Of a stretch of DNA of 64,000 bases, positions 1 through 64,000 are shown piece after piece. Both the position numbers and the translations under genes were made by a program. How positions within the stretch are numbered: position 1 is the stretch's first letter; each line of letters begins with the position of its first letter. Under the pieces are notes generated by a model. The model searched no databases. It was not told the origin of the DNA and was given only the letters and a program-made list of their open reading frames with translations. The DNA is from Methylomonas subterranea (GTDB lineage Bacteria > Pseudomonadota > Gammaproteobacteria > Methylococcales > Methylomonadaceae): assembly GCF_024505185.1 (NCBI RefSeq), contig NZ_JANIBJ010000020.1:1-64000 (forward strand), read 5' to 3'.

Positions 1-3000
1 GATGCCACCATCAGCGACCCGGCTGCGACCTCCATTGATGCCACCACCCTCAGCGCCATTGGCGGTGCAACGACCGGGACAGTTACGGTATCCAACGCGG
101 TTGCGATTAGCGGCAGCTTAGCCGAAGTCACCGCGGCGTTGGTCACGGCAGACACTAAAGTCACTGCGGCCACGGCCACGGTCACGATCTCCGATGCCGA
201 GGGCAGCGACCTTGATGCTACCGATCTGAGCGCTATCGGCTCGGCAACCAGCGGCACGGTGACCGTGTCGAATGCGGTCGATATCAGCGGCACGATAGAA
301 GAATTGACCGCCGCTTTGATCACGCCGTCCAGCAAGGTCATCGCCGCAACGGCAAATCCTGTTGTCAACGGCGGAGCGTCGGTAGCGGAGTTGAATGCGC
401 TGGCCGCGATTACGACCGGTTTCATATTCGCGGACGTCAGCGAAGGCGACGTTGAGACCTTGTTGACCCTGACCGGGACCGGTAATGAATACAGCATGAC
501 GCTTTCAGCGCAAGCCGTAACCGCCAGCCAGTTACTCTCCCTGGATGCCAAGACGACTGTTGCGGTTGACGCGACTGCTGTCACGGGCATTACCGGTACG
601 GCGGCACAGTTCGAATCGCTCATGACTGCTATCGATGATGCGGGTATTCTGGCGCCGGCCAATTTCAATAGCACGGTGTCCAATGCGGTAACGCTGCAAC
701 AGGCCTTGGCGTTTGACGCAATGAATGGTAACGGCACGTTGACGCTGACATTGGGTATCGGCGATACCGCGAGCAACTTCTTTACCGAGGGGCTTACGTT
801 CGCGGCTGGAGTCGAAGCGCTGCTGGCTCAGCAGCCTAATGTGATTCTGGCCGGCGCCACGCAGGAACAACTGGCTGCCATCGATGCCGCTAATGGGGAT
901 GGCACAGTGACGCTAGCCACCCCGGTCAGCGCGGCGGAAGCCACCGCCTCGGGTCTGCCCAGCATCATCACCGACGTCGTGGCCAACCTTTTGCTCCCCG
1001 GCAATGCCGCGGCACTGGCCATGGCGGTTTCCGTCAACGTCGAAGATTCGGCGACAGTGGCTCAAGCAGGCGCCATCGCTACAGCGTTCAGCGGTGGCAC
1101 CGAGCTAACGCTGGCGGGCGGGCTTACCGATTCCGTGGGCAACTTCTTTACGGCGGGAACGACGACTCAAGTTGGTGTGGATGATTTATTGGCGCTGAAT
1201 CCTGACGTGACGGTGACCGGCACGCCAACGGTTGCTCAGTTGAATTATGTCGACAGCAACAATGGCGACGGCATGGTCACGGCTGCAATCAGCGGTACGG
1301 CGGCCGATTTGGCCGGTTTGACCGGTACGGGCAACGCCTATACCGTGACTGTGACTGGTTCAGCGGCGGCGGCTGATCTGATGGCTATCGATACGGTAAC
1401 CACGATTGCGGTCAAGGCCAACGCGATCACCGCGCTTACCGGTACGGCCGCCGATATCGCCACCGTCATCAGCGCCACGACCATCGATACTGCCGCCGCC
1501 GTGAAGGTCGTCGTGGACGCCGGTTCGGCTGCCGCCAGCGACTTGAGCCTCATTGATGCCAATACCACGGCGGTGGTCGACGCCAGAGCGGTGACCGAAC
1601 TGACCGGTTCGGCGGCGGAGGTCTTCGCTGTAATGAATGTAACAACGATCAGCAAGGCGGTTGATGTGTCGGTGACGCTGGCCGCCGGTTCGGCGGCAGC
1701 GGCCCATCTCAATGCCATCGACGCCAAGACTACTGCGCTTGTAGATGCTAACGCCATCACCGCCATCATCGGCACGGCGGCGGACATCAAGAAGGCCATT
1801 GCCTCCAGCGGCCTTGATTTAGGGACGGATTACGATGTCACCGTGTCCGGAATAGCATCGCTGGCCGACTTGGCCATCATAGACGGCACGGACGGCGTGG
1901 TAACGGCAACGGTGGCGGCGGGTAGCGCCTCCGCCTTGATTAGCGGTTTAAGCGACGATGACGTCAACGCGTATAACCTGACGGTAACGGGCACCGCAAC
2001 GGTGGCTCAGTTGAATGATCTGCAGGACAAAACTTCGGGCGTCATCACGGCCACGATCAGCGACACGCTCGCTAATTTGGCGGCGTTGACCGGAACCGGC
2101 AATGCCTACAAGATTACAGTGACCGATACGGTTAGCGATTTGAGCGCGTTAAACGCTCTCGACGCCAAAACCACCGGCGTGATTACCGCGACGCTTGCCG
2201 ATGATAGCGCAGCCAATCTGGCGACGCTGACGGGAACCGGGAATGCTTATAGAGTCAAAGTGGCGGCTGGAAGCGCGGCGGCAGCGGATCTGCTTAAAAT
2301 CGACGCAGCCACCACGGTGGCAGTCGATGCCAGACTGGTGACGGCGATTACCGGTTCTTCGGCGGATATTGCGGCGGTTGCCGCGGCGGTTGGCATCACC
2401 AAGCCCGCTGCGGGTTTAGAGATGACTTTCTCCGATGGTGCCACGCTGGCGCAATTGCTTGCCGCTGATGCAAAGGGCAATGTGATCTATGACACGGTGC
2501 AGGATACTGCTGCAAACCTTGCTAGCAAGACAGGCGTGAAGACGGCGAATGCTATCAAGTATGTGCAGGGAGGTGCTGCGGGTACCGGGATTGCAGACGT
2601 GGTTGTGACCGATGGCATGGGGGCGACGGCGCCGACCGTTGCCCAGATATTTGCGATCGACAGCATGAATGGCAATAATAAACTGACTTATACCGCGCTT
2701 ACCGATACAGCCGCTAACCTCGCTGGTTCGTCTTACGTTGTGCCTGGTAAAAATATTACCGTGACTAATGCGGCGACCATTGCGCAGCTGGCCACGATAG
2801 ACGCTAACAACGGCGGCGGCAAGTTGGCTTACAGCGCAATAACCGACACGGCGGCCAATCTTGCCACCAACGCCGGCGGTTATGTGTTTGCCGGCAAGAA
2901 CGTCACGGTGACCACGGCGGCGACCATTGGCCAGTTGGATGCTATCGATGCGGCTAATGGTAACGGCACGCTGACTTACGGCGGGCTGATTGATACTCAG

Positions 3001-4236
3001 GCTAATTTGGCTGCCAATCTGTCGCGTTTGGCGGGTAAGGCCGTAACGGTAACCAATGCGGCGAGTATCGCCCAGTTAAACGCCATCGATAAGGCCAACG
3101 GCGGCGCAGCCTTTACCTATGCCGGAGTGAACGATACGCTGGCCAATTTGACCGCCAATGCGGGAGGGTATGTGAAAGCGGGAGGACAGGTGACGGTAAG
3201 CGATTCCGCGACGCTGTTGCAATTGAGAACGCTGGACGCCAGAGCCAATGTCGGCACCGTGAGTGCCACCGCTGTAAATGACACCGCGGCCAATCTGGCG
3301 GCAAATGTCGGCGGCTACATCGTCAATGGCGTCAACGTCAGCGTGAGCGGTGCGGCAACCATGGCTCAGTTGGCGACCATCGATGGGCTGAACGGTAGCG
3401 GCACGTTAACCTACTCGGCCATCACCGATAGCGCTACGAATCTGGCGTCCAATGCTGGTGGTTACCTGATTAATGGAATAGCCGCAACCGTGACCGATGC
3501 CGCGACGATAGCCCAGTTGACGACTATCGACGGCGCGAACGGTACCGGCGAGCTGACCTATTCGGCCATCGCGGATACCGCGGCTAATCTGGCAACCAAT
3601 ACCGGCGGTTATCTGCGTATCGGTATCGATACCACCGTGATAGGAACGGCGACCATCGCCCAATTGACCGCAATCGATGCGGCCAATGGCGGCGCCGATG
3701 TAAACTATACGGGTGTCGTCGATACGGCTCTAAGTCTTGTAAACAATACCGGTGGATATGTTTTTGACGGCATAGACACGACCGTCACCGACAATGCCAG
3801 TGCCGGCCAGTTAGGCGAGATAGACGCGGCGAACGGTAGCGGCAAGCTGATACTGGGTGCCGGTGCGGATGCCGTGACCATCAATCTGGACAATTCCGGC
3901 GTGACCAGCGTCATTCTGGGCGGTTCGGGCGATCATGTCATTACCGCTGGAACTGCGACGGAAACCTTCATCCTGGCGGCCGAGCAAAATGGAGGCACTA
4001 CCATCAACGGCTTGGCGGGAGGTGACAGCATCAATATCGACGGCTCGAATCTGATCAGCGCCTTGACCGGTGGCTCTCAAGCGGCGGTCGACGTGGATAC
4101 CGTGGGCGAATGGGGCTTTAACGACGGCGTGCTGACGTTTTACAACGATGTGCATGACGCAGTGGAATCGATCACCTTGACCGGAGTGACAGAACTGACC
4201 TTGCAGGCTGGTGGGGATGTTTTCGTTGTCGGTTAG
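1..4236 (+). CDS. giant repetitive secreted protein (3' part, type I secretion-like C-terminus)
   Basis: The reading frame is open from the first base, so the gene starts upstream of the window and only the last 1411 codons are seen. The protein is rich in Ala, Thr, Gly, Val and Asp, almost lacks Cys, and is built of beta-strand-like repeats. One class carries TGTGNAY and GSAAAADL motifs (roughly 450-2350); a second class of 48-49 residues carries ATIAQL, IDAANG and DTAANL motifs (about 2640-3845). The last 120 residues (GADAVTINLD, GGSGDHVITAG, ending DVFVVG) resemble the aspartate/glycine-rich ends of RTX-like proteins exported by type I secretion. That export route is inferred; no transporter gene is visible. 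A surface adhesin or S-layer-like role is plausible but unproven. A strong terminator follows the stop codon. Confidence 0.85.
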   Translation, partial: DATISDPAATSIDATTLSAIGGATTGTVTVSNAVAISGSLAEVTAALVTADTKVTAATATVTISDAEGSDLDATDLSAIGSATSGTVTVSNAVDISGTIEELTAALITPSSKVIAATANPVVNGGASVAELNALAAITTGFIFADVSEGDVETLLTLTGTGNEYSMTLSAQAVTASQLLSLDAKTTVAVDATAVTGITGTAAQFESLMTAIDDAGILAPANFNSTVSNAVTLQQALAFDAMNGNGTLTLTLGIGDTASNFFTEGLTFAAGVEALLAQQPNVILAGATQEQLAAIDAANGDGTVTLATPVSAAEATASGLPSIITDVVANLLLPGNAAALAMAVSVNVEDSATVAQAGAIATAFSGGTELTLAGGLTDSVGNFFTAGTTTQVGVDDLLALNPDVTVTGTPTVAQLNYVDSNNGDGMVTAAISGTAADLAGLTGTGNAYTVTVTGSAAAADLMAIDTVTTIAVKANAITALTGTAADIATVISATTIDTAAAVKVVVDAGSAAASDLSLIDANTTAVVDARAVTELTGSAAEVFAVMNVTTISKAVDVSVTLAAGSAAAAHLNAIDAKTTALVDANAITAIIGTAADIKKAIASSGLDLGTDYDVTVSGIASLADLAIIDGTDGVVTATVAAGSASALISGLSDDDVNAYNLTVTGTATVAQLNDLQDKTSGVITATISDTLANLAALTGTGNAYKITVTDTVSDLSALNALDAKTTGVITATLADDSAANLATLTGTGNAYRVKVAAGSAAAADLLKIDAATTVAVDARLVTAITGSSADIAAVAAAVGITKPAAGLEMTFSDGATLAQLLAADAKGNVIYDTVQDTAANLASKTGVKTANAIKYVQGGAAGTGIADVVVTDGMGATAPTVAQIFAIDSMNGNNKLTYTALTDTAANLAGSSYVVPGKNITVTNAATIAQLATIDANNGGGKLAYSAITDTAANLATNAGGYVFAGKNVTVTTAATIGQLDAIDAANGNGTLTYGGLIDTQANLAANLSRLAGKAVTVTNAASIAQLNAIDKANGGAAFTYAGVNDTLANLTANAGGYVKAGGQVTVSDSATLLQLRTLDARANVGTVSATAVNDTAANLAANVGGYIVNGVNVSVSGAATMAQLATIDGLNGSGTLTYSAITDSATNLASNAGGYLINGIAATVTDAATIAQLTTIDGANGTGELTYSAIADTAANLATNTGGYLRIGIDTTVIGTATIAQLTAIDAANGGADVNYTGVVDTALSLVNNTGGYVFDGIDTTVTDNASAGQLGEIDAANGSGKLILGAGADAVTINLDNSGVTSVILGGSGDHVITAGTATETFILAAEQNGGTTINGLAGGDSINIDGSNLISALTGGSQAAVDVDTVGEWGFNDGVLTFYNDVHDAVESITLTGVTELTLQAGGDVFVVG
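2640..3845 (+). repeat. tandem ~145-bp coding repeats
   Basis: About nine degenerate copies of a 144-147-bp unit lie inside the giant gene. Each encodes a core of the type AT-IAQL-TIDA-NG-G-LTYSAI-DTAANLA-N-GGY. The spacing of the NG-G core codons (about 2665, 2810, 2955, 3100, 3245, 3388, 3538, 3685 and 3832) shows the period. The copies differ at many silent positions, so the array looks old rather than freshly amplified. Confidence 0.75.
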
Positions 4237-4265
4237 ACTTCTCAGAGGGTTATAAACCCGGTTTA

Positions 4266-4304
4266 CGGGGCCAGTCCATTTATCGACTGGCCCCGTTTTT
4301 TTTT
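4266..4304 (+). terminator. intrinsic terminator after the giant repeat gene
   Basis: A perfect 11-bp GC-rich stem (4266-4276 with 4285-4295, CGGGGCCAGTC pairing with GACTGGCCCCG) closes an 8-base loop and is followed directly by nine T residues. This is a textbook Rho-independent terminator, 29 bases after the stop codon. Confidence 0.95.
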
Positions 4305-4655
4305 GTCCCAAGCTTATTGGTGTTTGAGTTTGTCAAGGTTTATTTAGGGCTTGCGCCGCTTAAGCCTGAGCATAGGGCTTAACCACAAAGAACGCGCGTA
4401 AACCTAAAAAGAGCTCTTATTAGAGTAAAAGCGAAAAAAATCAATCTATTAGCCTGTTAATCATTAAGGATTCCGTTCCTAATAACTTCGCTGTATATAT
4501 CCCTCAGCCTAACCCCCCCCGGTGGAGGTTGTCATAAGAAGTCCCCTCTCCCGCCGCACCCACGGGGCATAAAGGAGAAGGGACTGATTGGCTTTTACGA
4601 CAGCCTACGGCGGGAATAGAATGCGGAAGTTATTTTGGGCGGAATCCTAAGGCCT
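4305..4655. other. gene-free stretch with inverted repeat remnant
   Basis: No convincing gene is present between the terminator and the cysteine-rich gene on the minus strand. The left half is AT-rich. The right half holds a run of eight C residues and a 12-bp inverted repeat with one mismatch (4540-4551 with 4574-4585, AGTCCCCTCTCC type), a common type of extragenic palindrome. Nothing else was recognised. Confidence 0.5.
4540..4585. repeat. extragenic palindrome
   Basis: AGTCCCCTCTCC at 4540-4551 pairs with GGAGAAGGGACT at 4574-4585 with one mismatch, around a 22-base GC-rich loop. No T tract follows on either strand, so it looks more like an extragenic palindromic repeat than a terminator. 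Other copies would have to be found elsewhere in the genome. Confidence 0.4.
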
Positions 4656-5423
4656 TCAGCCGCCCGTGGATTCGATTATATCCAAAACGCCCAGGGCATC
4701 GATCAATGCCACGCTGACCGGCGACACGCCGATTACCGTGGCGGTCACGCACGGTTCCGCGCTGCCCTCCAGGCCTTGCACGATTTCGGCCAAACCCTTG
4801 CAAAGGTATTGATTGCAAACGTTAGAGCGCAGCTGGCGAGGCAGTCGGCAGCCATTTTCGGCGTGATAAATGCAGCTGTCTTGGTAGCCGGTTTCGGGCA
4901 CATAGTCGAGATAATGCCCTATGATGCGGGGAGCGGCCAATGGCGGAAGTTGCCTTTGCAGCCGGCGGATGGTGGTGGGTTCAAGCCAGGCCGAATCGCC
5001 GCCCGTCGCGCAGCAATGGCCGGCGCACAGTCCGCAAGCCGCGGCCAGTGCCGGCATCTCCGCCTGTTGGGGCTCCACGCCATGAGTTGTGGCCGAGGTT
5101 TCCTTGCTCTCGCATTCTGCGTCCGGCAATGCTTCGGCTTCGATTACTATCCGTTCCAGATGTTGCCGCAAGGCCTCGACGCGCGTGACGTCTATTGGAA
5201 CCAATTGACGGGAATTGCGAGGTAGAACGGCCACGGCGGCGTTTGCCGGCCACGAGGCAGGCAGGCGATGGCGGATGAGTTCCATTGTCGTCCCGCGCCG
5301 GCGCTCTTGTTGGAAGCCGACATCCTTGCGGCGGCACTCCGGGTTGTCGCACAGGCCGCGAATGCGTTGCAGCGTAGACAATGCGCATCCGCAGCCTCGG
5401 CAATGGCTGGTGTGGCCGTGCAT
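4656..5423 (-). CDS. cysteine-rich putative metal-binding protein
   Basis: 255 residues. An N-terminal zinc-ribbon-like cluster has Cys 8, 11, 13, 25 and 30 (HCRGCGC, then CDNPEC). After a linker of about 90 residues comes a second cluster, CGLCAGHCC, followed by further cysteines (QDSCIYH, NGCRLP, NVCNQYLCKG). The second cluster recalls the cysteine pattern of YkgJ/UPF0153 putative zinc or iron-chelating proteins, but I am not certain of family membership. There is no signal peptide or membrane segment, so it is probably cytoplasmic. It lies 47 bases downstream of tpx on the same strand and could be co-transcribed. Specific function unknown. Confidence 0.65.
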   Translation of the reverse strand: MHGHTSHCRGCGCALSTLQRIRGLCDNPECRRKDVGFQQERRRGTTMELIRHRLPASWPANAAVAVLPRNSRQLVPIDVTRVEALRQHLERIVIEAEALPDAECESKETSATTHGVEPQQAEMPALAAACGLCAGHCCATGGDSAWLEPTTIRRLQRQLPPLAAPRIIGHYLDYVPETGYQDSCIYHAENGCRLPRQLRSNVCNQYLCKGLAEIVQGLEGSAEPCVTATVIGVSPVSVALIDALGVLDIIESTGG

Positions 5424-5470
5424 ATCGCTACGTAGTTAGATCGATGGTTGTGGACGCGGAATTGTTCGGC

Positions 5471-5977
5471 TCAATCCTTATGGGCGAGTACCGCCAGCGC
5501 GCCGGCGTAATCGGGTTCGTCGGCGATTTCCCCGACCAGTTGGGTGTAAATGACCCGGTCGTTTTCATCGATGATTACGATGGCCCGGGCGGTCAGTCCG
5601 GCCAGAATGCTGTCCAGCAATTCCACGCCATAATCGTGGGCGAATGTGGAGCGGAACGAGGACAAGGCGATGACGTGTTTGATGCCTTCGATTTCGCAAA
5701 AGCGGGCCTGGGCGAAGGGCAGGTCGGCGGAAATCGCCAGTACTACCGTGTTATCCAGATGAGAAGCCTTTTCGTTGAATTTGCGGGTCGAGGTGGCACA
5801 GGTCGGGGTATCCAGACTGGGCACGATATTCATCACCTTGCGCTTGCCGGCAAATTCGGCCAAACCCACGTCCTGCATTTTGCGGTTGGTGAGCTTGAAG
5901 TCGGGCGCTTGGCCGCCGACCGCGGGCAGTTCGCCTATAGTGTTGATGGGTTTGCCTTGAAAGGTGATGGTGGCCAT
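5471..5977 (-). CDS. tpx: thiol peroxidase Tpx
   Basis: 168 residues, the normal length for atypical 2-Cys peroxiredoxins of the Tpx class, which reduce H2O2 and lipid hydroperoxides using thioredoxin. The peroxidatic cysteine sits in PSLDTPTC (about residue 60) and the resolving cysteine in ARFCEIEG (about residue 94), the Tpx-specific arrangement. The N-terminal segment (FQGKPINTIGELPAVGGQAP) is typical. The ATG has a GGGAG ribosome site 7 bases upstream. It follows der by 19 bases on the same strand, so it may be the distal gene of the hisS-yfgM-bamB-der operon or have its own promoter. Confidence 0.95.
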   Translation of the reverse strand: MATITFQGKPINTIGELPAVGGQAPDFKLTNRKMQDVGLAEFAGKRKVMNIVPSLDTPTCATSTRKFNEKASHLDNTVVLAISADLPFAQARFCEIEGIKHVIALSSFRSTFAHDYGVELLDSILAGLTARAIVIIDENDRVIYTQLVGEIADEPDYAGALAVLAHKD

Positions 5978-5996
5978 GCTTACGCTCCCGGATAAA

Positions 5997-7388
5997 TTAT
6001 TTTTTGCGCTTGGTGAAATCGATCAGGCGTTTGCGTTTCTTCATCTGCCTGTCGCTCAAGGTATTTCTCTGTCCCTGAAACGGGTTCTCCGGCGACTTGA
6101 ATACCAAGCGTACCGGGGTGCCTTTTAATTGCAATTGTTCCCGGTAATAGTTCATCAAAAACCGTTTGTAGGCACCGGGCAGCGAGTCGGTCTGCACGCC
6201 GTGTATCACCACCACCGGCGGATTGCGGCCGCCCTGGTGGGCGTATTTCAGCTTGATGCGGCGGCCGCCGACCAGGGGCGGTTGGTGCGCGGCGACGGCA
6301 TCGTTGAGAATCCGCGTCAACACCGGCGTTGACATGTCTATCATCGCTGCATCGTACAGGCTGTGTACCACGTCGAACAGCTTGCCGACCCCGCTGCCGT
6401 GCAGCGCGGAAATCGGGTGCTTTTCGGCGAAATCCAGGAAGGGTAATTTGATTTCGATCTGCTTTTTGACGAAAGCCCGGTGTTCGGCGTCCAGGCCGTC
6501 CCATTTGTTCAGGCCGATAATCAAGGCCCGGCCGGCTTCCAGTACCAGCCCCAGAATATGCGCGTCCTGATCGGTGACACCTTCGCGGGCGTCGATCAGA
6601 TAAATCACCACATGGGCCTTTTCGATGGCCTGCAGCGATTTGATGATGCTGAATTTTTCCACGGTCAGCGACACCTTGGCCCGCCGGCGCATGCCGGCGG
6701 TATCGATCAAGGTAAATTTTTGCCCGTTACGTTCGAAGGGAATATAAATACTGTCGCGGGTGGTGCCGGCTTCATCGAACACCACCACCCGTTCTTCGCC
6801 CAGCAGGCGGTTGACCAGGGTGGATTTGCCGACATTGGGCCGGCCGACCACGGCGATGGCGATGCCGGGGTCCTGTTCTTCAAACTCGTCTTCCTGCGCC
6901 GGGATCAGCTCGTCGATGCGGCCCAATAACTCATGCACATTGCGGCCGTGCGAGGCGGCAATCGGCACCGGCTCGCCCAGTGCCAGACTGTAAAAATCGT
7001 GGGTGACGGTATTGCTGTCGATGCCGTCGATTTTGTTCACCACCAACACCACAGGCTTGCCCAATTTGCGCAGCATGTCGGCGATGGCTTCGTCCGAGGC
7101 ATTGATGCCGTCGCGGGCGTCGACCATGAAGAACACCACGTCGGCTTCCCGCAGCGCAATTTCCACCTGTTTTTTGGCGAAGACGTCGATACCGGCCTGA
7201 TCGTCGGTGATACCGCCGGTATCGACCACCAGACAGTCGCGTTCGCCGCGCTTGACGCGGCCGTATTGCCGATCCCGGGTCAGGCCGGGATAGTCGGCCA
7301 CCAGCGCCTCGCGGCTGCGGGTCAAATAATTGAAAAGGGTGGATTTGCCGACATTGGGTCGGCCAACCAAGGCGATGACTGGAAGCAT
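5997..7388 (-). CDS. der: GTPase Der (EngA), 50S ribosome assembly factor
   Basis: 463 residues. Two tandem GTPase domains each carry an identical P-loop GRPNVGKST (residues 9-17 and 182-190), with G3 DTGG/DTAG and G4 NKID/NKWD motifs. The C-terminal KH-like domain ends in a basic tail ([17 protein letters not shown]). Der acts in maturation of the large ribosomal subunit. The frame is open for 80 codons upstream, but the ATG at 7388 gives [12 protein letters not shown], the usual N-terminus, and clears the bamB stop by 5 bases. The order yfgM-bamB-der is the conserved gammaproteobacterial order. Confidence 0.97.
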
Positions 7389-7393
7389 AGTGT

Positions 7394-8608
7394 TTATCTC
7401 GCTCTTAGGGCCGCGAGGGTGCCATTTTTTGCGTAAATGTATACAGTTCCGTCGACGATGACCGGTTTGGCTTCGATCGGCGAATTTGCAACCTGGATGC
7501 GGCCGAGCTGCCTGCCGTCGCTGACGGACAGCCAGTGCACCCAGCCCTCGAAGTCGCCGACCACGACATAATTGTCGTAGACCACGGCCGCGGTCAATTG
7601 GCGGTTGTGCAAATCTTTTTGTTTCCACAACGAGGCGCCGTTGCGTTGGTCCAGTTGCGACACCTCGCTTTTGGTGTCGCTGATGTAAAGGTAGCGGTAA
7701 TCGGCGCTGATGCCCGTGTAGGAAGAAATCTCGGGATTGCGCCAGATGATGTCGCCGTCCACCTCCGATACCGAACTGGTGCCGCCGTTGAAACTGGACA
7801 CGAAGATGGCGCCGCGGTTATGCAGCGGATCGACGTCCAAATCCACCAGACGTTCGACTTCCGAGCGGCCGGTAGGCATGGCGATGGTGGCCTCCCAAAG
7901 ACTTTTGCCGTCGTTGAGTTGCAAGGCCTGCATCTTGCCGTTGGCCGAACCGACGATGGCGGCATTGTCTATCACGATGGGAGCACCGGCGCCGCGTATG
8001 CTCAAGGCGGGCACGCTGGATTCGGAAACCCATAGCTGCGCGCCGTCCGCTTCCCTGAGGCCGATCACCTTGCCGTCCGTGGTGCGCACTATCACGACAT
8101 CCTTGGCTATCACGGGCACGGCCTGTACTTCGCTGGGCACATTGGTCAGCCATAATTGCTCGCCGGTGCCGATATCGAACGCTATCACTTCGCCGGATGT
8201 ACAGCCCATGACCACCACGCGTCTGCCCAGGCCGGGGCCGGCGGAAAAGGCAAAATCGGTATTAGTTCCCCACACCAGATCACCGTTCGCCAGGTTTCTG
8301 GCCTGCAAGCTGCCCTTGCGGTCGGCGGCATAAATCCGGTCGGACTGCACGCTGGGAATCAGTTTCAGATATTGCTTGTCGGCGCCATCGCCCACGGACT
8401 CCTTCCAGAGTACATCGATTTGCACCTCGGCTTGATATTCCTGCAAGGCCGCCGGCGGGTCGGCGCTGTCGTCTTCGCCGAAAATACTGTCGGACAGGCC
8501 GGAAAGCATCTCGCGGCCTGCGTCCAGCCCGGCGCATCCGGAAAGCAAAAGCAGGCCGGCAAACAATAGCGGGGCAGCGCGGAACGGCAGGGGCAGGGGA
8601 GTCAACAT
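7394..8608 (-). CDS. bamB: outer membrane assembly lipoprotein BamB
   Basis: 404 residues. A lipoprotein signal peptide ends in the lipobox LLSGC with Cys25 as acylation site. The mature part is an eight-bladed PQQ-type beta-propeller with repeated strands such as [28 protein letters not shown] and GASLWKQKD. BamB is a periplasmic lipoprotein scaffold of the BAM complex that folds outer membrane proteins. The frame runs further upstream into yfgM, but the ATG at 8608 starts right at the signal peptide and 13 bases after the yfgM stop. Confidence 0.95.
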
Positions 8609-8621
8609 GGGTTCAAGCGCG

Positions 8622-9284
8622 TTATTGCGGCAAATTCGCAGCGGCCGGGTTGAAGGCGGGCGCGGCAATGTCGTCCAGTTTGAATTGGGTAAATGCGGTG
8701 GCCTGACCGGTCCTGACGGCGTTTTGATAGGCGGTGCGAGCTTCGTCCAGCCTATCCAGGGCCACATACAGGTCGCCCTCCAGTTCATCGTAGCTGGCGG
8801 CAAAACCTTCGGCTTTGGCCGGGTCGACCGCCGCGATCAGTTTCAAGCCTTCCTCGTACTGGCCGCTCGCCAGCAGCAGTTGTATCAAACGCAGCCGGGC
8901 CACGTGCTGCAAGGCCTCGTCGCTGTCGTTCCGTACTTGTTGTTGCAAAATGGCCTTGGCTGCTTCCAGATCGCCGGCATCGACTTTGGTTTTGGCTTTC
9001 GCCAAGCCGGCAAAGTGCGCGTAGGCCTGCGAGCCGTGCTCGACGGCCAATTGATCGGCCAGTTTTTCCACCGAGGCCGATTCGTTTTTGGCGGCGGCCG
9101 CCAGCAGGTTTTGATACAGCCGCGAGGCCTCGCTGCGTTGCTCCAATTGATGGTTTTGCCAGAAATTCCAGCCGGTTACCAGCAAAATGGCGGTGAAGAC
9201 CCCGGCAATCAGGGAAGTGTTATTGGCTTCCCACCATTTTTTTAACTGTTCGACTTGTTCTTCTTCGGTATCGTAAATAGCCAC
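8622..9284 (-). CDS. YfgM-like TPR membrane protein
   Basis: 220 residues. A cytoplasmic N-terminus (EEEQVEQLKKWWEANN) precedes one transmembrane helix (about residues 23-42, TSLIAGVFTAILLVTGWNFW) and a periplasmic TPR_21-type helical domain. In E. coli the homologue is an ancillary SecYEG/PpiD-associated chaperone. The start is a GTG at 9284. The gene lies between hisS and bamB, the conserved position for this family, with 19 bases to hisS and 13 to bamB. Confidence 0.88.
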   Translation of the reverse strand: MAIYDTEEEQVEQLKKWWEANNTSLIAGVFTAILLVTGWNFWQNHQLEQRSEASRLYQNLLAAAAKNESASVEKLADQLAVEHGSQAYAHFAGLAKAKTKVDAGDLEAAKAILQQQVRNDSDEALQHVARLRLIQLLLASGQYEEGLKLIAAVDPAKAEGFAASYDELEGDLYVALDRLDEARTAYQNAVRTGQATAFTQFKLDDIAAPAFNPAAANLPQ

Positions 9285-9303
9285 GGTGTTTTCCGGTTAA
9301 TGG

Positions 9304-10602
9304 TTATGCAATGGGTTTGTTGCGGTGCCAGGCTTTCAATGTTTCCAGCAACTCGGCATGATTCAAGGTGGTTTGTGCCTGTTCCACCCGCAGTGATTTT
9401 AACGCCGCTTCGCCGCGCCGGGCCTCGTCGTCGCCTATGATAATCGCAAATGCCGCGCCGGACTTGTCGGCTTTTTTAAATTGGCTTTTGAAACTGCCGC
9501 CGCCGCAATTGACTTGTAATTTCAAACCGTCGATTTGATCCCGCAGTTGCTCGCTCAGCAACAGACCGGCCTTTTCGGCCGCCTCGCCGACCCGGATCAG
9601 GTAGACGTCCACGCCCGCTTCGATGGAAACGGTTTCCAATTGTTCGACCAGCGCCAGGATGCGTTCCATGCCCATGGCAAAGCCGATGGCGTGGTTGGCC
9701 TTGCCGCCCAGCTGTTCGATCAGCCCGTCGTAACGGCCGCCGGCGCAAATGGTGCCCTGGGCGCCGAGTTCGTCGGTGACCCATTCGAATACCGTTTTGC
9801 CGTAATAATCCAGACCGCGCACCAGACGGGTATTCAGGCTGTAGGCAATGCCCAAATCGTCCAGCATGCCTTTCAGGCTGTTGAAATGTAACAGACTGTC
9901 TTCGCCCAAATGATCCAGCAATACCGGGGCATCCCGCAACATCAATTGCATGTCCGGGTTTTTGCTGTCCAGGATGCGCAGCGGATTGGTTTCCAGCCGG
10001 CGCAGGCTGTCCTCGTCCAGCACATCGATGTGCCGCTTGAAATATTCGACCAGCACGCCGCGATAGGCGGCGCGTTCCTCGCTGGTGCCCAGCGAATTAA
10101 GCTGCAGTTCGACTTTGTCGCGGATGCCGAGTTTTTTCCACAAACGGTCGGTCAGCAATATCATTTCCGCATCGATATCCGGGCCGGGCATGCCGTAGGT
10201 TTCCACGCCGAGTTGATAAAACTGCCGGTAACGGCCTTTCTGCGGGCGCTCGTGGCGAAACATCGGCCCGTAGTACCACAAACGGTGGCTCTGGTTATGC
10301 AGCAGGCCGTGCTCCAGGCAGGCGCGCAGGCAGCCGGCGGTGCCTTCGGGGCGCAGGGTCAACGAATCGCCGTTTCTGTCGTCGAAGGTGTACATTTCCT
10401 TTTCGACGATATCGGTCACTTCACCTATCGAGCGCTTGAACAGTTCGGTTTTTTCCACGATGGGCAGGCGGATTTCCTGATATCCGTATGCGGCCAAGGT
10501 TTGTCTGGCGTTTTGTTCCAGCCACTGCCAGTAAGGGGATTGTTCGGGCAGAATGTCGTGCATTCCGCGGATGGCCTGAATGGCCTGTGGTTGTTTTGCC
10601 AT
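9304..10602 (-). CDS. hisS: histidyl-tRNA synthetase
   Basis: 432 residues, a class II aminoacyl-tRNA synthetase that charges tRNA-His. Motif 2 is visible in [16 protein letters not shown], the histidine-specific loop in [15 protein letters not shown], and the C-terminal anticodon-binding domain starts near residue 330. It begins with the typical [21 protein letters not shown]. It starts 11 bases after the pilW stop. In many relatives rodZ and ispG lie between pilW and hisS; here they do not. Confidence 0.97.
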
Positions 10603-10613
10603 GTGTGTCCGGA

Positions 10614-11384
10614 TTATTTGCTGATCGCGGTTTTAACTTTTACAGCCTCGGGCGAGGTTGGAAATGTGACGATTAATTGTTCCTTGTAGTTTTCCGCCGC
10701 CTGCTGGTTGCCCAGGGCCCGTTCGGTTTGAAAACCGTACCAGAGGGTTTCCGGCGAGTGTTTGGCAATCGCCAGATAACGTTCCAAAAAAGCCCGCGCT
10801 GACATATATTGTTGATTGTTATAGCTGATTTTCAGCATCTCCTGCAGCGCGGGCGGATATTCCGGGTTGGCTTGCAGCGCGCGACGTAGATACTCTTCGC
10901 CATTGGCCGTATCGTTCTGTTGCACCAGACAGACGCCGAGATTGCTCAAGGTCTGCCAGGGTCTTTGATTCATGGCCGAATCCAGCGCTTCCCGCAGCAT
11001 GGCCATGCCTTTTTCGTACTTGCCGCGCTCGCATAAAAAACGCCCGTAATTGTTTTTGATGCTGTAATTGTCGGGATCCTTGCCTTTCGCCGTTTGGTAA
11101 TAATCCTCGGCGCGTTCGTCGTCCTTGATGCGTTCGTAAAATACCGCCAGCGCGTTAAGTATTTCCGCGTTGCCGGAGTCCAGATCGTATGCAATATCCA
11201 GTTTTTCCCTGGCCACGTCCAGCATGTTCAATTCCATATAACGCACGCCCATTTGCAAGTTCAGGTTGGCTTTTTCCCGGTCGCTCATGCCGTCGCCGCC
11301 GAAGTTGGGCAGCAGGCCGCAGGCACCGATAACAATGCTGGCAGCCGCGATGCCCGCGACTCGCGAGCCGAGGCTAAATGGCAT
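10614..11384 (-). CDS. pilW: type IV pilus biogenesis/stability lipoprotein PilW (PilF)
   Basis: 256 residues. The signal peptide ends in an acceptable lipobox (VIGAC, Cys22), followed by about six TPR units, for example [20 protein letters not shown] and [20 protein letters not shown]. In Neisseria and Pseudomonas this outer membrane lipoprotein (PilW/PilF) helps multimerise or localise the PilQ secretin. The start overlaps the rlmN stop by 11 bases, which suggests translational coupling. The position downstream of rlmN is the conserved one. Confidence 0.9.
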
Positions 11385-12489
11385 GGGGCGTGGTCCTTGC
11401 GGCTTGCAGTTTCAGATGCCGGCGGCTTTTGTCCTGAACCTGACCGACCAGTTGTCCGCAGGCGGCGTCGATATCTTCGCCGCGGGTTTTGCGGATGGTG
11501 GTGACGATGCCGGCGTTATGCAAGATGTCGCGAAATCTCAGTATGCTTGCCGTTGCCGAGCAGCGGTATGGCGATTGCGGGAACGGATTGAACGGGATCA
11601 AATTTACCTTTGACGGCACGCTTTTCAGCAGTTTTACCAGGGTTCTGGCATCTTCCGGACTGTCGTTAATGCCGTCCAGCATCACATATTCAAATGTGAT
11701 GTGTTTGCGCGGGCCGTTTTGGGCGTAAGCGCGGCAGGCGTCCATCAACTCCGCCAACGGGTACTTGATGTTGATGGGGACCAGTTGGTTGCGCAATTCG
11801 TCGTTGGGCGCGTGCAGGGAAACCGCCATGCTGACATCGCAGACTTCGTTCAAACGATTCATGGCCGGCACCACGCCGGAAGTGCTGATGGTGACGCGGC
11901 GCTTGGATAGGCCGTAGGCAAAATCGTCCATCATCAGATTCATCGCCGCGACCACGTTATCGAAATTTAACAGCGGCTCGCCCATGCCCATCATCACCAC
12001 GTTGGTGATGCGGCGTTCGCTGCCCAGGCGTTGCTGGGCCAGATACAGCTGGCCGATGACTTCCGCCGTGCTCAAGTTGCGGTTGAAGCCTTGCTGAGCG
12101 GTGGAACAAAAGCTGCAGGCCAAGGCGCAACCGACTTGCGAGGAAATGCACAGCGTGGCCCGGCGTTCCTCGGGGATGTAGACGGTTTCCACCTTGTTGC
12201 CGCAATGGGTCTGCATGGCCCACTTGCAAGTGCCGTCCGACGCCAGTTGTTCGGCGACGATTTCCGGGGTGCGGATACAGCAGTTTTCCTTGAGATAGGT
12301 GCGTAGGGACTTGCTCAGGTTGGTCATGTCGTCGAAATCGACCACGCCTTCCTGATAAATCCATTTCAGCAACTGGGTGGCGCGAAACGGCTTTTCCCCC
12401 AGACCGACAAAAAAGGCCTGCAGGTCTTTTCTGTCGAAATCCAGCAGATTGATAGTCGCCGGTTTAGCGGATGCGGTCGCAGAGTTCAT
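11374..12489 (-). CDS. rlmN: dual-specificity RNA methyltransferase RlmN
   Basis: 371 residues from the ATG at 12489. A radical SAM enzyme that makes m2A2503 in 23S rRNA and m2A37 in some tRNAs. The CX3CX2C cluster motif is CALACSFC. The accessory cysteine pair is present: one just before the cluster (SSQVGC) and the C-terminal DAACGQL cysteine. The chosen start makes the gene overlap the end of ndk by 26 bases. No later ATG precedes the conserved [20 protein letters not shown] segment. It is coupled to pilW downstream. Confidence 0.95.
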
Positions 12490-12895
12490 CGGCGGAGAAG
12501 AAGTAAGCGATTTCGCGCGCGGCGGATTCCGGTGCATCGGAACCGTGTACGGCGTTTTCGTCGATGCTGACCGCGAAGTCGGCGCGAATGGTGCCGGGCG
12601 CGGCTTCCTTGGGATTGGTGGCGCCCATCAGTTCGCGATTTTTCAGGACCGCATTTTCGCCTTCCAGCACTTGCACCACGACCGGGCCGGAAGTCATGAA
12701 GCTGACCAGATCCTTGAAGAAACCGCGTTCCTTATGTTCGGCATAAAAGCCTTCGGCTTGTTCTTGGCTCAGTTGCAGCATTTTGCTGGCGACCACGCGC
12801 AAGCCATTTTTTTCGAAACGGCTGACAATTTCTCCAATCACGTTTTTTGCAACCGCATCCGGCTTGATGATAGAGAAAGTACGTTCAATTGCCAT
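12464..12895 (-). CDS. ndk: nucleoside diphosphate kinase
   Basis: 143 residues, full length. It transfers the gamma phosphate between nucleoside di- and triphosphates through a phosphohistidine, here H117 in NAVHGSD. Begins [21 protein letters not shown] and carries the Kpn-loop region typical of the family. It lies between secD and rlmN on the minus strand; ndk-rlmN-pilW is a conserved gammaproteobacterial order. The 3' end overlaps rlmN. Confidence 0.98.
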
Positions 12896-12948
12896 TGTTT
12901 AAACTCCAGGTAAGGTGGGTGATAAAAGTCGTTGAATGATGAATTTGC

Positions 12949-14796
12949 CTAGATCGACAGTTTTTCGATCCGGCGGTTGTCGCCGTAGAGCCAGTTCACC
13001 AGCATGCGGGTGCCGGTAATGGCGGTAAACATCGAGGTCAGGATGCCCAGGCACAAGACCACCGCAAAACCTTTCACCGGGCCGGTACCGAAGCCAAATA
13101 GCAACAAGGCCACCAGCAGGGTGGTGACGTTGGAGTCCAGAATGGTGTGAAAGGCTTTTTCATAGCCGACAAAAATGCTGGCTTGCGGGCTGTTGCCGTT
13201 GCGCAATTCCTCGCGTATGCGTTCGTTGATCAGGACGTTGGCGTCCACCGCCATGCCGACGGTCAACACGATGCCGGCCATGCCGGGCAGGGTCAGGGTG
13301 GCTTGCAGCAGCGACAGGATGGCTATCAGCAATACCACGTTGAAAATCAATGCAAAGTTGGCAATCAGGCCGAAGGCGCGGTAATAGATCACCATAAACA
13401 CCACCACCAGCAGGAAGCCGATGTTGATGGACATCATGCCCTGGTCGATGTTTTCCTGACCCAGGCTGGGACCGACGGTACGTTCCTCGACGATCTCGAC
13501 CGGCGCGGCCAATGCGCCGGCCCGTAACAACAAGGCCAGGGTACGGGCTTCTTGAGGGCTGTCCAGACCGGTGGTTTGGAAGCGTTTGCTGAAGGAATCG
13601 CGGATGGTGGCGACGCTGATGACTTTTTCGACTTTTTCCTTGTGTTGTACTTTTTGGCCGTCGACCACCCGACTCTCGGATTTGTACTCGATAAACACCA
13701 CAGCCATCGGCTTGCCGATATTTTCCTGGGTCAGTTTGCCCATTTTTTTGGCGCCCACGCCGTCCAGGGTGATGAAGACGGCGGCCTGACCGTCCTGGTC
13801 CAGGCCTGAAGATGCGTCGGTAATCTGGTCGCCGGTGACGATGACCGAGCGCTTCAGCAATATCGGCGCACCGTTTTTGTCGTAATACAGGCGGCTGCCG
13901 ACCGGCACGCGGCCTTCCAGCGCCGCTTTGACGTCGTGTTCCACGTCCACCAGGCGGTATTCCAGCGTGGCGGTGGTGCCCAGCAACTCCTTGGCGCGGG
14001 CGGTGTCCTGTACGCCGGGCAATTGCACTACAATGCGGTTACTGCCCTGTTGCTGAATGATGGGTTCCGCGACGCCCAGTTCGTTGACCCGGTTGCGCAG
14101 AGTAGTGATGTTTTGATCCAGCGCCGATTTTTTGATGGCGACGATTTCCCGTTCCGGCAAGGTCAATAAAAATTCATTGAGGCCGCTTTCGGCCAGGTCC
14201 AGATTGCGGAAATCCTTGTTCAACACGGCCGCGGCCGCTACCCGGTTTTCCTCGTCGGGCAGCACCACCTTGATGCCGTTGGCTTCCTTGGACACGGACT
14301 GATAACGCACCTTGGCGTCTCTGAAGGCACCGCGGATGTCGTTATTGTAGCGTTCGTCCGCCTGTTTCAGCGCGGCATCCATATCCACTTCCAGCAAAAA
14401 ATGTACCCCGCCGCGCAAGTCCAGACCCAGATACATCGGTTCCGCGCCCAAGGCGGCCAGCCAGCCGGGAGTGGCCGGGGCCAGATTCAGCGCCACGGTG
14501 GCTTGCTTGGACATTTTGTTGCCGAGCAGGTCGGCGGCCTTCATTTGTTCGTCGGTGTTGTTGAAACGAACCAGTATCTTGCCGTCCTTGAAGTCGAAGG
14601 CCTTGGCGCTAAAGCCGGCGTCCTTGAGCGCGGCGGCCACTTCATCGGCTTGCGCCTGTTGCAGCGGAGTCGAATTGCTGGAAGCCAATTGCACCGCCGG
14701 GTCGTTGCCGAATAGATTCGGCAGGGCATATACCAGGGCGAAAACCAGAACGGTCAGTACCAGAATGTTTTTCCAAAGCGGGAAGTGATTTTGCAT
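12949..14796 (-). CDS. secD: protein translocase subunit SecD
   Basis: 615 residues, the same length as E. coli SecD. It has an N-terminal transmembrane helix (about 10-27), a large periplasmic P1 domain with YLGLDLRGGVHFLLEVDM and a C-terminal bundle of five helices (LLVVVFMVIYYRAFG, GMAVDANVLINERIREEL, and so on). SecD works with SecF to use the proton motive force in late steps of Sec translocation. The 53 bases downstream lead into ndk; there is no secF in the window and no SecDF fusion, since this protein ends soon after the last helix. The gene is preceded by yajC as usual. Confidence 0.97.
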   Translation of the reverse strand: MQNHFPLWKNILVLTVLVFALVYALPNLFGNDPAVQLASSNSTPLQQAQADEVAAALKDAGFSAKAFDFKDGKILVRFNNTDEQMKAADLLGNKMSKQATVALNLAPATPGWLAALGAEPMYLGLDLRGGVHFLLEVDMDAALKQADERYNNDIRGAFRDAKVRYQSVSKEANGIKVVLPDEENRVAAAAVLNKDFRNLDLAESGLNEFLLTLPEREIVAIKKSALDQNITTLRNRVNELGVAEPIIQQQGSNRIVVQLPGVQDTARAKELLGTTATLEYRLVDVEHDVKAALEGRVPVGSRLYYDKNGAPILLKRSVIVTGDQITDASSGLDQDGQAAVFITLDGVGAKKMGKLTQENIGKPMAVVFIEYKSESRVVDGQKVQHKEKVEKVISVATIRDSFSKRFQTTGLDSPQEARTLALLLRAGALAAPVEIVEERTVGPSLGQENIDQGMMSINIGFLLVVVFMVIYYRAFGLIANFALIFNVVLLIAILSLLQATLTLPGMAGIVLTVGMAVDANVLINERIREELRNGNSPQASIFVGYEKAFHTILDSNVTTLLVALLLFGFGTGPVKGFAVVLCLGILTSMFTAITGTRMLVNWLYGDNRRIEKLSI

Positions 14797-14872
14797 GGGT
14801 TTCCGTTAAAGCAGAGACAACTGCGCTGTTACCTTAGGGTCGAAAGTGATGGATGCCGGAGTTCGGGAGGCT

Positions 14873-15220
14873 TTAGTCCCGCGGTTTTTTGTTCAAGGTT
14901 TTGTAGGTGCCCTTGGGCATCATGTTGGCAATGGCGTGACGTTGTACTTGGATGAAACTGTTGTCGGCCACTTCCAGCTTGACGAAATTGTCGTCCAGGT
15001 CGGCCACTTTGCCGAGAATGCCGCCGGTTGTCACCACTTCGGAGCCCTTGCCCAGCGCCGCCAACATTTGTTTTTGTTCCTTGTTGCGCTTGGATTGCGG
15101 GCGGATGAACAAAAAATAAAAGAAAACCAAAATACCCAATGGAAACAGCATGCCTTCGAAACCGGGTTGCGAGGTAGCTGGCGCGGCCTGGGCCATGGCG
15201 TCGGAGATAAAAAAGCTCAT
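14873..15220 (-). CDS. yajC: Sec translocon accessory protein YajC
   Basis: 115 residues from the ATG at 15220, chosen because AAGAGG lies 6 bases upstream; an ATG two codons earlier has no room for a ribosome site. One transmembrane helix (about residues 25-43, MLFPLGILVFFYFLFIRPQ) is followed by the basic PQSKRNKEQKQM segment and a small beta-rich cytoplasmic domain. YajC associates with SecDF. It lies 76 bases upstream of secD. Confidence 0.95.
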   Translation of the reverse strand: MSFFISDAMAQAAPATSQPGFEGMLFPLGILVFFYFLFIRPQSKRNKEQKQMLAALGKGSEVVTTGGILGKVADLDDNFVKLEVADNSFIQVQRHAIANMMPKGTYKTLNKKPRD

Positions 15221-15343
15221 TGTCATCCTCTTAAAATTATTATCGTGATGTTGTAATTGAATGTCCGGTGCCGGACCGGAAAGTCGGGCATTATGCCACA
15301 GTCGGGGCGGTTATCGCATATCGGCTTGATTTTGGAGTTATTA

Positions 15344-16201
15344 TCAAAAACAACGACCTATCCGCTCACCCAGTTTCACCGGCCTGCCGGCCGTCAGGTC
15401 GTCGATCCAGGCTGTTTTGTCCTTGCCGAAGAGAACGATGATGGTGGAACCCATGTTGAAGCGGCCCATTTCCGCACCCTTTTCCAATATGGGGGCGTGG
15501 TCGGAATAATTCCAGGCACGGACGCTATCGATGCTGGGTGGGGTGACCACTCCGTGCCAAACCGTTTCCACGCTGGAAACGAAAATCGCCCCCACCAATA
15601 CCAGCGCCATCGGACCGGCTTCGGTGTCGAAAATACAGGCCACGCGCTCATTGCGGGCAAATAAATTGGGCACGGCGTTGACGGTGGTATTGTTGACGCT
15701 GAACAGGCGGCCCGGAATATGTACCATTTCCCTTAATGTGCCGGTCAGCGGCATGTGCAGGCGATGGTAATCCTTGGGCGACAGGTAGATGGTGGCGAAG
15801 GAACCGTTTTCGAAGGCCTTGGCGCGTTCTATATCGCCGCCCAGCAATTCCACCGCGCTATAGTCGTGGCCCTTGGCCTGAAATATCCGGCCGTTTTCGA
15901 TGGGGCCGGCTTGACTGACGGCGCCGTCGGCGGGGCAGGCGATGGCGTCGCTCGCCGTCGCAATCGGGCGGACGCCGGGTTTTAATTCGCGGGTAAAAAA
16001 TTCATTGAAGCTGGCGTATCGGTCAAGCTCCCGCACATTGGCTTCATCCATGTTGACGCCGTAAAGGCGGATAATCAGCTTGATGAACAGGTTTTTCCAA
16101 AGCGTATTTTTACTGTGAGTCAGTCCGGACATCAGTCCCGACAACGCGTGATGGGGGAGTGCGTATTGGGGCGTGACGGTAAATAGTTCTTTTAAGGTCA
16201 T
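15344..16201 (-). CDS. psd: phosphatidylserine decarboxylase proenzyme
   Basis: 285 residues, the type I size. The proenzyme cleaves itself between Gly251 and Ser252 of the GST motif (FNMGSTIIVLFG) to form the pyruvoyl cofactor. Asp92 (ACPADGAVSQAG) and the KDYHRLHMP histidines supply the rest of the catalytic set. It makes phosphatidylethanolamine at the inner membrane. The LGST form of the motif is MGST here, a tolerated change. The start overlaps the upstream FlhB-like gene by 4 bases (ATGA). Confidence 0.96.
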   Translation of the reverse strand: MTLKELFTVTPQYALPHHALSGLMSGLTHSKNTLWKNLFIKLIIRLYGVNMDEANVRELDRYASFNEFFTRELKPGVRPIATASDAIACPADGAVSQAGPIENGRIFQAKGHDYSAVELLGGDIERAKAFENGSFATIYLSPKDYHRLHMPLTGTLREMVHIPGRLFSVNNTTVNAVPNLFARNERVACIFDTEAGPMALVLVGAIFVSSVETVWHGVVTPPSIDSVRAWNYSDHAPILEKGAEMGRFNMGSTIIVLFGKDKTAWIDDLTAGRPVKLGERIGRCF

Positions 16202-16482
16202 GATTCGGAGTCGGGGGTTTTTCCGCTGATGAAGTAGGCGAAGGCGATCACTTCGGCGACGGCGATATACAATTGTTGCGGGATTTCGTCGCCCAGCGGT
16301 ACTTGGGCCAGAATGCGCGCCAGCTCGGGTTCGTTTTGCAGCGGCACGCCGTGTTTTTCGGCTATAGCCAAAATTTGCTGAGCGGTAAAGCCTTCGCCCT
16401 TGGCGGTGACCTTGGGCGCGTTTTTGCCGTCGTATTTCAGGGCGACGGCAATGTCGCTGTTGTAAAAGGTTCGGCCGCTCAC
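16198..16482 (-). CDS. FlhB C-terminal domain homologue without NPTH site
   Basis: 94 residues, corresponding only to the cytoplasmic C-terminal domain of FlhB/YscU-type export switch proteins: AVALKYDGKNAPKVTAKGEG, then AEKHGVPLQNEPELARIL and the C-terminal PQQLYIAVAEVIAFAYFI. The autocleavage tetrapeptide NPTH expected just before AVALKYD is replaced by NSDI. Such free-standing domains are known (FhlB/YlqH types); they may modulate flagellar export, but the role is not settled. GTG start. Coupled to psd by a 4-base overlap and 6 bases from queF. Confidence 0.85.
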   Translation of the reverse strand: MSGRTFYNSDIAVALKYDGKNAPKVTAKGEGFTAQQILAIAEKHGVPLQNEPELARILAQVPLGDEIPQQLYIAVAEVIAFAYFISGKTPDSES

Positions 16483-16488
16483 GGTCGC

Positions 16489-16878
16489 TCAGGGCAGGTT
16501 GACCGGCGTCGGCGCCAGCCAGTCCGGGTTGCGGTGTTCGGCGATTACCGTGGTGTAGATGCCGCCGCGCACATTAAACTCCGCGCGCAGACGCATGAAG
16601 TTGGGCGAAATCGCCGCCACGATATGATCCAGAATTTCATTGGTAACGGCTTCGTGAAAGGCGCCGCGCTCGCGGAAAGTCCACATGTAAAGCTTCAGCG
16701 ATTTCAATTCCACGCACAGTTTGTCCGGCACATATTCGAGCACCAGTTTGGCAAAGTCGGGCTGGCCGGTCATCGGGCATAGGCAGGTAAATTCTGGGAT
16801 GTCTATGCGTATGGTGAAATCGCGTGCCGGGCGGGGGTTTTCGAAAGTGGTCAGATCCGAGCTGGGTTGTGTAGTCAT
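16489..16878 (-). CDS. queF: NADPH-dependent 7-cyano-7-deazaguanine reductase QueF
   Basis: 129 residues, the short unimodular type. It reduces preQ0 to preQ1 in queuosine biosynthesis. The thioimide-forming cysteine is Cys34 in [14 protein letters not shown], with Asp41 in the same motif. The NADPH motif is [12 protein letters not shown], and the substrate motif ERGAFHE follows. It appears to be the first gene of the queF-flhB'-psd unit. About 295 bases separate it from the divergent small gene at 17174. Confidence 0.96.
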
Positions 16879-17173
16879 TGCAGGTTTTTGGTTGGTTTAA
16901 AGCGTCCAAGCCTTGGAAAATGTTCTCCGCCACATGCGGACGCGGAATTTTATCAGCTCTACGGGCGGAAAAATGCTAATTCTTCAGCGCGGGCTAGTCC
17001 GGGCCGGAAGTGCCGCGACCGAAAACAGCGGTTGCGGGGCCTTGGCGGATTATGTAAGCGGAATGCCTACCAAGCCGGAAATTGCAAAAAATATCGGCGG
17101 ACATTTTTTTATTTAAGGTAGAATCGGGCCGTAGTATCAATTGACAGTATCAATGTTTCCATGGGAGGTCGAT

Positions 17174-17536
17174 GTGGACATTAGCGCATTAAATTCAAGT
17201 CAAAAAAACATGACCGTCGGTCGCGGTTCCGCAACGGACGGCAGTCAGGACGTGGAAGCCTTGGCGCGCCAAAGGGACAAGGCGCCGACGCAACGCGACG
17301 GAGATAAAGACAATAGCGTGGCCCAGGATAGCGCCACCATTTCCACCGAGGGCCTGCAGCTATCCAATACCGCTTCCGTCAAGCAGGCCGCCAATCAGAC
17401 GCAGATTCTGGATCGCCAAAAGGCCCAGGAAACGGCCAGCAGCATCATTTCAGCCATCCGAAGCAATCCCGCTCAGGCAAAAGAGGCCGTTGCCAATGCT
17501 TCTCCTACCCGAGTGGCAAACGCTCTGGCGGCTTGA
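17174..17536 (+). CDS. small hydrophilic protein, possibly flagellum-related
   Basis: 120 residues from a GTG with a GGAGG ribosome site 5 bases upstream (17164-17168). It begins VDISALNSSQKN and carries QDSATISTEGLQLS, similar in style to the DSVSLS segment of FlgM and some hook-associated proteins. The rest is low-complexity Ala, Gln, Asp and Ser, with a helical C-terminal half (ETASSIISAIRSNPAQAKEA). No signal peptide or membrane helix. Family not identified; the flagellar link is a weak resemblance only, though the FlhB-like gene lies on the other side of the divergent promoter region. Confidence 0.6.
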   Translation: MDISALNSSQKNMTVGRGSATDGSQDVEALARQRDKAPTQRDGDKDNSVAQDSATISTEGLQLSNTASVKQAANQTQILDRQKAQETASSIISAIRSNPAQAKEAVANASPTRVANALAA

Positions 17537-17547
17537 TCGATAAACGC

Positions 17548-17577
17548 GCTGTCCTGGTTCAATAAAGCCAGGGCAGC
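17548..17577. terminator. possible shared hairpin between convergent genes
   Basis: GCTGTCCTGG (17548-17557) pairs with CCAGGGCAGC (17568-17577) with one G-U pair around a 10-base AT-rich loop. It lies between the stop codons of the small gene and the convergent ICMT-like gene. No T tract follows, so it is at best a weak bidirectional terminator. Confidence 0.3.
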
Positions 17578-18131
17578 AAGCGCCAACTGTTTCGGCAATA
17601 CTCGCGATAGCTATCGCCGAAGCGTTCCCGCAGCATTCCCTCCTCGATATCGATCCGCAACCGGAAGCCCCAAAAAACCGGCAGGGTCAGGCACAATAAG
17701 GCCAGAAAATCGCCCATTGCCCAACCGGCCGCCGTCAGCGCCAGCAGCAAACCTGTGTAGGCGGGGTGGCGAATCGCGCGGTAAGGGCCGCTGGTAATCA
17801 ATCGATGCCGCTGCTGGATAGTGACATGAGTGGTAAAAAACCGGCCCAGGTGTTGCACGGCCCAAAATCTCAGGCTTAGTCCGCCGCCGAATGCCGCTAG
17901 TGCCAGCAGTTGTCTGGGCAAATAAGACGGCGGCAGCGGAAACCAGGCAAGTTGTTTGAATAGCAAAGCCAAACCCAGCCCCGTCAGAATGCTCAGCCAT
18001 AACCAATTCTGTGTCCGGCGTTCGCCGGTCACGATATTTTGTCCGTTCCGGCGGGTTTGCCGGGCCAGCCGAATTTCCGCCGCTACCCAACCCAGGCACA
18101 ATACCAGCCAGACGAGGCGCGCGGATGTCAT
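17559..18131 (-). CDS. isoprenylcysteine carboxyl methyltransferase-like membrane protein
   Basis: 190 residues from the ATG at 18131, which has an AGGGAG ribosome site; the frame extends 32 codons further but without such support. About four to five transmembrane helices. The C-terminal half carries the ICMT/PEMT fold signatures: SGPYRAIRHPAYTGLLLAL, then IDIEEGMLRERFGDSYREYC. Proteins of this fold are SAM-dependent methyltransferases acting on membrane lipids or prenylated substrates; bacterial members mostly have unknown substrates. It is divergent from the ABC transporter genes, with 82 bases between the starts. Confidence 0.8.
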   Translation of the reverse strand: MTSARLVWLVLCLGWVAAEIRLARQTRRNGQNIVTGERRTQNWLWLSILTGLGLALLFKQLAWFPLPPSYLPRQLLALAAFGGGLSLRFWAVQHLGRFFTTHVTIQQRHRLITSGPYRAIRHPAYTGLLLALTAAGWAMGDFLALLCLTLPVFWGFRLRIDIEEGMLRERFGDSYREYCRNSWRLLPWLY

Positions 18132-18213
18132 ATCAATCTCCCTGTTCAATATCAGAATGCGGCCAGCCGGCGGCGGGCGCTTGCTGTAACATACCGCAAT
18201 TTGCCCGGCCGTC

Positions 18214-18909
18214 ATGAAAAAGATCATCGAACTGAAACAGGTGTATAAGGATTACCCGCTGGCCGGCATTTCTCAGACCGTGTTGCACGATATCAATTTT
18301 GAGGTTGTCCCGGGCGAATTCGTCGCCATCGTCGGGCCGTCCGGCAACGGCAAGTCCACTTTGTTGAATCTGTTGACCGGCATCGACCATCCCAGCAGCG
18401 GACAGGTGATAGTAAACGGCGCGGCTTTGCAAAATTTAAGCAATGAAAGACTCAGCTTATGGCGAGGTGCCAATCTCGGCATTGTGTTTCAGTTTTTTCA
18501 ATTGCTGCCAAGCCTGAACTTATTGCAAAACGTCATGCTGCCGATGGATTTTCTCGGCAAACTGTCCAAGACGCAACGGCGACAACAGGCCATGCAACTG
18601 TTGGAACGGGTTGGCTTGGCCGATGCGTGCCATCGTTTGCCCAGCCAGGTTTCCGGCGGGCAGCAGCAGCGGGCGGCGATTGCCCGAGCCTTGGCCAACG
18701 ATCCTCCGCTGATTGTGGCCGACGAACCCACCGGCAACCTGGATGCCGCCACCGCGGATGACGTGTTTGACTTGTTTGCGCATTTGCGGGATCAAGGCAA
18801 GACCCTGGTGATGGTTACGCACAATGAAACCTTGGCCGCTGCCGCCAGCCGCAAACTGGAGATTCGTTGCGGGCGGATTCATGCCGATACTCCGGCGGTG
18901 GCGGGATAA
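18214..18909 (+). CDS. ABC transporter ATP-binding protein (MacB/LolD class)
   Basis: 231 residues. Walker A is GPSGNGKST (41-49), the signature is VSGGQQQR (146-153), Walker B is LIVADE (166-171), and the switch histidine is in MVTHNE. The sequence belongs to the LolD/MacB/FtsE group that pairs with FtsX-type permeases and works by mechanotransmission rather than classic transport. Its stop is directly followed by the ATG of the permease, so the two subunits are made together. Substrate unknown; no membrane-fusion protein gene is adjacent. Confidence 0.93.
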
Positions 18910-21324
18910 ATGCATACGCTGTGGCATAAAGTCCGGGCCGATTTATGGCTTGGCAAATCCCGTAGCGTTCTAGCGGTGATCAGTATCGCCGCCGGGGTGT
19001 TTTGCGTCGGCACCTTGTTCGGCATGATCGATTTACAGCTCGGCCGAATGGACAGCGCGCACCGGCAATCGCAACCCTCGCATATCAGCATGATATTGCG
19101 TAGCGATGCGGACAATTCGCTGCTAGGCAAAATTGCAGCGTTGCCGGGGGTATTGGCCGTGGAGGGAATGACGCCGGTAACGGTGCGGTTTCGGCCGGTC
19201 GGCGAGGCTGAATGGCAGTTGGCTACCTTGATGATCAGACCGGATTATACGGCGCAGCGCTTCGATAAAACGCTGTTGCAAGCCGGTCAATGGCCGGCGG
19301 CGGGCGGCGTGGCTATCGAAAATTTGTCGGCCAGGGCCAGCGGTATCGGCCTGGAGGCTCGAATCGAGTTTGAAACAGTCACCGGCAATCATCAACTAAC
19401 GCTGCAAGGCGTCGTGCGTCATCCATTTATCAAACCACCCAAGTTTGGCGGGCAGATGCATTTTTTTGCCGATACCGGCGACGCCAAATGGTTTGGCGTG
19501 CCCGAGCACAGTTTTCGGCAGCTGCTGGTGCGGATCCGGCCGCCGTTTAGAGCCGAGCAAGCGCGGGCCGTGGCATTGGATATTCGACAACTGTTGATCG
19601 AGCGGGGGATTGCCGTTAACGCCACGCTGTTGCAGGACCCGGATCGGCATTGGGGGCGGCCGTTCATGGCCGGAGTCAATGGGGTTTTGAAGCTGATGGC
19701 CTTGGTATCTCTGTTGCTGGCCAGCGTATTGATACTGAACACCGTGGCAGCCCATATTACCCAGCAAACCGATCAGATTGGGGTGATGAAAGCACTGGGC
19801 GCCAAACGCCTGAGCATAGCCAAACTGTATTTGGTGGAGACGCTGTTGCTGGCCGTGTGTGCCGTTGCACTGGCCGCGCCTTGCGGTTTGGCTGCCGCTT
19901 ACCTGAGTTCCTGTCGGTTGCTGGGTCTGTTTAATATCGAGTGCGGCGGTTTTTCGTATTCCGGCAAGGCTGTGTTGCTAATGACGGTTGGCGGTGTGCT
20001 GGTGCCGATGTTCGCGGCATTGGGCCCGATTCTGCGCGGGGCGAATATGAACGTGCGGGAGGCGTTGGCCAGTTACGGCTTGAGGGCGGATTTTGGCGGC
20101 AGCCGTTTCGATGTTTGGCTGGATCGGGTCGGCGCCCGCTATTTGTCCACTTTGAATGCGGCGGCACTGGGCAATCTGTTTCGCCGTAAGGGCCGTTTGT
20201 TGTTGACGCAAAGCGTCCTGATCATTGCCGGGGCGATGTTTTTGGTGTTGATGAGTCTGATCGCCTCGTTGCACCTGACGCTGGACAATGAAATGGCTCG
20301 CAGCCGCTATAGTGTGCGCTTGGGCTTTAGCGGCGAGCAAGAGCAGTCTCGCGTCACGGCGATTGCCAACGCGGTAAGCGGCACGCAAAAAATCGAATTT
20401 TGGCAACGCTATCCGCTGGAAATTTCTCATGAGGGTAAAGCTTTGCAACAAAAAGGCAGTTTGGGCTTGCAACTGCTGGCGCTACCGGTGGCGGGGGAGT
20501 TGTACCAGCCCTTAATCGAGTCCGGCCGTTGGTTCACTCAAGCCGACGCTGGTCGGCGGGTGATGCTGATTAGCGCGGATACCGCCGCGATGAATGGGCT
20601 GCGAGCCGGCGATCAGGTCGGTGTTGGTCTGGGTCCATTGCGGCAAAGTTGGCAAATCATCGGTATTTATCGCTGGCTGGCGGGCAGTGATTATGCTATC
20701 GAACCGGTTTACGCACCGGTGGAAACCTTGCGGGCGCTCACTGATCGTCAAGATGCCGTGTCATTTGCCTTGCTGGATGCCGACAAAAGCAGCCTGACTG
20801 AAGAAGCCGACTATTTGGCGGCGTTAAAGCAACGGTTTCAGGACAATGGCATCCCGCTGGATGTTTACGGCACGGTGGCAAAGCTGCGGCAGCGTCAATT
20901 TGCCGCCAATCAGTTCAAGCCGGTGATAGGCATGTTGCTTGGCCTGGCTTGCATGATAGCGGTGGTGGGCGGCATCGGTTTGTCGGGCGCATTGGCGATC
21001 AGTGTCTTGCAGCGCACCCGCGAGATTGGCGTATTGCGGGCAATCGGTGCGTCGGGCGGAGTGATCTCCCGCCTGTTTGTGCTGGAAGGACTGTTGCACG
21101 GCATGGTCGCTTGGTTGCTCAGTCTGCCGTTGGCCTATTTTGCCGCCCGACCGGTCGCCGATAGCTTGGGCGAGACCATGTTGGGACTGAAGCTGGATTT
21201 CAGCTTTGATGCCTGGGCGGTCGGCTATTGGCTGCTTATCGTGCTGCCGCTGGCGGCGGTTGCCGCCTATTGGCCGGCCCGCGCGGCGGCCAATATGAGC
21301 ATCAGGGATTGCCTGGGGCATTAG
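18910..21324 (+). CDS. ABC transporter permease with two FtsX domains
   Basis: 804 residues. An N-terminal transmembrane helix (about 17-38) leads to a periplasmic domain, then three helices (about 257-370) forming the first FtsX module. A second half repeats this: a helix near 427-450, a periplasmic domain, and three C-terminal helices from about 672, including LQRTREIGVLRAIGASGGVI, the coupling motif seen in the first half as QTDQIGVMKALGAK. This architecture matches the large YbbP/DevC-like putative export permeases. It probably acts on lipids or lipoproteins or as a signal module; not determinable from the sequence. Confidence 0.9.
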   Translation: MHTLWHKVRADLWLGKSRSVLAVISIAAGVFCVGTLFGMIDLQLGRMDSAHRQSQPSHISMILRSDADNSLLGKIAALPGVLAVEGMTPVTVRFRPVGEAEWQLATLMIRPDYTAQRFDKTLLQAGQWPAAGGVAIENLSARASGIGLEARIEFETVTGNHQLTLQGVVRHPFIKPPKFGGQMHFFADTGDAKWFGVPEHSFRQLLVRIRPPFRAEQARAVALDIRQLLIERGIAVNATLLQDPDRHWGRPFMAGVNGVLKLMALVSLLLASVLILNTVAAHITQQTDQIGVMKALGAKRLSIAKLYLVETLLLAVCAVALAAPCGLAAAYLSSCRLLGLFNIECGGFSYSGKAVLLMTVGGVLVPMFAALGPILRGANMNVREALASYGLRADFGGSRFDVWLDRVGARYLSTLNAAALGNLFRRKGRLLLTQSVLIIAGAMFLVLMSLIASLHLTLDNEMARSRYSVRLGFSGEQEQSRVTAIANAVSGTQKIEFWQRYPLEISHEGKALQQKGSLGLQLLALPVAGELYQPLIESGRWFTQADAGRRVMLISADTAAMNGLRAGDQVGVGLGPLRQSWQIIGIYRWLAGSDYAIEPVYAPVETLRALTDRQDAVSFALLDADKSSLTEEADYLAALKQRFQDNGIPLDVYGTVAKLRQRQFAANQFKPVIGMLLGLACMIAVVGGIGLSGALAISVLQRTREIGVLRAIGASGGVISRLFVLEGLLHGMVAWLLSLPLAYFAARPVADSLGETMLGLKLDFSFDAWAVGYWLLIVLPLAAVAAYWPARAAANMSIRDCLGH

Positions 21325-21345
21325 GCGTATTGCGTGTTGTCCAAG

Positions 21346-22335
21346 TTATAACCATCCCGCCCGTCGCAAGCGCCAATACAGCAACAAACTGCCGATCGAC
21401 ACGCCTCCCACCACCAACGGATAGCTGTATACCCATTCCAGTTCCGGCATGTGCCTGAAGTTCATGCCGTACCAGCTGAACAACATGGTGGGGATGGCCA
21501 GAATGGCGCCCCAGCCGGCCAGTCGTTTTACCACTTCGTTTTGTCTGACGGTCTCAAAGGTCAAATGCACCTGCATGGCGGCGATCAGCATTTCCCGCAT
21601 GCCCTCCATGGCGCGGTCGATGCGGCTTACATGGTCGGCGATGTCCCGAAAATACAGGCGCACATCCTTGGGGATATTGATTTCGCGAGAATGCATCAAT
21701 ACGTTGCAGATATCGATGACCGGTATGATGACGCCCTGCATCCGGATCAATTCGCGTTTCAGTTGGTAAAGACCCTCCATGGTTTCCCGGCTGGGATGGT
21801 TGGTGAATATCGCCGATTCCAGGCTGTCGAAGCGGGTTTGCAGACCGTCCAATACCGGTACGTAATTGTCGACAATAAAGTCCATGATGGCATACAGCGC
21901 AAATCCAGGACCCTTGGCCAGTTGGTGGGGCGCGGCCTCGCAACGGGCTCTGACTTTACCGTGGCTCATTGAGGCGCCGTGGCGCACCGTCACCAGAAAA
22001 TGGTTGCCGACGAAAAAATGAGTTTCGCCGAAGGCGACGCCCTCATTTTCCAACGAGGCGGTATGCAACACAATAAACAGCGAGTCGCCGTATTCTTCCA
22101 GCTTGGGCCTCTGGTGCGCGGAACGGGCATCTTCCACGGCCAATTCATGTAAACCGAAGGTGTGTTGTATGGTGGTCAGTAAATCCGCATCCGGTTCGCG
22201 CAGACCCAGCCAGATGAAATGATCGGGTTGTCTAATCGCCTCGCTGATGTCGTCTATACCGACGTCTCCCACGCCGACCCCGTGAAGATACGCGACGCCT
22301 TTCATGATCATGTTGTTATCGGTGGCGTTTGGCAA
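21346..22335 (-). CDS. corA: CorA-family divalent metal ion transporter
   Basis: 329 residues. A large cytoplasmic funnel domain is followed by two C-terminal transmembrane helices (about 272-290 and 303-322), the first ending in the selectivity motif GMN (residues 290-292, WYGMNFRHMPEL). It imports Mg2+ and possibly Co2+ or Ni2+. A TTG start is preferred because GGAGG lies 6 bases upstream; the next ATG (22311) has no ribosome site. It is convergent with the ABC permease, 21 bases apart. Confidence 0.92.
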   Translation of the reverse strand: MPNATDNNMIMKGVAYLHGVGVGDVGIDDISEAIRQPDHFIWLGLREPDADLLTTIQHTFGLHELAVEDARSAHQRPKLEEYGDSLFIVLHTASLENEGVAFGETHFFVGNHFLVTVRHGASMSHGKVRARCEAAPHQLAKGPGFALYAIMDFIVDNYVPVLDGLQTRFDSLESAIFTNHPSRETMEGLYQLKRELIRMQGVIIPVIDICNVLMHSREINIPKDVRLYFRDIADHVSRIDRAMEGMREMLIAAMQVHLTFETVRQNEVVKRLAGWGAILAIPTMLFSWYGMNFRHMPELEWVYSYPLVVGGVSIGSLLLYWRLRRAGWL

Positions 22336-22597
22336 CGCTCGCCTCCAGGGTTGAGTATGTTTTAAGTAAGGGCAACAGTCGGGGTATAAAGCGGCTTAAG
22401 CCGGATAAGCGTTGCCGGGGTGCTACCGTTCGAAGCAAGCTCGGCAAAACGCCGGCCAAATTTGCCGCATCATCATGCAGCGGTTTAAGCTTTATGGCAA
22501 ATTGCTTAATCTACCAGCCGATACCGGCATTTTAGGGCTATAGTTATGCTGCGAAATTACCCGCGGCTCATTTGGCGAATTCTTGGCGGAACTCAAT
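22336..22597. other. non-coding region between corA and the TPR-methyltransferase
   Basis: Together with the doubtful 40-codon frame that follows, about 380 bases separate the divergent corA and TPR-methyltransferase genes. It presumably holds both promoters. I see AT-rich patches (TTTTAAGTAAGG, CTATAGTTATGCT) but no clear consensus promoter, RNA gene or repeat. Confidence 0.4.
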
Positions 22598-22720
22598 ATG
22601 TTTTTCGAAAACTCTTGCTCTGAAAGTAAAAAATTGGAGAACACGCTTGCCGCTGACGGCATTGCGTTCACTTTTCGTATCGATGCCGTGCATTCAAGCG
22701 CGCCGGGGCGAGTCTCATGA
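22598..22720 (+). CDS. possible 40-residue leader peptide or gene remnant
   Basis: An ATG-initiated frame (MFFENSCSESKKLENTLAAD at its start) runs 40 codons and stops at TGA in the overlap ATGA with the TPR-methyltransferase start. The overlap is of the kind seen in coupled genes, but the frame is short, has only a weak ribosome site (GGCGGA), and no homologue is recognised. Reported as a doubtful gene. Confidence 0.2.
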   Translation: MFFENSCSESKKLENTLAADGIAFTFRIDAVHSSAPGRVS

Positions 22721-24054
22721 CGAGCAGTGTTGAGCCGGCTGTACAAGCGCTGGATTTGGATTATGCACTAGGCTTGGCCATCAGCCTGCATCAGGCGCGG
22801 GAATTGGACGATGCCGAGGAATTGTACGGCACTATTCTCGGGCAGTTTCCCAAGTGTCCGGAGGCCCTGCATTTTTTGGGTTTGCTGATGCACCAAAAGG
22901 GCGACAATCGGCGAGCAATCGATTTGATCCGCGAGGCGATTGCGGAAGCTCCCGAATATTCGGATGCCCACAATAATTTGGGTAATATTTATAATCGGCT
23001 GGAGGACTTCGAACAGGCGGCGCTTAGTTACGAGCGGGCGCTGGATTTGAATCCCGCCAATGCGGCGGCTTTTAATAATTTTGGCGTGGTTTTAAGTCAG
23101 TTGGCCCGCTTGGAGGATGCGATAGCGGCTTTTGCCAAGGCGATCGCGCTGATGCCGGAAAATGCCGAGTTTTATCGCAACCTGGGTAACGCCTACAAAA
23201 AACTGGGCCAGTTCGGGCAGTGTATAGAGGCCTATCGGTGGGTCATCAAGCTGAAACCCTACAACCCCGAAAATTACGAAAATCTGTGCGCGGCGATGTG
23301 TCTGCAGGGCAATGCCGAGGACGCCATCGGATTGGTCAGGGAGTGGCTGGAACACGATCCGGAAAATCCGCTGGCCCTGCATCGGCTGCATGCCTACACC
23401 GGCGAATTTGATCTTCCGCGCGCCAGCGATGAATACATCATTCAGACCTTCGACGATTTTGCCGACAGCTTCGATATGGTGCTGAAGCGCCTGGAATATA
23501 AAGCGCCGTTTTTGGTTGCGGATGCGGTAGGTGAGGTCTTTAAGCAAACGGGGCGCGGTCTGGAAATTCTCGATGCCGGTTGCGGAACCGGGCTCTGCGG
23601 TCCCTTGCTGAAACCTTACGCCAAGCATATGGTTGGGGTTGATTTGTCGGCCAAAATGCTGGAAAAAGCCCAAAAGCGCGAATGTTACGACCAACTGCTG
23701 CAAGCCGAATTGACCGAATGCGTGGCCTCCTATTCTCTGGTGCCCGACGTGATCGTTTCCGCCGATACCTTGGTTTACTTCGGCGATTTGACGGAGGTAT
23801 GCCGCGCGGCGCGGACAGCCCTATTGCCCGGCGGCCATTTCGTGTTTACCCTGGAACGATCCGAGGCCGATCTCGAGCAAGGCTTCAAAATACAGCCGCA
23901 TGGGCGCTTCAGTCACTCCGAAGCCTACATAAGGGATGTGTTGGTGTCCGCCGGCCTTACGCCGGCTGGGTTGGAAAAAGTCATGTTACGCTATGAGGGC
24001 GGAGTGCCGGTTGACGGATTTTTGGTGGTCGCCCGTAAAGTTATGAATCAGTAA
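22717..24054 (+). CDS. TPR-repeat SAM-dependent methyltransferase
   Basis: 445 residues. Residues 15-220 are five to six TPR units (for example SDAHNNLGNIYNRLEDFEQA and AEFYRNLGNAYKKLGQFGQC). Residues 240-440 are a class I methyltransferase with motif I ILDAGCGTGLCG near residue 285 and post-I VGVDLSAKML. Such TPR-methyltransferase fusions are common in Methylococcales and other environmental Proteobacteria and are thought to modify proteins or polysaccharides; the substrate is unknown. It is followed 20 bases later by the T6SS-associated cassette, but co-transcription does not prove a joint role. Confidence 0.85.
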   Translation: MTSSVEPAVQALDLDYALGLAISLHQARELDDAEELYGTILGQFPKCPEALHFLGLLMHQKGDNRRAIDLIREAIAEAPEYSDAHNNLGNIYNRLEDFEQAALSYERALDLNPANAAAFNNFGVVLSQLARLEDAIAAFAKAIALMPENAEFYRNLGNAYKKLGQFGQCIEAYRWVIKLKPYNPENYENLCAAMCLQGNAEDAIGLVREWLEHDPENPLALHRLHAYTGEFDLPRASDEYIIQTFDDFADSFDMVLKRLEYKAPFLVADAVGEVFKQTGRGLEILDAGCGTGLCGPLLKPYAKHMVGVDLSAKMLEKAQKRECYDQLLQAELTECVASYSLVPDVIVSADTLVYFGDLTEVCRAARTALLPGGHFVFTLERSEADLEQGFKIQPHGRFSHSEAYIRDVLVSAGLTPAGLEKVMLRYEGGVPVDGFLVVARKVMNQ

Positions 24055-24074
24055 AGCTAACCAGTGGGAAACAT

Positions 24075-24680
24075 ATGGTTGATTTTGTGTCTCTAAATAA
24101 AGTTTTAGCCCCGAAGGCGGCGCTCGTTTGCCAGGACATAGAACTGGATCAGGCTGCTCAAGCCTGTCTGGCGACCGATCCGGTTCCGGTCGATTTTTTG
24201 CGTAGTCTGATTCAGCAACAACTGTATCCGGACGCGGTGCGTTTTTTGGCCAGGGCCTTGCCGAAACGCGAAGCGGTTTGGTGGGCCTGCCTGAGCGCCA
24301 GGGGCTGTCTTGCCGAACATGCCGGGCAACAACTGCTGCAAGCCGTGGAGGCCGCCGAGGCCTGGGTGTATAAACCCAACGAGGCCAATCGGCGGCAAGC
24401 CTATCATGCCGCCGAATTGGCCAAGTTCGAAAACCCCGCCGCCTGGGCCGGGATGGCGGCATTCTGGAGCGAGGGTAGCATGGCGCCGGAAAACGTGCCG
24501 GCCGTGCCGCCGGCGGATAATTTGACCGCCAAGGCGGTAGCCGGCGCGGTGATGTTGGCGGCGGTGCAAAGCCGGCCTGAACAGGCCAATGATAAATACC
24601 TGTTTTTTCTGGAACAGGGCATCGATATAGCCAATGGCGGCAATGGCCGGCTTTGGCCAGCCGGCAATGGAGGGCAGTGA
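24075..24680 (+). CDS. conserved type VI secretion-associated protein (DUF6931-like)
   Basis: 201 residues, soluble, helical and alanine-rich, with no signal peptide. It has LPKREAVWWACLSARGCL and, near the C-terminus, AVAGAVMLAAVQSRPEQA followed by DKYLFFLEQGIDIANGGNG. I believe this matches the DUF6931 family that is encoded next to PAAR and VgrG genes, but the family number is from memory. Its TGA stop overlaps the PAAR start (ATGA type), supporting a joint function in tip assembly or effector loading. Confidence 0.75.
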   Translation: MVDFVSLNKVLAPKAALVCQDIELDQAAQACLATDPVPVDFLRSLIQQQLYPDAVRFLARALPKREAVWWACLSARGCLAEHAGQQLLQAVEAAEAWVYKPNEANRRQAYHAAELAKFENPAAWAGMAAFWSEGSMAPENVPAVPPADNLTAKAVAGAVMLAAVQSRPEQANDKYLFFLEQGIDIANGGNGRLWPAGNGGQ

Positions 24681-24973
24681 TGGGTCAGCCAGCGGCAAGA
24701 ATTTCGGATATGCACGTTTGCCCGATGTTTAACGGGCCGGTGCCGCATGTGGGTGGGCCGATTTTGCCGCCGGGAGCGGTAACCACGCTGATCGGCAGCC
24801 TGCCGGCCGCCAGAGCCACGGATATGGCGGTTTGTGTCGGGCCGCCCGATGTGATCGCCAAGGGTTCGGCAACGGTTTTGATCGGTGGCTTGCCCGCAGC
24901 CAGAATGGGGGATCAGACCGCCCATGGGGGTGTGATTGTACTGGGTTATCCGACGGTCTTGATCGGCGGTTGA
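24680..24973 (+). CDS. PAAR-domain T6SS spike protein
   Basis: 97 residues consisting of a single PAAR domain. The repeated motif appears as QPAARISDMHVCP, LPAARATDMAVC and LPAARMGDQTAHGG, with His and Cys residues suited to the zinc site at the spike tip. PAAR proteins sharpen the VgrG trimer and can carry effectors; this one has no N- or C-terminal extension. The start was set at 24680, overlapping the preceding stop; vgrG begins 41 bases downstream. Confidence 0.93.
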   Translation: MGQPAARISDMHVCPMFNGPVPHVGGPILPPGAVTTLIGSLPAARATDMAVCVGPPDVIAKGSATVLIGGLPAARMGDQTAHGGVIVLGYPTVLIGG

Positions 24974-25014
24974 AAACGTTACTCGAATATTAAGCGGACT
25001 ATAGGACTTCAATC

Positions 25015-26958
25015 ATGGCTTTATCCCAAGTTGACCGGATAGCGTCGGTAACCACCTCGCTGGGGGAGACTGATTTGTTGTTGTATCGGATGACCGGCAC
25101 CGAGCATATGAGTCGGTTGTATGAATATGAACTAGAGTTACTCAGCGAAAAAAATGACATCGATCTGAAAGGCCTGCTCGGCACCGGAATGACGGTAAAG
25201 CTGTATCTGGACGGCGGCGGGCACCGCTCCGTGCACGGCATCGTGACGCGCATCAGTCTGTTCGGGACGCTGGGTCGGTTGAATTATTACCGGGCCACCT
25301 TGCGACCCAAGCCCTGGTTATTGTCCAGAACCGGCAACTGCAGAATTTTTTCCAATGTTTCGGTTCCGGATATCGTGAAGAAATTGCTGACCGAGCACGG
25401 ATACACCGATTTGGAAAACAAGTTGGCCGCTACCTATGAGCCGCGCGAATATTGCGTGCAGTACCGGGAAAGCGATTTTAATTTCATCAGCCGCTTGATG
25501 GAGGTCGAGGGTATCTACTATTACTTCAAGCACGCCGATGGCAGGCACACCATGGTGTTGTGCGACGACGCTTCCGGCCACGCGGAACCCGCCAAACAGA
25601 CCATTCCTTATTTTCCGCCGGAAAATCAGGGTCGCCGCAACAAGGAGCATATCTATGAATGGCGGGTCAGCGAGGAAATCCAAAGCGGGACTTACGTGCA
25701 CGACGATTTCGACTTCGAGAAGCCCAAGGCCGAATTAAAAACCACCTCCAGCAAGCCGGGCGGGCATGATGAAGACAGCAAGGAAGTTTACGATTACCCC
25801 GGTGATTACATCAAAACCGCCGACGGCGATCATTACGCCAAGGTCAGAATGCAGGAGATGCGGGCCGGGTTTGAGTTTATCGCCGCGTCGGGTAATACTC
25901 GCGGTCTGGCCACCGGGAATAAATTCGAGCTGAGCCAGTATCCGCGCGCGGATCAAAACAAGGAGCATATCGTGGTTTCCAGCCAGATTCAGCTTCAAGT
26001 CAACGGCTATCACTCTTTCGGAATCGCCGACAGCGCGGAACCCTATCAATGCCGCTATTCGGTCATACGCAGCAGTTTCGATTACCGCGCGCCGAGAGTC
26101 AGTCGCATCCCGGTGGTACAGGGCGTGCAAACCGCCATCGTGGTCGGTAAGTCGGGCGACGAGATTACCACCGATAAGTACGGCAGGGTCAAGGTGCAGT
26201 TTCATTGGGATCGCGAAGGCAATAACGACGAAAACAGTTCCTGTTGGGTGCGGGTTGCCCAGGTATGGGCCGGCAAAAACTGGGGTGCGATTCATATTCC
26301 GCGCATAGGGCAGGAAGTGATCGTGGATTTCCTGGAAGGAAATCCGGATCGTCCCATCATCACCGGGCGGGTGTATAACGCCGACCAAATGCCGCCTTAC
26401 GAACTGGACGCCAATAAAACTCAAAGCGGTATCAAGTCGCGCAGCAGCAAGGAAGGTTCGGCGGATAATTTCAACGAAATTCGCTTTGAAGACAAAAAAG
26501 GCGAGGAAGAACTATATATTCATGCCGAGAAAAACTTTACCAGGGTCGTCGAAAACGACGATGTGCATACCATAGGTTTCGATAAAAAAGACCCGGGCGA
26601 TCAGACGGTCGATATTTATAACAATCGCACCGTTACGTTGGATCAGGGCAATGACGCGCTTACCGTCAAAACCGGTAACAGAACGGCGGAAATAAAGCAA
26701 GGTAATGACGAGATTACGGTAGCGATGGGTAATCGCACCGTGAAGGTCGACTCGGGAAAAATCACCGAGGAAGCCATGCAGTCGATAGAGTTGAAGGTCG
26801 GGCAGAACAGCGTAAAAATCGATCAGTCGGGGGTAACCATCAAGGGCCTGATGATCAAGATAGAAGGCCAGACCACAACCGATCTCAAGGGCCTGACTAC
26901 CACCGTCAGTGGCGATGCCATGCTCACTCTGAAGGGTGGCGTGGTGATGATCAATTAA
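25015..26958 (+). CDS. vgrG: type VI secretion tip protein VgrG
   Basis: 647 residues. Residues 1-370 form the gp27-like hub (GTEHMSRLYEYELELLSE, YCVQYRESDFNFISRLMEVE). A gp5-like OB fold begins near residue 380 (TTDKYGRVKVQFHWDREG, NWGAIHIPRIGQEVIVDFLE). The C-terminal part is a beta-helix needle of repeated ten-residue strands (DQTVDIYNNRTVTL, GNRTAEIKQGNDEITV). It ends at the needle with VVMIN, so it has no fused effector domain. The tip acts with the PAAR protein; no baseplate, sheath or ClpV gene is in the window. Confidence 0.97.
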   Translation: MALSQVDRIASVTTSLGETDLLLYRMTGTEHMSRLYEYELELLSEKNDIDLKGLLGTGMTVKLYLDGGGHRSVHGIVTRISLFGTLGRLNYYRATLRPKPWLLSRTGNCRIFSNVSVPDIVKKLLTEHGYTDLENKLAATYEPREYCVQYRESDFNFISRLMEVEGIYYYFKHADGRHTMVLCDDASGHAEPAKQTIPYFPPENQGRRNKEHIYEWRVSEEIQSGTYVHDDFDFEKPKAELKTTSSKPGGHDEDSKEVYDYPGDYIKTADGDHYAKVRMQEMRAGFEFIAASGNTRGLATGNKFELSQYPRADQNKEHIVVSSQIQLQVNGYHSFGIADSAEPYQCRYSVIRSSFDYRAPRVSRIPVVQGVQTAIVVGKSGDEITTDKYGRVKVQFHWDREGNNDENSSCWVRVAQVWAGKNWGAIHIPRIGQEVIVDFLEGNPDRPIITGRVYNADQMPPYELDANKTQSGIKSRSSKEGSADNFNEIRFEDKKGEEELYIHAEKNFTRVVENDDVHTIGFDKKDPGDQTVDIYNNRTVTLDQGNDALTVKTGNRTAEIKQGNDEITVAMGNRTVKVDSGKITEEAMQSIELKVGQNSVKIDQSGVTIKGLMIKIEGQTTTDLKGLTTTVSGDAMLTLKGGVVMIN

Positions 26959-26966
26959 GCCATGGT

Positions 26967-27716
26967 TCAGGCCATTTTTTGCTTGCCGGCGCGCGCCTTG
27001 AAGACTTCCGAGTAGACATAAAAATCGTTTTTATAATCGGTTTGCCACAAGGGATTTTGCAGAATGTTTTTGACAGCGATTTTGTAAGGTATCCGCACGC
27101 CCTTGTGATCGCAGGGTTCGCCGATTTGCGAGAGTTCGAATCCTTCCCGTTTTATAAAGTAGGCCAGCGCGGGCGCCACGATAAAGTACCAGTAATCCAG
27201 GTGTTTTTCCGCCGAGTAGTCGACGGCGGCTTTAAACAGTCCCCATATCATGCTGCGGGTTTGATTTTTGAAATTATAAAACGACCTGACTTTGTCGTTT
27301 TCGGCGGCTATTTCCTGATCCGGCAAGCCGTAGGGGGCAAAACGCTTGGATGAGAAGCGCCTTGCTTCCTTGATCACGCACAATCGGGACATTTCCACCG
27401 ATATCTTGCGTTGACCGGGGCTTATATGCTGATGCGATGTGCTGTGCCTTTCAAACGGTAGTGGGCCGTTTTCGTTATAAACCAGACGCAGGCCGCCCAG
27501 CCAATGGCCGGAAAGTTTGTGCCGGACCAAAAAATGAACGGCTTTGTCGTCCCACTCATCGGATTCCATTTCGTCGGGGTATTGCGTCTTGTCTTCAAAC
27601 CCCATTTCCTCGCAATAGACCTGATATCTAAGGTTGAAATGTATTTGTCTGCTTTCCGGTGTGTCCGCCAGGAAAACTTCAAAACAATTATCGAATGATT
27701 GTTTTTCGGAAGCCAA
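26967..27716 (-). CDS. PEP-CTERM/exosortase system-associated acyltransferase
   Basis: 249 residues of the FeeM/autoinducer-synthase-like GNAT fold: LRYQVYCEEMGFED near residue 30, the acyl-donor segment GGLRLVY, ISVEMSRLCVIKEARR, and a C-terminal half with YWYFIVAPALAYFIKREGFE. This matches the acyltransferases found with exosortase and PEP-CTERM genes, which may make N-acyl amino acids or similar molecules. TTG start with GGAG 7 bases upstream. It is convergent with vgrG, only 8 bases apart. No exosortase gene lies in the window. Confidence 0.85.
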   Translation of the reverse strand: MASEKQSFDNCFEVFLADTPESRQIHFNLRYQVYCEEMGFEDKTQYPDEMESDEWDDKAVHFLVRHKLSGHWLGGLRLVYNENGPLPFERHSTSHQHISPGQRKISVEMSRLCVIKEARRFSSKRFAPYGLPDQEIAAENDKVRSFYNFKNQTRSMIWGLFKAAVDYSAEKHLDYWYFIVAPALAYFIKREGFELSQIGEPCDHKGVRIPYKIAVKNILQNPLWQTDYKNDFYVYSEVFKARAGKQKMA

Positions 27717-27921
27717 TGTAAAACTCCATGGGGTATTGAAATTAGTCCATCACTTAAATTTATCAACGACAGATCGCTGAAATTACGTTTCCAAACAATT
27801 CTAGACCATATCTTTTACTACGGATGTAAGCCTAAGCTTAAGATTAAATTAAAATTATGTGAAAAACAGATGTAATTACATCGGCGGTCTTAGTTTTGGG
27901 AAAGCCGCCATGGCGTGCATG
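27717..27921. promoter_or_regulatory. acyltransferase upstream region with perfect palindrome
   Basis: This AT-rich 205-base gap lies between the truD stop and the start of the acyltransferase, both on the minus strand, so it should hold the acyltransferase promoter. It contains a perfect 14-bp palindrome GATGTAATTACATC at 27869-27882, about 150 bases before the start codon, plus several TTAA-rich stretches. The palindrome looks like a dimeric regulator site, but no regulator is identified. Confidence 0.4.
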
Positions 27922-28989
27922 CTAGCCGCTGGTTTGCACAATTTCGCGTAATAAAGCCGTCGCATAGCTGCCGGCCGGCAAACCGAAACGTAGCAGGAGA
28001 CTGTCTTTTTCAAATTGCCAGTTCAGGTCTTCCGGAATCACGCGCAAGGCGCGGCGATCCTGTTCCAGTTCGGCTTTCAGCAGGCCGTCGGCCAAACTCG
28101 GGTAGCGGCTGACTATGCGTTGTTCCAATGCCAATACCTCGCCCCCCGCGGCGCAGATTCCCTTGCCCCATAATGCTCCGGTGGGGTGAGTCTCGCCTTG
28201 CCGCATGCGCTCCATCAGGGTTTGATCGATGCTGGCGGCCACAAACTGGCTGTTACTACCCTGTAACTTGCAGACTTCGCCCGCTAAGCCGCAATTCCAT
28301 GTGCCGGTATATAAGCGCTCGGCCAGTATCTGGTTGAACAAAAACGAGCGGGCGGCGGACAAATAGATTGAGCGTTGTTCGCGTTTGACTCTGTCGCCGG
28401 CAAACATGGCCAGGGCTTTTTCGACGTTGCGGCCCTGGTGGCCGAAGCGCTGCTCGCCGAAATAATTCGGAAAACCTTGGGTTTGAATTTGTCGCAGCTG
28501 TTGCTCGGCCACCTCCCGATTGCCTTGCCAGTTGCGAAGCACTATCTCAAAGCGGTTGCCGGACAAAACGCCACGGCGGAGTTTGCGGGCGTGCCGAATG
28601 ACTTGCAGTATTTTGAGCTGTGTATTTTCCAAGGCCCGCCAATCCGGTTCAGGCTTGCCGGGTAGGGGTTGTTGATCCGGGCCCAGTGCCTGTTTGGGCG
28701 TAGGCAGCCAGACGCTAAACCACTGCCGGGTGCGGCCGTGGCGGTCTTTCAGGCCGGCGTAACCGATGTCGCGCTGCCGGACGCCGGCATGCCTGGCCAG
28801 CAGGCGGGCGACATATTCGGTGTTTTCGCCGATTTTCTCGATGTGCAAAAATACGTGCTCGCCGCTGCCTTCCGGTATGAAGGACAGGATTTCCTCGACC
28901 ACGAAATCCTCTGGCTCGGCTTTAATGTCGCCGGTGGCGACGGGGCCGCCGTAGGCATGCGGCCAAACCGGTATTGAAAAGTCGCTCAC
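27922..28989 (-). CDS. truD: tRNA pseudouridine(13) synthase TruD
   Basis: 355 residues from a GTG at 28989 that overlaps the ispF stop (GTGA). The catalytic aspartate is Asp82 in [16 protein letters not shown], the invariant TruD motif. The [14 protein letters not shown] segment and the TRUD insertion domain are present. It makes pseudouridine 13 in tRNA-Glu. The frame is open far upstream within ispF, but the GTG gives the family's usual length and N-terminus. It is the last gene of the minus-strand block; the common surE-pcm-nlpD-rpoS continuation is absent. Confidence 0.95.
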
Positions 28990-29459
28990 TTTTCGATGAG
29001 TACGACAGCCTGCACCGCTATGCCTTCCTTGCGGCCTTCGAAACCCAGCTTTTCGGTGGTGGTGGCCTTGACGTTGATGAAGTCGATATCGACCTGCAAA
29101 TCGGCGGCGATGTTGGCGCGCATGTCCGGTACGTGCGGCAGCATTTTCGGCGCCTGGGCGATGATGGTGATGTCGGCGTTCACCAGCTTGTAGCCTTTTT
29201 CCTGCACGATTGTATACACATGGCGCAGCAATACCCGGCTGTCGGCGCCCTTGAAGTTGGGGTCGGTGTCCGGAAAGTGTTTGCCGATATCGCCCAAGGC
29301 CGCCGCGCCCAGGATGGCGTCGGCCAGGGCGTGCAACACCACGTCGCCGTCGGAATGGGCTTCCAGGCCTTTTTCGTAAGGAATGGTCACCCCACCCAGA
29401 ATGATGTGGTCGCCGTCGTTGAAACGGTGGACGTCGTAACCTTGGCCGACTCGGATCAT
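28986..29459 (-). CDS. ispF: 2-C-methyl-D-erythritol 2,4-cyclodiphosphate synthase
   Basis: 157 residues. It forms MEcPP in the MEP isoprenoid pathway. The zinc ligands Asp9 and His11 (GYDVHRF) and His43 ([19 protein letters not shown]) are all present, and the [20 protein letters not shown] signature is intact. The start overlaps ispD by 4 bases and the stop overlaps truD, a tightly coupled trio. Confidence 0.98.
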
Positions 29460-30151
29460 GCTTGTTGCTCCATATAAAATTGCGCCAGGGCCAGATCTTC
29501 CGGGCGGGTGATTTTGATGTTGTCGGGGCGGCCTTCGACGATTTTCGGTTGAAAGCCCAGCAACTCCAGCGCACTGGCTTCGTCGGTAATGGCCGGATTG
29601 CCTTCGGTTTGCTGCAAGGCGTCGCGCAGCATGCCGTATTTGAACATTTGCGGGGTCAGCGCCCGCCAGACGTGCTTGCGGTCTATGGTGGCGGTAATGC
29701 TATTGCCGTCCACGTGTTTCAAGGTGTCGTGCGAGGACAAGGCCAGAATGCCGCCCACTGCGTCGTCTTTTAACGTCTCGATTTGCAGATGAATGTCGTC
29801 GGCTGTCAAACAGGGGCGGGCGGCATCGTGCACCAAAACCCAGTCATCTTCCGCCGCATTGTCTTGCAGGGATTTTAAGGCGGACAGCACCGAGTCCGCG
29901 CGTTCCCTGCCGCCGGGGGCGGTGATGATTTGCGGGTGTCGGGAAATTTCCAGCTCAGGCCAATAGGGATCTTCAAGCGAAATTGCCACCGCCACGGACT
30001 GAAAGGCGCCGGATTGCAATAATCGGCTCAGGGTGTGCTCGATGACGGTTTTGCCGGCCAGCGGCAGGTATTGTTTGGGGCGGTCGGCCTGCATGCGTTT
30101 GCCGACGCCGGCCGCGGGCACCACGGCCCAGCATTTGAATGATTGGTTCAT
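29456..30151 (-). CDS. ispD: 2-C-methyl-D-erythritol 4-phosphate cytidylyltransferase
   Basis: 231 residues. The N-terminal nucleotide-binding loop is [20 protein letters not shown], and [16 protein letters not shown] follows near residue 105. It transfers CMP to MEP in the MEP pathway. It lies 3 bases after ftsB and overlaps ispF by 4. Together with ispF this supplies isoprenoid precursors; ispG is not in the window. Confidence 0.98.
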
Positions 30152-30154
30152 GCG

Positions 30155-30424
30155 CTATTCAAGCACTTGAAAAAAAGTTTCGTTTTCCTTGATCATGCCC
30201 AGATCGTAGCGGGCGCGTTCTTCTATGGTTTCCAAGCCGCGGCGCAAATCCAGCACCTCGGCATATAGCGCGTCGTTGCGGTCTTTCTTTTCCTGCACTT
30301 CCTTGTTCAACTCATCCAGTTGTTGCCGGTAGGTGTTGATTTGCGAAACGCTGGCATCACCCAGCCACAACCGGTACTGGAAGTGGATAATCAGTGCGAT
30401 GATGAGGATGAGGATGTGTTTAAT
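30155..30424 (-). CDS. ftsB: cell division protein FtsB, apparently with an ATT start
   Basis: 89 residues if translation begins at the ATT at 30424. FtsB is a bitopic divisome protein that pairs with FtsL through a coiled coil. The transmembrane helix (IKHILILIIALIIHFQYRLW), the GDAS segment, a coiled coil (INTYRQQLDELNKEVQEKKD) and the C-terminal EERARYDLGMIKENETFF are all intact. There is no ATG, GTG or TTG in frame at or upstream of the helix. The first canonical start is a TTG at 30370, which would delete the helix. ATT, or the codons GTC or GCC just before it, must therefore be considered. A repeat element begins 19 bases upstream of the ATT. Confidence 0.85.
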   Translation of the reverse strand: MKHILILIIALIIHFQYRLWLGDASVSQINTYRQQLDELNKEVQEKKDRNDALYAEVLDLRRGLETIEERARYDLGMIKENETFFQVLE

Positions 30425-30442
30425 GGCGACTTCTCTAAATGT

Positions 30443-30551
30443 GTAGGTTGGGTTAGTCCGGAGCGTTAGCGAAGGACGTAACCCAACACAACAGTCGACG
30501 TATTGGGTTACGGCTAACGCCTTTTATGCCCTTTTGGGTAAACCCACGCTA
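30443..30551. repeat. REP-like GTAGGTTGGGTTA repeat element
   Basis: The eno-ftsB gap begins with GTAGGTTGGGTTAG (30443-30456). TTGGGTTA at 30448-30455 is inverted as TAACCCAA at 30479-30486, direct again at 30503-30510, and a shorter TGGGT/ACCCA palindrome follows at 30535-30546. GTAGGTTGGGTTAGC-type palindromes ending in GTAACCCAACA are dispersed extragenic repeats in many bacteria. Because it sits next to the ftsB start, it may have displaced the original leader. Confidence 0.6.
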
Positions 30552-30557
30552 CGCTTT

Positions 30558-31871
<1,314 letters not shown>

Positions 31872-32705
31872 TTATAAAGTGGTTTCAATCAAGCTGCCGG
31901 ATTTAACAGTCCGGTCTATGGTTACCAGCATTTCCAGTAATTCTTTCATGCGGTGCAGCGGCCAGGAGTTGGGGCCGTCGCTGAGCGCTTCGTCCGGTTT
32001 CGGGTGCGACTCCATGAACAGGCCGGCGATACCGACCGCCACGGCGGCCCGGGCCAGCACCGGCACATGTTCGCGTTGGCCGCCGGAGCAGTTGCCCTGG
32101 CCGCCCGGCAATTGCACGGAATGGGTGGCGTCGAATACCACCGGGCAACCGGTGTCGCGCATCACCGCCAGCGAGCGCATATCCGAGACTAAATTATTAT
32201 AGCCAAACGATACGCCGCGCTCGCAGACCATGATCTTGTCGTTGCCGGTAGCCTTGGCTTTGGCAACCACATTGCCCATATCCCAGGGCGCCATGAACTG
32301 GCCCTTTTTGATGTTGACCGGAATGCCGTGGGAGGCCACGCTTTGGATGAAATTGGTTTGCCGGCACAGAAAGGCCGGGGTTTGCATCACGTCGACCACG
32401 CTGGCGACTTCCGCCAGAGGAGTGTCTTCGTGCACGTCGGTCAACACCGGCACGCCGATCTGTTGTTTGACCTTTTCCAGAATCCGCAAACCGGTCTCCA
32501 GCCCGAGGCCGCGAAAGCTGCTCATAGACGAGCGATTGGCTTTGTCGAAGGAGGATTTGTAGATAAACGGAATGTTAAGCTGGTCGGCGATTTCCTTTAA
32601 GGTGCCGGCGGTATCCAGCGACATTTGCTCGCTTTCGATCACACAGGTGCCGGCTATAAGAAATAACGGCCGGTCCAGTCCGGCTTCAAAATGACATAAT
32701 TGCAT
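31872..32705 (-). CDS. kdsA: 2-dehydro-3-deoxyphosphooctonate aldolase (KDO-8-P synthase)
   Basis: 277 residues. It condenses arabinose 5-phosphate and PEP to KDO-8-phosphate for lipopolysaccharide. The typical segments [49 protein letters not shown] and [15 protein letters not shown] are present. It lies 12 bases downstream of pyrG and before eno, a conserved gammaproteobacterial order. Confidence 0.98.
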
Positions 32706-32717
32706 GGTTTACCTTGA

Positions 32718-34373
<1,656 letters not shown>

Positions 34374-34467
34374 TTAGCGAATAGCAAGGGGTCGGAAAAG
34401 TCGCCAATTTTAGCAGTTTTGAGTTTGGGATGCCGGTTTAATTCCGAGCGGGAATGGTGCGGCGGTT

Positions 34468-34665
34468 TTATAAATCCTGCCGGACGCCGGCTTGCAGATT
34501 GGGCCAGCGGCTGAAGGCGAACACCCAGATCATGATGATATTGACTACCGGTAGCAGTAGAACCAGGCTCCAGCGTCCATCGAATCCGGCTTTTTGCAGG
34601 ATGCGGTAAGCCAACCACAAGCAAAACAAAATATAAGCGGGCAAGGCAATAAAGAACAATGTCAT
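34468..34665 (-). CDS. small two-helix membrane protein
   Basis: 65 residues with two predicted transmembrane segments (about 2-20 and 33-51) flanking a short loop AYRILQKAGFDGRWSL. It ends in FSRWPNLQAGVRQDL. The KAGF/KAGL-W-L loop and the RWPN tail recur in the next gene, so the two are diverged tandem duplicates. Family and function unknown; similar tiny proteins accompany housekeeping genes in related bacteria. Confidence 0.7.
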   Translation of the reverse strand: MTLFFIALPAYILFCLWLAYRILQKAGFDGRWSLVLLLPVVNIIMIWVFAFSRWPNLQAGVRQDL

Positions 34666-34667
34666 GC

Positions 34668-34850
34668 TTAACGCTCCCGACGGCTATTGGGCCAGCGCTG
34701 GAAACATAGCTGTATGAAGACGGCCAGTAAACCTAATATGGGCACGAATACCAGGGCGGCCCATGACGGATTAAGCCCGGCTTTTTTGTAGATCAGGATA
34801 GTCGGTATCACGATCATCATGCCGATGATAGCGGAATGTAGTAGTTCCAT
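34668..34850 (-). CDS. small two-helix membrane protein, paralogue of its neighbour
   Basis: 60 residues from the ATG at 34850, supported by GGGAG 7 bases upstream; the frame extends ten codons further. Two transmembrane segments (about 4-22 and 31-49) flank YKKAGLNPSWAAL, and the end is CFQRWPNSRRER. It lies 2 bases upstream of the preceding small gene and 33 bases after tilS, suggesting co-transcription with tilS. Function unknown. Confidence 0.7.
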   Translation of the reverse strand: MELLHSAIIGMMIVIPTILIYKKAGLNPSWAALVFVPILGLLAVFIQLCFQRWPNSRRER

Positions 34851-34883
34851 CGCGTAGCTCCCAAGGTTGCCCGCCGACAATCA

Positions 34884-36212
34884 TCACACGCTTTGCGGCG
34901 ACTGCCAAGCGATGCGGTAACAGCCGTCGTCGATTTGTGCCCAGGCCCATTCGTCTATCCATAAACCAGCCACGCCGGCCAGGCGATCGTTCAGGTAAAT
35001 CAGCGGTCTGGCCTGTCTTTCCCAGGGCGGGACTCCGGCTTCCTGAAACAGCTTTTTTAAATCGTGGCGACCGGCCCGGTTCGGTAGCTTGAGTTTTTCC
35101 GCGCCGCCGCGCGGCTTCAAGCTGACCCGGCTGTTGCGCCAAAGCGCTTGGCTGATGCCCGAGTCGGCGGCCGTTAACGATAACATGCCATGGTTGGGCA
35201 GTTGTACCTTGTTGTCGTTGGCCGGCCAAATCAGCTCGTGGGGCAACGCGGTAAAAAGTGTTTCCGGCAGGCAATACAGGGTTTGCCGGTATTTTTTCAA
35301 TACGTGGCTCTGAGTGCATAAATGTGGGTTGGCGTTGCCACCGGTTTGGATGAATTGTTGCTTGATGGCGTTCAGCACAGCCTGGCTGGGCGGTTTTAAA
35401 CCCTGCCGGACCAGCCATTGTCGCAGCAGCCAGTTCAGTTCGGCTGCGTCGACCGTCGGCAGCTTGTCCAAGGCCAAGGCGTTGTGGTCGCCCCCGGCCA
35501 CGTGATCGAGCCGCGCTTCGTAGCGGCGGTTCAACAATGTCGAAGCCTCGCCGCAATGATCCGCGCTACGCGACACGGTTTTATCCAGGGACGGCCAGCG
35601 CTGTTTCAATAAGGGCAACACCTCGTTGCGTAGAAAGTTGCGGTCGAAGTCGTTGCTCAGATTGCTGGGGTCTTCTATCCAATTCAAGCCATGCACGCGC
35701 GCGTATTCGCGGATGGCCGATTTGGCGGTCTGCAGCAAGGGTCTTGCCAGGCTGCCGCCGCCGAAGGGCGTCGCTGGCGGCATGGCCGCCAGCCCTTGAA
35801 TACCGGCACCGCGAAACAGTTGCAGTAGCACGGTTTCCATCTGGTCTTCCCGGTGTTGGGCAAACAGCAATACATCTCCGGGGCGTATCAATTTCCGCAG
35901 GGCCCGGTAGCGGGCCTCGCGGGCGGCGGCTTCAGGACTTTCGCCGCCGGCGGGTTTGGCATCGACTGTCAGACTGACGAAATCGACATCCAATAGCGCG
36001 CACTGCCGTCGGCAATGCTCTGCCCATGCCCATGCCCGCGCCTGCAAGCCGTGATTGACATACACCGCGACAAGATGGGGCCGCAAAACCGCTTGAGTTG
36101 CACACAGATGTAGCAGTACATGCGAGTCTAAACCGCCGCTGTAGGCTATGTAAAACTTTCCACTTGCTGGTGGAATCAGAGCGGCAATGGATTGGTAGTG
36201 AAGTGCGGACAT
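34884..36212 (-). CDS. tilS: tRNA(Ile)-lysidine synthase
   Basis: 442 residues. The N-terminal PP-loop ATPase motif is AYSGGLDSHVLLHL, followed by the RAWAWAEHCRRQCALLDVDF and LFAQHREDQMETVLLQLFRG segments. The C-terminal substrate-binding domains follow. It converts the wobble cytidine of tRNA-Ile(CAU) to lysidine, an essential change. The usual neighbour accA is not present; here tilS is divergent from a hemerythrin gene. Confidence 0.96.
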   Translation of the reverse strand: MSALHYQSIAALIPPASGKFYIAYSGGLDSHVLLHLCATQAVLRPHLVAVYVNHGLQARAWAWAEHCRRQCALLDVDFVSLTVDAKPAGGESPEAAAREARYRALRKLIRPGDVLLFAQHREDQMETVLLQLFRGAGIQGLAAMPPATPFGGGSLARPLLQTAKSAIREYARVHGLNWIEDPSNLSNDFDRNFLRNEVLPLLKQRWPSLDKTVSRSADHCGEASTLLNRRYEARLDHVAGGDHNALALDKLPTVDAAELNWLLRQWLVRQGLKPPSQAVLNAIKQQFIQTGGNANPHLCTQSHVLKKYRQTLYCLPETLFTALPHELIWPANDNKVQLPNHGMLSLTAADSGISQALWRNSRVSLKPRGGAEKLKLPNRAGRHDLKKLFQEAGVPPWERQARPLIYLNDRLAGVAGLWIDEWAWAQIDDGCYRIAWQSPQSV

Positions 36213-36379
36213 GTCGGAAAAATAAAAAAAGCCGGAGCGGGTAAAGCCGCGCCGGATCAGCGGTGATATTATTGGAACAGTTTCAGCAGGATTTATGCGG
36301 TTATTAAATCAATTCGGCCTGATTGTAAAGCGCGGGCCCGACCCAATGGCGGGCAATTCAGATATTGGAAGGTAGGGCA

Positions 36380-36769
36380 ATGAGTAAGTTTACTTGGAAA
36401 GATGAATACAAAACAGGTCATGAAATCATTGATGAGCAGCATCGGAATTTGTTTCAATTGGCCAATCAACTCGCGGATGTAAGCGATCAGGATGAGATTA
36501 CGCGGCTGCTGATGCTTTTTTACCAACATGTCAGGGAGCATTTTCAATATGAAGAACAATACATGAAACAGACTGGTTTTTCCGACTATGCGGCACATGT
36601 GGAAAGTCATAATAAAATGTTGGACAGGCTGATAGACATCAGTAAAAAAGTTCAGACAAAACAATGGGCTATTTCCGAAATACAAAGCTTTGTCGACAGT
36701 TGGGTGTTGGTTCATATCCTGGAAGAGGATATGAAATTCGTTCGCGAACTGAAAGCCGGCAAGGCCTAG
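36380..36769 (+). CDS. bacteriohemerythrin
   Basis: 129 residues, single domain. The diiron ligand pattern is present: HEIIDEQH, HFQYEEQYM, HVESHNKML and the C-terminal HILEEDMKF. These proteins bind O2 reversibly; in methanotrophs a bacteriohemerythrin has been linked to oxygen delivery to particulate methane monooxygenase, and others act in oxygen sensing. ATG at 36380 with GGAAGGTAGGG upstream. The position beside the chemotaxis cluster would also suit an aerotaxis role, which is inference. Confidence 0.92.
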   Translation: MSKFTWKDEYKTGHEIIDEQHRNLFQLANQLADVSDQDEITRLLMLFYQHVREHFQYEEQYMKQTGFSDYAAHVESHNKMLDRLIDISKKVQTKQWAISEIQSFVDSWVLVHILEEDMKFVRELKAGKA

Positions 36770-36829
36770 CTCTTCCCTTTCAGAGTTCGTCGGCACCGCG
36801 CCCGGGCAAGGCGCGCTGCCGTCTCCGGT

Positions 36830-37390
36830 TCAATTGATGAGAGCGGCTTGCTCGCCGGTGTGGCCGGCTTGAGCATCGGCTATCCGGCCCAATTGCGATA
36901 GCTCTTCCAGCGACAAGACCTTGTTGATGGCCAGCAGTATGATGAAAACTTCATCCACCCGCGCCATGGCCCGTATGAAATCCGTGCGTATGTCGGTGCC
37001 GAAATCCGGAGCCGGCTGGATATTGGTCGGCGGGATTTCCAGAATTTCCCGCACTTCATCCACCAGCATGCCGATATGTTGCGTGCCTTCCGCTACCTCC
37101 ACTTCAACCAATACGATGCAACTGCGCTTGCTCACCTCGGCGGGATGGTGTTTAAGTCTGGCGCAAAGATCGATAACCGGCACCACGTTGCCGCGCAGAT
37201 TGATAACGCCGTGGATATAATCGGGCGTTAACGGCACGTGGGTGATATTGGCTATTTCGATGATTTCCTTCACATCGAGTATGCTGACGGCGAAGCTTTC
37301 CTTGTCGACCAAAAAGGTCAAATATTGCCCGACTTGCTCTTGCACGGCCAAGGCATTGCCGGCACTTTCCTTACGAATCAGGTTGCTCAT
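36830..37390 (-). CDS. cheW: chemotaxis coupling protein CheW
   Basis: 186 residues, one CheW (SH3-like) domain: QYLTFLVDKESFAVSILDVK, then VPLTPDYIHGVINLRGNVVP, VIDLCARL and IGMLVDEVREILEI. It bridges receptors to CheA. A C-terminal extension of about 20 residues follows the domain. It is the last gene of the minus-strand chemotaxis run, 18 bases after the receptor gene. Confidence 0.95.
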   Translation of the reverse strand: MSNLIRKESAGNALAVQEQVGQYLTFLVDKESFAVSILDVKEIIEIANITHVPLTPDYIHGVINLRGNVVPVIDLCARLKHHPAEVSKRSCIVLVEVEVAEGTQHIGMLVDEVREILEIPPTNIQPAPDFGTDIRTDFIRAMARVDEVFIILLAINKVLSLEELSQLGRIADAQAGHTGEQAALIN

Positions 37391-37408
37391 GGTCTTGTCC
37401 TCGCGAAT

Positions 37409-39427
37409 TTAGAAGCGCTCGAAGTCGGCATCATCGAAATCCAATGAGTTGCCCATGCTTGCGGCGGAAGTCCTGGGTTTGCTCTGAGCGGCCTTGGCCG
37501 GCGGACGAGGCGAGCGAAAATTGCCGGACCCCGGGTTTTTTGAGTTGCCGGCATCCAGTTTAAAAAAGCCCACCGCATGTTGCAACTGGGTGGCTTGCCC
37601 ATTGAGCTCTTCGGCGGTGGCGGCCAATTCCTCGGCGCTGGCCGCGTTTTGCTGGGTGGCTTTATCCAGTTGCCGCATGGCTTCGTTGATTTGATTGATG
37701 CCGCTGGATTGTTCGATGGAGGCGGCGTTTATCTCCTGCACCAGATCGGCGGTTTTGACGATGTTGGGCACCACGGTGGAAATCAATTGCCCGGCTTTTT
37801 CCGCGATGGCCACGCTGTTGGTAGCCAACTCGTTGATTTCCTCGGCGGTGATCCGGCTGCTTTCCGCCAACTTGCGGACTTCGGCCGCCACCACGGCAAA
37901 ACCCTTGCCGTGCTCGCCGGCGGAAGCCGCCTCAATGGCCGCGTTCAATGACAACAGGTTGGTTTTATAGGCAATGTCCTCGATTTGGCCGATTTTTTTG
38001 GCGATGTGTTTCATGGCCGTTACGGTTTCATTGACCGCTTCGCCGCCGTCGCGGGCCTCACCGGCCGATTTGGTCGCCATTTGCTCGGTCACGTGGGCGT
38101 TTTCGGTATTTTGTTGCACCGACGCATTCAATTGTTCGATGGAGGAAGTGGTTTCCTCCACGCTGGACGCCTGTTCGGTGGCCATCTGGCTCATGGCCTG
38201 GGCGGTTGAACTGACCTGCTGCGAAGCGCTGCTCAGGGTGTCCGAATTGGAACGGACTTGTTCGACCACCCGGCTCAATTGGTCGCGCATACCGATCAAG
38301 GCCTGGGCCAATTGGCCGATTTCATCCTTGCCATGCACGTCCAGCTTCGCCGTCAGATCGCCTTCGGCCAGGGATTTGGCGAATTTAACCCCCAAGGTGA
38401 TCGGTGCCGTGATCAGATTGGCCAGGAAAATGGCAATGATGATACCTAAAATCAAGGCCGCCAAAATGGTGCCGATGATGATTTTGTTGGCTTCGCTCAC
38501 CAGGGTTTCGGCATTTGTCCGGGCCACGCCCAATTGCGCGAAACCCGCCTCTTCGGCGGTCTGAGCCTGTTTGATGACGTTGTCGCCCAACTCCGCCATG
38601 TCTTTCAAGATGAGTTTTAATTCATCGTCGTTTTTGATCCAGGCTTGCGCGGATTGCTGATATTCCCTGGTGGCGCTGCGGGCTTCGCCAATCAGGCGCA
38701 AGGCCTCCTCGGAGCTGACGATCTTTTCCAGGTCATCGTAATTTTTCAACAGCTCGGGCAACCAGATTTGCATTTTGTGCCAAGCGACCCTGTCCTTGTA
38801 ATTCACTTCCTCCTTTTCGGCCCGCATGATCTCCATGGCCTTGACGTAGATTTTGGTTGCGCCGATGTAGCGCTGCACGAAGGCATCCAATTCCTGCGCC
38901 GATGCGCCGCGTTTCATGGCGTCCTGATAAAGTGTCACCTGCCGGTTCAAAAACGCATCGGCGGCATTGGCCACGATACCGCCCTTCAAGGTCATTTCTT
39001 CCACGGCCGCCTTATTGGCTTTTAGCGCCGCCACCCCGGCTCGGTATTTTTCCGCGTATTTCTCGGTACCTTCGCGGGCAGTCTTGGATTGGTTCAACAG
39101 TTCGTTGTTGTTAAATGTCTTGGCAACCTGATCGACTTTATCCAGAAAGCCCAGCAGTTTTGCCACGTTGTCCTCGGCGCGTTGATGAATTTCATCTTTT
39201 TCATATAGCAGGTAGTTTTTCTCCTCCATGATGGTCGAAAGCGCCATCCGCTCTACGCCGGTGGCGTATTCGACCGATTTGCCGTTGTTGTCGGTAATGT
39301 CGAACAAGGCATCCGATACGTTGCCGATGTAAATTCTGGCCAGCAGGCCGAACGCTATGGTGATGGCGACCAGCAGCATCGCCCCCGTCAGAATTTTGGT
39401 TTTGATTTTGTAGTCGTTGATGTTCAT
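37409..39427 (-). CDS. methyl-accepting chemotaxis protein with large periplasmic domain
   Basis: 672 residues. Transmembrane helices lie at about 12-32 and 318-340. Between them is an all-helical periplasmic domain of roughly 285 residues, of the helical bimodular (HBM) type by length and helix pattern. A HAMP domain follows, then the signalling hairpin with the tip [20 protein letters not shown]. After the hairpin comes a Pro/Ser/Lys-rich tail ending DFERF, which could be a CheR-docking pentapeptide of the NWETF kind. It lies between cheA and cheW. Ligand unknown. Confidence 0.93.
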
Positions 39428-39476
39428 GAACTCGTTCCTTTTTTATTTTAATTACGTTGCCTGCGGCAAGCGGATA

Positions 39477-41663
39477 TCAGGCCGGCGGGGCGGCAGTTCT
39501 TTTGCGCCTGGTGATAGCCGTTTCTATCAAGCCCTGTACGTCTAAAATCAGGGCTACATTGCCGTCGCCCAATACCGTGGCACCGGTAATGCATTTGAGT
39601 TTTTCGAACAATTTACCTAGCGGTTTGATGACTGTTTGATGTTCGCCGTGCAAGGCATCCACCACCAGGCCGGCCTTGTCCTGGCCGAATTTGACCACCA
39701 CGACGCTTTCGCGCTTTTTCGCGCTTTCCGTTTTGGGGTCATGGAAATAATCGCCCAGCCGCAAATAAGGCAGGGCATGTCCGCGCAGGTTGATGTAGTG
39801 CTCGGTCTCGTTGATTTCGCATTCACGCGCGTCCATTTCGATGCATTCGTCGACCATGTTCAATGGAATGATGTAACGCACTTCATTGGCGCCCACCATG
39901 AAGCCGTCGATAATCGCCAGCGTTAGGGGTAGCTTGATGCTGATGGTGGTGCCTTCGCCGGGAAAGCTGGCTATGCTGACCGAGCCGCGCAGAGCCTCGA
40001 TATTTTTTTTCACCACATCCATGCCGACGCCGCGGCCGGATAAATTGGTGGCTTGTTCCTTGGTGCTGAGGCCGGCGGCGAAGATCAGGTTGTAAATTTC
40101 CTGTTGAGACAGGCCGTGATCGGGCTTGATCAAGCCGTTGGCAATGGCTTTGGCGACGATTTTTTCGCTATCGAGTCCGGCGCCGTCGTCGGCAATTTGA
40201 ATCACGATATGGCCGGATTCGTGATAGGCATTCAGTTGCACGCTACCTTGGGCCGGTTTGCCGGCCGCCAGACGTTGCTCCGGGCTTTCTATGCCGTGAT
40301 CCAGCGAATTGCGAATTAAATGCGTCAGCGGGTCGTTGATTTTTTCCACGACCGTTTTGTCCAGTTCGGTTTCGCCGCCGTATATCTTTAGCTCGATCTC
40401 CTTGCCCAATTCATTGCTGACGTCGCGTACCACCCGGCGAAAGCGGGAGAAGGTTTCGCCGATTTGCACCATGCGCAACTCCAGGGCGGTATCGCGTATG
40501 GCGTTGACGAGGCTGTTCATGCTGGCGGCCACGTCGCCGGCATCGCTTAAGCCATGGCGGTCGACAATCAGGTTCATCGCCGCGCTGGATATGACCAGTT
40601 CGCCGACCAGGTTGATCAGATGGCCGAGCTTGCCGGCATCGACCCGAATATAATTGCTTTCGGCGGCGACTTTTTGTTTGGTTTGCTCTTGTTTTTTTAG
40701 CGCCTGATCGACCACGGGTTGTTGCACGACCTGTTGTTCTATTAGGATCTCGCCTATGGGTTTGACCGGTTCCATGTCGGTCTGGCGGGCGCGTGCTTGA
40801 CGGTTCAAGGCATGGGTGACGTCATTGGCCGTTAAGGCGCCGATCTGTAGCAGCATATCGCCCAAGCGGCTGACGTGATCCTCGTCCAGCGCATCCAACA
40901 GTTGCAAGTAATCGTTGACTTTGGAATTGGGCGGCAGGATTTTGATGTCGCAATCGTCGGCGGCAAATTCGAAAACCGCTTCGATGGTTTGCTTGCTGGC
41001 GTCGCTGTTAAAAGCGATTTTAAAGTGTAAATAACAGCTCTCCGGATTCATTTCGGCGTCTTGCGGCATGTCCGGGAAGAAAGTCAAAATGTCCTTGATT
41101 TCCCCCAGGGTTTTTAAATAACGCAGGAAAGACAGGGGGTCCATGCCATTGCGCAACGCATCGTATTTAAAATCCAGCGAGATCAACCAGCTGTCGTCCA
41201 GCGACATATTGCCGCCGCCTTCGCTAAGCAACGGGGAAGGGATATCGGTGGACTGCAGCGTGTGAGCCGGCGATTTTCCGGTCAGGCGCTGTATCAGACT
41301 TGAACTGGTGGCCGCCAGCTCGTCCGGTAATGCTGCGTCTGGGCAGTTCAAACAATGTTCGACCAGTTTGGCGGTGTGGTCCTTGCTGTCCAGCAATACC
41401 GATATCAGGCCGGCGTCGATGGCTTGTTCGCCATTTCGCACTTTATCCAGCACCGATTCGGCTTCATGCGTGAACGCAACTATCGGGTTGAAGCCGAATA
41501 AACCCGCCGATCCCTTGATGGTGTGCATGGCGCGAAACAGGCTGTTGATGGTTTCGCCATCGTTGGGATCTGTTTCCAGCGTCAACAAGGCGCTTTCCAT
41601 GTCCTGCAATAGTTGTTCGGCTTCCTGAGCAAAAATTTTTAAGGCCGAATCGAAATCGCTCAT
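39477..41663 (-). CDS. cheA: chemotaxis histidine kinase CheA
   Basis: 728 residues. The HPt domain has the phospho-acceptor His47 in AMHTIKGSAGLFGF. A middle region of about 230 residues carries a regulator-binding-like domain and an extra helical segment (LGDMLLQIGALTANDVTHAL) before the dimerisation helices (KLGHLINLVGELVISSAAM). The catalytic domain (HLIRNSLDHGIESPEQR, DDGAGLD, GRGVGMDVVKKNIEAL) and the C-terminal CheW-like domain follow. It phosphorylates CheY and CheB. The start overlaps the STAS gene by 4 bases. Confidence 0.97.
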   Translation of the reverse strand: MSDFDSALKIFAQEAEQLLQDMESALLTLETDPNDGETINSLFRAMHTIKGSAGLFGFNPIVAFTHEAESVLDKVRNGEQAIDAGLISVLLDSKDHTAKLVEHCLNCPDAALPDELAATSSSLIQRLTGKSPAHTLQSTDIPSPLLSEGGGNMSLDDSWLISLDFKYDALRNGMDPLSFLRYLKTLGEIKDILTFFPDMPQDAEMNPESCYLHFKIAFNSDASKQTIEAVFEFAADDCDIKILPPNSKVNDYLQLLDALDEDHVSRLGDMLLQIGALTANDVTHALNRQARARQTDMEPVKPIGEILIEQQVVQQPVVDQALKKQEQTKQKVAAESNYIRVDAGKLGHLINLVGELVISSAAMNLIVDRHGLSDAGDVAASMNSLVNAIRDTALELRMVQIGETFSRFRRVVRDVSNELGKEIELKIYGGETELDKTVVEKINDPLTHLIRNSLDHGIESPEQRLAAGKPAQGSVQLNAYHESGHIVIQIADDGAGLDSEKIVAKAIANGLIKPDHGLSQQEIYNLIFAAGLSTKEQATNLSGRGVGMDVVKKNIEALRGSVSIASFPGEGTTISIKLPLTLAIIDGFMVGANEVRYIIPLNMVDECIEMDARECEINETEHYINLRGHALPYLRLGDYFHDPKTESAKKRESVVVVKFGQDKAGLVVDALHGEHQTVIKPLGKLFEKLKCITGATVLGDGNVALILDVQGLIETAITRRKRTAAPPA

Positions 41664-41992
41664 GTGGATTTCCAGTTGGCGGATAGAACGATAGGGTCGC
41701 CGAAGTGATTGCCCAAATTGAGCAGTTCAAAAACCTCCACCACGGCTTGACTGTGATTGATCAGGCTGAGTTTGATATGCCTCTGGTTGGCTTCCCGTTT
41801 TAGCAAAAGTAACAATTGCAAACCCGCGCTGTCGATTTCGGAGACGGCCGAAAGATCTATTTGAAGCTCCTTGTTGTGGTCCAGGCATTTGGAAAACACC
41901 GTCTTTTGCTCCAGCGCGGTATAAATCGTCATCTCGCCGGCGACGACAAGATTGGCGACGGCCTTTTTCAACTGCTTGACTTCGATGGACAC
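41660..41992 (-). CDS. STAS-domain protein of the chemotaxis cluster
   Basis: 110 residues, a single STAS domain similar to anti-sigma factor antagonists and MlaB: LQIDLSAVSEIDSAGLQLLLLLKREAN, where the serine of IDSAG is the usual phosphorylation site. GTG start with GGGAG 6 bases upstream. STAS genes next to cheY and cheA are a known arrangement. The partner kinase or phosphatase is not evident. It overlaps cheA by 4 bases. Confidence 0.88.
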   Translation of the reverse strand: MSIEVKQLKKAVANLVVAGEMTIYTALEQKTVFSKCLDHNKELQIDLSAVSEIDSAGLQLLLLLKREANQRHIKLSLINHSQAVVEVFELLNLGNHFGDPIVLSANWKST

Positions 41993-42019
41993 ATCATTCT
42001 CCCACCATGGTAAGGAGGA

Positions 42020-42388
42020 TCAGGGCAAGACCAGCTTGGAAACGGCGTCGAGCAGTGTCGGTGCCTGAAAAGGCTTGGTTAGCCAGGCTTTGGCGCCCGC
42101 GTCCTTACCGGCCTGCTTTTTATCGGCCGCGGCTTCCGTGGTAAGCATCATCATCGGGGTAAATTTATAGGCGGCCAGTTTTTTGGCTTCCTGTACAAAG
42201 GTAATGCCATCCATGTTGGGCATGTTGACATCGGTGATGATCAGATTGATCTTTTGGCCGGTGAGCTTGCTCAATGCGTCCTTGCCGTCGCAGGCTTCAA
42301 TGACGTCATAGCCCGCTCCCTTCAAGGCAATGGTTACAACCTGCCGTATCGAGGCTGAGTCGTCGACTATCATGATGGTTTTCGCCAT
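42020..42388 (-). CDS. cheY: CheY-type response regulator
   Basis: 122 residues, a stand-alone receiver. The phosphoacceptor is Asp53 (LIITDVNMPNMDG), with acidic Asp9-Asp10, Thr in MLTTEAA and Lys in WLTKPFQAP. No output domain, so it acts by protein binding: at the flagellar motor or as a phosphate sink. It lies between the second receptor and the STAS gene. Confidence 0.95.
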   Translation of the reverse strand: MAKTIMIVDDSASIRQVVTIALKGAGYDVIEACDGKDALSKLTGQKINLIITDVNMPNMDGITFVQEAKKLAAYKFTPMMMLTTEAAADKKQAGKDAGAKAWLTKPFQAPTLLDAVSKLVLP

Positions 42389-42412
42389 GGGTATCTCTTT
42401 GCGGTTTGGAAG

Positions 42413-43618
42413 TTAAAAAAAGGTTAAGTCGTTATCCTGGCCCAGTTCGGCGCGACTGACCGCGCTGGACGAAATGTGGTTTAGATGTTCTTCCGGCATG
42501 GTGTAATTCAACTCCATGCTCGCCAGGGTCTTGCCTACATCCAGCGTGTCGGCATGCCGTTGCGTGCCCGCTTGCCGGCTTTTTTCAACCGTCGCCTGTA
42601 AACCGAGCAGATTGTTTTCCACATGCGACAACATTTGGCTGACCCGGTCCTGGAACTGGAATGCGGTCAATACCGTATAAATCTCGTCGCGAATTTCGGA
42701 GCTGTTGGCCCTCAGCATGTCGGCATCGTCTTTGAAAACCTTCAAGGCGGATTGCAAATCGCCCAAGGCTGTCTGTATGCTTTTTTCCGCGTCATGTATG
42801 GTTTTGTCTTCGCTGTTGCCGGACATTTCCGACATTTTCAAGGTGCTGGCCATGGCGGCGTTGATTTCGGCAATTGCCGAACTGATTTTTTCGCCGGTGG
42901 AAGAGGAAAAACCGGCCAGCTTTCTCACCTCGTCGGCAACCACGGCAAATCCGCGTCCGTTTTCACCGGCTCTGGCGGCTTCAATCGCCGCATTCAAGGC
43001 CAACAAATTGATTTGCTCCGCCACTTTACGCACTTCCTTGGCCATGGCGTCCAGTTGATAGGTGTGGGCGGATAGTTTGCGTACTTCCTCGGTTACCGCA
43101 TGCTCGACATTTTGAATTTCGCGCAGACCTTTTAAAACGGCGGTCAGGGCGGTTCGGCTCTCGGCAAAGATACTGTCGATACTGCGGCCATCCTCGCCGT
43201 GTCCGGTGCCGGAAATGATACTGCCCAAGCGCTCGACCATCACGGCGAATCGATCGGTCAGCACGGTAATTTCCTGTTCGGTGTGACTGCGGGAAGTTTG
43301 AACCTGACGCAGTAAAATCGGTACGACCTGTATGAACAAGCGTTCCAACTCGGTGATATAAGTATGTACATCGCGCAACTTGGCTTCTTCGTCGAGTTGC
43401 CATTTTTGATCGTTGGCTTGCAGGGCTTGTTGTTGTTTGTTTGAAAACATGCCGCCCAGCACGAAGCCGGCCATTCCGAAAAATACGCTGATCGCGGCGC
43501 TGACCAGGGTGGGCCCCGTCATGGATATCAGCACCAAACCGCAAAATAAACCGAAGCAGGTCGGTAACAGGTAGAAGCCGGTTTTTGACTGTGTAGTCGG
43601 ACTGTCTGTGCGAGACAT
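42413..43618 (-). CDS. membrane-anchored chemoreceptor without periplasmic domain
   Basis: 401 residues. Two adjacent transmembrane segments (about 15-32 and 38-58) form a hairpin with almost no periplasmic loop. There is no HAMP domain. The signalling region has the tip [20 protein letters not shown] and the helix [22 protein letters not shown]-terminal helix with [18 protein letters not shown] follows, then a tail ending DLTFF. Such receptors sense cytoplasmic or membrane cues. It is the first gene of the minus-strand run, divergent from cheR with 175 bases between. Confidence 0.9.
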
Positions 43619-43793
43619 GAAGATTCCATTGGGATTTTGAGATTATGGCTTGATAGTAGATGGTTTTCAGCGCGCGTTCAACCCATTGATGGCCCATTGA
43701 CGGCGCGGTTCCAAAAATTGCTGGCGCATCGAAAGTATTCAATATAATTGATTGACTAGAATGCCGGTTTTGTTTTGTTTTTAGAGAGGTTTT

Positions 43794-44600
43794 TTGAGCA
43801 TTTCCACAATTACGCCCGAAGAGTTCGATGACTTTCGGCGCTTGATTTACAATCATGCCGGTATATCGCTGGGTCCGGAAAAACAGGTCATGGTGGCGAG
43901 CCGCTTGGCGAAAAGATTGGATTACCATGGCTTGTCCAGCTATCGGGACTACTTCAATTTATTGACGCAGCGCGATTATCCGGACGAGTTTCAAACGATG
44001 GTGAATATCCTGACCACCAACGAAACCTACTTTTTTCGGGAGCCCGGGCATTTCGAATTTTTTAAGGATGTGATTCTGCCGGCTTGGCGCGGTGATGTGT
44101 TCAGAGTCTGGAGTGCCGCCAGTTCCACCGGAGAGGAGGCCTACAGTCTGGCCATGGTGCTTGCGGAGAACATGGGCACGCGTAATTGGGAGGTGTTTGG
44201 CTCCGATCTGAATACGCGGGTGATAGAGGTGGCTCGGCAAGGCGTTTACCCATTGGACAGGCTGGACCATATGGATCCGGGTTTCCTGGAAAAATACTGT
44301 CTGAAAGGCGTGCGGGCGCGGGCGGGCTTTTTTAGAGTGGATAAAAAAATCCGTGCCAAGGTCAGGTTCGAACAAGTTAATCTCAAATCGCCACCGCCGC
44401 CCGGTTTGGGGCGGTTTGACGTGATTTTTTTACGCAATGTGTTGATCTATTTCGACCAGGATTTCAAAAAACAAGTCGTCGAACGTTTGGCCGCCGCGTT
44501 AACACCGGGTGGTTATTTTATTGTCAGCCACTCTGAAAGTCTGCATCGGGTGACCGATGAACTGACGATGGTGAAACCTTCCATCTATCGTAAGGGATGA
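43794..44600 (+). CDS. cheR: chemotaxis protein methyltransferase CheR
   Basis: 268 residues from a TTG start with AGAGAGG upstream. The N-terminal helical domain (ITPEEFDDFRRLIYNHAGIS) is followed by a SAM-binding domain (FRVWSAASSTGEEAYSLAMV, FGSDLNTRVIEVARQGVYP, FDVIFLRNVLIYFD). It methylates receptor glutamates. A beta-subdomain for tethered pentapeptides is suggested by the YFDQDFKKQVVERLAAAL region but cannot be proven by eye. It overlaps cheD by 4 bases. Confidence 0.95.
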   Translation: MSISTITPEEFDDFRRLIYNHAGISLGPEKQVMVASRLAKRLDYHGLSSYRDYFNLLTQRDYPDEFQTMVNILTTNETYFFREPGHFEFFKDVILPAWRGDVFRVWSAASSTGEEAYSLAMVLAENMGTRNWEVFGSDLNTRVIEVARQGVYPLDRLDHMDPGFLEKYCLKGVRARAGFFRVDKKIRAKVRFEQVNLKSPPPPGLGRFDVIFLRNVLIYFDQDFKKQVVERLAAALTPGGYFIVSHSESLHRVTDELTMVKPSIYRKG

Positions 44601-45193
44601 ATACATTACAGTTTAACGATCTGCGGCGGATTATGGTCGACCCGGGCGAATACTACGTCAGTAGCAAACCCGTGGTGATCTCGACTCTGTTGGGTTCGTG
44701 CGTGGCGGCTTGCCTTTACGACCCCGTCGGCGGGATTTTCGGCATGAATCATTTTCTGCTGGCGTATCGGGATTATCCGCGGGGCATATCCGTCATACAA
44801 TCCGAGGAAGGTCGCTACGGCATTTACGCGATGGAACTGCTTATCAACGACATGATGAAGCGCGGCGCCAATCGGGCAAATTTGAAAGCCAAATGTTTTG
44901 GTGGAGCCAATGTATTGAGATTGCGGGAAGACAGGCAAAACGAACAAACCGTGGGCGATGTCAACGTGGCGTTCATCAAGGCGTTTTTGGCTAACGAAAA
45001 AATTCCGCTGATCAGTGCCAGTTTAGGGGGTATACACGGTAGAACTGTACATTTTGTCGGTACCGATTATGCCGTATTCGTCAAAAGAATCGGCGAATCG
45101 CAAGAGCGTTTGCTGGAAAAACAGGAGCGCCGCTATTGGCGCATCAATATCGCGCAACATCAGCAACGCAAAAGTACCGCCGAATTCTGGTAA
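44597..45193 (+). CDS. cheD: chemoreceptor glutamine deamidase CheD
   Basis: 198 residues. The catalytic pair is Cys35 (LLGSCVAACLYDP) and His52 (GMNHFLL), spaced 17 residues as in known CheD. AKCFGGANVL and SLGGIHGRTVHF are further family motifs. It deamidates receptor glutamines to glutamates, preparing methylation sites. ATG overlaps the cheR stop; cheB follows after 36 bases. Confidence 0.96.
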   Translation: MNTLQFNDLRRIMVDPGEYYVSSKPVVISTLLGSCVAACLYDPVGGIFGMNHFLLAYRDYPRGISVIQSEEGRYGIYAMELLINDMMKRGANRANLKAKCFGGANVLRLREDRQNEQTVGDVNVAFIKAFLANEKIPLISASLGGIHGRTVHFVGTDYAVFVKRIGESQERLLEKQERRYWRINIAQHQQRKSTAEFW

Positions 45194-45229
45194 ACACAAT
45201 CTCATGCCAATCAATCCTGGACAAACGAC

Positions 45230-46324
45230 ATGCCGGATATAAAAGTATTCATCGTTGACGATTCCGCCGTGGTCAGACAAGTGCTGACCGCGCTATTAAG
45301 TGAAATTCACGGTATCACTGTCATCGGTGTCGCGCCCGATCCCTTGTTTGCCTTGAAGCGCATGGAAAGCGATTGGCCGGACGTAATTGTGCTGGATATC
45401 GAAATGCCGCGCATGGATGGCATCACCTTTCTAAAGAAACTGATGCAGGAAAGGCCGACGCCGGTGGTGATTTGTTCCACCCTGACCGCGAAGGGCGCGG
45501 AAGTGACCATGCAGGCCATGAGCGCCGGCGCGGTGGATATCATCACCAAGCCCACCGTCAACCTGAAAGGCTTCTTGCAGGATTCCAGAACCTTGTTGGC
45601 CGACGCCATCAAGGCCGCTTCGCACGCCCGGATCAAGAAAATGCCGACCGCCGCCGCGCAACCCTTGGATGTCAAGCCCAAATTGAACGCGGACCCGGTG
45701 ATTATGCCCAGCGGTTTGGCGCCGATGTCCGAAACCACCGATAGAGTGATTGCGATAGGCACCTCAACCGGAGGGACCCAGGCTCTGGAATATGTGCTGA
45801 CCCGCTTGCCTAGAACCGTGCCCGGCATCGTCATTGTGCAACACATGCCGGAGGCCTTTACGGCGGCTTTCGCCAAGCGGCTGGACAGTTTGGCGCAAAT
45901 CAGCATCAAGGAAGCCGAGCAGAACGATCGGGTGATACCCGGCTTGGCGTTGATTGCGCCCGGCGGCAAGCACATGCTGCTGCGGCGCAGCGGCGCGCAG
46001 TACCGGGTGGAAATCAAGGACGGTCCCTTGGTAAGCAGACATAGACCCTCCGTGGATGTGTTGTTTCGTTCCACCGCCCAAGCCGCCGGTAAAAATGCCA
46101 TAGGCATCATCATGACCGGCATGGGCGATGACGGTGCGCGCGGTTTGAAGGAATTGCACGACACCGGCGCCTTGACCGTGGCGCAGGATGAAGCCAGTTG
46201 CGTGGTATACGGCATGCCCAAGGAGGCGGTGAAACTGGGCGCCACCGACGCGGAATTTTCCTTGTCCGCCATTCCGGAGCTGATTATCCGCGCGCCCAGT
46301 CGGGCCAAACTGCTGAAAGCTTAA
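45230..46324 (+). CDS. cheB: chemotaxis response regulator methylesterase CheB
   Basis: 364 residues. The receiver domain has Asp56 ([13 protein letters not shown]). After a linker the methylesterase domain carries the triad Ser179 (IGTSTGG), His205 (VQHMPEAF) and Asp300 ([11 protein letters not shown]). It removes receptor methyl groups when phosphorylated by CheA. Its TAA stop shares the TTAA tetranucleotide at 46321-46324 with the stop of the convergent REC-kinase gene. Confidence 0.97.
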
Positions 46325-47610
46325 ACGGCTTGGTTGCCCGTCTCTTGTCGAACCGGCAGGCGGACGGTGAATGTAGTACCCTGGTTTGGCGTACTCGAGA
46401 CCTCAATCTTGCCATGATGAGCACCCACGATACTTTGCGAGGTTGACAGGCCCAAGCCGATGCTCTTGCCCAGCGGGTGAGTGGAAAAGAACGGTTCGAA
46501 TACGTGCGGCAAATGTTCCGGCGCAATGCCGTGGCCGGTGTCGGTGATTTCCACCCAAATCTGTTGCTGGTCATGGCCGGTGCGTACAAAGATGTCGCCG
46601 GCGGTCTCGATGGCTTGCGAGGCATTGACCAACAAACTCAAAAAAACCTGGTTCAGCCGGGCCGGCAGGCATTGAATGGGAGGGATGTCGGCAAAATCCT
46701 TGTGAATTTTTAAAGCGCCATTCATGCCGTGGGCAAAGATGCCCAGCGTAACTTCCAGGGCATTGTTGATATCGGTCAGTTGCCATTCGCTGTCATTGCC
46801 GTCGGCAAACTGCCGCAGATTTTGAATGATGTCGCGTACCCTGGTCAGGCCATCGCGGCATTCGAGCAACAGTTCTTTCATGTCGCGCCGCAAAAAGTCG
46901 AGTTCCTTTTCCACCTTCAGGCGCTGTATTTTTTCCAGTAGTTCCGGGAGGTTGTCTGTTTCGCCAACGTAGCATTCATAAGCATCCAGCAGTTCGAAAA
47001 TTTCCCGGTTATAGTTCTGTAAAGTATTGAAATTGGAATAGATAAATCCCAGCGGATTATTGATTTCATGGGCTATGCCGGCCGCCAGTTGGCCGATTGC
47101 CGCCAGCTTCTCGTTTTCCAGCAACTCCAACTGAATCAGTTGATTTTCCCTTAGTCTTCTTTGCAGATCCGCTTCCAGAAAGCTATTTTGATCCCGTAGC
47201 CTGTCGCGGGCCTTCTTGAGTTCGATTTGGGTGCCGACCCGGGCCGACAAAGTCGCCAGATTGCAGGGCTTATAAATGTAATCCACCGCGCCCAGTTCGA
47301 AGCCGCGCGATTCGTCCAGGTCCGAAGTCAAGGCCGTGACAAAAATGACCGGAATGTCTCTTGTTTGCGGGCTTTCCTTCAGCTTGTTCATGACTTCATA
47401 GCCATCCATGCCGGGCATCATGATGTCCAATAAAATCAGATCCGGCTGGGGGGTGGCGTGGGCAATCTCCAAGGCTCTAGGGCCGGAAGTTGCCGCCAGT
47501 ACCGAATAGTCGGACATCAAGCATTGCCCGAACACGGTCAGATTGATACTGTCATCGTCCACCAACAGGATAGTGCCGAGAAGTTCCGTTTTAGGGGTAT
47601 CAATCGTCAT
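46321..47610 (-). CDS. REC-histidine kinase (response regulator fused to kinase)
   Basis: 429 residues. An N-terminal receiver has Asp62 ([13 protein letters not shown]). A coiled coil ([20 protein letters not shown]) follows, then a HisKA-like helix with His181 in [13 protein letters not shown], and a HATPase domain ([42 protein letters not shown]). No membrane segment. The order receiver then kinase marks a phosphorelay element whose kinase activity may be controlled by phosphorylation of its own receiver. It is tail to tail with cheB, so it may be a side branch of the chemosensory system. Confidence 0.9.
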
Positions 47611-47958
47611 GATTGCGTTCCGGTTTCAAGTTCGATGCCGTATAAAGTAAGAGATGGATTACAAAAAATACCAATCCGACCGTATGTCATATAAAGCTTT
47701 CATGCCCTGCCAATGTCTGACATCATGCAAGGGATTTTATTTTGCCGGGAACTGGGAGCGTACACAATCTTTTAATGCCGTCAACGGCATCAAGCATGCA
47801 TTCGCGTCGGCCAACGGTATGGTAAAGGTTTTAGTTTTCGAAGGTTAGTTCTACTTTGTCAGATTCTTAAAGGAATTCGTCATTCCGGCAGGGATTGCCG
47901 GAATCCAGGCGGGTATGACGGCGGTTTTTAAATGTGACAAAGTAGAATTAGGGAAAGT
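47611..47958. other. divergent intergenic region ending in a MITE-like element
   Basis: The 348 bases between the divergent REC-kinase and RACo-like genes hold no convincing gene. The first 230 bases are unremarkable and presumably carry the kinase promoter. The last part is the inverted-repeat element annotated separately. A 64-codon frame at 47654-47848 was considered and rejected. Confidence 0.5.
47849..47947. mobile_element. 99-bp MITE-like element with 13-bp terminal inverted repeats
   Basis: TTCTACTTTGTCA at 47849-47861 is perfectly inverted as TGACAAAGTAGAA at 47935-47947. Inside is a second palindrome, ATTCCGGCA (47882-47890) with TGCCGGAAT (47896-47904), of the ATTCCGGC...GCCGGAATCC kind common in dispersed bacterial repeats. 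No coding capacity. The right end stops 11 bases before the ATG of the RACo-like gene, so that gene's ribosome site (AGGGAAAG) lies just outside the element and its promoter must lie in or across it. Confidence 0.7.
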
Positions 47959-49599
47959 ATGCCAAACGATTCGATGACTGCCGCGCTTGAAACCCGGCAC
48001 AGCCTGGCGATACGCAGCGACGCGGCCGAAATAAAAATTTCCGTTTCTGAAACGACCTCCGTGCGCGAGGCGCTGGATCTGACCGAATTGCGAGTCCGCG
48101 CCGCCTGCGGCGGCCTGGGCAGTTGCGGCGCTTGCCTGATCAAGGTTTTATCCGGCCAGTTTAACCCGGCAACGCTGGCGGAACGCCAAAAGCTGCTGCC
48201 GGAAGATTTAGCCAACGGTGTGCGTCTGGCCTGCCAACTGCAGGCGCGCGGCTCCGGGGTCTTGTATCTGGAAAACCCGGCGCCGGCTTCGCGGTGGAAA
48301 AGTCTGTCGCAAATCTCTCGCCCGCCCGCATGGGTGGAAATCGCCGGCGAGATGCGCTATCCGTATGGTCTGGCCGTCGATTTGGGGACCACGCATATTC
48401 GCTTATCGTTATGGAACCGGCAAACGGGCCGGTTGATTGGCGCCCGCATGGGCATCAACCCGCAAGTTGCCTTCGGTGCCGATGTGTTGACGCGCCTGGA
48501 TGCAAACCGTCTGCGCATGCAAGACCAGCAGCGCCTGTGCCGCGAGGCCCGTCTGGCCATCATCGATGGCGTCCGCGATATTTTAAGCCGCGATATGGGG
48601 GAGATTACGCCCATTCTTGCCGATATCGGCCAGGTGTGGATCGTGGGTAACAGCGTGATGCTGGCTCTGGTCTGCGGCAGCAACGGTAACGCCTTGTATG
48701 AACTGGAGAATTGGCGGAAAAACCTGGTATTCCAGCCCGATGATGCGAATGACTGGCGCCGTGAATGGCGCATGCCGCATGCCGAAATCGGCATATCGCA
48801 ACCCTTGGCGGGGTTTGTCGGTTCCGACCTGTTGGCCGATCTGTTGAGCACCGACATGATCCGGCGGCCGGGGCCATGCATGCTGGCGGATTTAGGCACC
48901 AATACCGAAATTGCCGTGTGGGATGGTCAAACCGTTTGGGTTTCCTCGGTGCCCGGCGGGCCGGCCTTTGAAGGCGTGGGGATGCGCAATGGACTGGCGG
49001 CGGAAGCCGGCGCCATTTATAAAGTCAGTAAATCGGGCCAACAGTGGCAGTTGGAAACCATCACCAACAGCGCTGTGCGTGGTTTTTGTGCCAGCGGCTT
49101 TATCGACGCCGTCACCTTGCTGCTGCAAGAAAAATTGTTAAAACCTTCCGGCCGTTTTGTTCAACCGCAGCCGGAAACCGGTTTTTGTTTTGTAAGTAAT
49201 TGCCGACATTCGGCTATTTTTGCGAGCGACATCGATATTTTTCAACGCGCCAAAGCCGCCAGCGCGGCCGCCATGGCACAATTGCTGAATATGGCGGGTT
49301 TAGCGCCGGCCGATCTTGCAACCTTGTGGATTTGCGGTAGCTTGGGCCAACATCTCGATCCGCATCATGCCATGCGGGTCGGTCTATTGCCTGAAATCGC
49401 CGAGGACAGGATCAAGCGATTCAGCGACGCCAGTTTAGCGGGCTGTCAGGAACTGCTGTTAAGTCCGGATGCCATGGATCGATGCGAGCAAATCCGTCGG
49501 CGGGCCACGGTCATCAATCTTGGAGACATGCGTGAATACGAAGCGCTTTTTATCGAAAATCTTCGCTTACAACCGCTAGCCATGCAGGTGGCTGAATGA
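47959..49599 (+). CDS. RACo/RamA-like reductive activator of corrinoid proteins (2Fe-2S ferredoxin-ASKHA)
   Basis: 546 residues. The N-terminal ferredoxin domain has a plant-type 2Fe-2S pattern: Cys50, Cys56, Cys59 (CGGLGSCGAC) and Cys92. A linker follows, then an ASKHA ATPase-like domain with GLAVDLGTTHIRLSLW near residue 135, LADLGTNTEIAVWDG and a C-terminal LWICGSLGQHL. This is the DUF4445/RACo architecture that uses ATP to reactivate Co(II) corrinoid proteins to Co(I). It heads a six-gene coupled operon and its stop overlaps the corrinoid protein gene by 4 bases. Unusual in an apparently aerobic organism. Confidence 0.92.
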   Translation: MPNDSMTAALETRHSLAIRSDAAEIKISVSETTSVREALDLTELRVRAACGGLGSCGACLIKVLSGQFNPATLAERQKLLPEDLANGVRLACQLQARGSGVLYLENPAPASRWKSLSQISRPPAWVEIAGEMRYPYGLAVDLGTTHIRLSLWNRQTGRLIGARMGINPQVAFGADVLTRLDANRLRMQDQQRLCREARLAIIDGVRDILSRDMGEITPILADIGQVWIVGNSVMLALVCGSNGNALYELENWRKNLVFQPDDANDWRREWRMPHAEIGISQPLAGFVGSDLLADLLSTDMIRRPGPCMLADLGTNTEIAVWDGQTVWVSSVPGGPAFEGVGMRNGLAAEAGAIYKVSKSGQQWQLETITNSAVRGFCASGFIDAVTLLLQEKLLKPSGRFVQPQPETGFCFVSNCRHSAIFASDIDIFQRAKAASAAAMAQLLNMAGLAPADLATLWICGSLGQHLDPHHAMRVGLLPEIAEDRIKRFSDASLAGCQELLLSPDAMDRCEQIRRRATVINLGDMREYEALFIENLRLQPLAMQVAE

Positions 49600-50264
49600 C
49601 ACTGGCAAACTATATTCAGGCATATAACGAAGCCGTTTTCGAGACGGACAGGCCGGCGGCTCTGGCCGTGGTCAATCAAGCCTTGAGCGACGGTTTCAGC
49701 CCGGAAGATATCGTATTCGAATTGGTGATTCCGGCGGTCGAATCCATGATGGACAGGATAGAAAAAGACCCGGATTCCAATTTGGCCCAGCATTTCATGA
49801 CCGCGCAAATTGCCGCCGATGTCACCGAAAAAATGCTGGAAAAATTTAGTTCCCCGCCGCAAATCATCGGCAAAGTGGTCATCGGCGCGGCTTCGGGAGA
49901 CTTGCATTCCCTGGGAAAACGTATCGTCAGCGGTTGTTTGAAGTCGTTGATGGTCGAGGTGATCGATTTGGGCATCAACGTCGGCGCCGAGCAATTCGTG
50001 GAGGCCGCCGTCGCCAACGATGCCCAGGTGATAGCCGTGTCCGCCATGATGGTACACACCGCAACCGGCGAAAACGGCAGTATCAAAGTCAGGGCCTTGC
50101 TGAAAGAGCGTGGCCTGGAAGGCAGGATAAAACTCGCCGTTGGCGGCGCACCTTACCGCTTCGACCCCGAACTGTACCGTAAGGTGGGCGCCGACGCTTG
50201 GGCCCCGGATGGGGTGACTGCCGCCAAGGTGATAGTGCGACTGATCAACGAGGCCAAGACATGA
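49596..50264 (+). CDS. corrinoid (cobalamin-binding) methyl carrier protein
   Basis: 222 residues. The N-terminal helical cap (about 1-90; VNQALSDGFSPEDIVFELVI) is of the MtbC/MetH B12-binding type. The Rossmann-like domain carries the base-off/His-on motif GDLHSLGKRIV with Asp102 and His104, followed by the VEVIDLGINVGAEQFVEAA and VGGAPYRFDPELYRKVGADA segments. It should carry a methyl group on cobalt between two methyltransferases. It overlaps both flanking genes by 4 bases and is the likely substrate of the RACo-like protein. Confidence 0.95.
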   Translation: MTLANYIQAYNEAVFETDRPAALAVVNQALSDGFSPEDIVFELVIPAVESMMDRIEKDPDSNLAQHFMTAQIAADVTEKMLEKFSSPPQIIGKVVIGAASGDLHSLGKRIVSGCLKSLMVEVIDLGINVGAEQFVEAAVANDAQVIAVSAMMVHTATGENGSIKVRALLKERGLEGRIKLAVGGAPYRFDPELYRKVGADAWAPDGVTAAKVIVRLINEAKT

Positions 50265-51289
50265 CTCCCCGCCAAATTCTGCATGCCGCCCTGACCGGAG
50301 CCGCCGCGCCGCGGATTCCGGTTTTCTGTAATTTGTTCGATCACGGCGCCAAGGAAATGAAGCTGCATCCCAAGGCGTATTTTGCCGATGGTGCCTGCGT
50401 GGCCGAAGCGCAATTGCGCATGCAAAAGCGTTACGGATACGACAATGTCTGGTGCTTGCATTATGTCGGCAAGGAGGCCGAGCTGCTGGGGTGCAAGGAG
50501 ATTTTGTTTGCCGACGACGGGGTCCCCAATGTGGCCGATTTTGTCATCAAAAGCTGGGACGACATCGCTAGCTTCGAAGTGCCCAACGACATCACGCAAC
50601 ATCCCGCCTGGCAATCCATCGCCGATTGCCTGGCCGTCTTGCGCGGTGAAGTCGGCGCCAGCCATCCGATTTGCGCCTATGTCACGGCTTCCACCACTTT
50701 GCCCGCCATTTTGATGGGCATGGATAAATGGATGGAATTGTTTTTGCTGGGGCCCGCCGATTTACGCGACGAGTTATTGCGAAAATGCGCGGATTACGTG
50801 CAACAACACATCGCCGCCTTGCGCGCGGCCGGCGCCAATGTGCTGGTCTATTCCTCGCCCTTCGGCTCGCCGTACTTCGTCAATAAAAAAGTCATCGCCG
50901 ATATCGTCATGCCCTGGATGCGGCGCGACTTGGCGTTGGGAGGCACGGACGATCTGGTGTATTACTGCGGCATGGCGCCTTTCAATGACGTGATAGAGCC
51001 GGTTATCGAGCAACTGGGCATTCGATCGCATTACATCAGCCCGCTGGCCGATCTGGCCCAGGCCAAGCGACTGATCAATACTCGGGGTCTGACTTGCGGT
51101 GTCATCGACGATATCAAAATGATTCACTGGAGCGCCGGGGAAGTCCGCGCGGAAGTGCGCCGAATCGTCGATATCGGCAAACCCGGCGGGCATTTTTTAT
51201 TCGGCAACGGGGTCATGCCGATGGCGGTGCCGGAAGCCAACATTCGCGCCATGCTGGATGCCGCCTTCGAATTCGGACAACTGCCATGA
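50261..51289 (+). CDS. uroporphyrinogen decarboxylase-family corrinoid methyltransferase
   Basis: 342 residues, a URO-D/MtaA-type TIM barrel: MTPRQILHAALTGAAAPRIP, GANVLVYSSPFGSP, KVIADIVMPWMRRDL and a C-terminal PEANIRAMLDAAFEFG. In MtaA/MtbA zinc is held by HxCG and a late GCG cysteine. Here the first is YYCG (Tyr234, Cys236) and the second is GNG (Asn316), so two of three ligands are missing. It is not HemE: it lacks the RQAGR start and sits with a corrinoid protein. It probably moves a methyl group to or from the adjacent carrier; the other substrate is unknown. Confidence 0.85.
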   Translation: MTPRQILHAALTGAAAPRIPVFCNLFDHGAKEMKLHPKAYFADGACVAEAQLRMQKRYGYDNVWCLHYVGKEAELLGCKEILFADDGVPNVADFVIKSWDDIASFEVPNDITQHPAWQSIADCLAVLRGEVGASHPICAYVTASTTLPAILMGMDKWMELFLLGPADLRDELLRKCADYVQQHIAALRAAGANVLVYSSPFGSPYFVNKKVIADIVMPWMRRDLALGGTDDLVYYCGMAPFNDVIEPVIEQLGIRSHYISPLADLAQAKRLINTRGLTCGVIDDIKMIHWSAGEVRAEVRRIVDIGKPGGHFLFGNGVMPMAVPEANIRAMLDAAFEFGQLP

Positions 51290-51906
51290 AAACATACGCC
51301 TTACAGCCGGAAAATCCGCCGCCCCTGACCATGGTCGGTTGCGGCATCCTGCGCAAGGAAGTCGAGCGCCTGATCGAGAAAAATCACTGGAATCTGCATA
51401 CCCATTTTTTGGACTCGGCCCTGCACAACTACTTCAACCGCTTGTCGACCGAACTCAATCAAGCCCTGGACGAGCGGGAAAAGCTCGGCGAAAAAACCCT
51501 GGTGCTTTACGGCAGTTGTCATCCCTTGATGGAACGTTACCTGGAAGAGCACCACACCTGCCGCACCCGTGGGCAGAATTGCGTGGTCATGCTGCTGGGC
51601 TATGAACGTTTCATGCAAGAACTGGAAAAAGGCGCTTACTTTTTGCTGGAGGATTGGGCGCTGACCTGGCAGCCCATGATCACCGCCTGCTTCGGCAATA
51701 ACGTCAGCGTGGTGCGGGAAATATTTCACAGCGGCCACAAATACATGCTGGCGCTCAGAACCCCCTGCAACGGCGACTTTACCGAGGCGGCGGAAAGCGC
51801 TGCCCGCTTCGTCGACCTGCCCCTGCAATGGCTGGATGTCGAGCTGGATCATCTGGAGCGGGTCATCGGCGAAGCCATTGCCCAGCGTCTGGCCCAGCAT
51901 GACTGA
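51286..51906 (+). CDS. DUF1638 protein of corrinoid operons
   Basis: 206 residues, soluble. Conserved segments are LTMVGCGILRKEVERLI, LVLYGSCHPLMERYL, TRGQNCVVMLLGYERF and YFLLEDWALTW, which fit DUF1638, a family repeatedly found beside corrinoid methyltransferases. The conserved cysteines and histidine suggest metal or corrinoid chemistry, but no reaction is established. It overlaps the URO-D-type gene by 4 bases and the kinase gene by 8. Confidence 0.82.
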   Translation: MKTYALQPENPPPLTMVGCGILRKEVERLIEKNHWNLHTHFLDSALHNYFNRLSTELNQALDEREKLGEKTLVLYGSCHPLMERYLEEHHTCRTRGQNCVVMLLGYERFMQELEKGAYFLLEDWALTWQPMITACFGNNVSVVREIFHSGHKYMLALRTPCNGDFTEAAESAARFVDLPLQWLDVELDHLERVIGEAIAQRLAQHD

Positions 51907-53479
51907 AGCGGACCTTGTCCAAGCCTTGCAAGACCGGGTACAGCGTCTGGAAAACCGGGTACGCAAGCTGTCGGAAGACAAGGCCAATCTTTATCTGGTG
52001 CTGCATCTGGTTGAATTGTTGAATCCAGTGTCCGGAGTAGACAGTTTTTTGGAAAGTCTGATGTCGGCCCTGTGCGGTAGTCTGGGCGGTACCAATGTGG
52101 AAATTTACTATCTGGATGAAGATGAAATTCACTATGCCAACCTGCTGAGCGGCGAACGGCGAGTACTGGAAGGCATAGACGACGACTTGATCGCCAACGT
52201 GTTCCAACATCACGGTCTGGTGGAGGAATCGACCGATTTGCAGCACACATTGTTAAGGGAAAACATCGCCGCGGTTGCCTGTACCTGGGTGATGCCACTG
52301 ACCGTCGCGGGCAAATTTCTGGGCGCGGTGAAAATGTCCGACCTGTTGGGCTCGGCGCAAATGCGCAACTATCTGACGCCTTTTTTCTCGCATATCGCGC
52401 TGATTCTGGATAACAAAATCCAAACCCGCAAAGCGGAAAGCGCCAATAAAGCCAAATCCAATTTTCTGGCCACCATGTCGCATGAAATCCGCACGCCGCT
52501 GAACGGCATCCTGGGCATGGCGCAGTTGTTGTCCGCTCCTGTCTGTAGCGACGAGCAACGCCGCGATTATGCCAAAACCATTTTGACTTCGGGCAATACC
52601 TTGCTGACCTTGTTGAGCGATATTTTGGATTTGGCCAAAATCGAGGCCAACCGGCTGGAGTTGAACGTCTCGCCGGCCAGCCCGCAGCAGCTGTTGCAAG
52701 ATGTGCTGGCCTTGTTCCACGGCAGCGCCCAGCACAAGGACTTGCGCGTCGACGCGGTTTGGCGCGGGCCGGCGGCGAAACTGTATTTGTTGGATAAGTT
52801 GCGCATCAAACAGATGCTGTCCAATTTGATGAGTAACGCCATCAAATTTACCGAACAAGGCAGCATTGATCTGGTAGCGCGCGAAGTGGAAAGCGGTGAA
52901 ACCACATGCGTGCTGGAGTTTTCCGTCACCGACACCGGCTTGGGGATAGCCAGGGAAAAACAGCATCTGCTGTTCAAGCCCTTCAATCAGGTCGATAGCG
53001 GCGCCAATCGGCGGCATGAAGGCACCGGCCTGGGCTTGTCCCTGGTTTTGCGTTTTGCCGAATTGATGCGGGGGCAGGTCGGTGTCGAAAGCCAGGCGGG
53101 TCAGGGCGCGCGCTTTTGGTTTCGGGTGGTTTGCGCCGTTGCCGAGCCAACTTCGGTCGCACGGCCGGAACAGGCGGAGTCCCCGGCTGGGGCGTCCGCG
53201 GTCTATCCGCATGAAATGGCGGGAGGCTCGGACCCGGAAATGCCGGATACTTGCCTACCCGAAGGTATTGAAGCCGATATCGAAGAATTAAGTCTATTGC
53301 TGAAAAAAAACATGTTTAACGCCATCAATCAATTCAAAATCGTGCAAACAAAGTTGCGCGGCAGCGCCCTTGCCGGTCGCTTCGAGCCCTTGGGCGAGCT
53401 GATAAACGCCATGCGTTTCGAGGACGCGCACAGCCAACTCACGCAATTGCGCAAATTTATGGGGGCTTGTGATGGTTGA
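51899..53479 (+). CDS. soluble GAF histidine kinase of the corrinoid operon
   Basis: 526 residues from the ATG at 51899. A coiled-coil start (LQDRVQRLENRVRKLSEDKA) precedes a GAF-like domain (about 36-170; LVELLNPVSGVDSFLESLMS). HisKA follows with His195 in NFLATMSHEIRTPLNG, then HATPase (SNLMSNAIKFTEQGS, VTDTGLGIAREKQHLLFKPF, GTGLGLSLV). A helical C-terminal domain of about 70 residues (LLLKKNMFNAINQFKIVQTK) ends the protein. No transmembrane helix, so it senses something inside the cell, possibly the state of the corrinoid module. It overlaps the response regulator gene by 8 bases and is surely its partner. Confidence 0.9.
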   Translation: MTEADLVQALQDRVQRLENRVRKLSEDKANLYLVLHLVELLNPVSGVDSFLESLMSALCGSLGGTNVEIYYLDEDEIHYANLLSGERRVLEGIDDDLIANVFQHHGLVEESTDLQHTLLRENIAAVACTWVMPLTVAGKFLGAVKMSDLLGSAQMRNYLTPFFSHIALILDNKIQTRKAESANKAKSNFLATMSHEIRTPLNGILGMAQLLSAPVCSDEQRRDYAKTILTSGNTLLTLLSDILDLAKIEANRLELNVSPASPQQLLQDVLALFHGSAQHKDLRVDAVWRGPAAKLYLLDKLRIKQMLSNLMSNAIKFTEQGSIDLVAREVESGETTCVLEFSVTDTGLGIAREKQHLLFKPFNQVDSGANRRHEGTGLGLSLVLRFAELMRGQVGVESQAGQGARFWFRVVCAVAEPTSVARPEQAESPAGASAVYPHEMAGGSDPEMPDTCLPEGIEADIEELSLLLKKNMFNAINQFKIVQTKLRGSALAGRFEPLGELINAMRFEDAHSQLTQLRKFMGACDG

Positions 53480-55583
53480 TCCAATCGCGAAGGAACGCCC
53501 CAAAATTCTGATCATCGATGATACCCCGGTCAATATCGCCTTATTGGGCCAAGCCTTGCAGGAAGATTACATTATCCAGATAGCCACCTCGGGCGCCAAG
53601 GGCTTGGAGTTGGCCAATGAGGAAACTCCGCCCGATTTGGTCTTGCTTGATGTGATGATGCCGGACATGGACGGCTATGAAACCTGCCGGCAATTCAAGC
53701 AAAATCCCGCTCTGCGCGATATACCCATCATATTTGTCACCGCGCTGAACGAAATGGATGCCGAGGTGCAAGGTTTGTCGCTGGGCGCGGCGGATTTTTT
53801 GATCAAGCCGGTCAACATCGAAACGGCCCGCCTGCGTATTCGTTATCAACTGGAACGCGAGCAGATGCGCAAGGAACTGCAAAGCCGCGAGGCTTCGCTG
53901 CGGCTGGCGGCCAGCGTTTTTGCCTTTAGCCACGACGGTATTGTGATTACCGACGCCGAAAACCGCATCATCAACGTCAACGGGGCTTTTACCCGCATCA
54001 CCGGTTACCAGCTGGACGACATTCGCGGTCAAACTCCCAGGGTGCTGAAATCGGGTCGGCAGTCGATGGACTTTTACCGGAACATGTGGCACTGCCTGCT
54101 CACCGAGAATCATTGGAGCGGTGAAATCTGGAATCGTAACAAGCGCGGTGAAATCTACGCCGCGCTGACCTCTATTTCCACGGTCAAGGACGAAAGCGGC
54201 GCCATTCACCATTTCATAGGTATTTTTGCCGACATCACCTTGCTTAAAAATCAGCAATACAACCTGGAGCGCATCGCCCATTTCGACGCCCTGACCGGGG
54301 TGCCCAACCGGGTGTTGCTGACGGACCGGATCGACCAAGCCATCGTGCACGCTCAGCGGGCGAAAAATCTGATGGCGGTTTGCTATCTGGATCTGGACGG
54401 CTTCAAACCGATCAACGACTGCTTCGGACATGAAACCGGCGACCAATTGCTGATAGAAGTCACCCGTCGCATCAAGGGCTGTCTACGCGCGGGAGACACC
54501 CTGGCGCGTATCGGCGGCGACGAATTTGTGCTGGTGTTACTGGATATCAATGACGGCAGGGAGTGTCAGGCGGTTTTGGACCGGCTTTTGGCCAGACTGG
54601 TGGAGACCTCCATCGTTTCCGGTCATCATGTTTCGGTGTCCGCCAGCGTGGGCTTTACGCTGTATCCGAACGATTTTACCGATGCGGAAACCCTGATCCG
54701 CCATGCCGACCAGGCCATGTATGTTGCCAAGCAGCGCGGAAAAAACCGTTACCAATTGTTCGATCCGCATCTGGACCGGTTGGCGCTGGAGCAGGGGAAA
54801 ACCTTTGCCCGCATCGAACTGGCGCTGCAAGAGCATGAGTTCGTGCTGTATTTTCAACCCAAAATCAATATGCGGCGGGGCGAGGTGTTCGGCGTCGAAG
54901 CCCTGATCCGTTGGCAAGACCCCGAGCGCGGTTTGTTGCCGCCGGCGGCGTTTTTGCCGGCGATTTCGGATACCGAACTGGAAGTGGCCATCGGTAAATG
55001 GGTGTTGAGCCAAGCGCTACATTATTTGCGGGAATGGCAGCAAATGGGGATTCTGCTGACGGTCAGCATCAATATCGCCCCCTGTCATTTGCTGCAGGCC
55101 AACTTTGCCGCCGAATTGGCGGAGCAATTGGCGCAATACCCTGAACTGCGGCCCGACTGCCTGGAGCTGGAAATCCTGGAAACCGCAGCCTTGGAGGACA
55201 TCGAGCGGGTTTCGAATGTGATGCGGGCCTGCCAAAAACTGGGGGTTAATTTTGCCTTGGACGACTTCGGCACCGGCTACGCCTCGTTGACCTATTTGAA
55301 AGTGTTGCCGGCCCACATCCTGAAGATCGATAAATCCTTTGTCATCGACATGCTGAGCGATACGGAGGATTTGGCGATAGTGACCGGCATCATCAGCCTG
55401 ACCCGGACATTTGGCCGTAATGTCATTGCCGAAGGGGTTGAAACCATTGAACACGGCTTGAAGTTGCTGGCCCTGGGTTGCGAAAACGCGCAGGGGTTTG
55501 CCATTGCCCGGCCGATGCCGGCCGAGGCTTTACCCAACTGGTTGTCCAGTTGGCAACCGGTTGCGGATTGGACGACCGAGTAG
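53472..55583 (+). CDS. REC-PAS-GGDEF-EAL response regulator
   Basis: 703 residues from the ATG at 53472 (a GTG one codon earlier is possible). The receiver has Asp60 (LVLLDVMMPDMDG). A PAS domain follows (about 140-265, SHDGIVITDAENRIINVNGA), then GGDEF near residue 347 with an intact RIGGDEF active site, and EAL near residue 474 with intact VEALIRWQ and DDFGTGYASLTYLKVLP. Both c-di-GMP synthesis and breakdown are therefore possible; which dominates cannot be told. The last gene of the coupled operon, it turns the kinase signal into c-di-GMP levels. Confidence 0.94.
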   Translation: MVDPIAKERPKILIIDDTPVNIALLGQALQEDYIIQIATSGAKGLELANEETPPDLVLLDVMMPDMDGYETCRQFKQNPALRDIPIIFVTALNEMDAEVQGLSLGAADFLIKPVNIETARLRIRYQLEREQMRKELQSREASLRLAASVFAFSHDGIVITDAENRIINVNGAFTRITGYQLDDIRGQTPRVLKSGRQSMDFYRNMWHCLLTENHWSGEIWNRNKRGEIYAALTSISTVKDESGAIHHFIGIFADITLLKNQQYNLERIAHFDALTGVPNRVLLTDRIDQAIVHAQRAKNLMAVCYLDLDGFKPINDCFGHETGDQLLIEVTRRIKGCLRAGDTLARIGGDEFVLVLLDINDGRECQAVLDRLLARLVETSIVSGHHVSVSASVGFTLYPNDFTDAETLIRHADQAMYVAKQRGKNRYQLFDPHLDRLALEQGKTFARIELALQEHEFVLYFQPKINMRRGEVFGVEALIRWQDPERGLLPPAAFLPAISDTELEVAIGKWVLSQALHYLREWQQMGILLTVSINIAPCHLLQANFAAELAEQLAQYPELRPDCLELEILETAALEDIERVSNVMRACQKLGVNFALDDFGTGYASLTYLKVLPAHILKIDKSFVIDMLSDTEDLAIVTGIISLTRTFGRNVIAEGVETIEHGLKLLALGCENAQGFAIARPMPAEALPNWLSSWQPVADWTTE

Positions 55584-55664
55584 CGGCACCTGCCGCGAAA
55601 GCCTGTCGTTTTCCCTTATCCGCCATGCTGTGATAATCTCGCCGCTTTGATATCGGAAACCGCA

Positions 55665-56612
55665 ATGAAGTCGACCACGCCCATTCTCCTCTCTGTCTGG
55701 TTTGCAATGCTGGGTGGCATTGTGCCGGTCGATACCGCTGTTGCCGCCGCCACCCCGGCTGAGCGCGACAGCTTGCGCCTGCATGCCGGCATGCCCAAAA
55801 AGGCCGGCGACTCCCTGTTTTCCTATACCCTGGAGTGGCGGCTGGACGATGAAGAGTTATACCGGGTGACCGGCATGAGTTTTTTGAATCCCGATAAAAT
55901 CGACGGCGAGGCCTCGCCGGGACGGATTGCCAAAAAGCTGGTCACCGCCGTAAAAGACGGCATGATTCAATTGGACCCGAGATGGCGCGGCGTTAGCGTC
56001 ACTCAGCCGGGGGACGAGCCTGAACTGGATATCGCTAACAAAGCCGGTTATGCATTGACCTCGGCGGTATTTCGGGATTACAGCAATCAAGCCATGGGTT
56101 TCGATTTGCGGGGTAAAAACTTCAACGCCGCCGGGGTTCAGCTTGCCATCGATCTGGTGTATGCCGCCGATGTGGATTATCTGGATGGCTTCACCGCCAG
56201 AAAGGCCCAGACGGCTTCAACCGGTAACATCGAAATCCGTATCGACCAACAAGAGCCGATGCGCATCAAAACCGACGGCAAGACCAGCAAGGAGTTGGAG
56301 GCGGAAATCGCCGCGCAACTGATGCAGGCCCAATTGAGCGAAACCACGCTGGTGCCGCATATCATCAATAAGGATAAACGCAACAACAAGCCCTTCGACG
56401 GTAGCGAAGTGCAATTAAGCAATTTGGCGGCCAAGTCGCTGCATATCGAGGTCAGCGATCCCAGCCTGGGCGTGTTGGTGAAATTTAAATTCAAGGATGA
56501 AAATCGTAGCGTCAAGGTGGCGGAGCCGCGCTTCATGATGGCCGCGCTGGCGGTTCTGGTCGGGGGCGGCCTGTTTTATTTTTGGCGCGGGAGCCGGAAA
56601 AAATCGGCTTGA
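55665..56612 (+). CDS. secreted protein with C-terminal membrane anchor and basic tail
   Basis: 315 residues. A signal peptide (about 1-27, ending AVAAA) is followed by a mature domain with mixed strands (LRLHAGMPKKAGDSLFSYTL, DLVYAADVDYLDGF). At the C-terminus is a short linker AEPRF, one hydrophobic helix (MMAALAVLVGGGLFYFW) and the tail RGSRKKSA. This three-part end resembles exosortase or rhombosortase sorting signals, or simply a tail anchor. The mature domain was not recognised. It starts 81 bases after the response regulator. Confidence 0.75.
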   Translation: MKSTTPILLSVWFAMLGGIVPVDTAVAAATPAERDSLRLHAGMPKKAGDSLFSYTLEWRLDDEELYRVTGMSFLNPDKIDGEASPGRIAKKLVTAVKDGMIQLDPRWRGVSVTQPGDEPELDIANKAGYALTSAVFRDYSNQAMGFDLRGKNFNAAGVQLAIDLVYAADVDYLDGFTARKAQTASTGNIEIRIDQQEPMRIKTDGKTSKELEAEIAAQLMQAQLSETTLVPHIINKDKRNNKPFDGSEVQLSNLAAKSLHIEVSDPSLGVLVKFKFKDENRSVKVAEPRFMMAALAVLVGGGLFYFWRGSRKKSA

Positions 56613-56615
56613 CAT

Positions 56616-57776
56616 CTATGCCGCCGGCTCCGGTTTATTCGAAGCGTCTTGTTTGAAGGGCAGATAGCCGGCGGCGGCTTCCCGGTATTGCCGCACGCCG
56701 ACCTGCTCGCGTTTGACGAAGTCGTCTATGACTTGGGCAAAGGCCGGGTGTTTGATCCAGTGCGCCGAATAAGTGGTGACCGGTTCGAAGCCTCTGGAAA
56801 TCTTGTGTTCGCCCTGGGCGCCGGAGTCGAAGCGTTGGAGTCCGTGTTCGATGCAATAATCCAGACCTTGGTAATAGCAGGCTTCGAAATGCAGGGCGTT
56901 GTATTCTTCCTGGCAACCCCAGTAGCGGCCGTACAGACAATCCTCGCCGACAAAACTCAAGGCCGCGCCGACGTAAGCCTGATCTTTTACCGCCAGGATC
57001 AGCAGGCATTGTTCGGCCATGGCGGCAGCGATGCGCTGAAAAAAGTCCGGATTCAAATACGGTTGGCCGCGTCTTTTTAAATAGGTCTGCGAGTAAAACC
57101 GGTAAAACGCCCGCCATTGCGCTTCGGTGATTTGCGGGCCGGGGATGCGCAACATCTCTATGCCTTGTTCCGCCACCTTGCGGCGTTCGCGCTTGATCAT
57201 TTTGCGTTTGCCGGCACTCAGGGTTTGCAAATAGTCGGCAAAATCACCGTAGCCGCGGTTGAACCACTGAAATTGCACGCCGCTGCGTATGCTCAGTCCG
57301 CTCTGTTGTAATTGGGCCAGTTGGGTTTGGCGCGGAAACAGGCAATGCCACGACGAGACGGCGTTTTGCGCCGCAGATTGTTGAATAAAGTCCAGTAAAA
57401 TCCGCATCGCGGCGCCGGCATCGGCTGTCGGCCTTAACGCCAGGCGCGGCCCCTGGCACGGGGTAAACGGGATGGCGGTGAGCCATTTGGGGTAATAATC
57501 CAGGCCGTGCCGGCGGTAGGCATCGGCCCAGGCCTGGTCGAAGACATATTCGCCCCAGGAATGCCGTTTTTCATACATCGGCAGAATAGCCAGCAAGCCG
57601 TGTGCATCCTCGACCAGCAGGTGTCGGGCCGACCAGCCGGTTTGCGGGCAAACCGAGCCGCTTTGTTCCAGCGCCGACAAAAATTCATGTCGCAGAAACG
57701 GATAATCGACGCCGGCCAGCCGATTCCAGTCCGAGGCGTCGATTTGGCTCAGGCTGTGGATTTGTTTTACTTCCAT
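56616..57776 (-). CDS. DUF482-type GNAT acyltransferase
   Basis: 386 residues from the ATG at 57776. A double GNAT-fold protein of the peptidogalycan/FemAB-like COG3146 (DUF482) family: FLRHEFLSALEQSGSVCPQT, LLVEDAHGLLAILPMYEKRH, a middle NRGYGDFADYLQTLSAGKRK and the strongly conserved RYWGCQEEYNALHFEACYYQ, then FDSGAQGEHKISRGFEP. Substrate unknown. It is convergent with the secreted protein gene (3 bases between them) and divergent from the DUF938 gene. Confidence 0.88.
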   Translation of the reverse strand: MEVKQIHSLSQIDASDWNRLAGVDYPFLRHEFLSALEQSGSVCPQTGWSARHLLVEDAHGLLAILPMYEKRHSWGEYVFDQAWADAYRRHGLDYYPKWLTAIPFTPCQGPRLALRPTADAGAAMRILLDFIQQSAAQNAVSSWHCLFPRQTQLAQLQQSGLSIRSGVQFQWFNRGYGDFADYLQTLSAGKRKMIKRERRKVAEQGIEMLRIPGPQITEAQWRAFYRFYSQTYLKRRGQPYLNPDFFQRIAAAMAEQCLLILAVKDQAYVGAALSFVGEDCLYGRYWGCQEEYNALHFEACYYQGLDYCIEHGLQRFDSGAQGEHKISRGFEPVTTYSAHWIKHPAFAQVIDDFVKREQVGVRQYREAAAGYLPFKQDASNKPEPAA

Positions 57777-57826
57777 GACGAAAAACAGTACAGTCAAATC
57801 AGCAAGATAACATTAATTCCATACCC

Positions 57827-58462
57827 ATGACGACCGAAAAACCCTTTTCCCAGGCCTGCGAAAACAACAAACAAGCGATTTTGGACATCCTCAAACAGGT
57901 GTTCGATAAACCCGCCACCGTGTGGGAAATCGGCAGCGGCACCGGTCAGCATGCCTGTCATTTTGCTCAACATTTGCCGCATCTGACTTGGCAGCCGACC
58001 GACCGGGCGGGCAATATCGCCGGCATACGCCTGTGGTTGGGGGAGGCAGGATTGTCCAATTTGCAAGCGCCGTTGATGCTGGACGTGGCCGATGCGGATT
58101 GGCCGTGCGACAGCGTGGACGCCTTGTTTACCGCCAATACCCTGCACATCATGAGTCTGAGGGAGGTTGAGCTTTTGTTCGAACGCCTGGCGCGGTATTT
58201 GGCGCTGGATGCGCGAGTGTGTATCTACGGCCCGTTCAACTACCGGGGCGGCTACACCAGCGACAGTAACGCCCGTTTCGACCAATGGTTGAAACAGCAA
58301 AATCCGCACAGCTGCATCAAGCACTTCGAACGGATACGTGGGCTGGCGTCGGCCATCGGCCTGGAGTTGTTGGCCGATCATGCCATGCCCGCCAACAATC
58401 GCTTGCTGGTCTTTCAACGCCAAACCCGGCGCCGCAACCATGCGGTCGGGTTCGGTGGCTGA
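57827..58462 (+). CDS. DUF938 methyltransferase-like protein
   Basis: 211 residues. It begins TTEKPFSQACENNKQAILDI, then motif I VWEIGSGTGQHACHFAQHLP and LFTANTLHIMSLREVELLFE, ending near NNRLLVFQR. These are the hallmarks of DUF938, a SAM-methyltransferase-like family of unknown substrate. About 50 bases separate it from the divergent acyltransferase start. Cytoplasmic. Confidence 0.88.
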   Translation: MTTEKPFSQACENNKQAILDILKQVFDKPATVWEIGSGTGQHACHFAQHLPHLTWQPTDRAGNIAGIRLWLGEAGLSNLQAPLMLDVADADWPCDSVDALFTANTLHIMSLREVELLFERLARYLALDARVCIYGPFNYRGGYTSDSNARFDQWLKQQNPHSCIKHFERIRGLASAIGLELLADHAMPANNRLLVFQRQTRRRNHAVGFGG

Positions 58463-58542
58463 GTTTGAACCGCTGCATATGATGCGCGGGAATTCCGTTT
58501 CGACCAAGTAGATTCGGCCATAAAGCGACGATCGCAAGCAGC

Positions 58543-58562
58543 CGACAGCAGCGCGGCTGTCG
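58543..58562. other. short hairpin between DUF938 and CHASE-GGDEF-EAL genes
   Basis: CGACAGC (58543-58549) pairs with GCTGTCG (58556-58562) around a six-base loop. No T tract follows. It could be a weak terminator for the DUF938 gene. A TATAGT box near 58597-58602 may be the -10 of the next gene. Confidence 0.3.
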
Positions 58563-58647
58563 CTATTCGCTCAGTGGCAACGACCCTCGAGTTTGCTATA
58601 GTGACGCGCCAATTATCACAAACGTGATCCAGCCAGTTTCCCCATTA

Positions 58648-61600
58648 ATGAAAAAAACCATCAGGCAATCCTTGCTCGCTTGGGCACTGCTCGGCTGCGG
58701 GCTTATAGCCACCGCTTTTACCGGCATTCAGGTCGCTCGGAGTATTGAGCAGGACGCGGTTAGGCAATTTTCCTTTACCTGCGACCAAGTCGGCTTGAAA
58801 ATCCAGGAACGTCTGGCGGCCCATGCCTTGGTGCTGCGCGGCGGCGTTGCGCTTTTCGATGCATCATCCGCCGTGACTCGCCATGAGTGGCGCGCCTATG
58901 CGGAAACCTTGCGGGCTGGGGATGTGATTCCCGGCGTGCAAGGCATCGGTTTTGCGCAAGTTATCCAGCCGGAGCAACTGGCGGATCACATCGCCCGTAT
59001 TCGCGGCGAAGGGTTTCCGGAATATAGCGTGCGTCCGCCGGGCGATCGCGCGGTCTACACCTCCATCATTTACCTCGAACCGTTCCGCGAGCGAAATTTG
59101 CGTGCGTTCGGATACGACATGTTCTCCGAGCCGGTGCGGCGCGCGGCCATGGAACAGGCGCGGGACTCGGGCGCGGCGGCGCTGTCCGGCAAGGTCGAAC
59201 TGGTGCAGGAAACCGGTGCCGAAGTGCAAGCCGGCTCCTTGATGTATTTGCCCGTCTATCGACACAACATGGCGCGCGACAGCGTGGAGCAAAAACGGGC
59301 AGCCTTGATCGGATGGGTTTACAGTCCCTACCGCATGCACGATTTGATGACCGGAATTCTGGGCGACTGGGAATCGCGTCAAGGCCAGACTGTCCGCCTA
59401 CAAATCCATGATGGCTTGGAGGAGACGCCCGCCAGCTTGCTGTTCGCCAGCAAGATGGACATGGCGGCGGGCGGGCGCGTACTGCTTAGGCAGCAGCGCA
59501 CCATCGATTTCAACGGGCATCGGTGGCTGCTGGTATTCGAGCGGCTCGGTACTTCCTACGATATAAGCTATGCCCCGGCATGGGCTACGCTGTTTGGCGG
59601 TTTGGTACTCAGCGGCCTGTTGTTCGGCCTTATGCGATCGATCTTCAGCACCCAAGCCAATGCCGCCCGCATAGCCGGCAATTTAACCAGGGAGATCGTA
59701 AGTCGCGAGGCCTTGCTGACGGAAAGCGAATTTCGCTGGCGATTCGCGCTGGAAGGTCCCGGCGATGGGGTTTGGGACTGGAATCTGACAAACAACCAAG
59801 TCTTTTTTTCCAAACGCTGGAAAGAAATGCTCGGTTATGCCGAGGAGGAAATCGGTGACGGCCTGCATGAATGGCGGAGCCGTCTCCACCCCGATGAGCT
59901 CTCTGAAACTTTGAGCGCCCTGCAAGCCTGCCTGGAAGGCAGGGTCGGACTTTTTGCGCGCGAATACCGTTTCAGGCACAAGGACGGCGGTTGGCGCTGG
60001 ATACTGACTCGCGGCATGGTGGTTAGCCGCGATGACGAAGGCAGGCCTCTGCGGATGATAGGCACGCATGCGGATATCACCGAGCGTAAAGCGCTGGAAG
60101 TGACCTTAAGGCAAAGTCAGGCGGAATTGCAAGAAGCCCAGCGCATCGCCCGCATGGGCAGCTGGCAACTGGATCTGACCACAAACCGGGTTTTTTGGTC
60201 GGCGGAGCTTTACCGGATATTCGGTTTAAATCCCGATTTGCCCGTGCCCGATTATCCGGATCAAGCCCGTCTGTTTACCCCCGATAGCTGGCTTCGTTTA
60301 AGCGCCGCCATATCCGAGACAAAAGAATCGGGTGTTCCCTACGAATTAGAACTTGAGATGATCCGTCCGGATGGTACACAGGGTTGGATACTGGCGCGCG
60401 GCGAGGCGTTCCACAATGGGGGTGGGGCCATTAGCAGACTCCACGGCGTGGCGGCCGACATCACCGCGCGCAAGCAGGCCGAGCTGTCTTTGAGAGCGGC
60501 GCACACGGAAACCCAACGCTTCCGCAAGGCGCTGGATTACGTGTCTTCCTACATCTACATGAAGGACACTCAATCCCGCTACGTTTATGCCAATCGCTTA
60601 ACCCTGGAGTTGTTCGGCTGTTCGGCCGAAGAATTGGCCGGTAGCGACGATAGCCGGTTTTTCCCGCCGGAAACGGTCAAGCAACTGCGGGAGATTGATG
60701 CTCGTGTTTTCAAGGGCGAAAAAACCACGGAAGAAGTTGCCGTCGTCCATGCCGGAGGCGCGCGCCGCGTCTATTTGGAAATCAAGACGCCAATTTACCA
60801 AAACGAAGACAGCAAAACGATTTGCGGTCTCCTGGGTATTTCCACCGACATAAGCGGGCTCAAGGAGCACGAGCAATATCTGGAACGCATCGCGCATTAC
60901 GATGCGCTCACCGGTCTGCCTAACCGCGTGATGCTGGCCGATCGTCTGTCTCAAGCCATGGCGCAGGCCGAGCGGCGGGGACAGCAATTGGCGGTGGCCT
61001 ATATCGACCTGGACGGCTTTAAGGCCGTCAACGACACCTATGGTCACGATGCCGGCGACCAATTGCTGATGATCGTCTCCAAGCACATGAAGCAAGCCTT
61101 GCGTGAAGGCGATACCCTGGCCCGTCTGGGCGGCGACGAATTCGTTGCCGTTTTGCTCGACCTGTCGGACAGCGGAGCCGGCCTGCCGGTGCTGGCTCGG
61201 CTGCTGAGCGCGGCGGCCGAACCCGTGCATTTGGATGGCTTGTCCCTTCAGGTGTCGGCCAGCGTCGGCGTTACCTTTTATCCCCAGGACGAGCTCGTGG
61301 ACGCCGATCATCTGCTGCGCCAAGCCGATCAAGCCATGTACCGGGCCAAACTGGCCGGCAAAAATAATTACCATCTGTTCGATACCGAGCAAGACAGGCT
61401 GGCCCGCGGACATCATGAAAGTCTGGAGCGCATCCGGCGGGCCTTGGCGGAACGCGAGTTTGTGCTGTATTACCAGCCCAAGGTGAATATGCGCGACGGT
61501 AGGCTTATCGGGGTCGAGGCCTTGATACGTTGGCTGCACCCCGAGCGAGGGCTTTTGCCGCCGGCGGTGTTTTTGCCGGTAATAGAGGATCATGCGTTGG

Positions 61601-62583
61601 CCGTCGAACTGGGCGAGTGGGTCATCGATACCGCGCTGACTCAGTTGGAACGCTGGCGCAAGGCCGGGCTGGATGTTTCGGTCAGCGTCAATGTCGGGGC
61701 TCGCCAACTGCAGCAAGTCAATTTCGTCGAACGTCTACGCGCGCTACTGGCGGCGCACGCGCCGATTGCTCCCTGGGCACTGGAGTTGGAAGTGCTGGAA
61801 ACCAGCGCGCTGGCGGATTTGGCTCAGGTTTGCCGGGTAATGGAAGACTGTCGCGACCTGGGCGTAAGCTTCGCGCTGGACGATTTCGGTACCGGCTACT
61901 CCTCTCTGACCTATCTGAAGCGCCTGTCGGCCGATACGCTCAAAATTGACCAGAGTTTCGTGCGGGACATGCTGGACGACCCCGAAAATCTGGCTATTTT
62001 GGAAGGTGTGCTGGGCTTGGCGACCGCGTTTCGCCGGCATGCCGTCGCCGAGGGGGTGGAAAATCCGGAGCATGGGGAAATGCTGTTGAAACTCGGCTGT
62101 GAAGTAGCCCAGGGCTACGGTATTGCCCGTCCCATGCCGGCGGACGAACTGCCCCGCTGGCTAGCCGCCTGGGCGCCCGATACGCGCTGGATAGGCCAAG
62201 ATCGGCTAAGCCGCGCCGATTTGCCGATACTGTATGCCGGTGCCGAACTTCGCGCATGGGTCATGGCGTTCGAGGCATCGCTTCGGGACGAGAATGTCAG
62301 CCCGCCGGACTTGAACCGTCACCAGTGCCGCTTTGGCGTCTGGCTGGATGGCGGCGGCATGGCGGAACGTGGTTCGCCGTCGGTCCGTCGGGCAATCATG
62401 GTATTGCATCGACAGTTGCATGAATTGGCGGCGGAACTTGGCAAGCTGAAGATCCAGGGGCGAGACCAAGACGTATTGGCGGGGCTGGATGAGTTTCACG
62501 GTCTGCGCGACGCCTTGCTGCTACAGTTGAAGATGCTATTGGATCATGGCGGGAACGGGGGTTCAAACAGCGCGGCGGAATGA
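58648..62583 (+). CDS. CHASE-PAS-PAS-PAS-GGDEF-EAL-CZB membrane c-di-GMP protein
   Basis: 1311 residues from the ATG at 58648 (a GTG at 58624 is possible; neither has a good ribosome site). Transmembrane helices lie at about 8-30 and 305-330 around a periplasmic CHASE domain (QGIGFAQVIQPEQLADHIAR, FGYDMFSEPVRRAAME). Three PAS domains follow (about 365-745), then GGDEF near 828 (RLGGDEF) and EAL near 956 (VEALIRWLHPERG, DDFGTGYSSLTYLKRLS), both intact. The end (from about 1200) is a CZB domain, HQCRFGVWLDGGG with a later LHRQLHELA, which binds zinc. It should couple an external ligand and cytoplasmic zinc or redox state to c-di-GMP. Confidence 0.93.
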   Translation: MKKTIRQSLLAWALLGCGLIATAFTGIQVARSIEQDAVRQFSFTCDQVGLKIQERLAAHALVLRGGVALFDASSAVTRHEWRAYAETLRAGDVIPGVQGIGFAQVIQPEQLADHIARIRGEGFPEYSVRPPGDRAVYTSIIYLEPFRERNLRAFGYDMFSEPVRRAAMEQARDSGAAALSGKVELVQETGAEVQAGSLMYLPVYRHNMARDSVEQKRAALIGWVYSPYRMHDLMTGILGDWESRQGQTVRLQIHDGLEETPASLLFASKMDMAAGGRVLLRQQRTIDFNGHRWLLVFERLGTSYDISYAPAWATLFGGLVLSGLLFGLMRSIFSTQANAARIAGNLTREIVSREALLTESEFRWRFALEGPGDGVWDWNLTNNQVFFSKRWKEMLGYAEEEIGDGLHEWRSRLHPDELSETLSALQACLEGRVGLFAREYRFRHKDGGWRWILTRGMVVSRDDEGRPLRMIGTHADITERKALEVTLRQSQAELQEAQRIARMGSWQLDLTTNRVFWSAELYRIFGLNPDLPVPDYPDQARLFTPDSWLRLSAAISETKESGVPYELELEMIRPDGTQGWILARGEAFHNGGGAISRLHGVAADITARKQAELSLRAAHTETQRFRKALDYVSSYIYMKDTQSRYVYANRLTLELFGCSAEELAGSDDSRFFPPETVKQLREIDARVFKGEKTTEEVAVVHAGGARRVYLEIKTPIYQNEDSKTICGLLGISTDISGLKEHEQYLERIAHYDALTGLPNRVMLADRLSQAMAQAERRGQQLAVAYIDLDGFKAVNDTYGHDAGDQLLMIVSKHMKQALREGDTLARLGGDEFVAVLLDLSDSGAGLPVLARLLSAAAEPVHLDGLSLQVSASVGVTFYPQDELVDADHLLRQADQAMYRAKLAGKNNYHLFDTEQDRLARGHHESLERIRRALAEREFVLYYQPKVNMRDGRLIGVEALIRWLHPERGLLPPAVFLPVIEDHALAVELGEWVIDTALTQLERWRKAGLDVSVSVNVGARQLQQVNFVERLRALLAAHAPIAPWALELEVLETSALADLAQVCRVMEDCRDLGVSFALDDFGTGYSSLTYLKRLSADTLKIDQSFVRDMLDDPENLAILEGVLGLATAFRRHAVAEGVENPEHGEMLLKLGCEVAQGYGIARPMPADELPRWLAAWAPDTRWIGQDRLSRADLPILYAGAELRAWVMAFEASLRDENVSPPDLNRHQCRFGVWLDGGGMAERGSPSVRRAIMVLHRQLHELAAELGKLKIQGRDQDVLAGLDEFHGLRDALLLQLKMLLDHGGNGGSNSAAE

Positions 62584-62606
62584 ATGGCATCCCCGCCCGA
62601 CAATAG

Positions 62607-62647
62607 CCGGCCGCTTGTCGGTTTTACGACAAGCGGCATGCGGCCGG
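62607..62647. other. strong hairpin after the CHASE-GGDEF-EAL-CZB gene
   Basis: A perfect 10-bp stem, CCGCTTGTCG (62611-62620) with CGACAAGCGG (62627-62636), closes a six-base loop; further CCGG/CCGG complementarity extends it after a small bulge. No T tract follows the stem, though the loop holds four T residues. It may block 3' exonucleases or be a Rho-aided end of the preceding gene. Confidence 0.5.
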
Positions 62648-62739
62648 ATTACCGAATATCAATGACTTAAAAGGCAACTGGTCGGGTTGGCCTTAATATT
62701 GAATGCGTATTGGCAGTCCTTGTGAATGAGATAGCGAAC

Positions 62740-63201
62740 ATGCCGCCCGAACCCATCAACGATGCCAGCCTGGAGCAATTTCAAGCCTACCTTGATCAAT
62801 GTAAAAGCCGCATGAAAAGCGACTATCAACGCCGGTTGGCCAACGATTTGTCCAAGCAGCAATGGGACGGCTGTTTTCAGCGCAATGTACTGGCGGTATT
62901 GACTGAAACCTATGGCTTGGCCTTGGAGCGATTGAAAGCTTTGCCGTTTCAGACAGCCGATATCCCCCGCGAGCGCGGCATGTCGGCGCTGACCCGGCGG
63001 TTACTGCCGCTGTTCGACGGTTTTGTCGACGGGTTTTTGCTGTTCGTGGTGGACAAGCATAGAACTTCCTGCGCCTTGTCCAATTTTCCGGACGAACACA
63101 AACCGAGCCGTGATTACGTCAATCAGGTCAAAAGCCAGATTGCCGAGCTGTGGCGGGAGTTTGCCCTAAACGCCAACGGCTATTTTCTGGAATGCGCATG
63201 A
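62740..63201 (+). CDS. conserved hypothetical helical protein
   Basis: 153 residues from the ATG at 62740; earlier GTG (62722) and TTG (62710) starts are possible. Soluble and mostly helical: LEQFQAYLDQCKSRMKSDYQ, then LTRRLLPLFDGFVDGFLLFV and NQVKSQIAELWREFALNANG. Not recognised. Its TGA overlaps the ATG of the glutathione S-transferase gene (ATGA), so the two are likely translated together. Confidence 0.65.
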   Translation: MPPEPINDASLEQFQAYLDQCKSRMKSDYQRRLANDLSKQQWDGCFQRNVLAVLTETYGLALERLKALPFQTADIPRERGMSALTRRLLPLFDGFVDGFLLFVVDKHRTSCALSNFPDEHKPSRDYVNQVKSQIAELWREFALNANGYFLECA

Positions 63202-63818
63202 AACTGTATATGACCCCTGGCTCCTGCTCGACCGGTATTCATATTCTGCTGGAAGAGCTGGATCTGGTTTTCGAGGCGCACTTGGTGAATTTGATGGCCG
63301 GTGATCAGCACACGCCGGAATACTTGGCCATCAATCCCAAGGCTACCATTCCCGTCCTGCTGCGAAACGACGGCAGCGCGCTGACCGAATTTGCCGCCAT
63401 TGCCTATTGGCTGGCCCGAACGTATCCCAAGGCGCAATTGCTGCCCGGCGATGCGGAAGGCGATAGCCGCGCGCTGGAACTGGTCGATTATGTGGTCGGT
63501 ACTTTGCATGGGCAGGGCTTTGCCAGGATATTCACCAGCGAAAAATTCACCCCCAACCCCGCCGATTATGAGGCAGTCAAGGCCCAGGGCTTAAGTATCG
63601 TGCGGGAGGCCTTTAATATTGTAAACTGCCGGCTGTCGGCCGGGGGCTATGCGGTGGGCGGTTTCGGCATCGCCGACGCTGCCCTGTTTTATGTGGAGTT
63701 TTGGGCCGACAAATCCAATATTCCCTTGCCGGAGCATTGTTTGGCCCATTACCGCTTGATGTGTTCGCGGCCGGTGGTGAAGCGGGTGTTAATGGAAGAG
63801 GGCTATAGACTGACTTAA
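63198..63818 (+). CDS. glutathione S-transferase (beta-class-like)
   Basis: 206 residues. The thioredoxin-fold N-terminus MKLYMTPGSCSTGIHILLEE has the Cys10 typical of bacterial beta-class enzymes; the cis-proline segment is ATIPVLL and the glutathione gamma-glutamyl site is near SALTEFAAIAYWLA. The helical C-terminal domain has GFGIADAALFYVEFW. It conjugates or reduces electrophiles with glutathione; the true substrate is unknown. ATG overlaps the preceding stop. Confidence 0.9.
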   Translation: MKLYMTPGSCSTGIHILLEELDLVFEAHLVNLMAGDQHTPEYLAINPKATIPVLLRNDGSALTEFAAIAYWLARTYPKAQLLPGDAEGDSRALELVDYVVGTLHGQGFARIFTSEKFTPNPADYEAVKAQGLSIVREAFNIVNCRLSAGGYAVGGFGIADAALFYVEFWADKSNIPLPEHCLAHYRLMCSRPVVKRVLMEEGYRLT

Positions 63819-63842
63819 TGCGATTTAACCAAGAGGCAATGC

Positions 63843-64000
63843 ATGACATTAATTGACCCCGGCGCTCTCAAACGGGTGAGCCTGCCGGCCATCGATCAAG
63901 ATCACCAGACCTTCGTCAGTCTGCTCAATCAACTGGACGCCGCCGGCAACGACGAGTTTCCGGGGCTGTTTCAACATTTGTTCGAACATACAGAACAACA
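63843..64000 (+). CDS. hemerythrin-like protein (5' part)
   Basis: Only the first 52 full codons are in the window. ATG with AGAGG 7 bases upstream. The start MTLIDPGALKRVSLPAIDQD is followed by HQTFVSLLNQLD and FPGLFQHLFEHTEQ, the pattern of hemerythrin-like diiron proteins (His in DQDH, then His-containing helix 2). The second half with the remaining ligands lies outside. It follows the glutathione S-transferase by 24 bases. Confidence 0.75.
   Translation, partial: MTLIDPGALKRVSLPAIDQDHQTFVSLLNQLDAAGNDEFPGLFQHLFEHTEQ

Follow-up and report, generated by a model that had tools for sequence, protein, structure and literature searches.

The window, by which we mean the whole stretch of 64,000 nt analysed here, comprises positions 1 to 64,000 of contig NZ_JANIBJ010000020.1 of Methylomonas subterranea. 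At positions 47959-55583 it carries six genes on one strand (+), all read from ATG, with successive overlaps of 4, 4, 4, 8 and 8 bases. These genes, the dedicated domain of the kinase and a divergent neighbour are:

46321..47610, - strand: REC-HisKA-HATPase_c protein, divergent, operon membership uncertain (Pfam)
47959..49599, + strand: RACo-like corrinoid reductive activator (Pfam Fer2, Raco_middle and RACo_C_ter)
49596..50264, + strand: corrinoid-binding protein with DxHxxG (Pfam B12-binding_2 cap and B12-binding)
50261..51289, + strand: URO-D superfamily methyltransferase without MtaA-type His-x-Cys...Cys zinc ligands (Pfam URO-D)
51286..51906, + strand: DUF1638 protein with a predicted alpha/beta fold (Pfam DUF1638)
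51899..53479, + strand: soluble histidine kinase with GAF, HisKA, HATPase_c and a C-terminal region of about 100 residues (Pfam; GAF by model)
51899..52438, + strand: predicted dedicated GAF domain, kinase residues 1-180, a long helix followed by the GAF (AlphaFold2, Foldseek)
53472..55583, + strand: response regulator REC-PAS-GGDEF-EAL, overlapping the kinase gene by 8 bases (Pfam; motif check)

Re-reading of the open reading frames confirmed the order, coordinates, strand and overlaps given in an earlier sequence-only reading of this DNA, and Pfam together with a motif check found intact all the motifs it had named, that is, the 2Fe-2S cysteines, DxHxxG (DLHSLG), the H-box (TMSHEIRTPL), GGDEF (preceded by RAGD) and EAL (EALIR, with DDFGTG and EGVET). 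The operon borders are drawn from the overlaps only, because neither promoter-like sites (3, versus a shuffle mean of 5.8) nor terminator-like sites (15, versus 13.3) were more frequent in the operon scan than in shuffles. Of the 16 loci L120-L135, several of them truncated by contig ends, 10 have an upstream reading frame on the opposite strand for a REC and kinase protein of 424-441 aa. Clustering of the flanking genes across 80 class I loci (described below) gave few neighbours in common; the widest cluster (10 loci) resembles chemoreceptors, on the evidence of two members plus the gene from the window.

The first gene product has the 2Fe-2S, middle and ASKHA-type C-terminal domains of RACo, all over the Pfam cut-offs (PF00111, PF17651 and PF14574), and its closest PDB entry is 3zyy (E 2.9e-47). 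It falls below the NCBIfam cut-offs for RamA (TIGR04270, 95 versus 500 bits) and AcsV (201.6 versus 800 bits), and by these profile scores appears to be a relative of both and neither of those named proteins. The 2Fe-2S motif C-x5-C-x2-C is kept in 51 of 55 relatives. Because the operon's RACo is the single RACo_C_ter match in the window genome, whose MetH carries its own activation domain, this protein would be free to serve the module; a role as methionine synthase partner was rejected on account of that same MetH domain. The corrinoid protein, closest to PDB entry 1y80 (E 2.2e-21), has the cap, B12-binding domain and DxHxxG motif of methyltransferase-cognate corrinoid proteins and scores 95.4 bits against an NCBIfam pyl_corrinoid cut-off of 215.3. 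DxHxxG occurs in all 91 aligned corrinoid proteins (81 of class I including the window's, 10 of class II).

In MtaA, a methylcobalamin:CoM methyltransferase, the motif His-x-Cys...Cys supplies the zinc ligands. The URO-D protein of the window has YYCG ... GN instead, and module URO-D proteins mostly have Tyr-x-Cys...Asn/Thr; YYCG is found in 75 of 79 relatives, HxC in none of the 79, and both URO-D classes (I and II) are without the MtaA zinc site. The window protein reaches 58.9 bits against the cut-off of 235.4 of the NCBIfam family TIGR01463 (MtaA/CmuA). In a PDB profile search at E<=0.1, the matches of its family were MtaA and CdmB only, with MtaA (4ay7/4ay8) the best at E 5.1e-13 and CdmB (9rui, profile A1) at E 2.1e-5. 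The URO-D protein could be catalytically dead. The superfamily includes substrate methyltransferases, one of which, CdmB, is zinc-free (PMC13222342).

DUF1638 is encoded in 68 of the 80 class I loci and has three invariant cysteines (C19, C78 and C99). Its predicted structure (pLDDT 95.0) matched no PDB fold at E<=0.001, and its sequence reached a best E of 0.21 against the PDB. In Phaeobacter, DUF1638 and a RamA-like protein are required for B12-dependent methionine synthesis, and that study offers no specific proposal for the function of DUF1638 (PMC5764234).

Pfam reports no GAF domain in the window kinase. Residues 1-180, modelled by AlphaFold2 with a pLDDT of 90.8, matched PDB GAF domains in Foldseek (best 3p01, E 5.3e-7, TM 0.61), and the equivalent stretch of a relative (L056) lies over the Pfam GAF cut-off. 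Judging from the model, the N-terminal domain is a GAF fold missed by Pfam, so that the soluble GAF histidine kinase proposed earlier is borne out despite the negative Pfam result. The GAF domain has no invariant Cys or His. Next to the kinase, which has H-box and ATPase, comes a REC protein whose GGDEF and EAL are both intact, and the two together are a predicted two-component c-di-GMP system.

We searched two sets, 61 genomes and 398 phylum genomes, each including the window genome. The GAF domain occurs in one copy in each of 22 of the 61 genomes, exactly those with RACo, and in 11 of the 398 phylum genomes, the same 11 that hold a class I URO-D above 600 bits; these 11 span 5 genera, and relatedness inflates the counts. 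Whole-genome searches of both sets found no copy of the GAF domain away from the module. Among 80 class I loci from 10 phyla, picked by URO-D alone, a corrinoid gene lies at most 400 bases upstream of URO-D in 79, and 77 have the GAF domain on the same strand no more than 8 kb downstream, two of the three misses being contig ends. In 9 of the 11 loci that lack DUF1638, 47-119 bases separate the URO-D stretch from the start of the GAF stretch. The linkage of corrinoid genes and kinase is not local chance. The co-occurrence of all six families in order, offered earlier as a check, was found again in 20 of the 24 class I loci retrieved from relatives. All six genes also occur in the laboratory methanotroph Methylotuvimicrobium buryatense 5G (locus L124). 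The split of corrinoid genes and kinase to separate loci, named earlier as a refutation, was not seen in relatives, with the possible exception of L168, where corrinoid protein, URO-D and DUF1638 are present and the 9 kb downstream contain no GAF domain. Of the fusion of two systems in one operon that had been proposed, the tie between the corrinoid module and a two-component c-di-GMP pathway is strongly supported by the sequence comparisons (linkage, co-occurrence and fusions); its purely local nature is contradicted by the spread over 10 phyla.

Comparison of these loci also revealed frequent exchange of the effector, with at least 18 changes of effector class on the URO-D tree. In 62 of the 80 loci, the protein that first carries the GAF domain is a kinase, plain or hybrid; a REC-PAS-GGDEF-EAL gene follows in 15, and at three loci GAF-PAS-GGDEF-EAL forms a single chain. 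Because of these proportions, the conserved unit is the corrinoid protein, URO-D and the GAF domain, and c-di-GMP is one output among several, the one predicted for the regulator encoded in the window operon. In class II, DUF1638 and a kinase or GGDEF domain share one chain (10 of 10 scanned), and a DUF1638-kinase chain follows in 7 of 9 weaker phylum matches picked by URO-D, the other two lying at contig ends. The class II linker bears a weak likeness to the GAF domain (hhalign probability 35%), with no match by hmmsearch. Composition, linkage, co-occurrence, fusions and effector exchange can all be read from the sequences themselves.

What is missing beside the module, according to our searches, is an acceptor (pterin) methyltransferase. 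With the whole pterin domain of the window genome's MetH as query, no pterin-binding enzyme was found in the 132 loci other than MetH-type, class I and II among them; as a control, the search gave matches in 6 of 11 MetH-type loci. PF00809 occurs in the window genome only in MetH and in one FolP-sized frame of 298 aa, both on other contigs. The acceptor role could be filled by MetH or by an unrecognised enzyme. MttB was found in none of the 61 genomes and MtaB in one, neither being present in the window genome. The absence that the sequence-only reading noted for MttB-, MtaB- and MtmB-type enzymes is thus upheld for the first two, but it does not prove that a substrate methyltransferase is missing, because the URO-D superfamily contains such enzymes (PMC13222342), and the URO-D protein may itself be one.

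Our preferred interpretation, to which we assign a probability of about 0.55, is that the six genes form one signalling system, in which the corrinoid protein and the URO-D methyltransferase would provide the sensory input. RACo would drive the ATP-dependent reduction of Co(II) to Co(I), and URO-D, acting as a zinc-free substrate methyltransferase, would methylate Co(I) at the expense of a small methyl donor. With no acceptor methyltransferase encoded beside URO-D, CH3-Co(III) would persist as the signal until demethylation, or oxidation together with RACo, reset it. DUF1638 and the dedicated GAF domain would report the cobalt cofactor's state to the soluble histidine kinase, which would phosphorylate the REC-PAS-GGDEF-EAL regulator and so alter c-di-GMP. 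We infer that the system is a sensor, that DUF1638 and the GAF domain touch its corrinoid protein and that methylation is what it signals; the identity of the ligand and whether c-di-GMP rises or falls are likewise inferred. The odds are about even that this extends to a distinct and widespread class of bacterial signal input, a non-metabolic corrinoid/URO-D chemical switch whose methyl or redox state would be read by a dedicated GAF domain, usually with DUF1638, and passed to interchangeable outputs in 10 phyla, class II following the same logic.

The same module might instead respond to the oxidation state of its cobalt: Co(II)/Co(III) would prevail under O2 or when reducing power is low, RACo with a reductant would give Co(I), and URO-D would serve as cap or scaffold. 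The lack of the MtaA zinc site in both URO-D classes fits such a sensor. RACo is encoded near the module in 55 of the 80 class I loci, 52 of 53 in Pseudomonadota versus 3 of 27 in other groups, as if the upkeep of Co(I) were costlier where O2 is met, a comparison that has the lifestyles of these groups (O2 exposure) behind it; the pattern is weak evidence, because 18 of the 23 genomes without a local RACo encode one elsewhere. URO-D is moreover 51-87% identical over the 80 loci, with many invariant columns among 15 Pseudomonadota sequences, which is much for a scaffold, and we consider redox sensing a possible but rather unlikely reading. Less probable still is a catabolic corrinoid demethylation system that simply brings a regulator with it, as does the mec cassette found in anaerobic degraders of dichloromethane. 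That cassette shows that a kinase can be carried along (MecA, with a PocR domain): it groups this histidine kinase with a corrinoid protein and corrinoid-dependent URO-D superfamily methyltransferases, and in most strains with reactivation proteins (PMC9768040). URO-D substrate methyltransferases are likewise proven for CdmB (PMC13222342) and proposed for MecE (PMC9768040). One relative, a genome bin (G016), has an MtaB-type methanol methyltransferase cluster (corrinoid protein, RACo and DUF1638) followed by a PocR-domain hybrid kinase; this set may be another sensor, and may equally be, by analogy with mec, an ordinary catabolic set with a regulator. The mec cassette differs, however, in its proposed acceptor methyltransferase (MecF), in a PocR kinase discussed as transcriptional control and in substrate-linked expression (PMC9768040), whereas the window module has a GAF kinase and a c-di-GMP regulator and lacks the acceptor enzyme. 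Catabolism is also at odds with an encoded output of c-di-GMP turnover rather than DNA binding, with the exchange of effectors and the DUF1638-kinase chains, and with the near absence of MttB and MtaB.

Cobalamin-binding domains are known photoreceptors, and in CarH and photocobilins a B12 domain serves as input, at times with GGDEF or GAF (PMC11796333), so light might break the Co-C bond and the change be relayed to the kinase. Such a mechanism has no use for a methyltransferase or an activator, and the light signature, GxxW and EH together in the N-terminal part, occurs in none of the 91 corrinoid proteins (GxxW alone in 13, EH alone in 3); light sensing was rejected as very improbable. We give equally little credit to the corrinoid and two-component genes sharing an operon without functional contact; the promoter and terminator scans are uninformative on this point, and the linkage kept over 10 phyla, a GAF domain found only at the module and the fusions speak against it.

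Corrinoid methyl-transfer proteins are best known for the breakdown of methylated compounds, and B12 also takes part in light sensing and gene control. The split methionine synthase of Phaeobacter inhibens resembles the signalling system proposed here in that a corrinoid protein, a RACo/RamA-like activator and DUF1638 are jointly required, but there a three-part synthase makes methionine, while here URO-D and a kinase are present and no pterin enzyme adjoins (PMC5764234). CdmB, MtvB and MtoB share the URO-D fold, a partner corrinoid protein and an activating enzyme (PMC13222342), but are distant in sequence, and the window module is without an acceptor enzyme. The MsmS and RdmS kinases of Methanosarcina are also GAF sensor kinases connected with methyltransferases, but their cited mechanisms are heme or thiol based (PMC11619418), whereas the module GAF has no invariant Cys or His and the methyltransferase genes sit inside the kinase operon. 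Our literature search found the module described nowhere, a weak absence since most subscription papers were outside its coverage, and in a review that calls itself a census of c-di-GMP stimuli and receptors, the words cobalamin, corrinoid, vitamin B12 and methylcob- are all absent from the main text (PMC8846402).

From its sequence associations, the module is likely a signalling front end in 10 phyla, including that of the window, and kinases and c-di-GMP may be controlled according to the state of the cobalt cofactor that it binds. If the signalling reading is true, DUF1638 gains a second and more tractable context, because class II joins it to signalling domains in one chain, and methanotrophs, Magnetococcales, Geobacter-type bacteria and others would use corrinoid methyl transfer for sensing in the cytoplasm.

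Our reading of the sequence showed that the six genes at 47959-55583 all lie on the forward strand, start with ATG, have the coordinates first given for them and overlap successively by 4, 4, 4, 8 and 8 bases. Pfam recovered their named families, with motifs intact: a corrinoid reductive activator (RACo), a corrinoid protein, a URO-D protein, a DUF1638 protein, a histidine kinase and a REC-PAS-GGDEF-EAL regulator. The order, overlaps and motifs described in the sequence-only reading are thus borne out by coordinates, Pfam and motif check, and the original six-gene observation is confirmed and stronger than first stated. The module sits on C20, one of the 104 contigs that make up the 4.41 Mb genome, and the window also holds the following features.

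42413-46324: chemotaxis genes just upstream of the module (MCP signalling protein, CheR, CheD, CheB)
53174-53476, forward strand: kinase residues 426-526, roughly 100 residues following the ATPase domain
55647-56612, forward strand: ORF of 321 aa with a TTG start, directly 3' of the module
58624-62583, forward strand: CHASE-PAS-GGDEF-EAL protein, CZB zinc-binding domain at its C-terminus; this is a second c-di-GMP enzyme, 3 kb downstream of the module

The C-terminal kinase stretch is kept in relatives, some of which (e.g. loci L035 and L054) have a REC domain inserted ahead of it. The 315-residue form of the ORF has no Pfam or NCBIfam match. MCP-type genes also occur near several distant loci.

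DUF1638 is present in 26 of 101 genomes, own genome counted. We fetched 31 regions around DUF1638 matches from relatives; 24 are class I, that is, loci of the window type, and the remaining seven (L032, L057-L062) are class II, with DUF1638 in one chain with a kinase or GGDEF domain, or other DUF1638 loci. All six families occur in this order at 20 of the 24 class I loci. Of the other four, L034 runs off its contig, L047 has a regulator without EAL and a cut 5' end, L053 lacks a GGDEF regulator after the kinase, and the regulator of L056 is located upstream. L062 (genome G096, contig C2) encodes a free DUF1638 protein at 8286-8912 that scores marginally above the Pfam cut-off; the 18 kb fetched around it contain no recognisable gene for a corrinoid or URO-D protein.

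The kinase had been called a GAF protein from its sequence. Pfam finds no match over residues 1-180, but AlphaFold2 folds this region with a pLDDT of 90.8 (alignment of 57 sequences), and most of the matches that Foldseek shows are GAF, phytochrome or cyclic-nucleotide phosphodiesterase structures (best match 3p01, E 5.3e-7, TM 0.61); by its predicted fold, the N-terminal region is a dedicated GAF domain. With a limited number of candidates scored per genome, its profile has one match per genome in 22 of 61 genomes, exactly the RACo-bearing ones (G016, a methanotroph bin, has two RACo genes). It also occurs once in each of 11 of 398 genomes drawn from the phylum, exactly those with a class I URO-D score >600 bits, a count that overstates independence because the 11 genomes represent 5 genera. 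No stand-alone copy was seen among the candidates scored in the 61 and 398 genomes.

We scanned 84,980 species genomes by a pattern-based method with the URO-D alignment alone, which yielded 141 confirmed relatives. The best 80 were analysed; they span 10 phyla by record title, and many are metagenome bins. Among these best 80 of 141, a corrinoid gene ends at most 400 bases upstream of URO-D in 79, the sole exception (L196) having its URO-D frame in two pieces with the corrinoid gene ahead of the first. At 77 loci the GAF domain follows URO-D on the same strand at a distance of no more than 8 kb (median 656 bases, maximum 5,149). DUF1638 is located at most 2.5 kb away in 68, and RACo at most 6 kb away in 55 (52 of 53 in Pseudomonadota, 3 of 27 in others). 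Two of the three GAF misses have just 416 and 150 bases of contig remaining; L168 is a true exception, the sole locus with downstream room that has corrinoid, URO-D and DUF1638 genes without a GAF domain. Some 1 kb beyond these genes, L168 encodes a HAMP kinase. For the 25 loci without local RACo, 18 of 23 genomes tested, of unstated completeness, carry RACo elsewhere. In two cases (L155, 12993-15503; L180, 16191-18496), a class I locus shares its contig with a second corrinoid-URO-D-DUF1638 set.

The first GAF-bearing protein at the 80 loci is a hybrid kinase (33), a kinase (29), GGDEF+EAL (3), GGDEF (1), or PAS-only, other or cut (11), and is absent in three. On a quick URO-D tree, built from 79 of these loci together with the window and five class II rows and with 28 of 82 inner branches open, effector class requires at least 18 changes, although contig ends may truncate some of the effector labels, compared with minima of 5 for DUF1638 presence and 6 for local RACo; the input is therefore stable and the output exchanged. 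A REC-PAS-GGDEF-EAL gene lies downstream in 15 of the 80, and in the Methylomonas kin the output is, judging from this gene, c-di-GMP. L137, L138 and L151 have GAF-PAS-GGDEF-EAL in a single chain with c-di-GMP output; the C-terminal CZB domain is common to these proteins and the one at 58624-62583. Geobacter-type loci perhaps have c-di-GMP output; the one such regulator scanned (L167) is REC-HD.

Class II loci are more distant: their URO-D protein shares 24-28% identity with that of the window, and it and a corrinoid protein precede one chain that begins with DUF1638, continues with a GAF-like stretch and, in many cases, PAS, and ends in a kinase or GGDEF. All ten chains scanned combine DUF1638 with an effector domain; nine pass the Pfam cut-off for DUF1638 (L096 reaches 26.1 of 27 bits) and nine adjoin a corrinoid/URO-D pair, L101 lying at a contig start. 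Because class II was first found through DUF1638, the nine URO-D proteins that matched less strongly in the phylum genomes were also taken; a DUF1638-kinase chain follows seven (L094, L096, L097, L109, L232, L233, L235), and contig ends cut the other two (L108, L234). The GAF-like stretch is weakly similar to the class I GAF (hhalign probability 35%, E 4e-4), with no match by hmmsearch.

In an alignment of 133 DUF1638 sequences, C78 and C99 are invariant, and C19 is present in all but one, which has a gap there; this holds alike for proteins that are free, fused or of methionine-synthase type. A natural guess would be a metal or Fe-S site. The fold, predicted with confidence (pLDDT 95.0), matches no PDB structure at E<=0.001. 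In Phaeobacter, B12-dependent methionine synthesis requires DUF1638, to which the authors assign no specific role in the accessible text (PMC5764234).

Two PDB entries match the class I URO-D profile at E<=0.1, MtaA (4ay7, E 5.1e-13) and CdmB (9rui, E 2.1e-5). Where MtaA has His-x-Cys, class I has Tyr-Tyr-Cys-Gly, with HxC in that stretch in none of 79 proteins, and class II has His-Leu-Ala, His-Phe-Ala and similar; the last Cys of MtaA is mostly Thr or Asn in class I. Since CdmB is described as zinc-free (PMC13222342), loss of zinc ligands need not equal loss of activity, and this points to URO-D on the substrate side rather than in thiol methylation.

The pterin domain of the own-genome methionine synthase (MetH), searched against 143 fetched loci (L063-L091 left out), matched none of the 132 not of MetH type, and 6 of 11 MetH-type loci as control. 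PF00809 has two matches in the own genome, neither on the window's contig: MetH (C6), which carries its own activation domain, and a 298-aa frame (C21). It occurs in 41 of 41 genomes, with or without the module, in MetH- or FolP-size frames, bar one 451-aa fragment and one 541-aa frame. With an open half-reaction, one methyltransferase and no acceptor partner (a pterin-binding methyltransferase) adjoining, a sensor suits the module better than a flux pathway. MttB is found in none of 61 genomes and MtaB in one, G016, which is 77% complete and 5% contaminated.

583-12608 of L032 (G016, contig C2): MtaB set, MtaB adjoining a corrinoid protein, a ferredoxin-type RACo with 4Fe-4S domains and DUF1638

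This set lacks the class I GAF family and is followed by a 2,531-residue hybrid kinase frame (protein kinase, AAA, GAF, PocR, PAS, histidine kinase, REC). It might sense methanol by the same logic, serve methanol catabolism and carry its own regulator, or be contamination; it cuts both ways for the sensor reading.

In the sensor that we favour, RACo would reduce the cobalt, the URO-D protein would load or withhold a methyl group, DUF1638 and GAF would read the corrinoid state, and the kinase and regulator would turn that state into c-di-GMP. The genetic steps of this scheme are observed, and we infer the chemical ones; the main rival is a redox-only version of sensing.

Our literature search recognised no paper as describing this module. 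The nearest published systems found are the mec cassette with its PocR kinase (PMC9768040) and the Phaeobacter (PMC5764234) and Ruegeria (PMC12478193) sets; a term search of a c-di-GMP census (PMC8846402) gives neither cobalamin nor corrinoid. Whether the module merits a separate class would depend on biochemistry, and we file it, with an input module for which no description was found in the literature searched, as two-component/c-di-GMP signalling.
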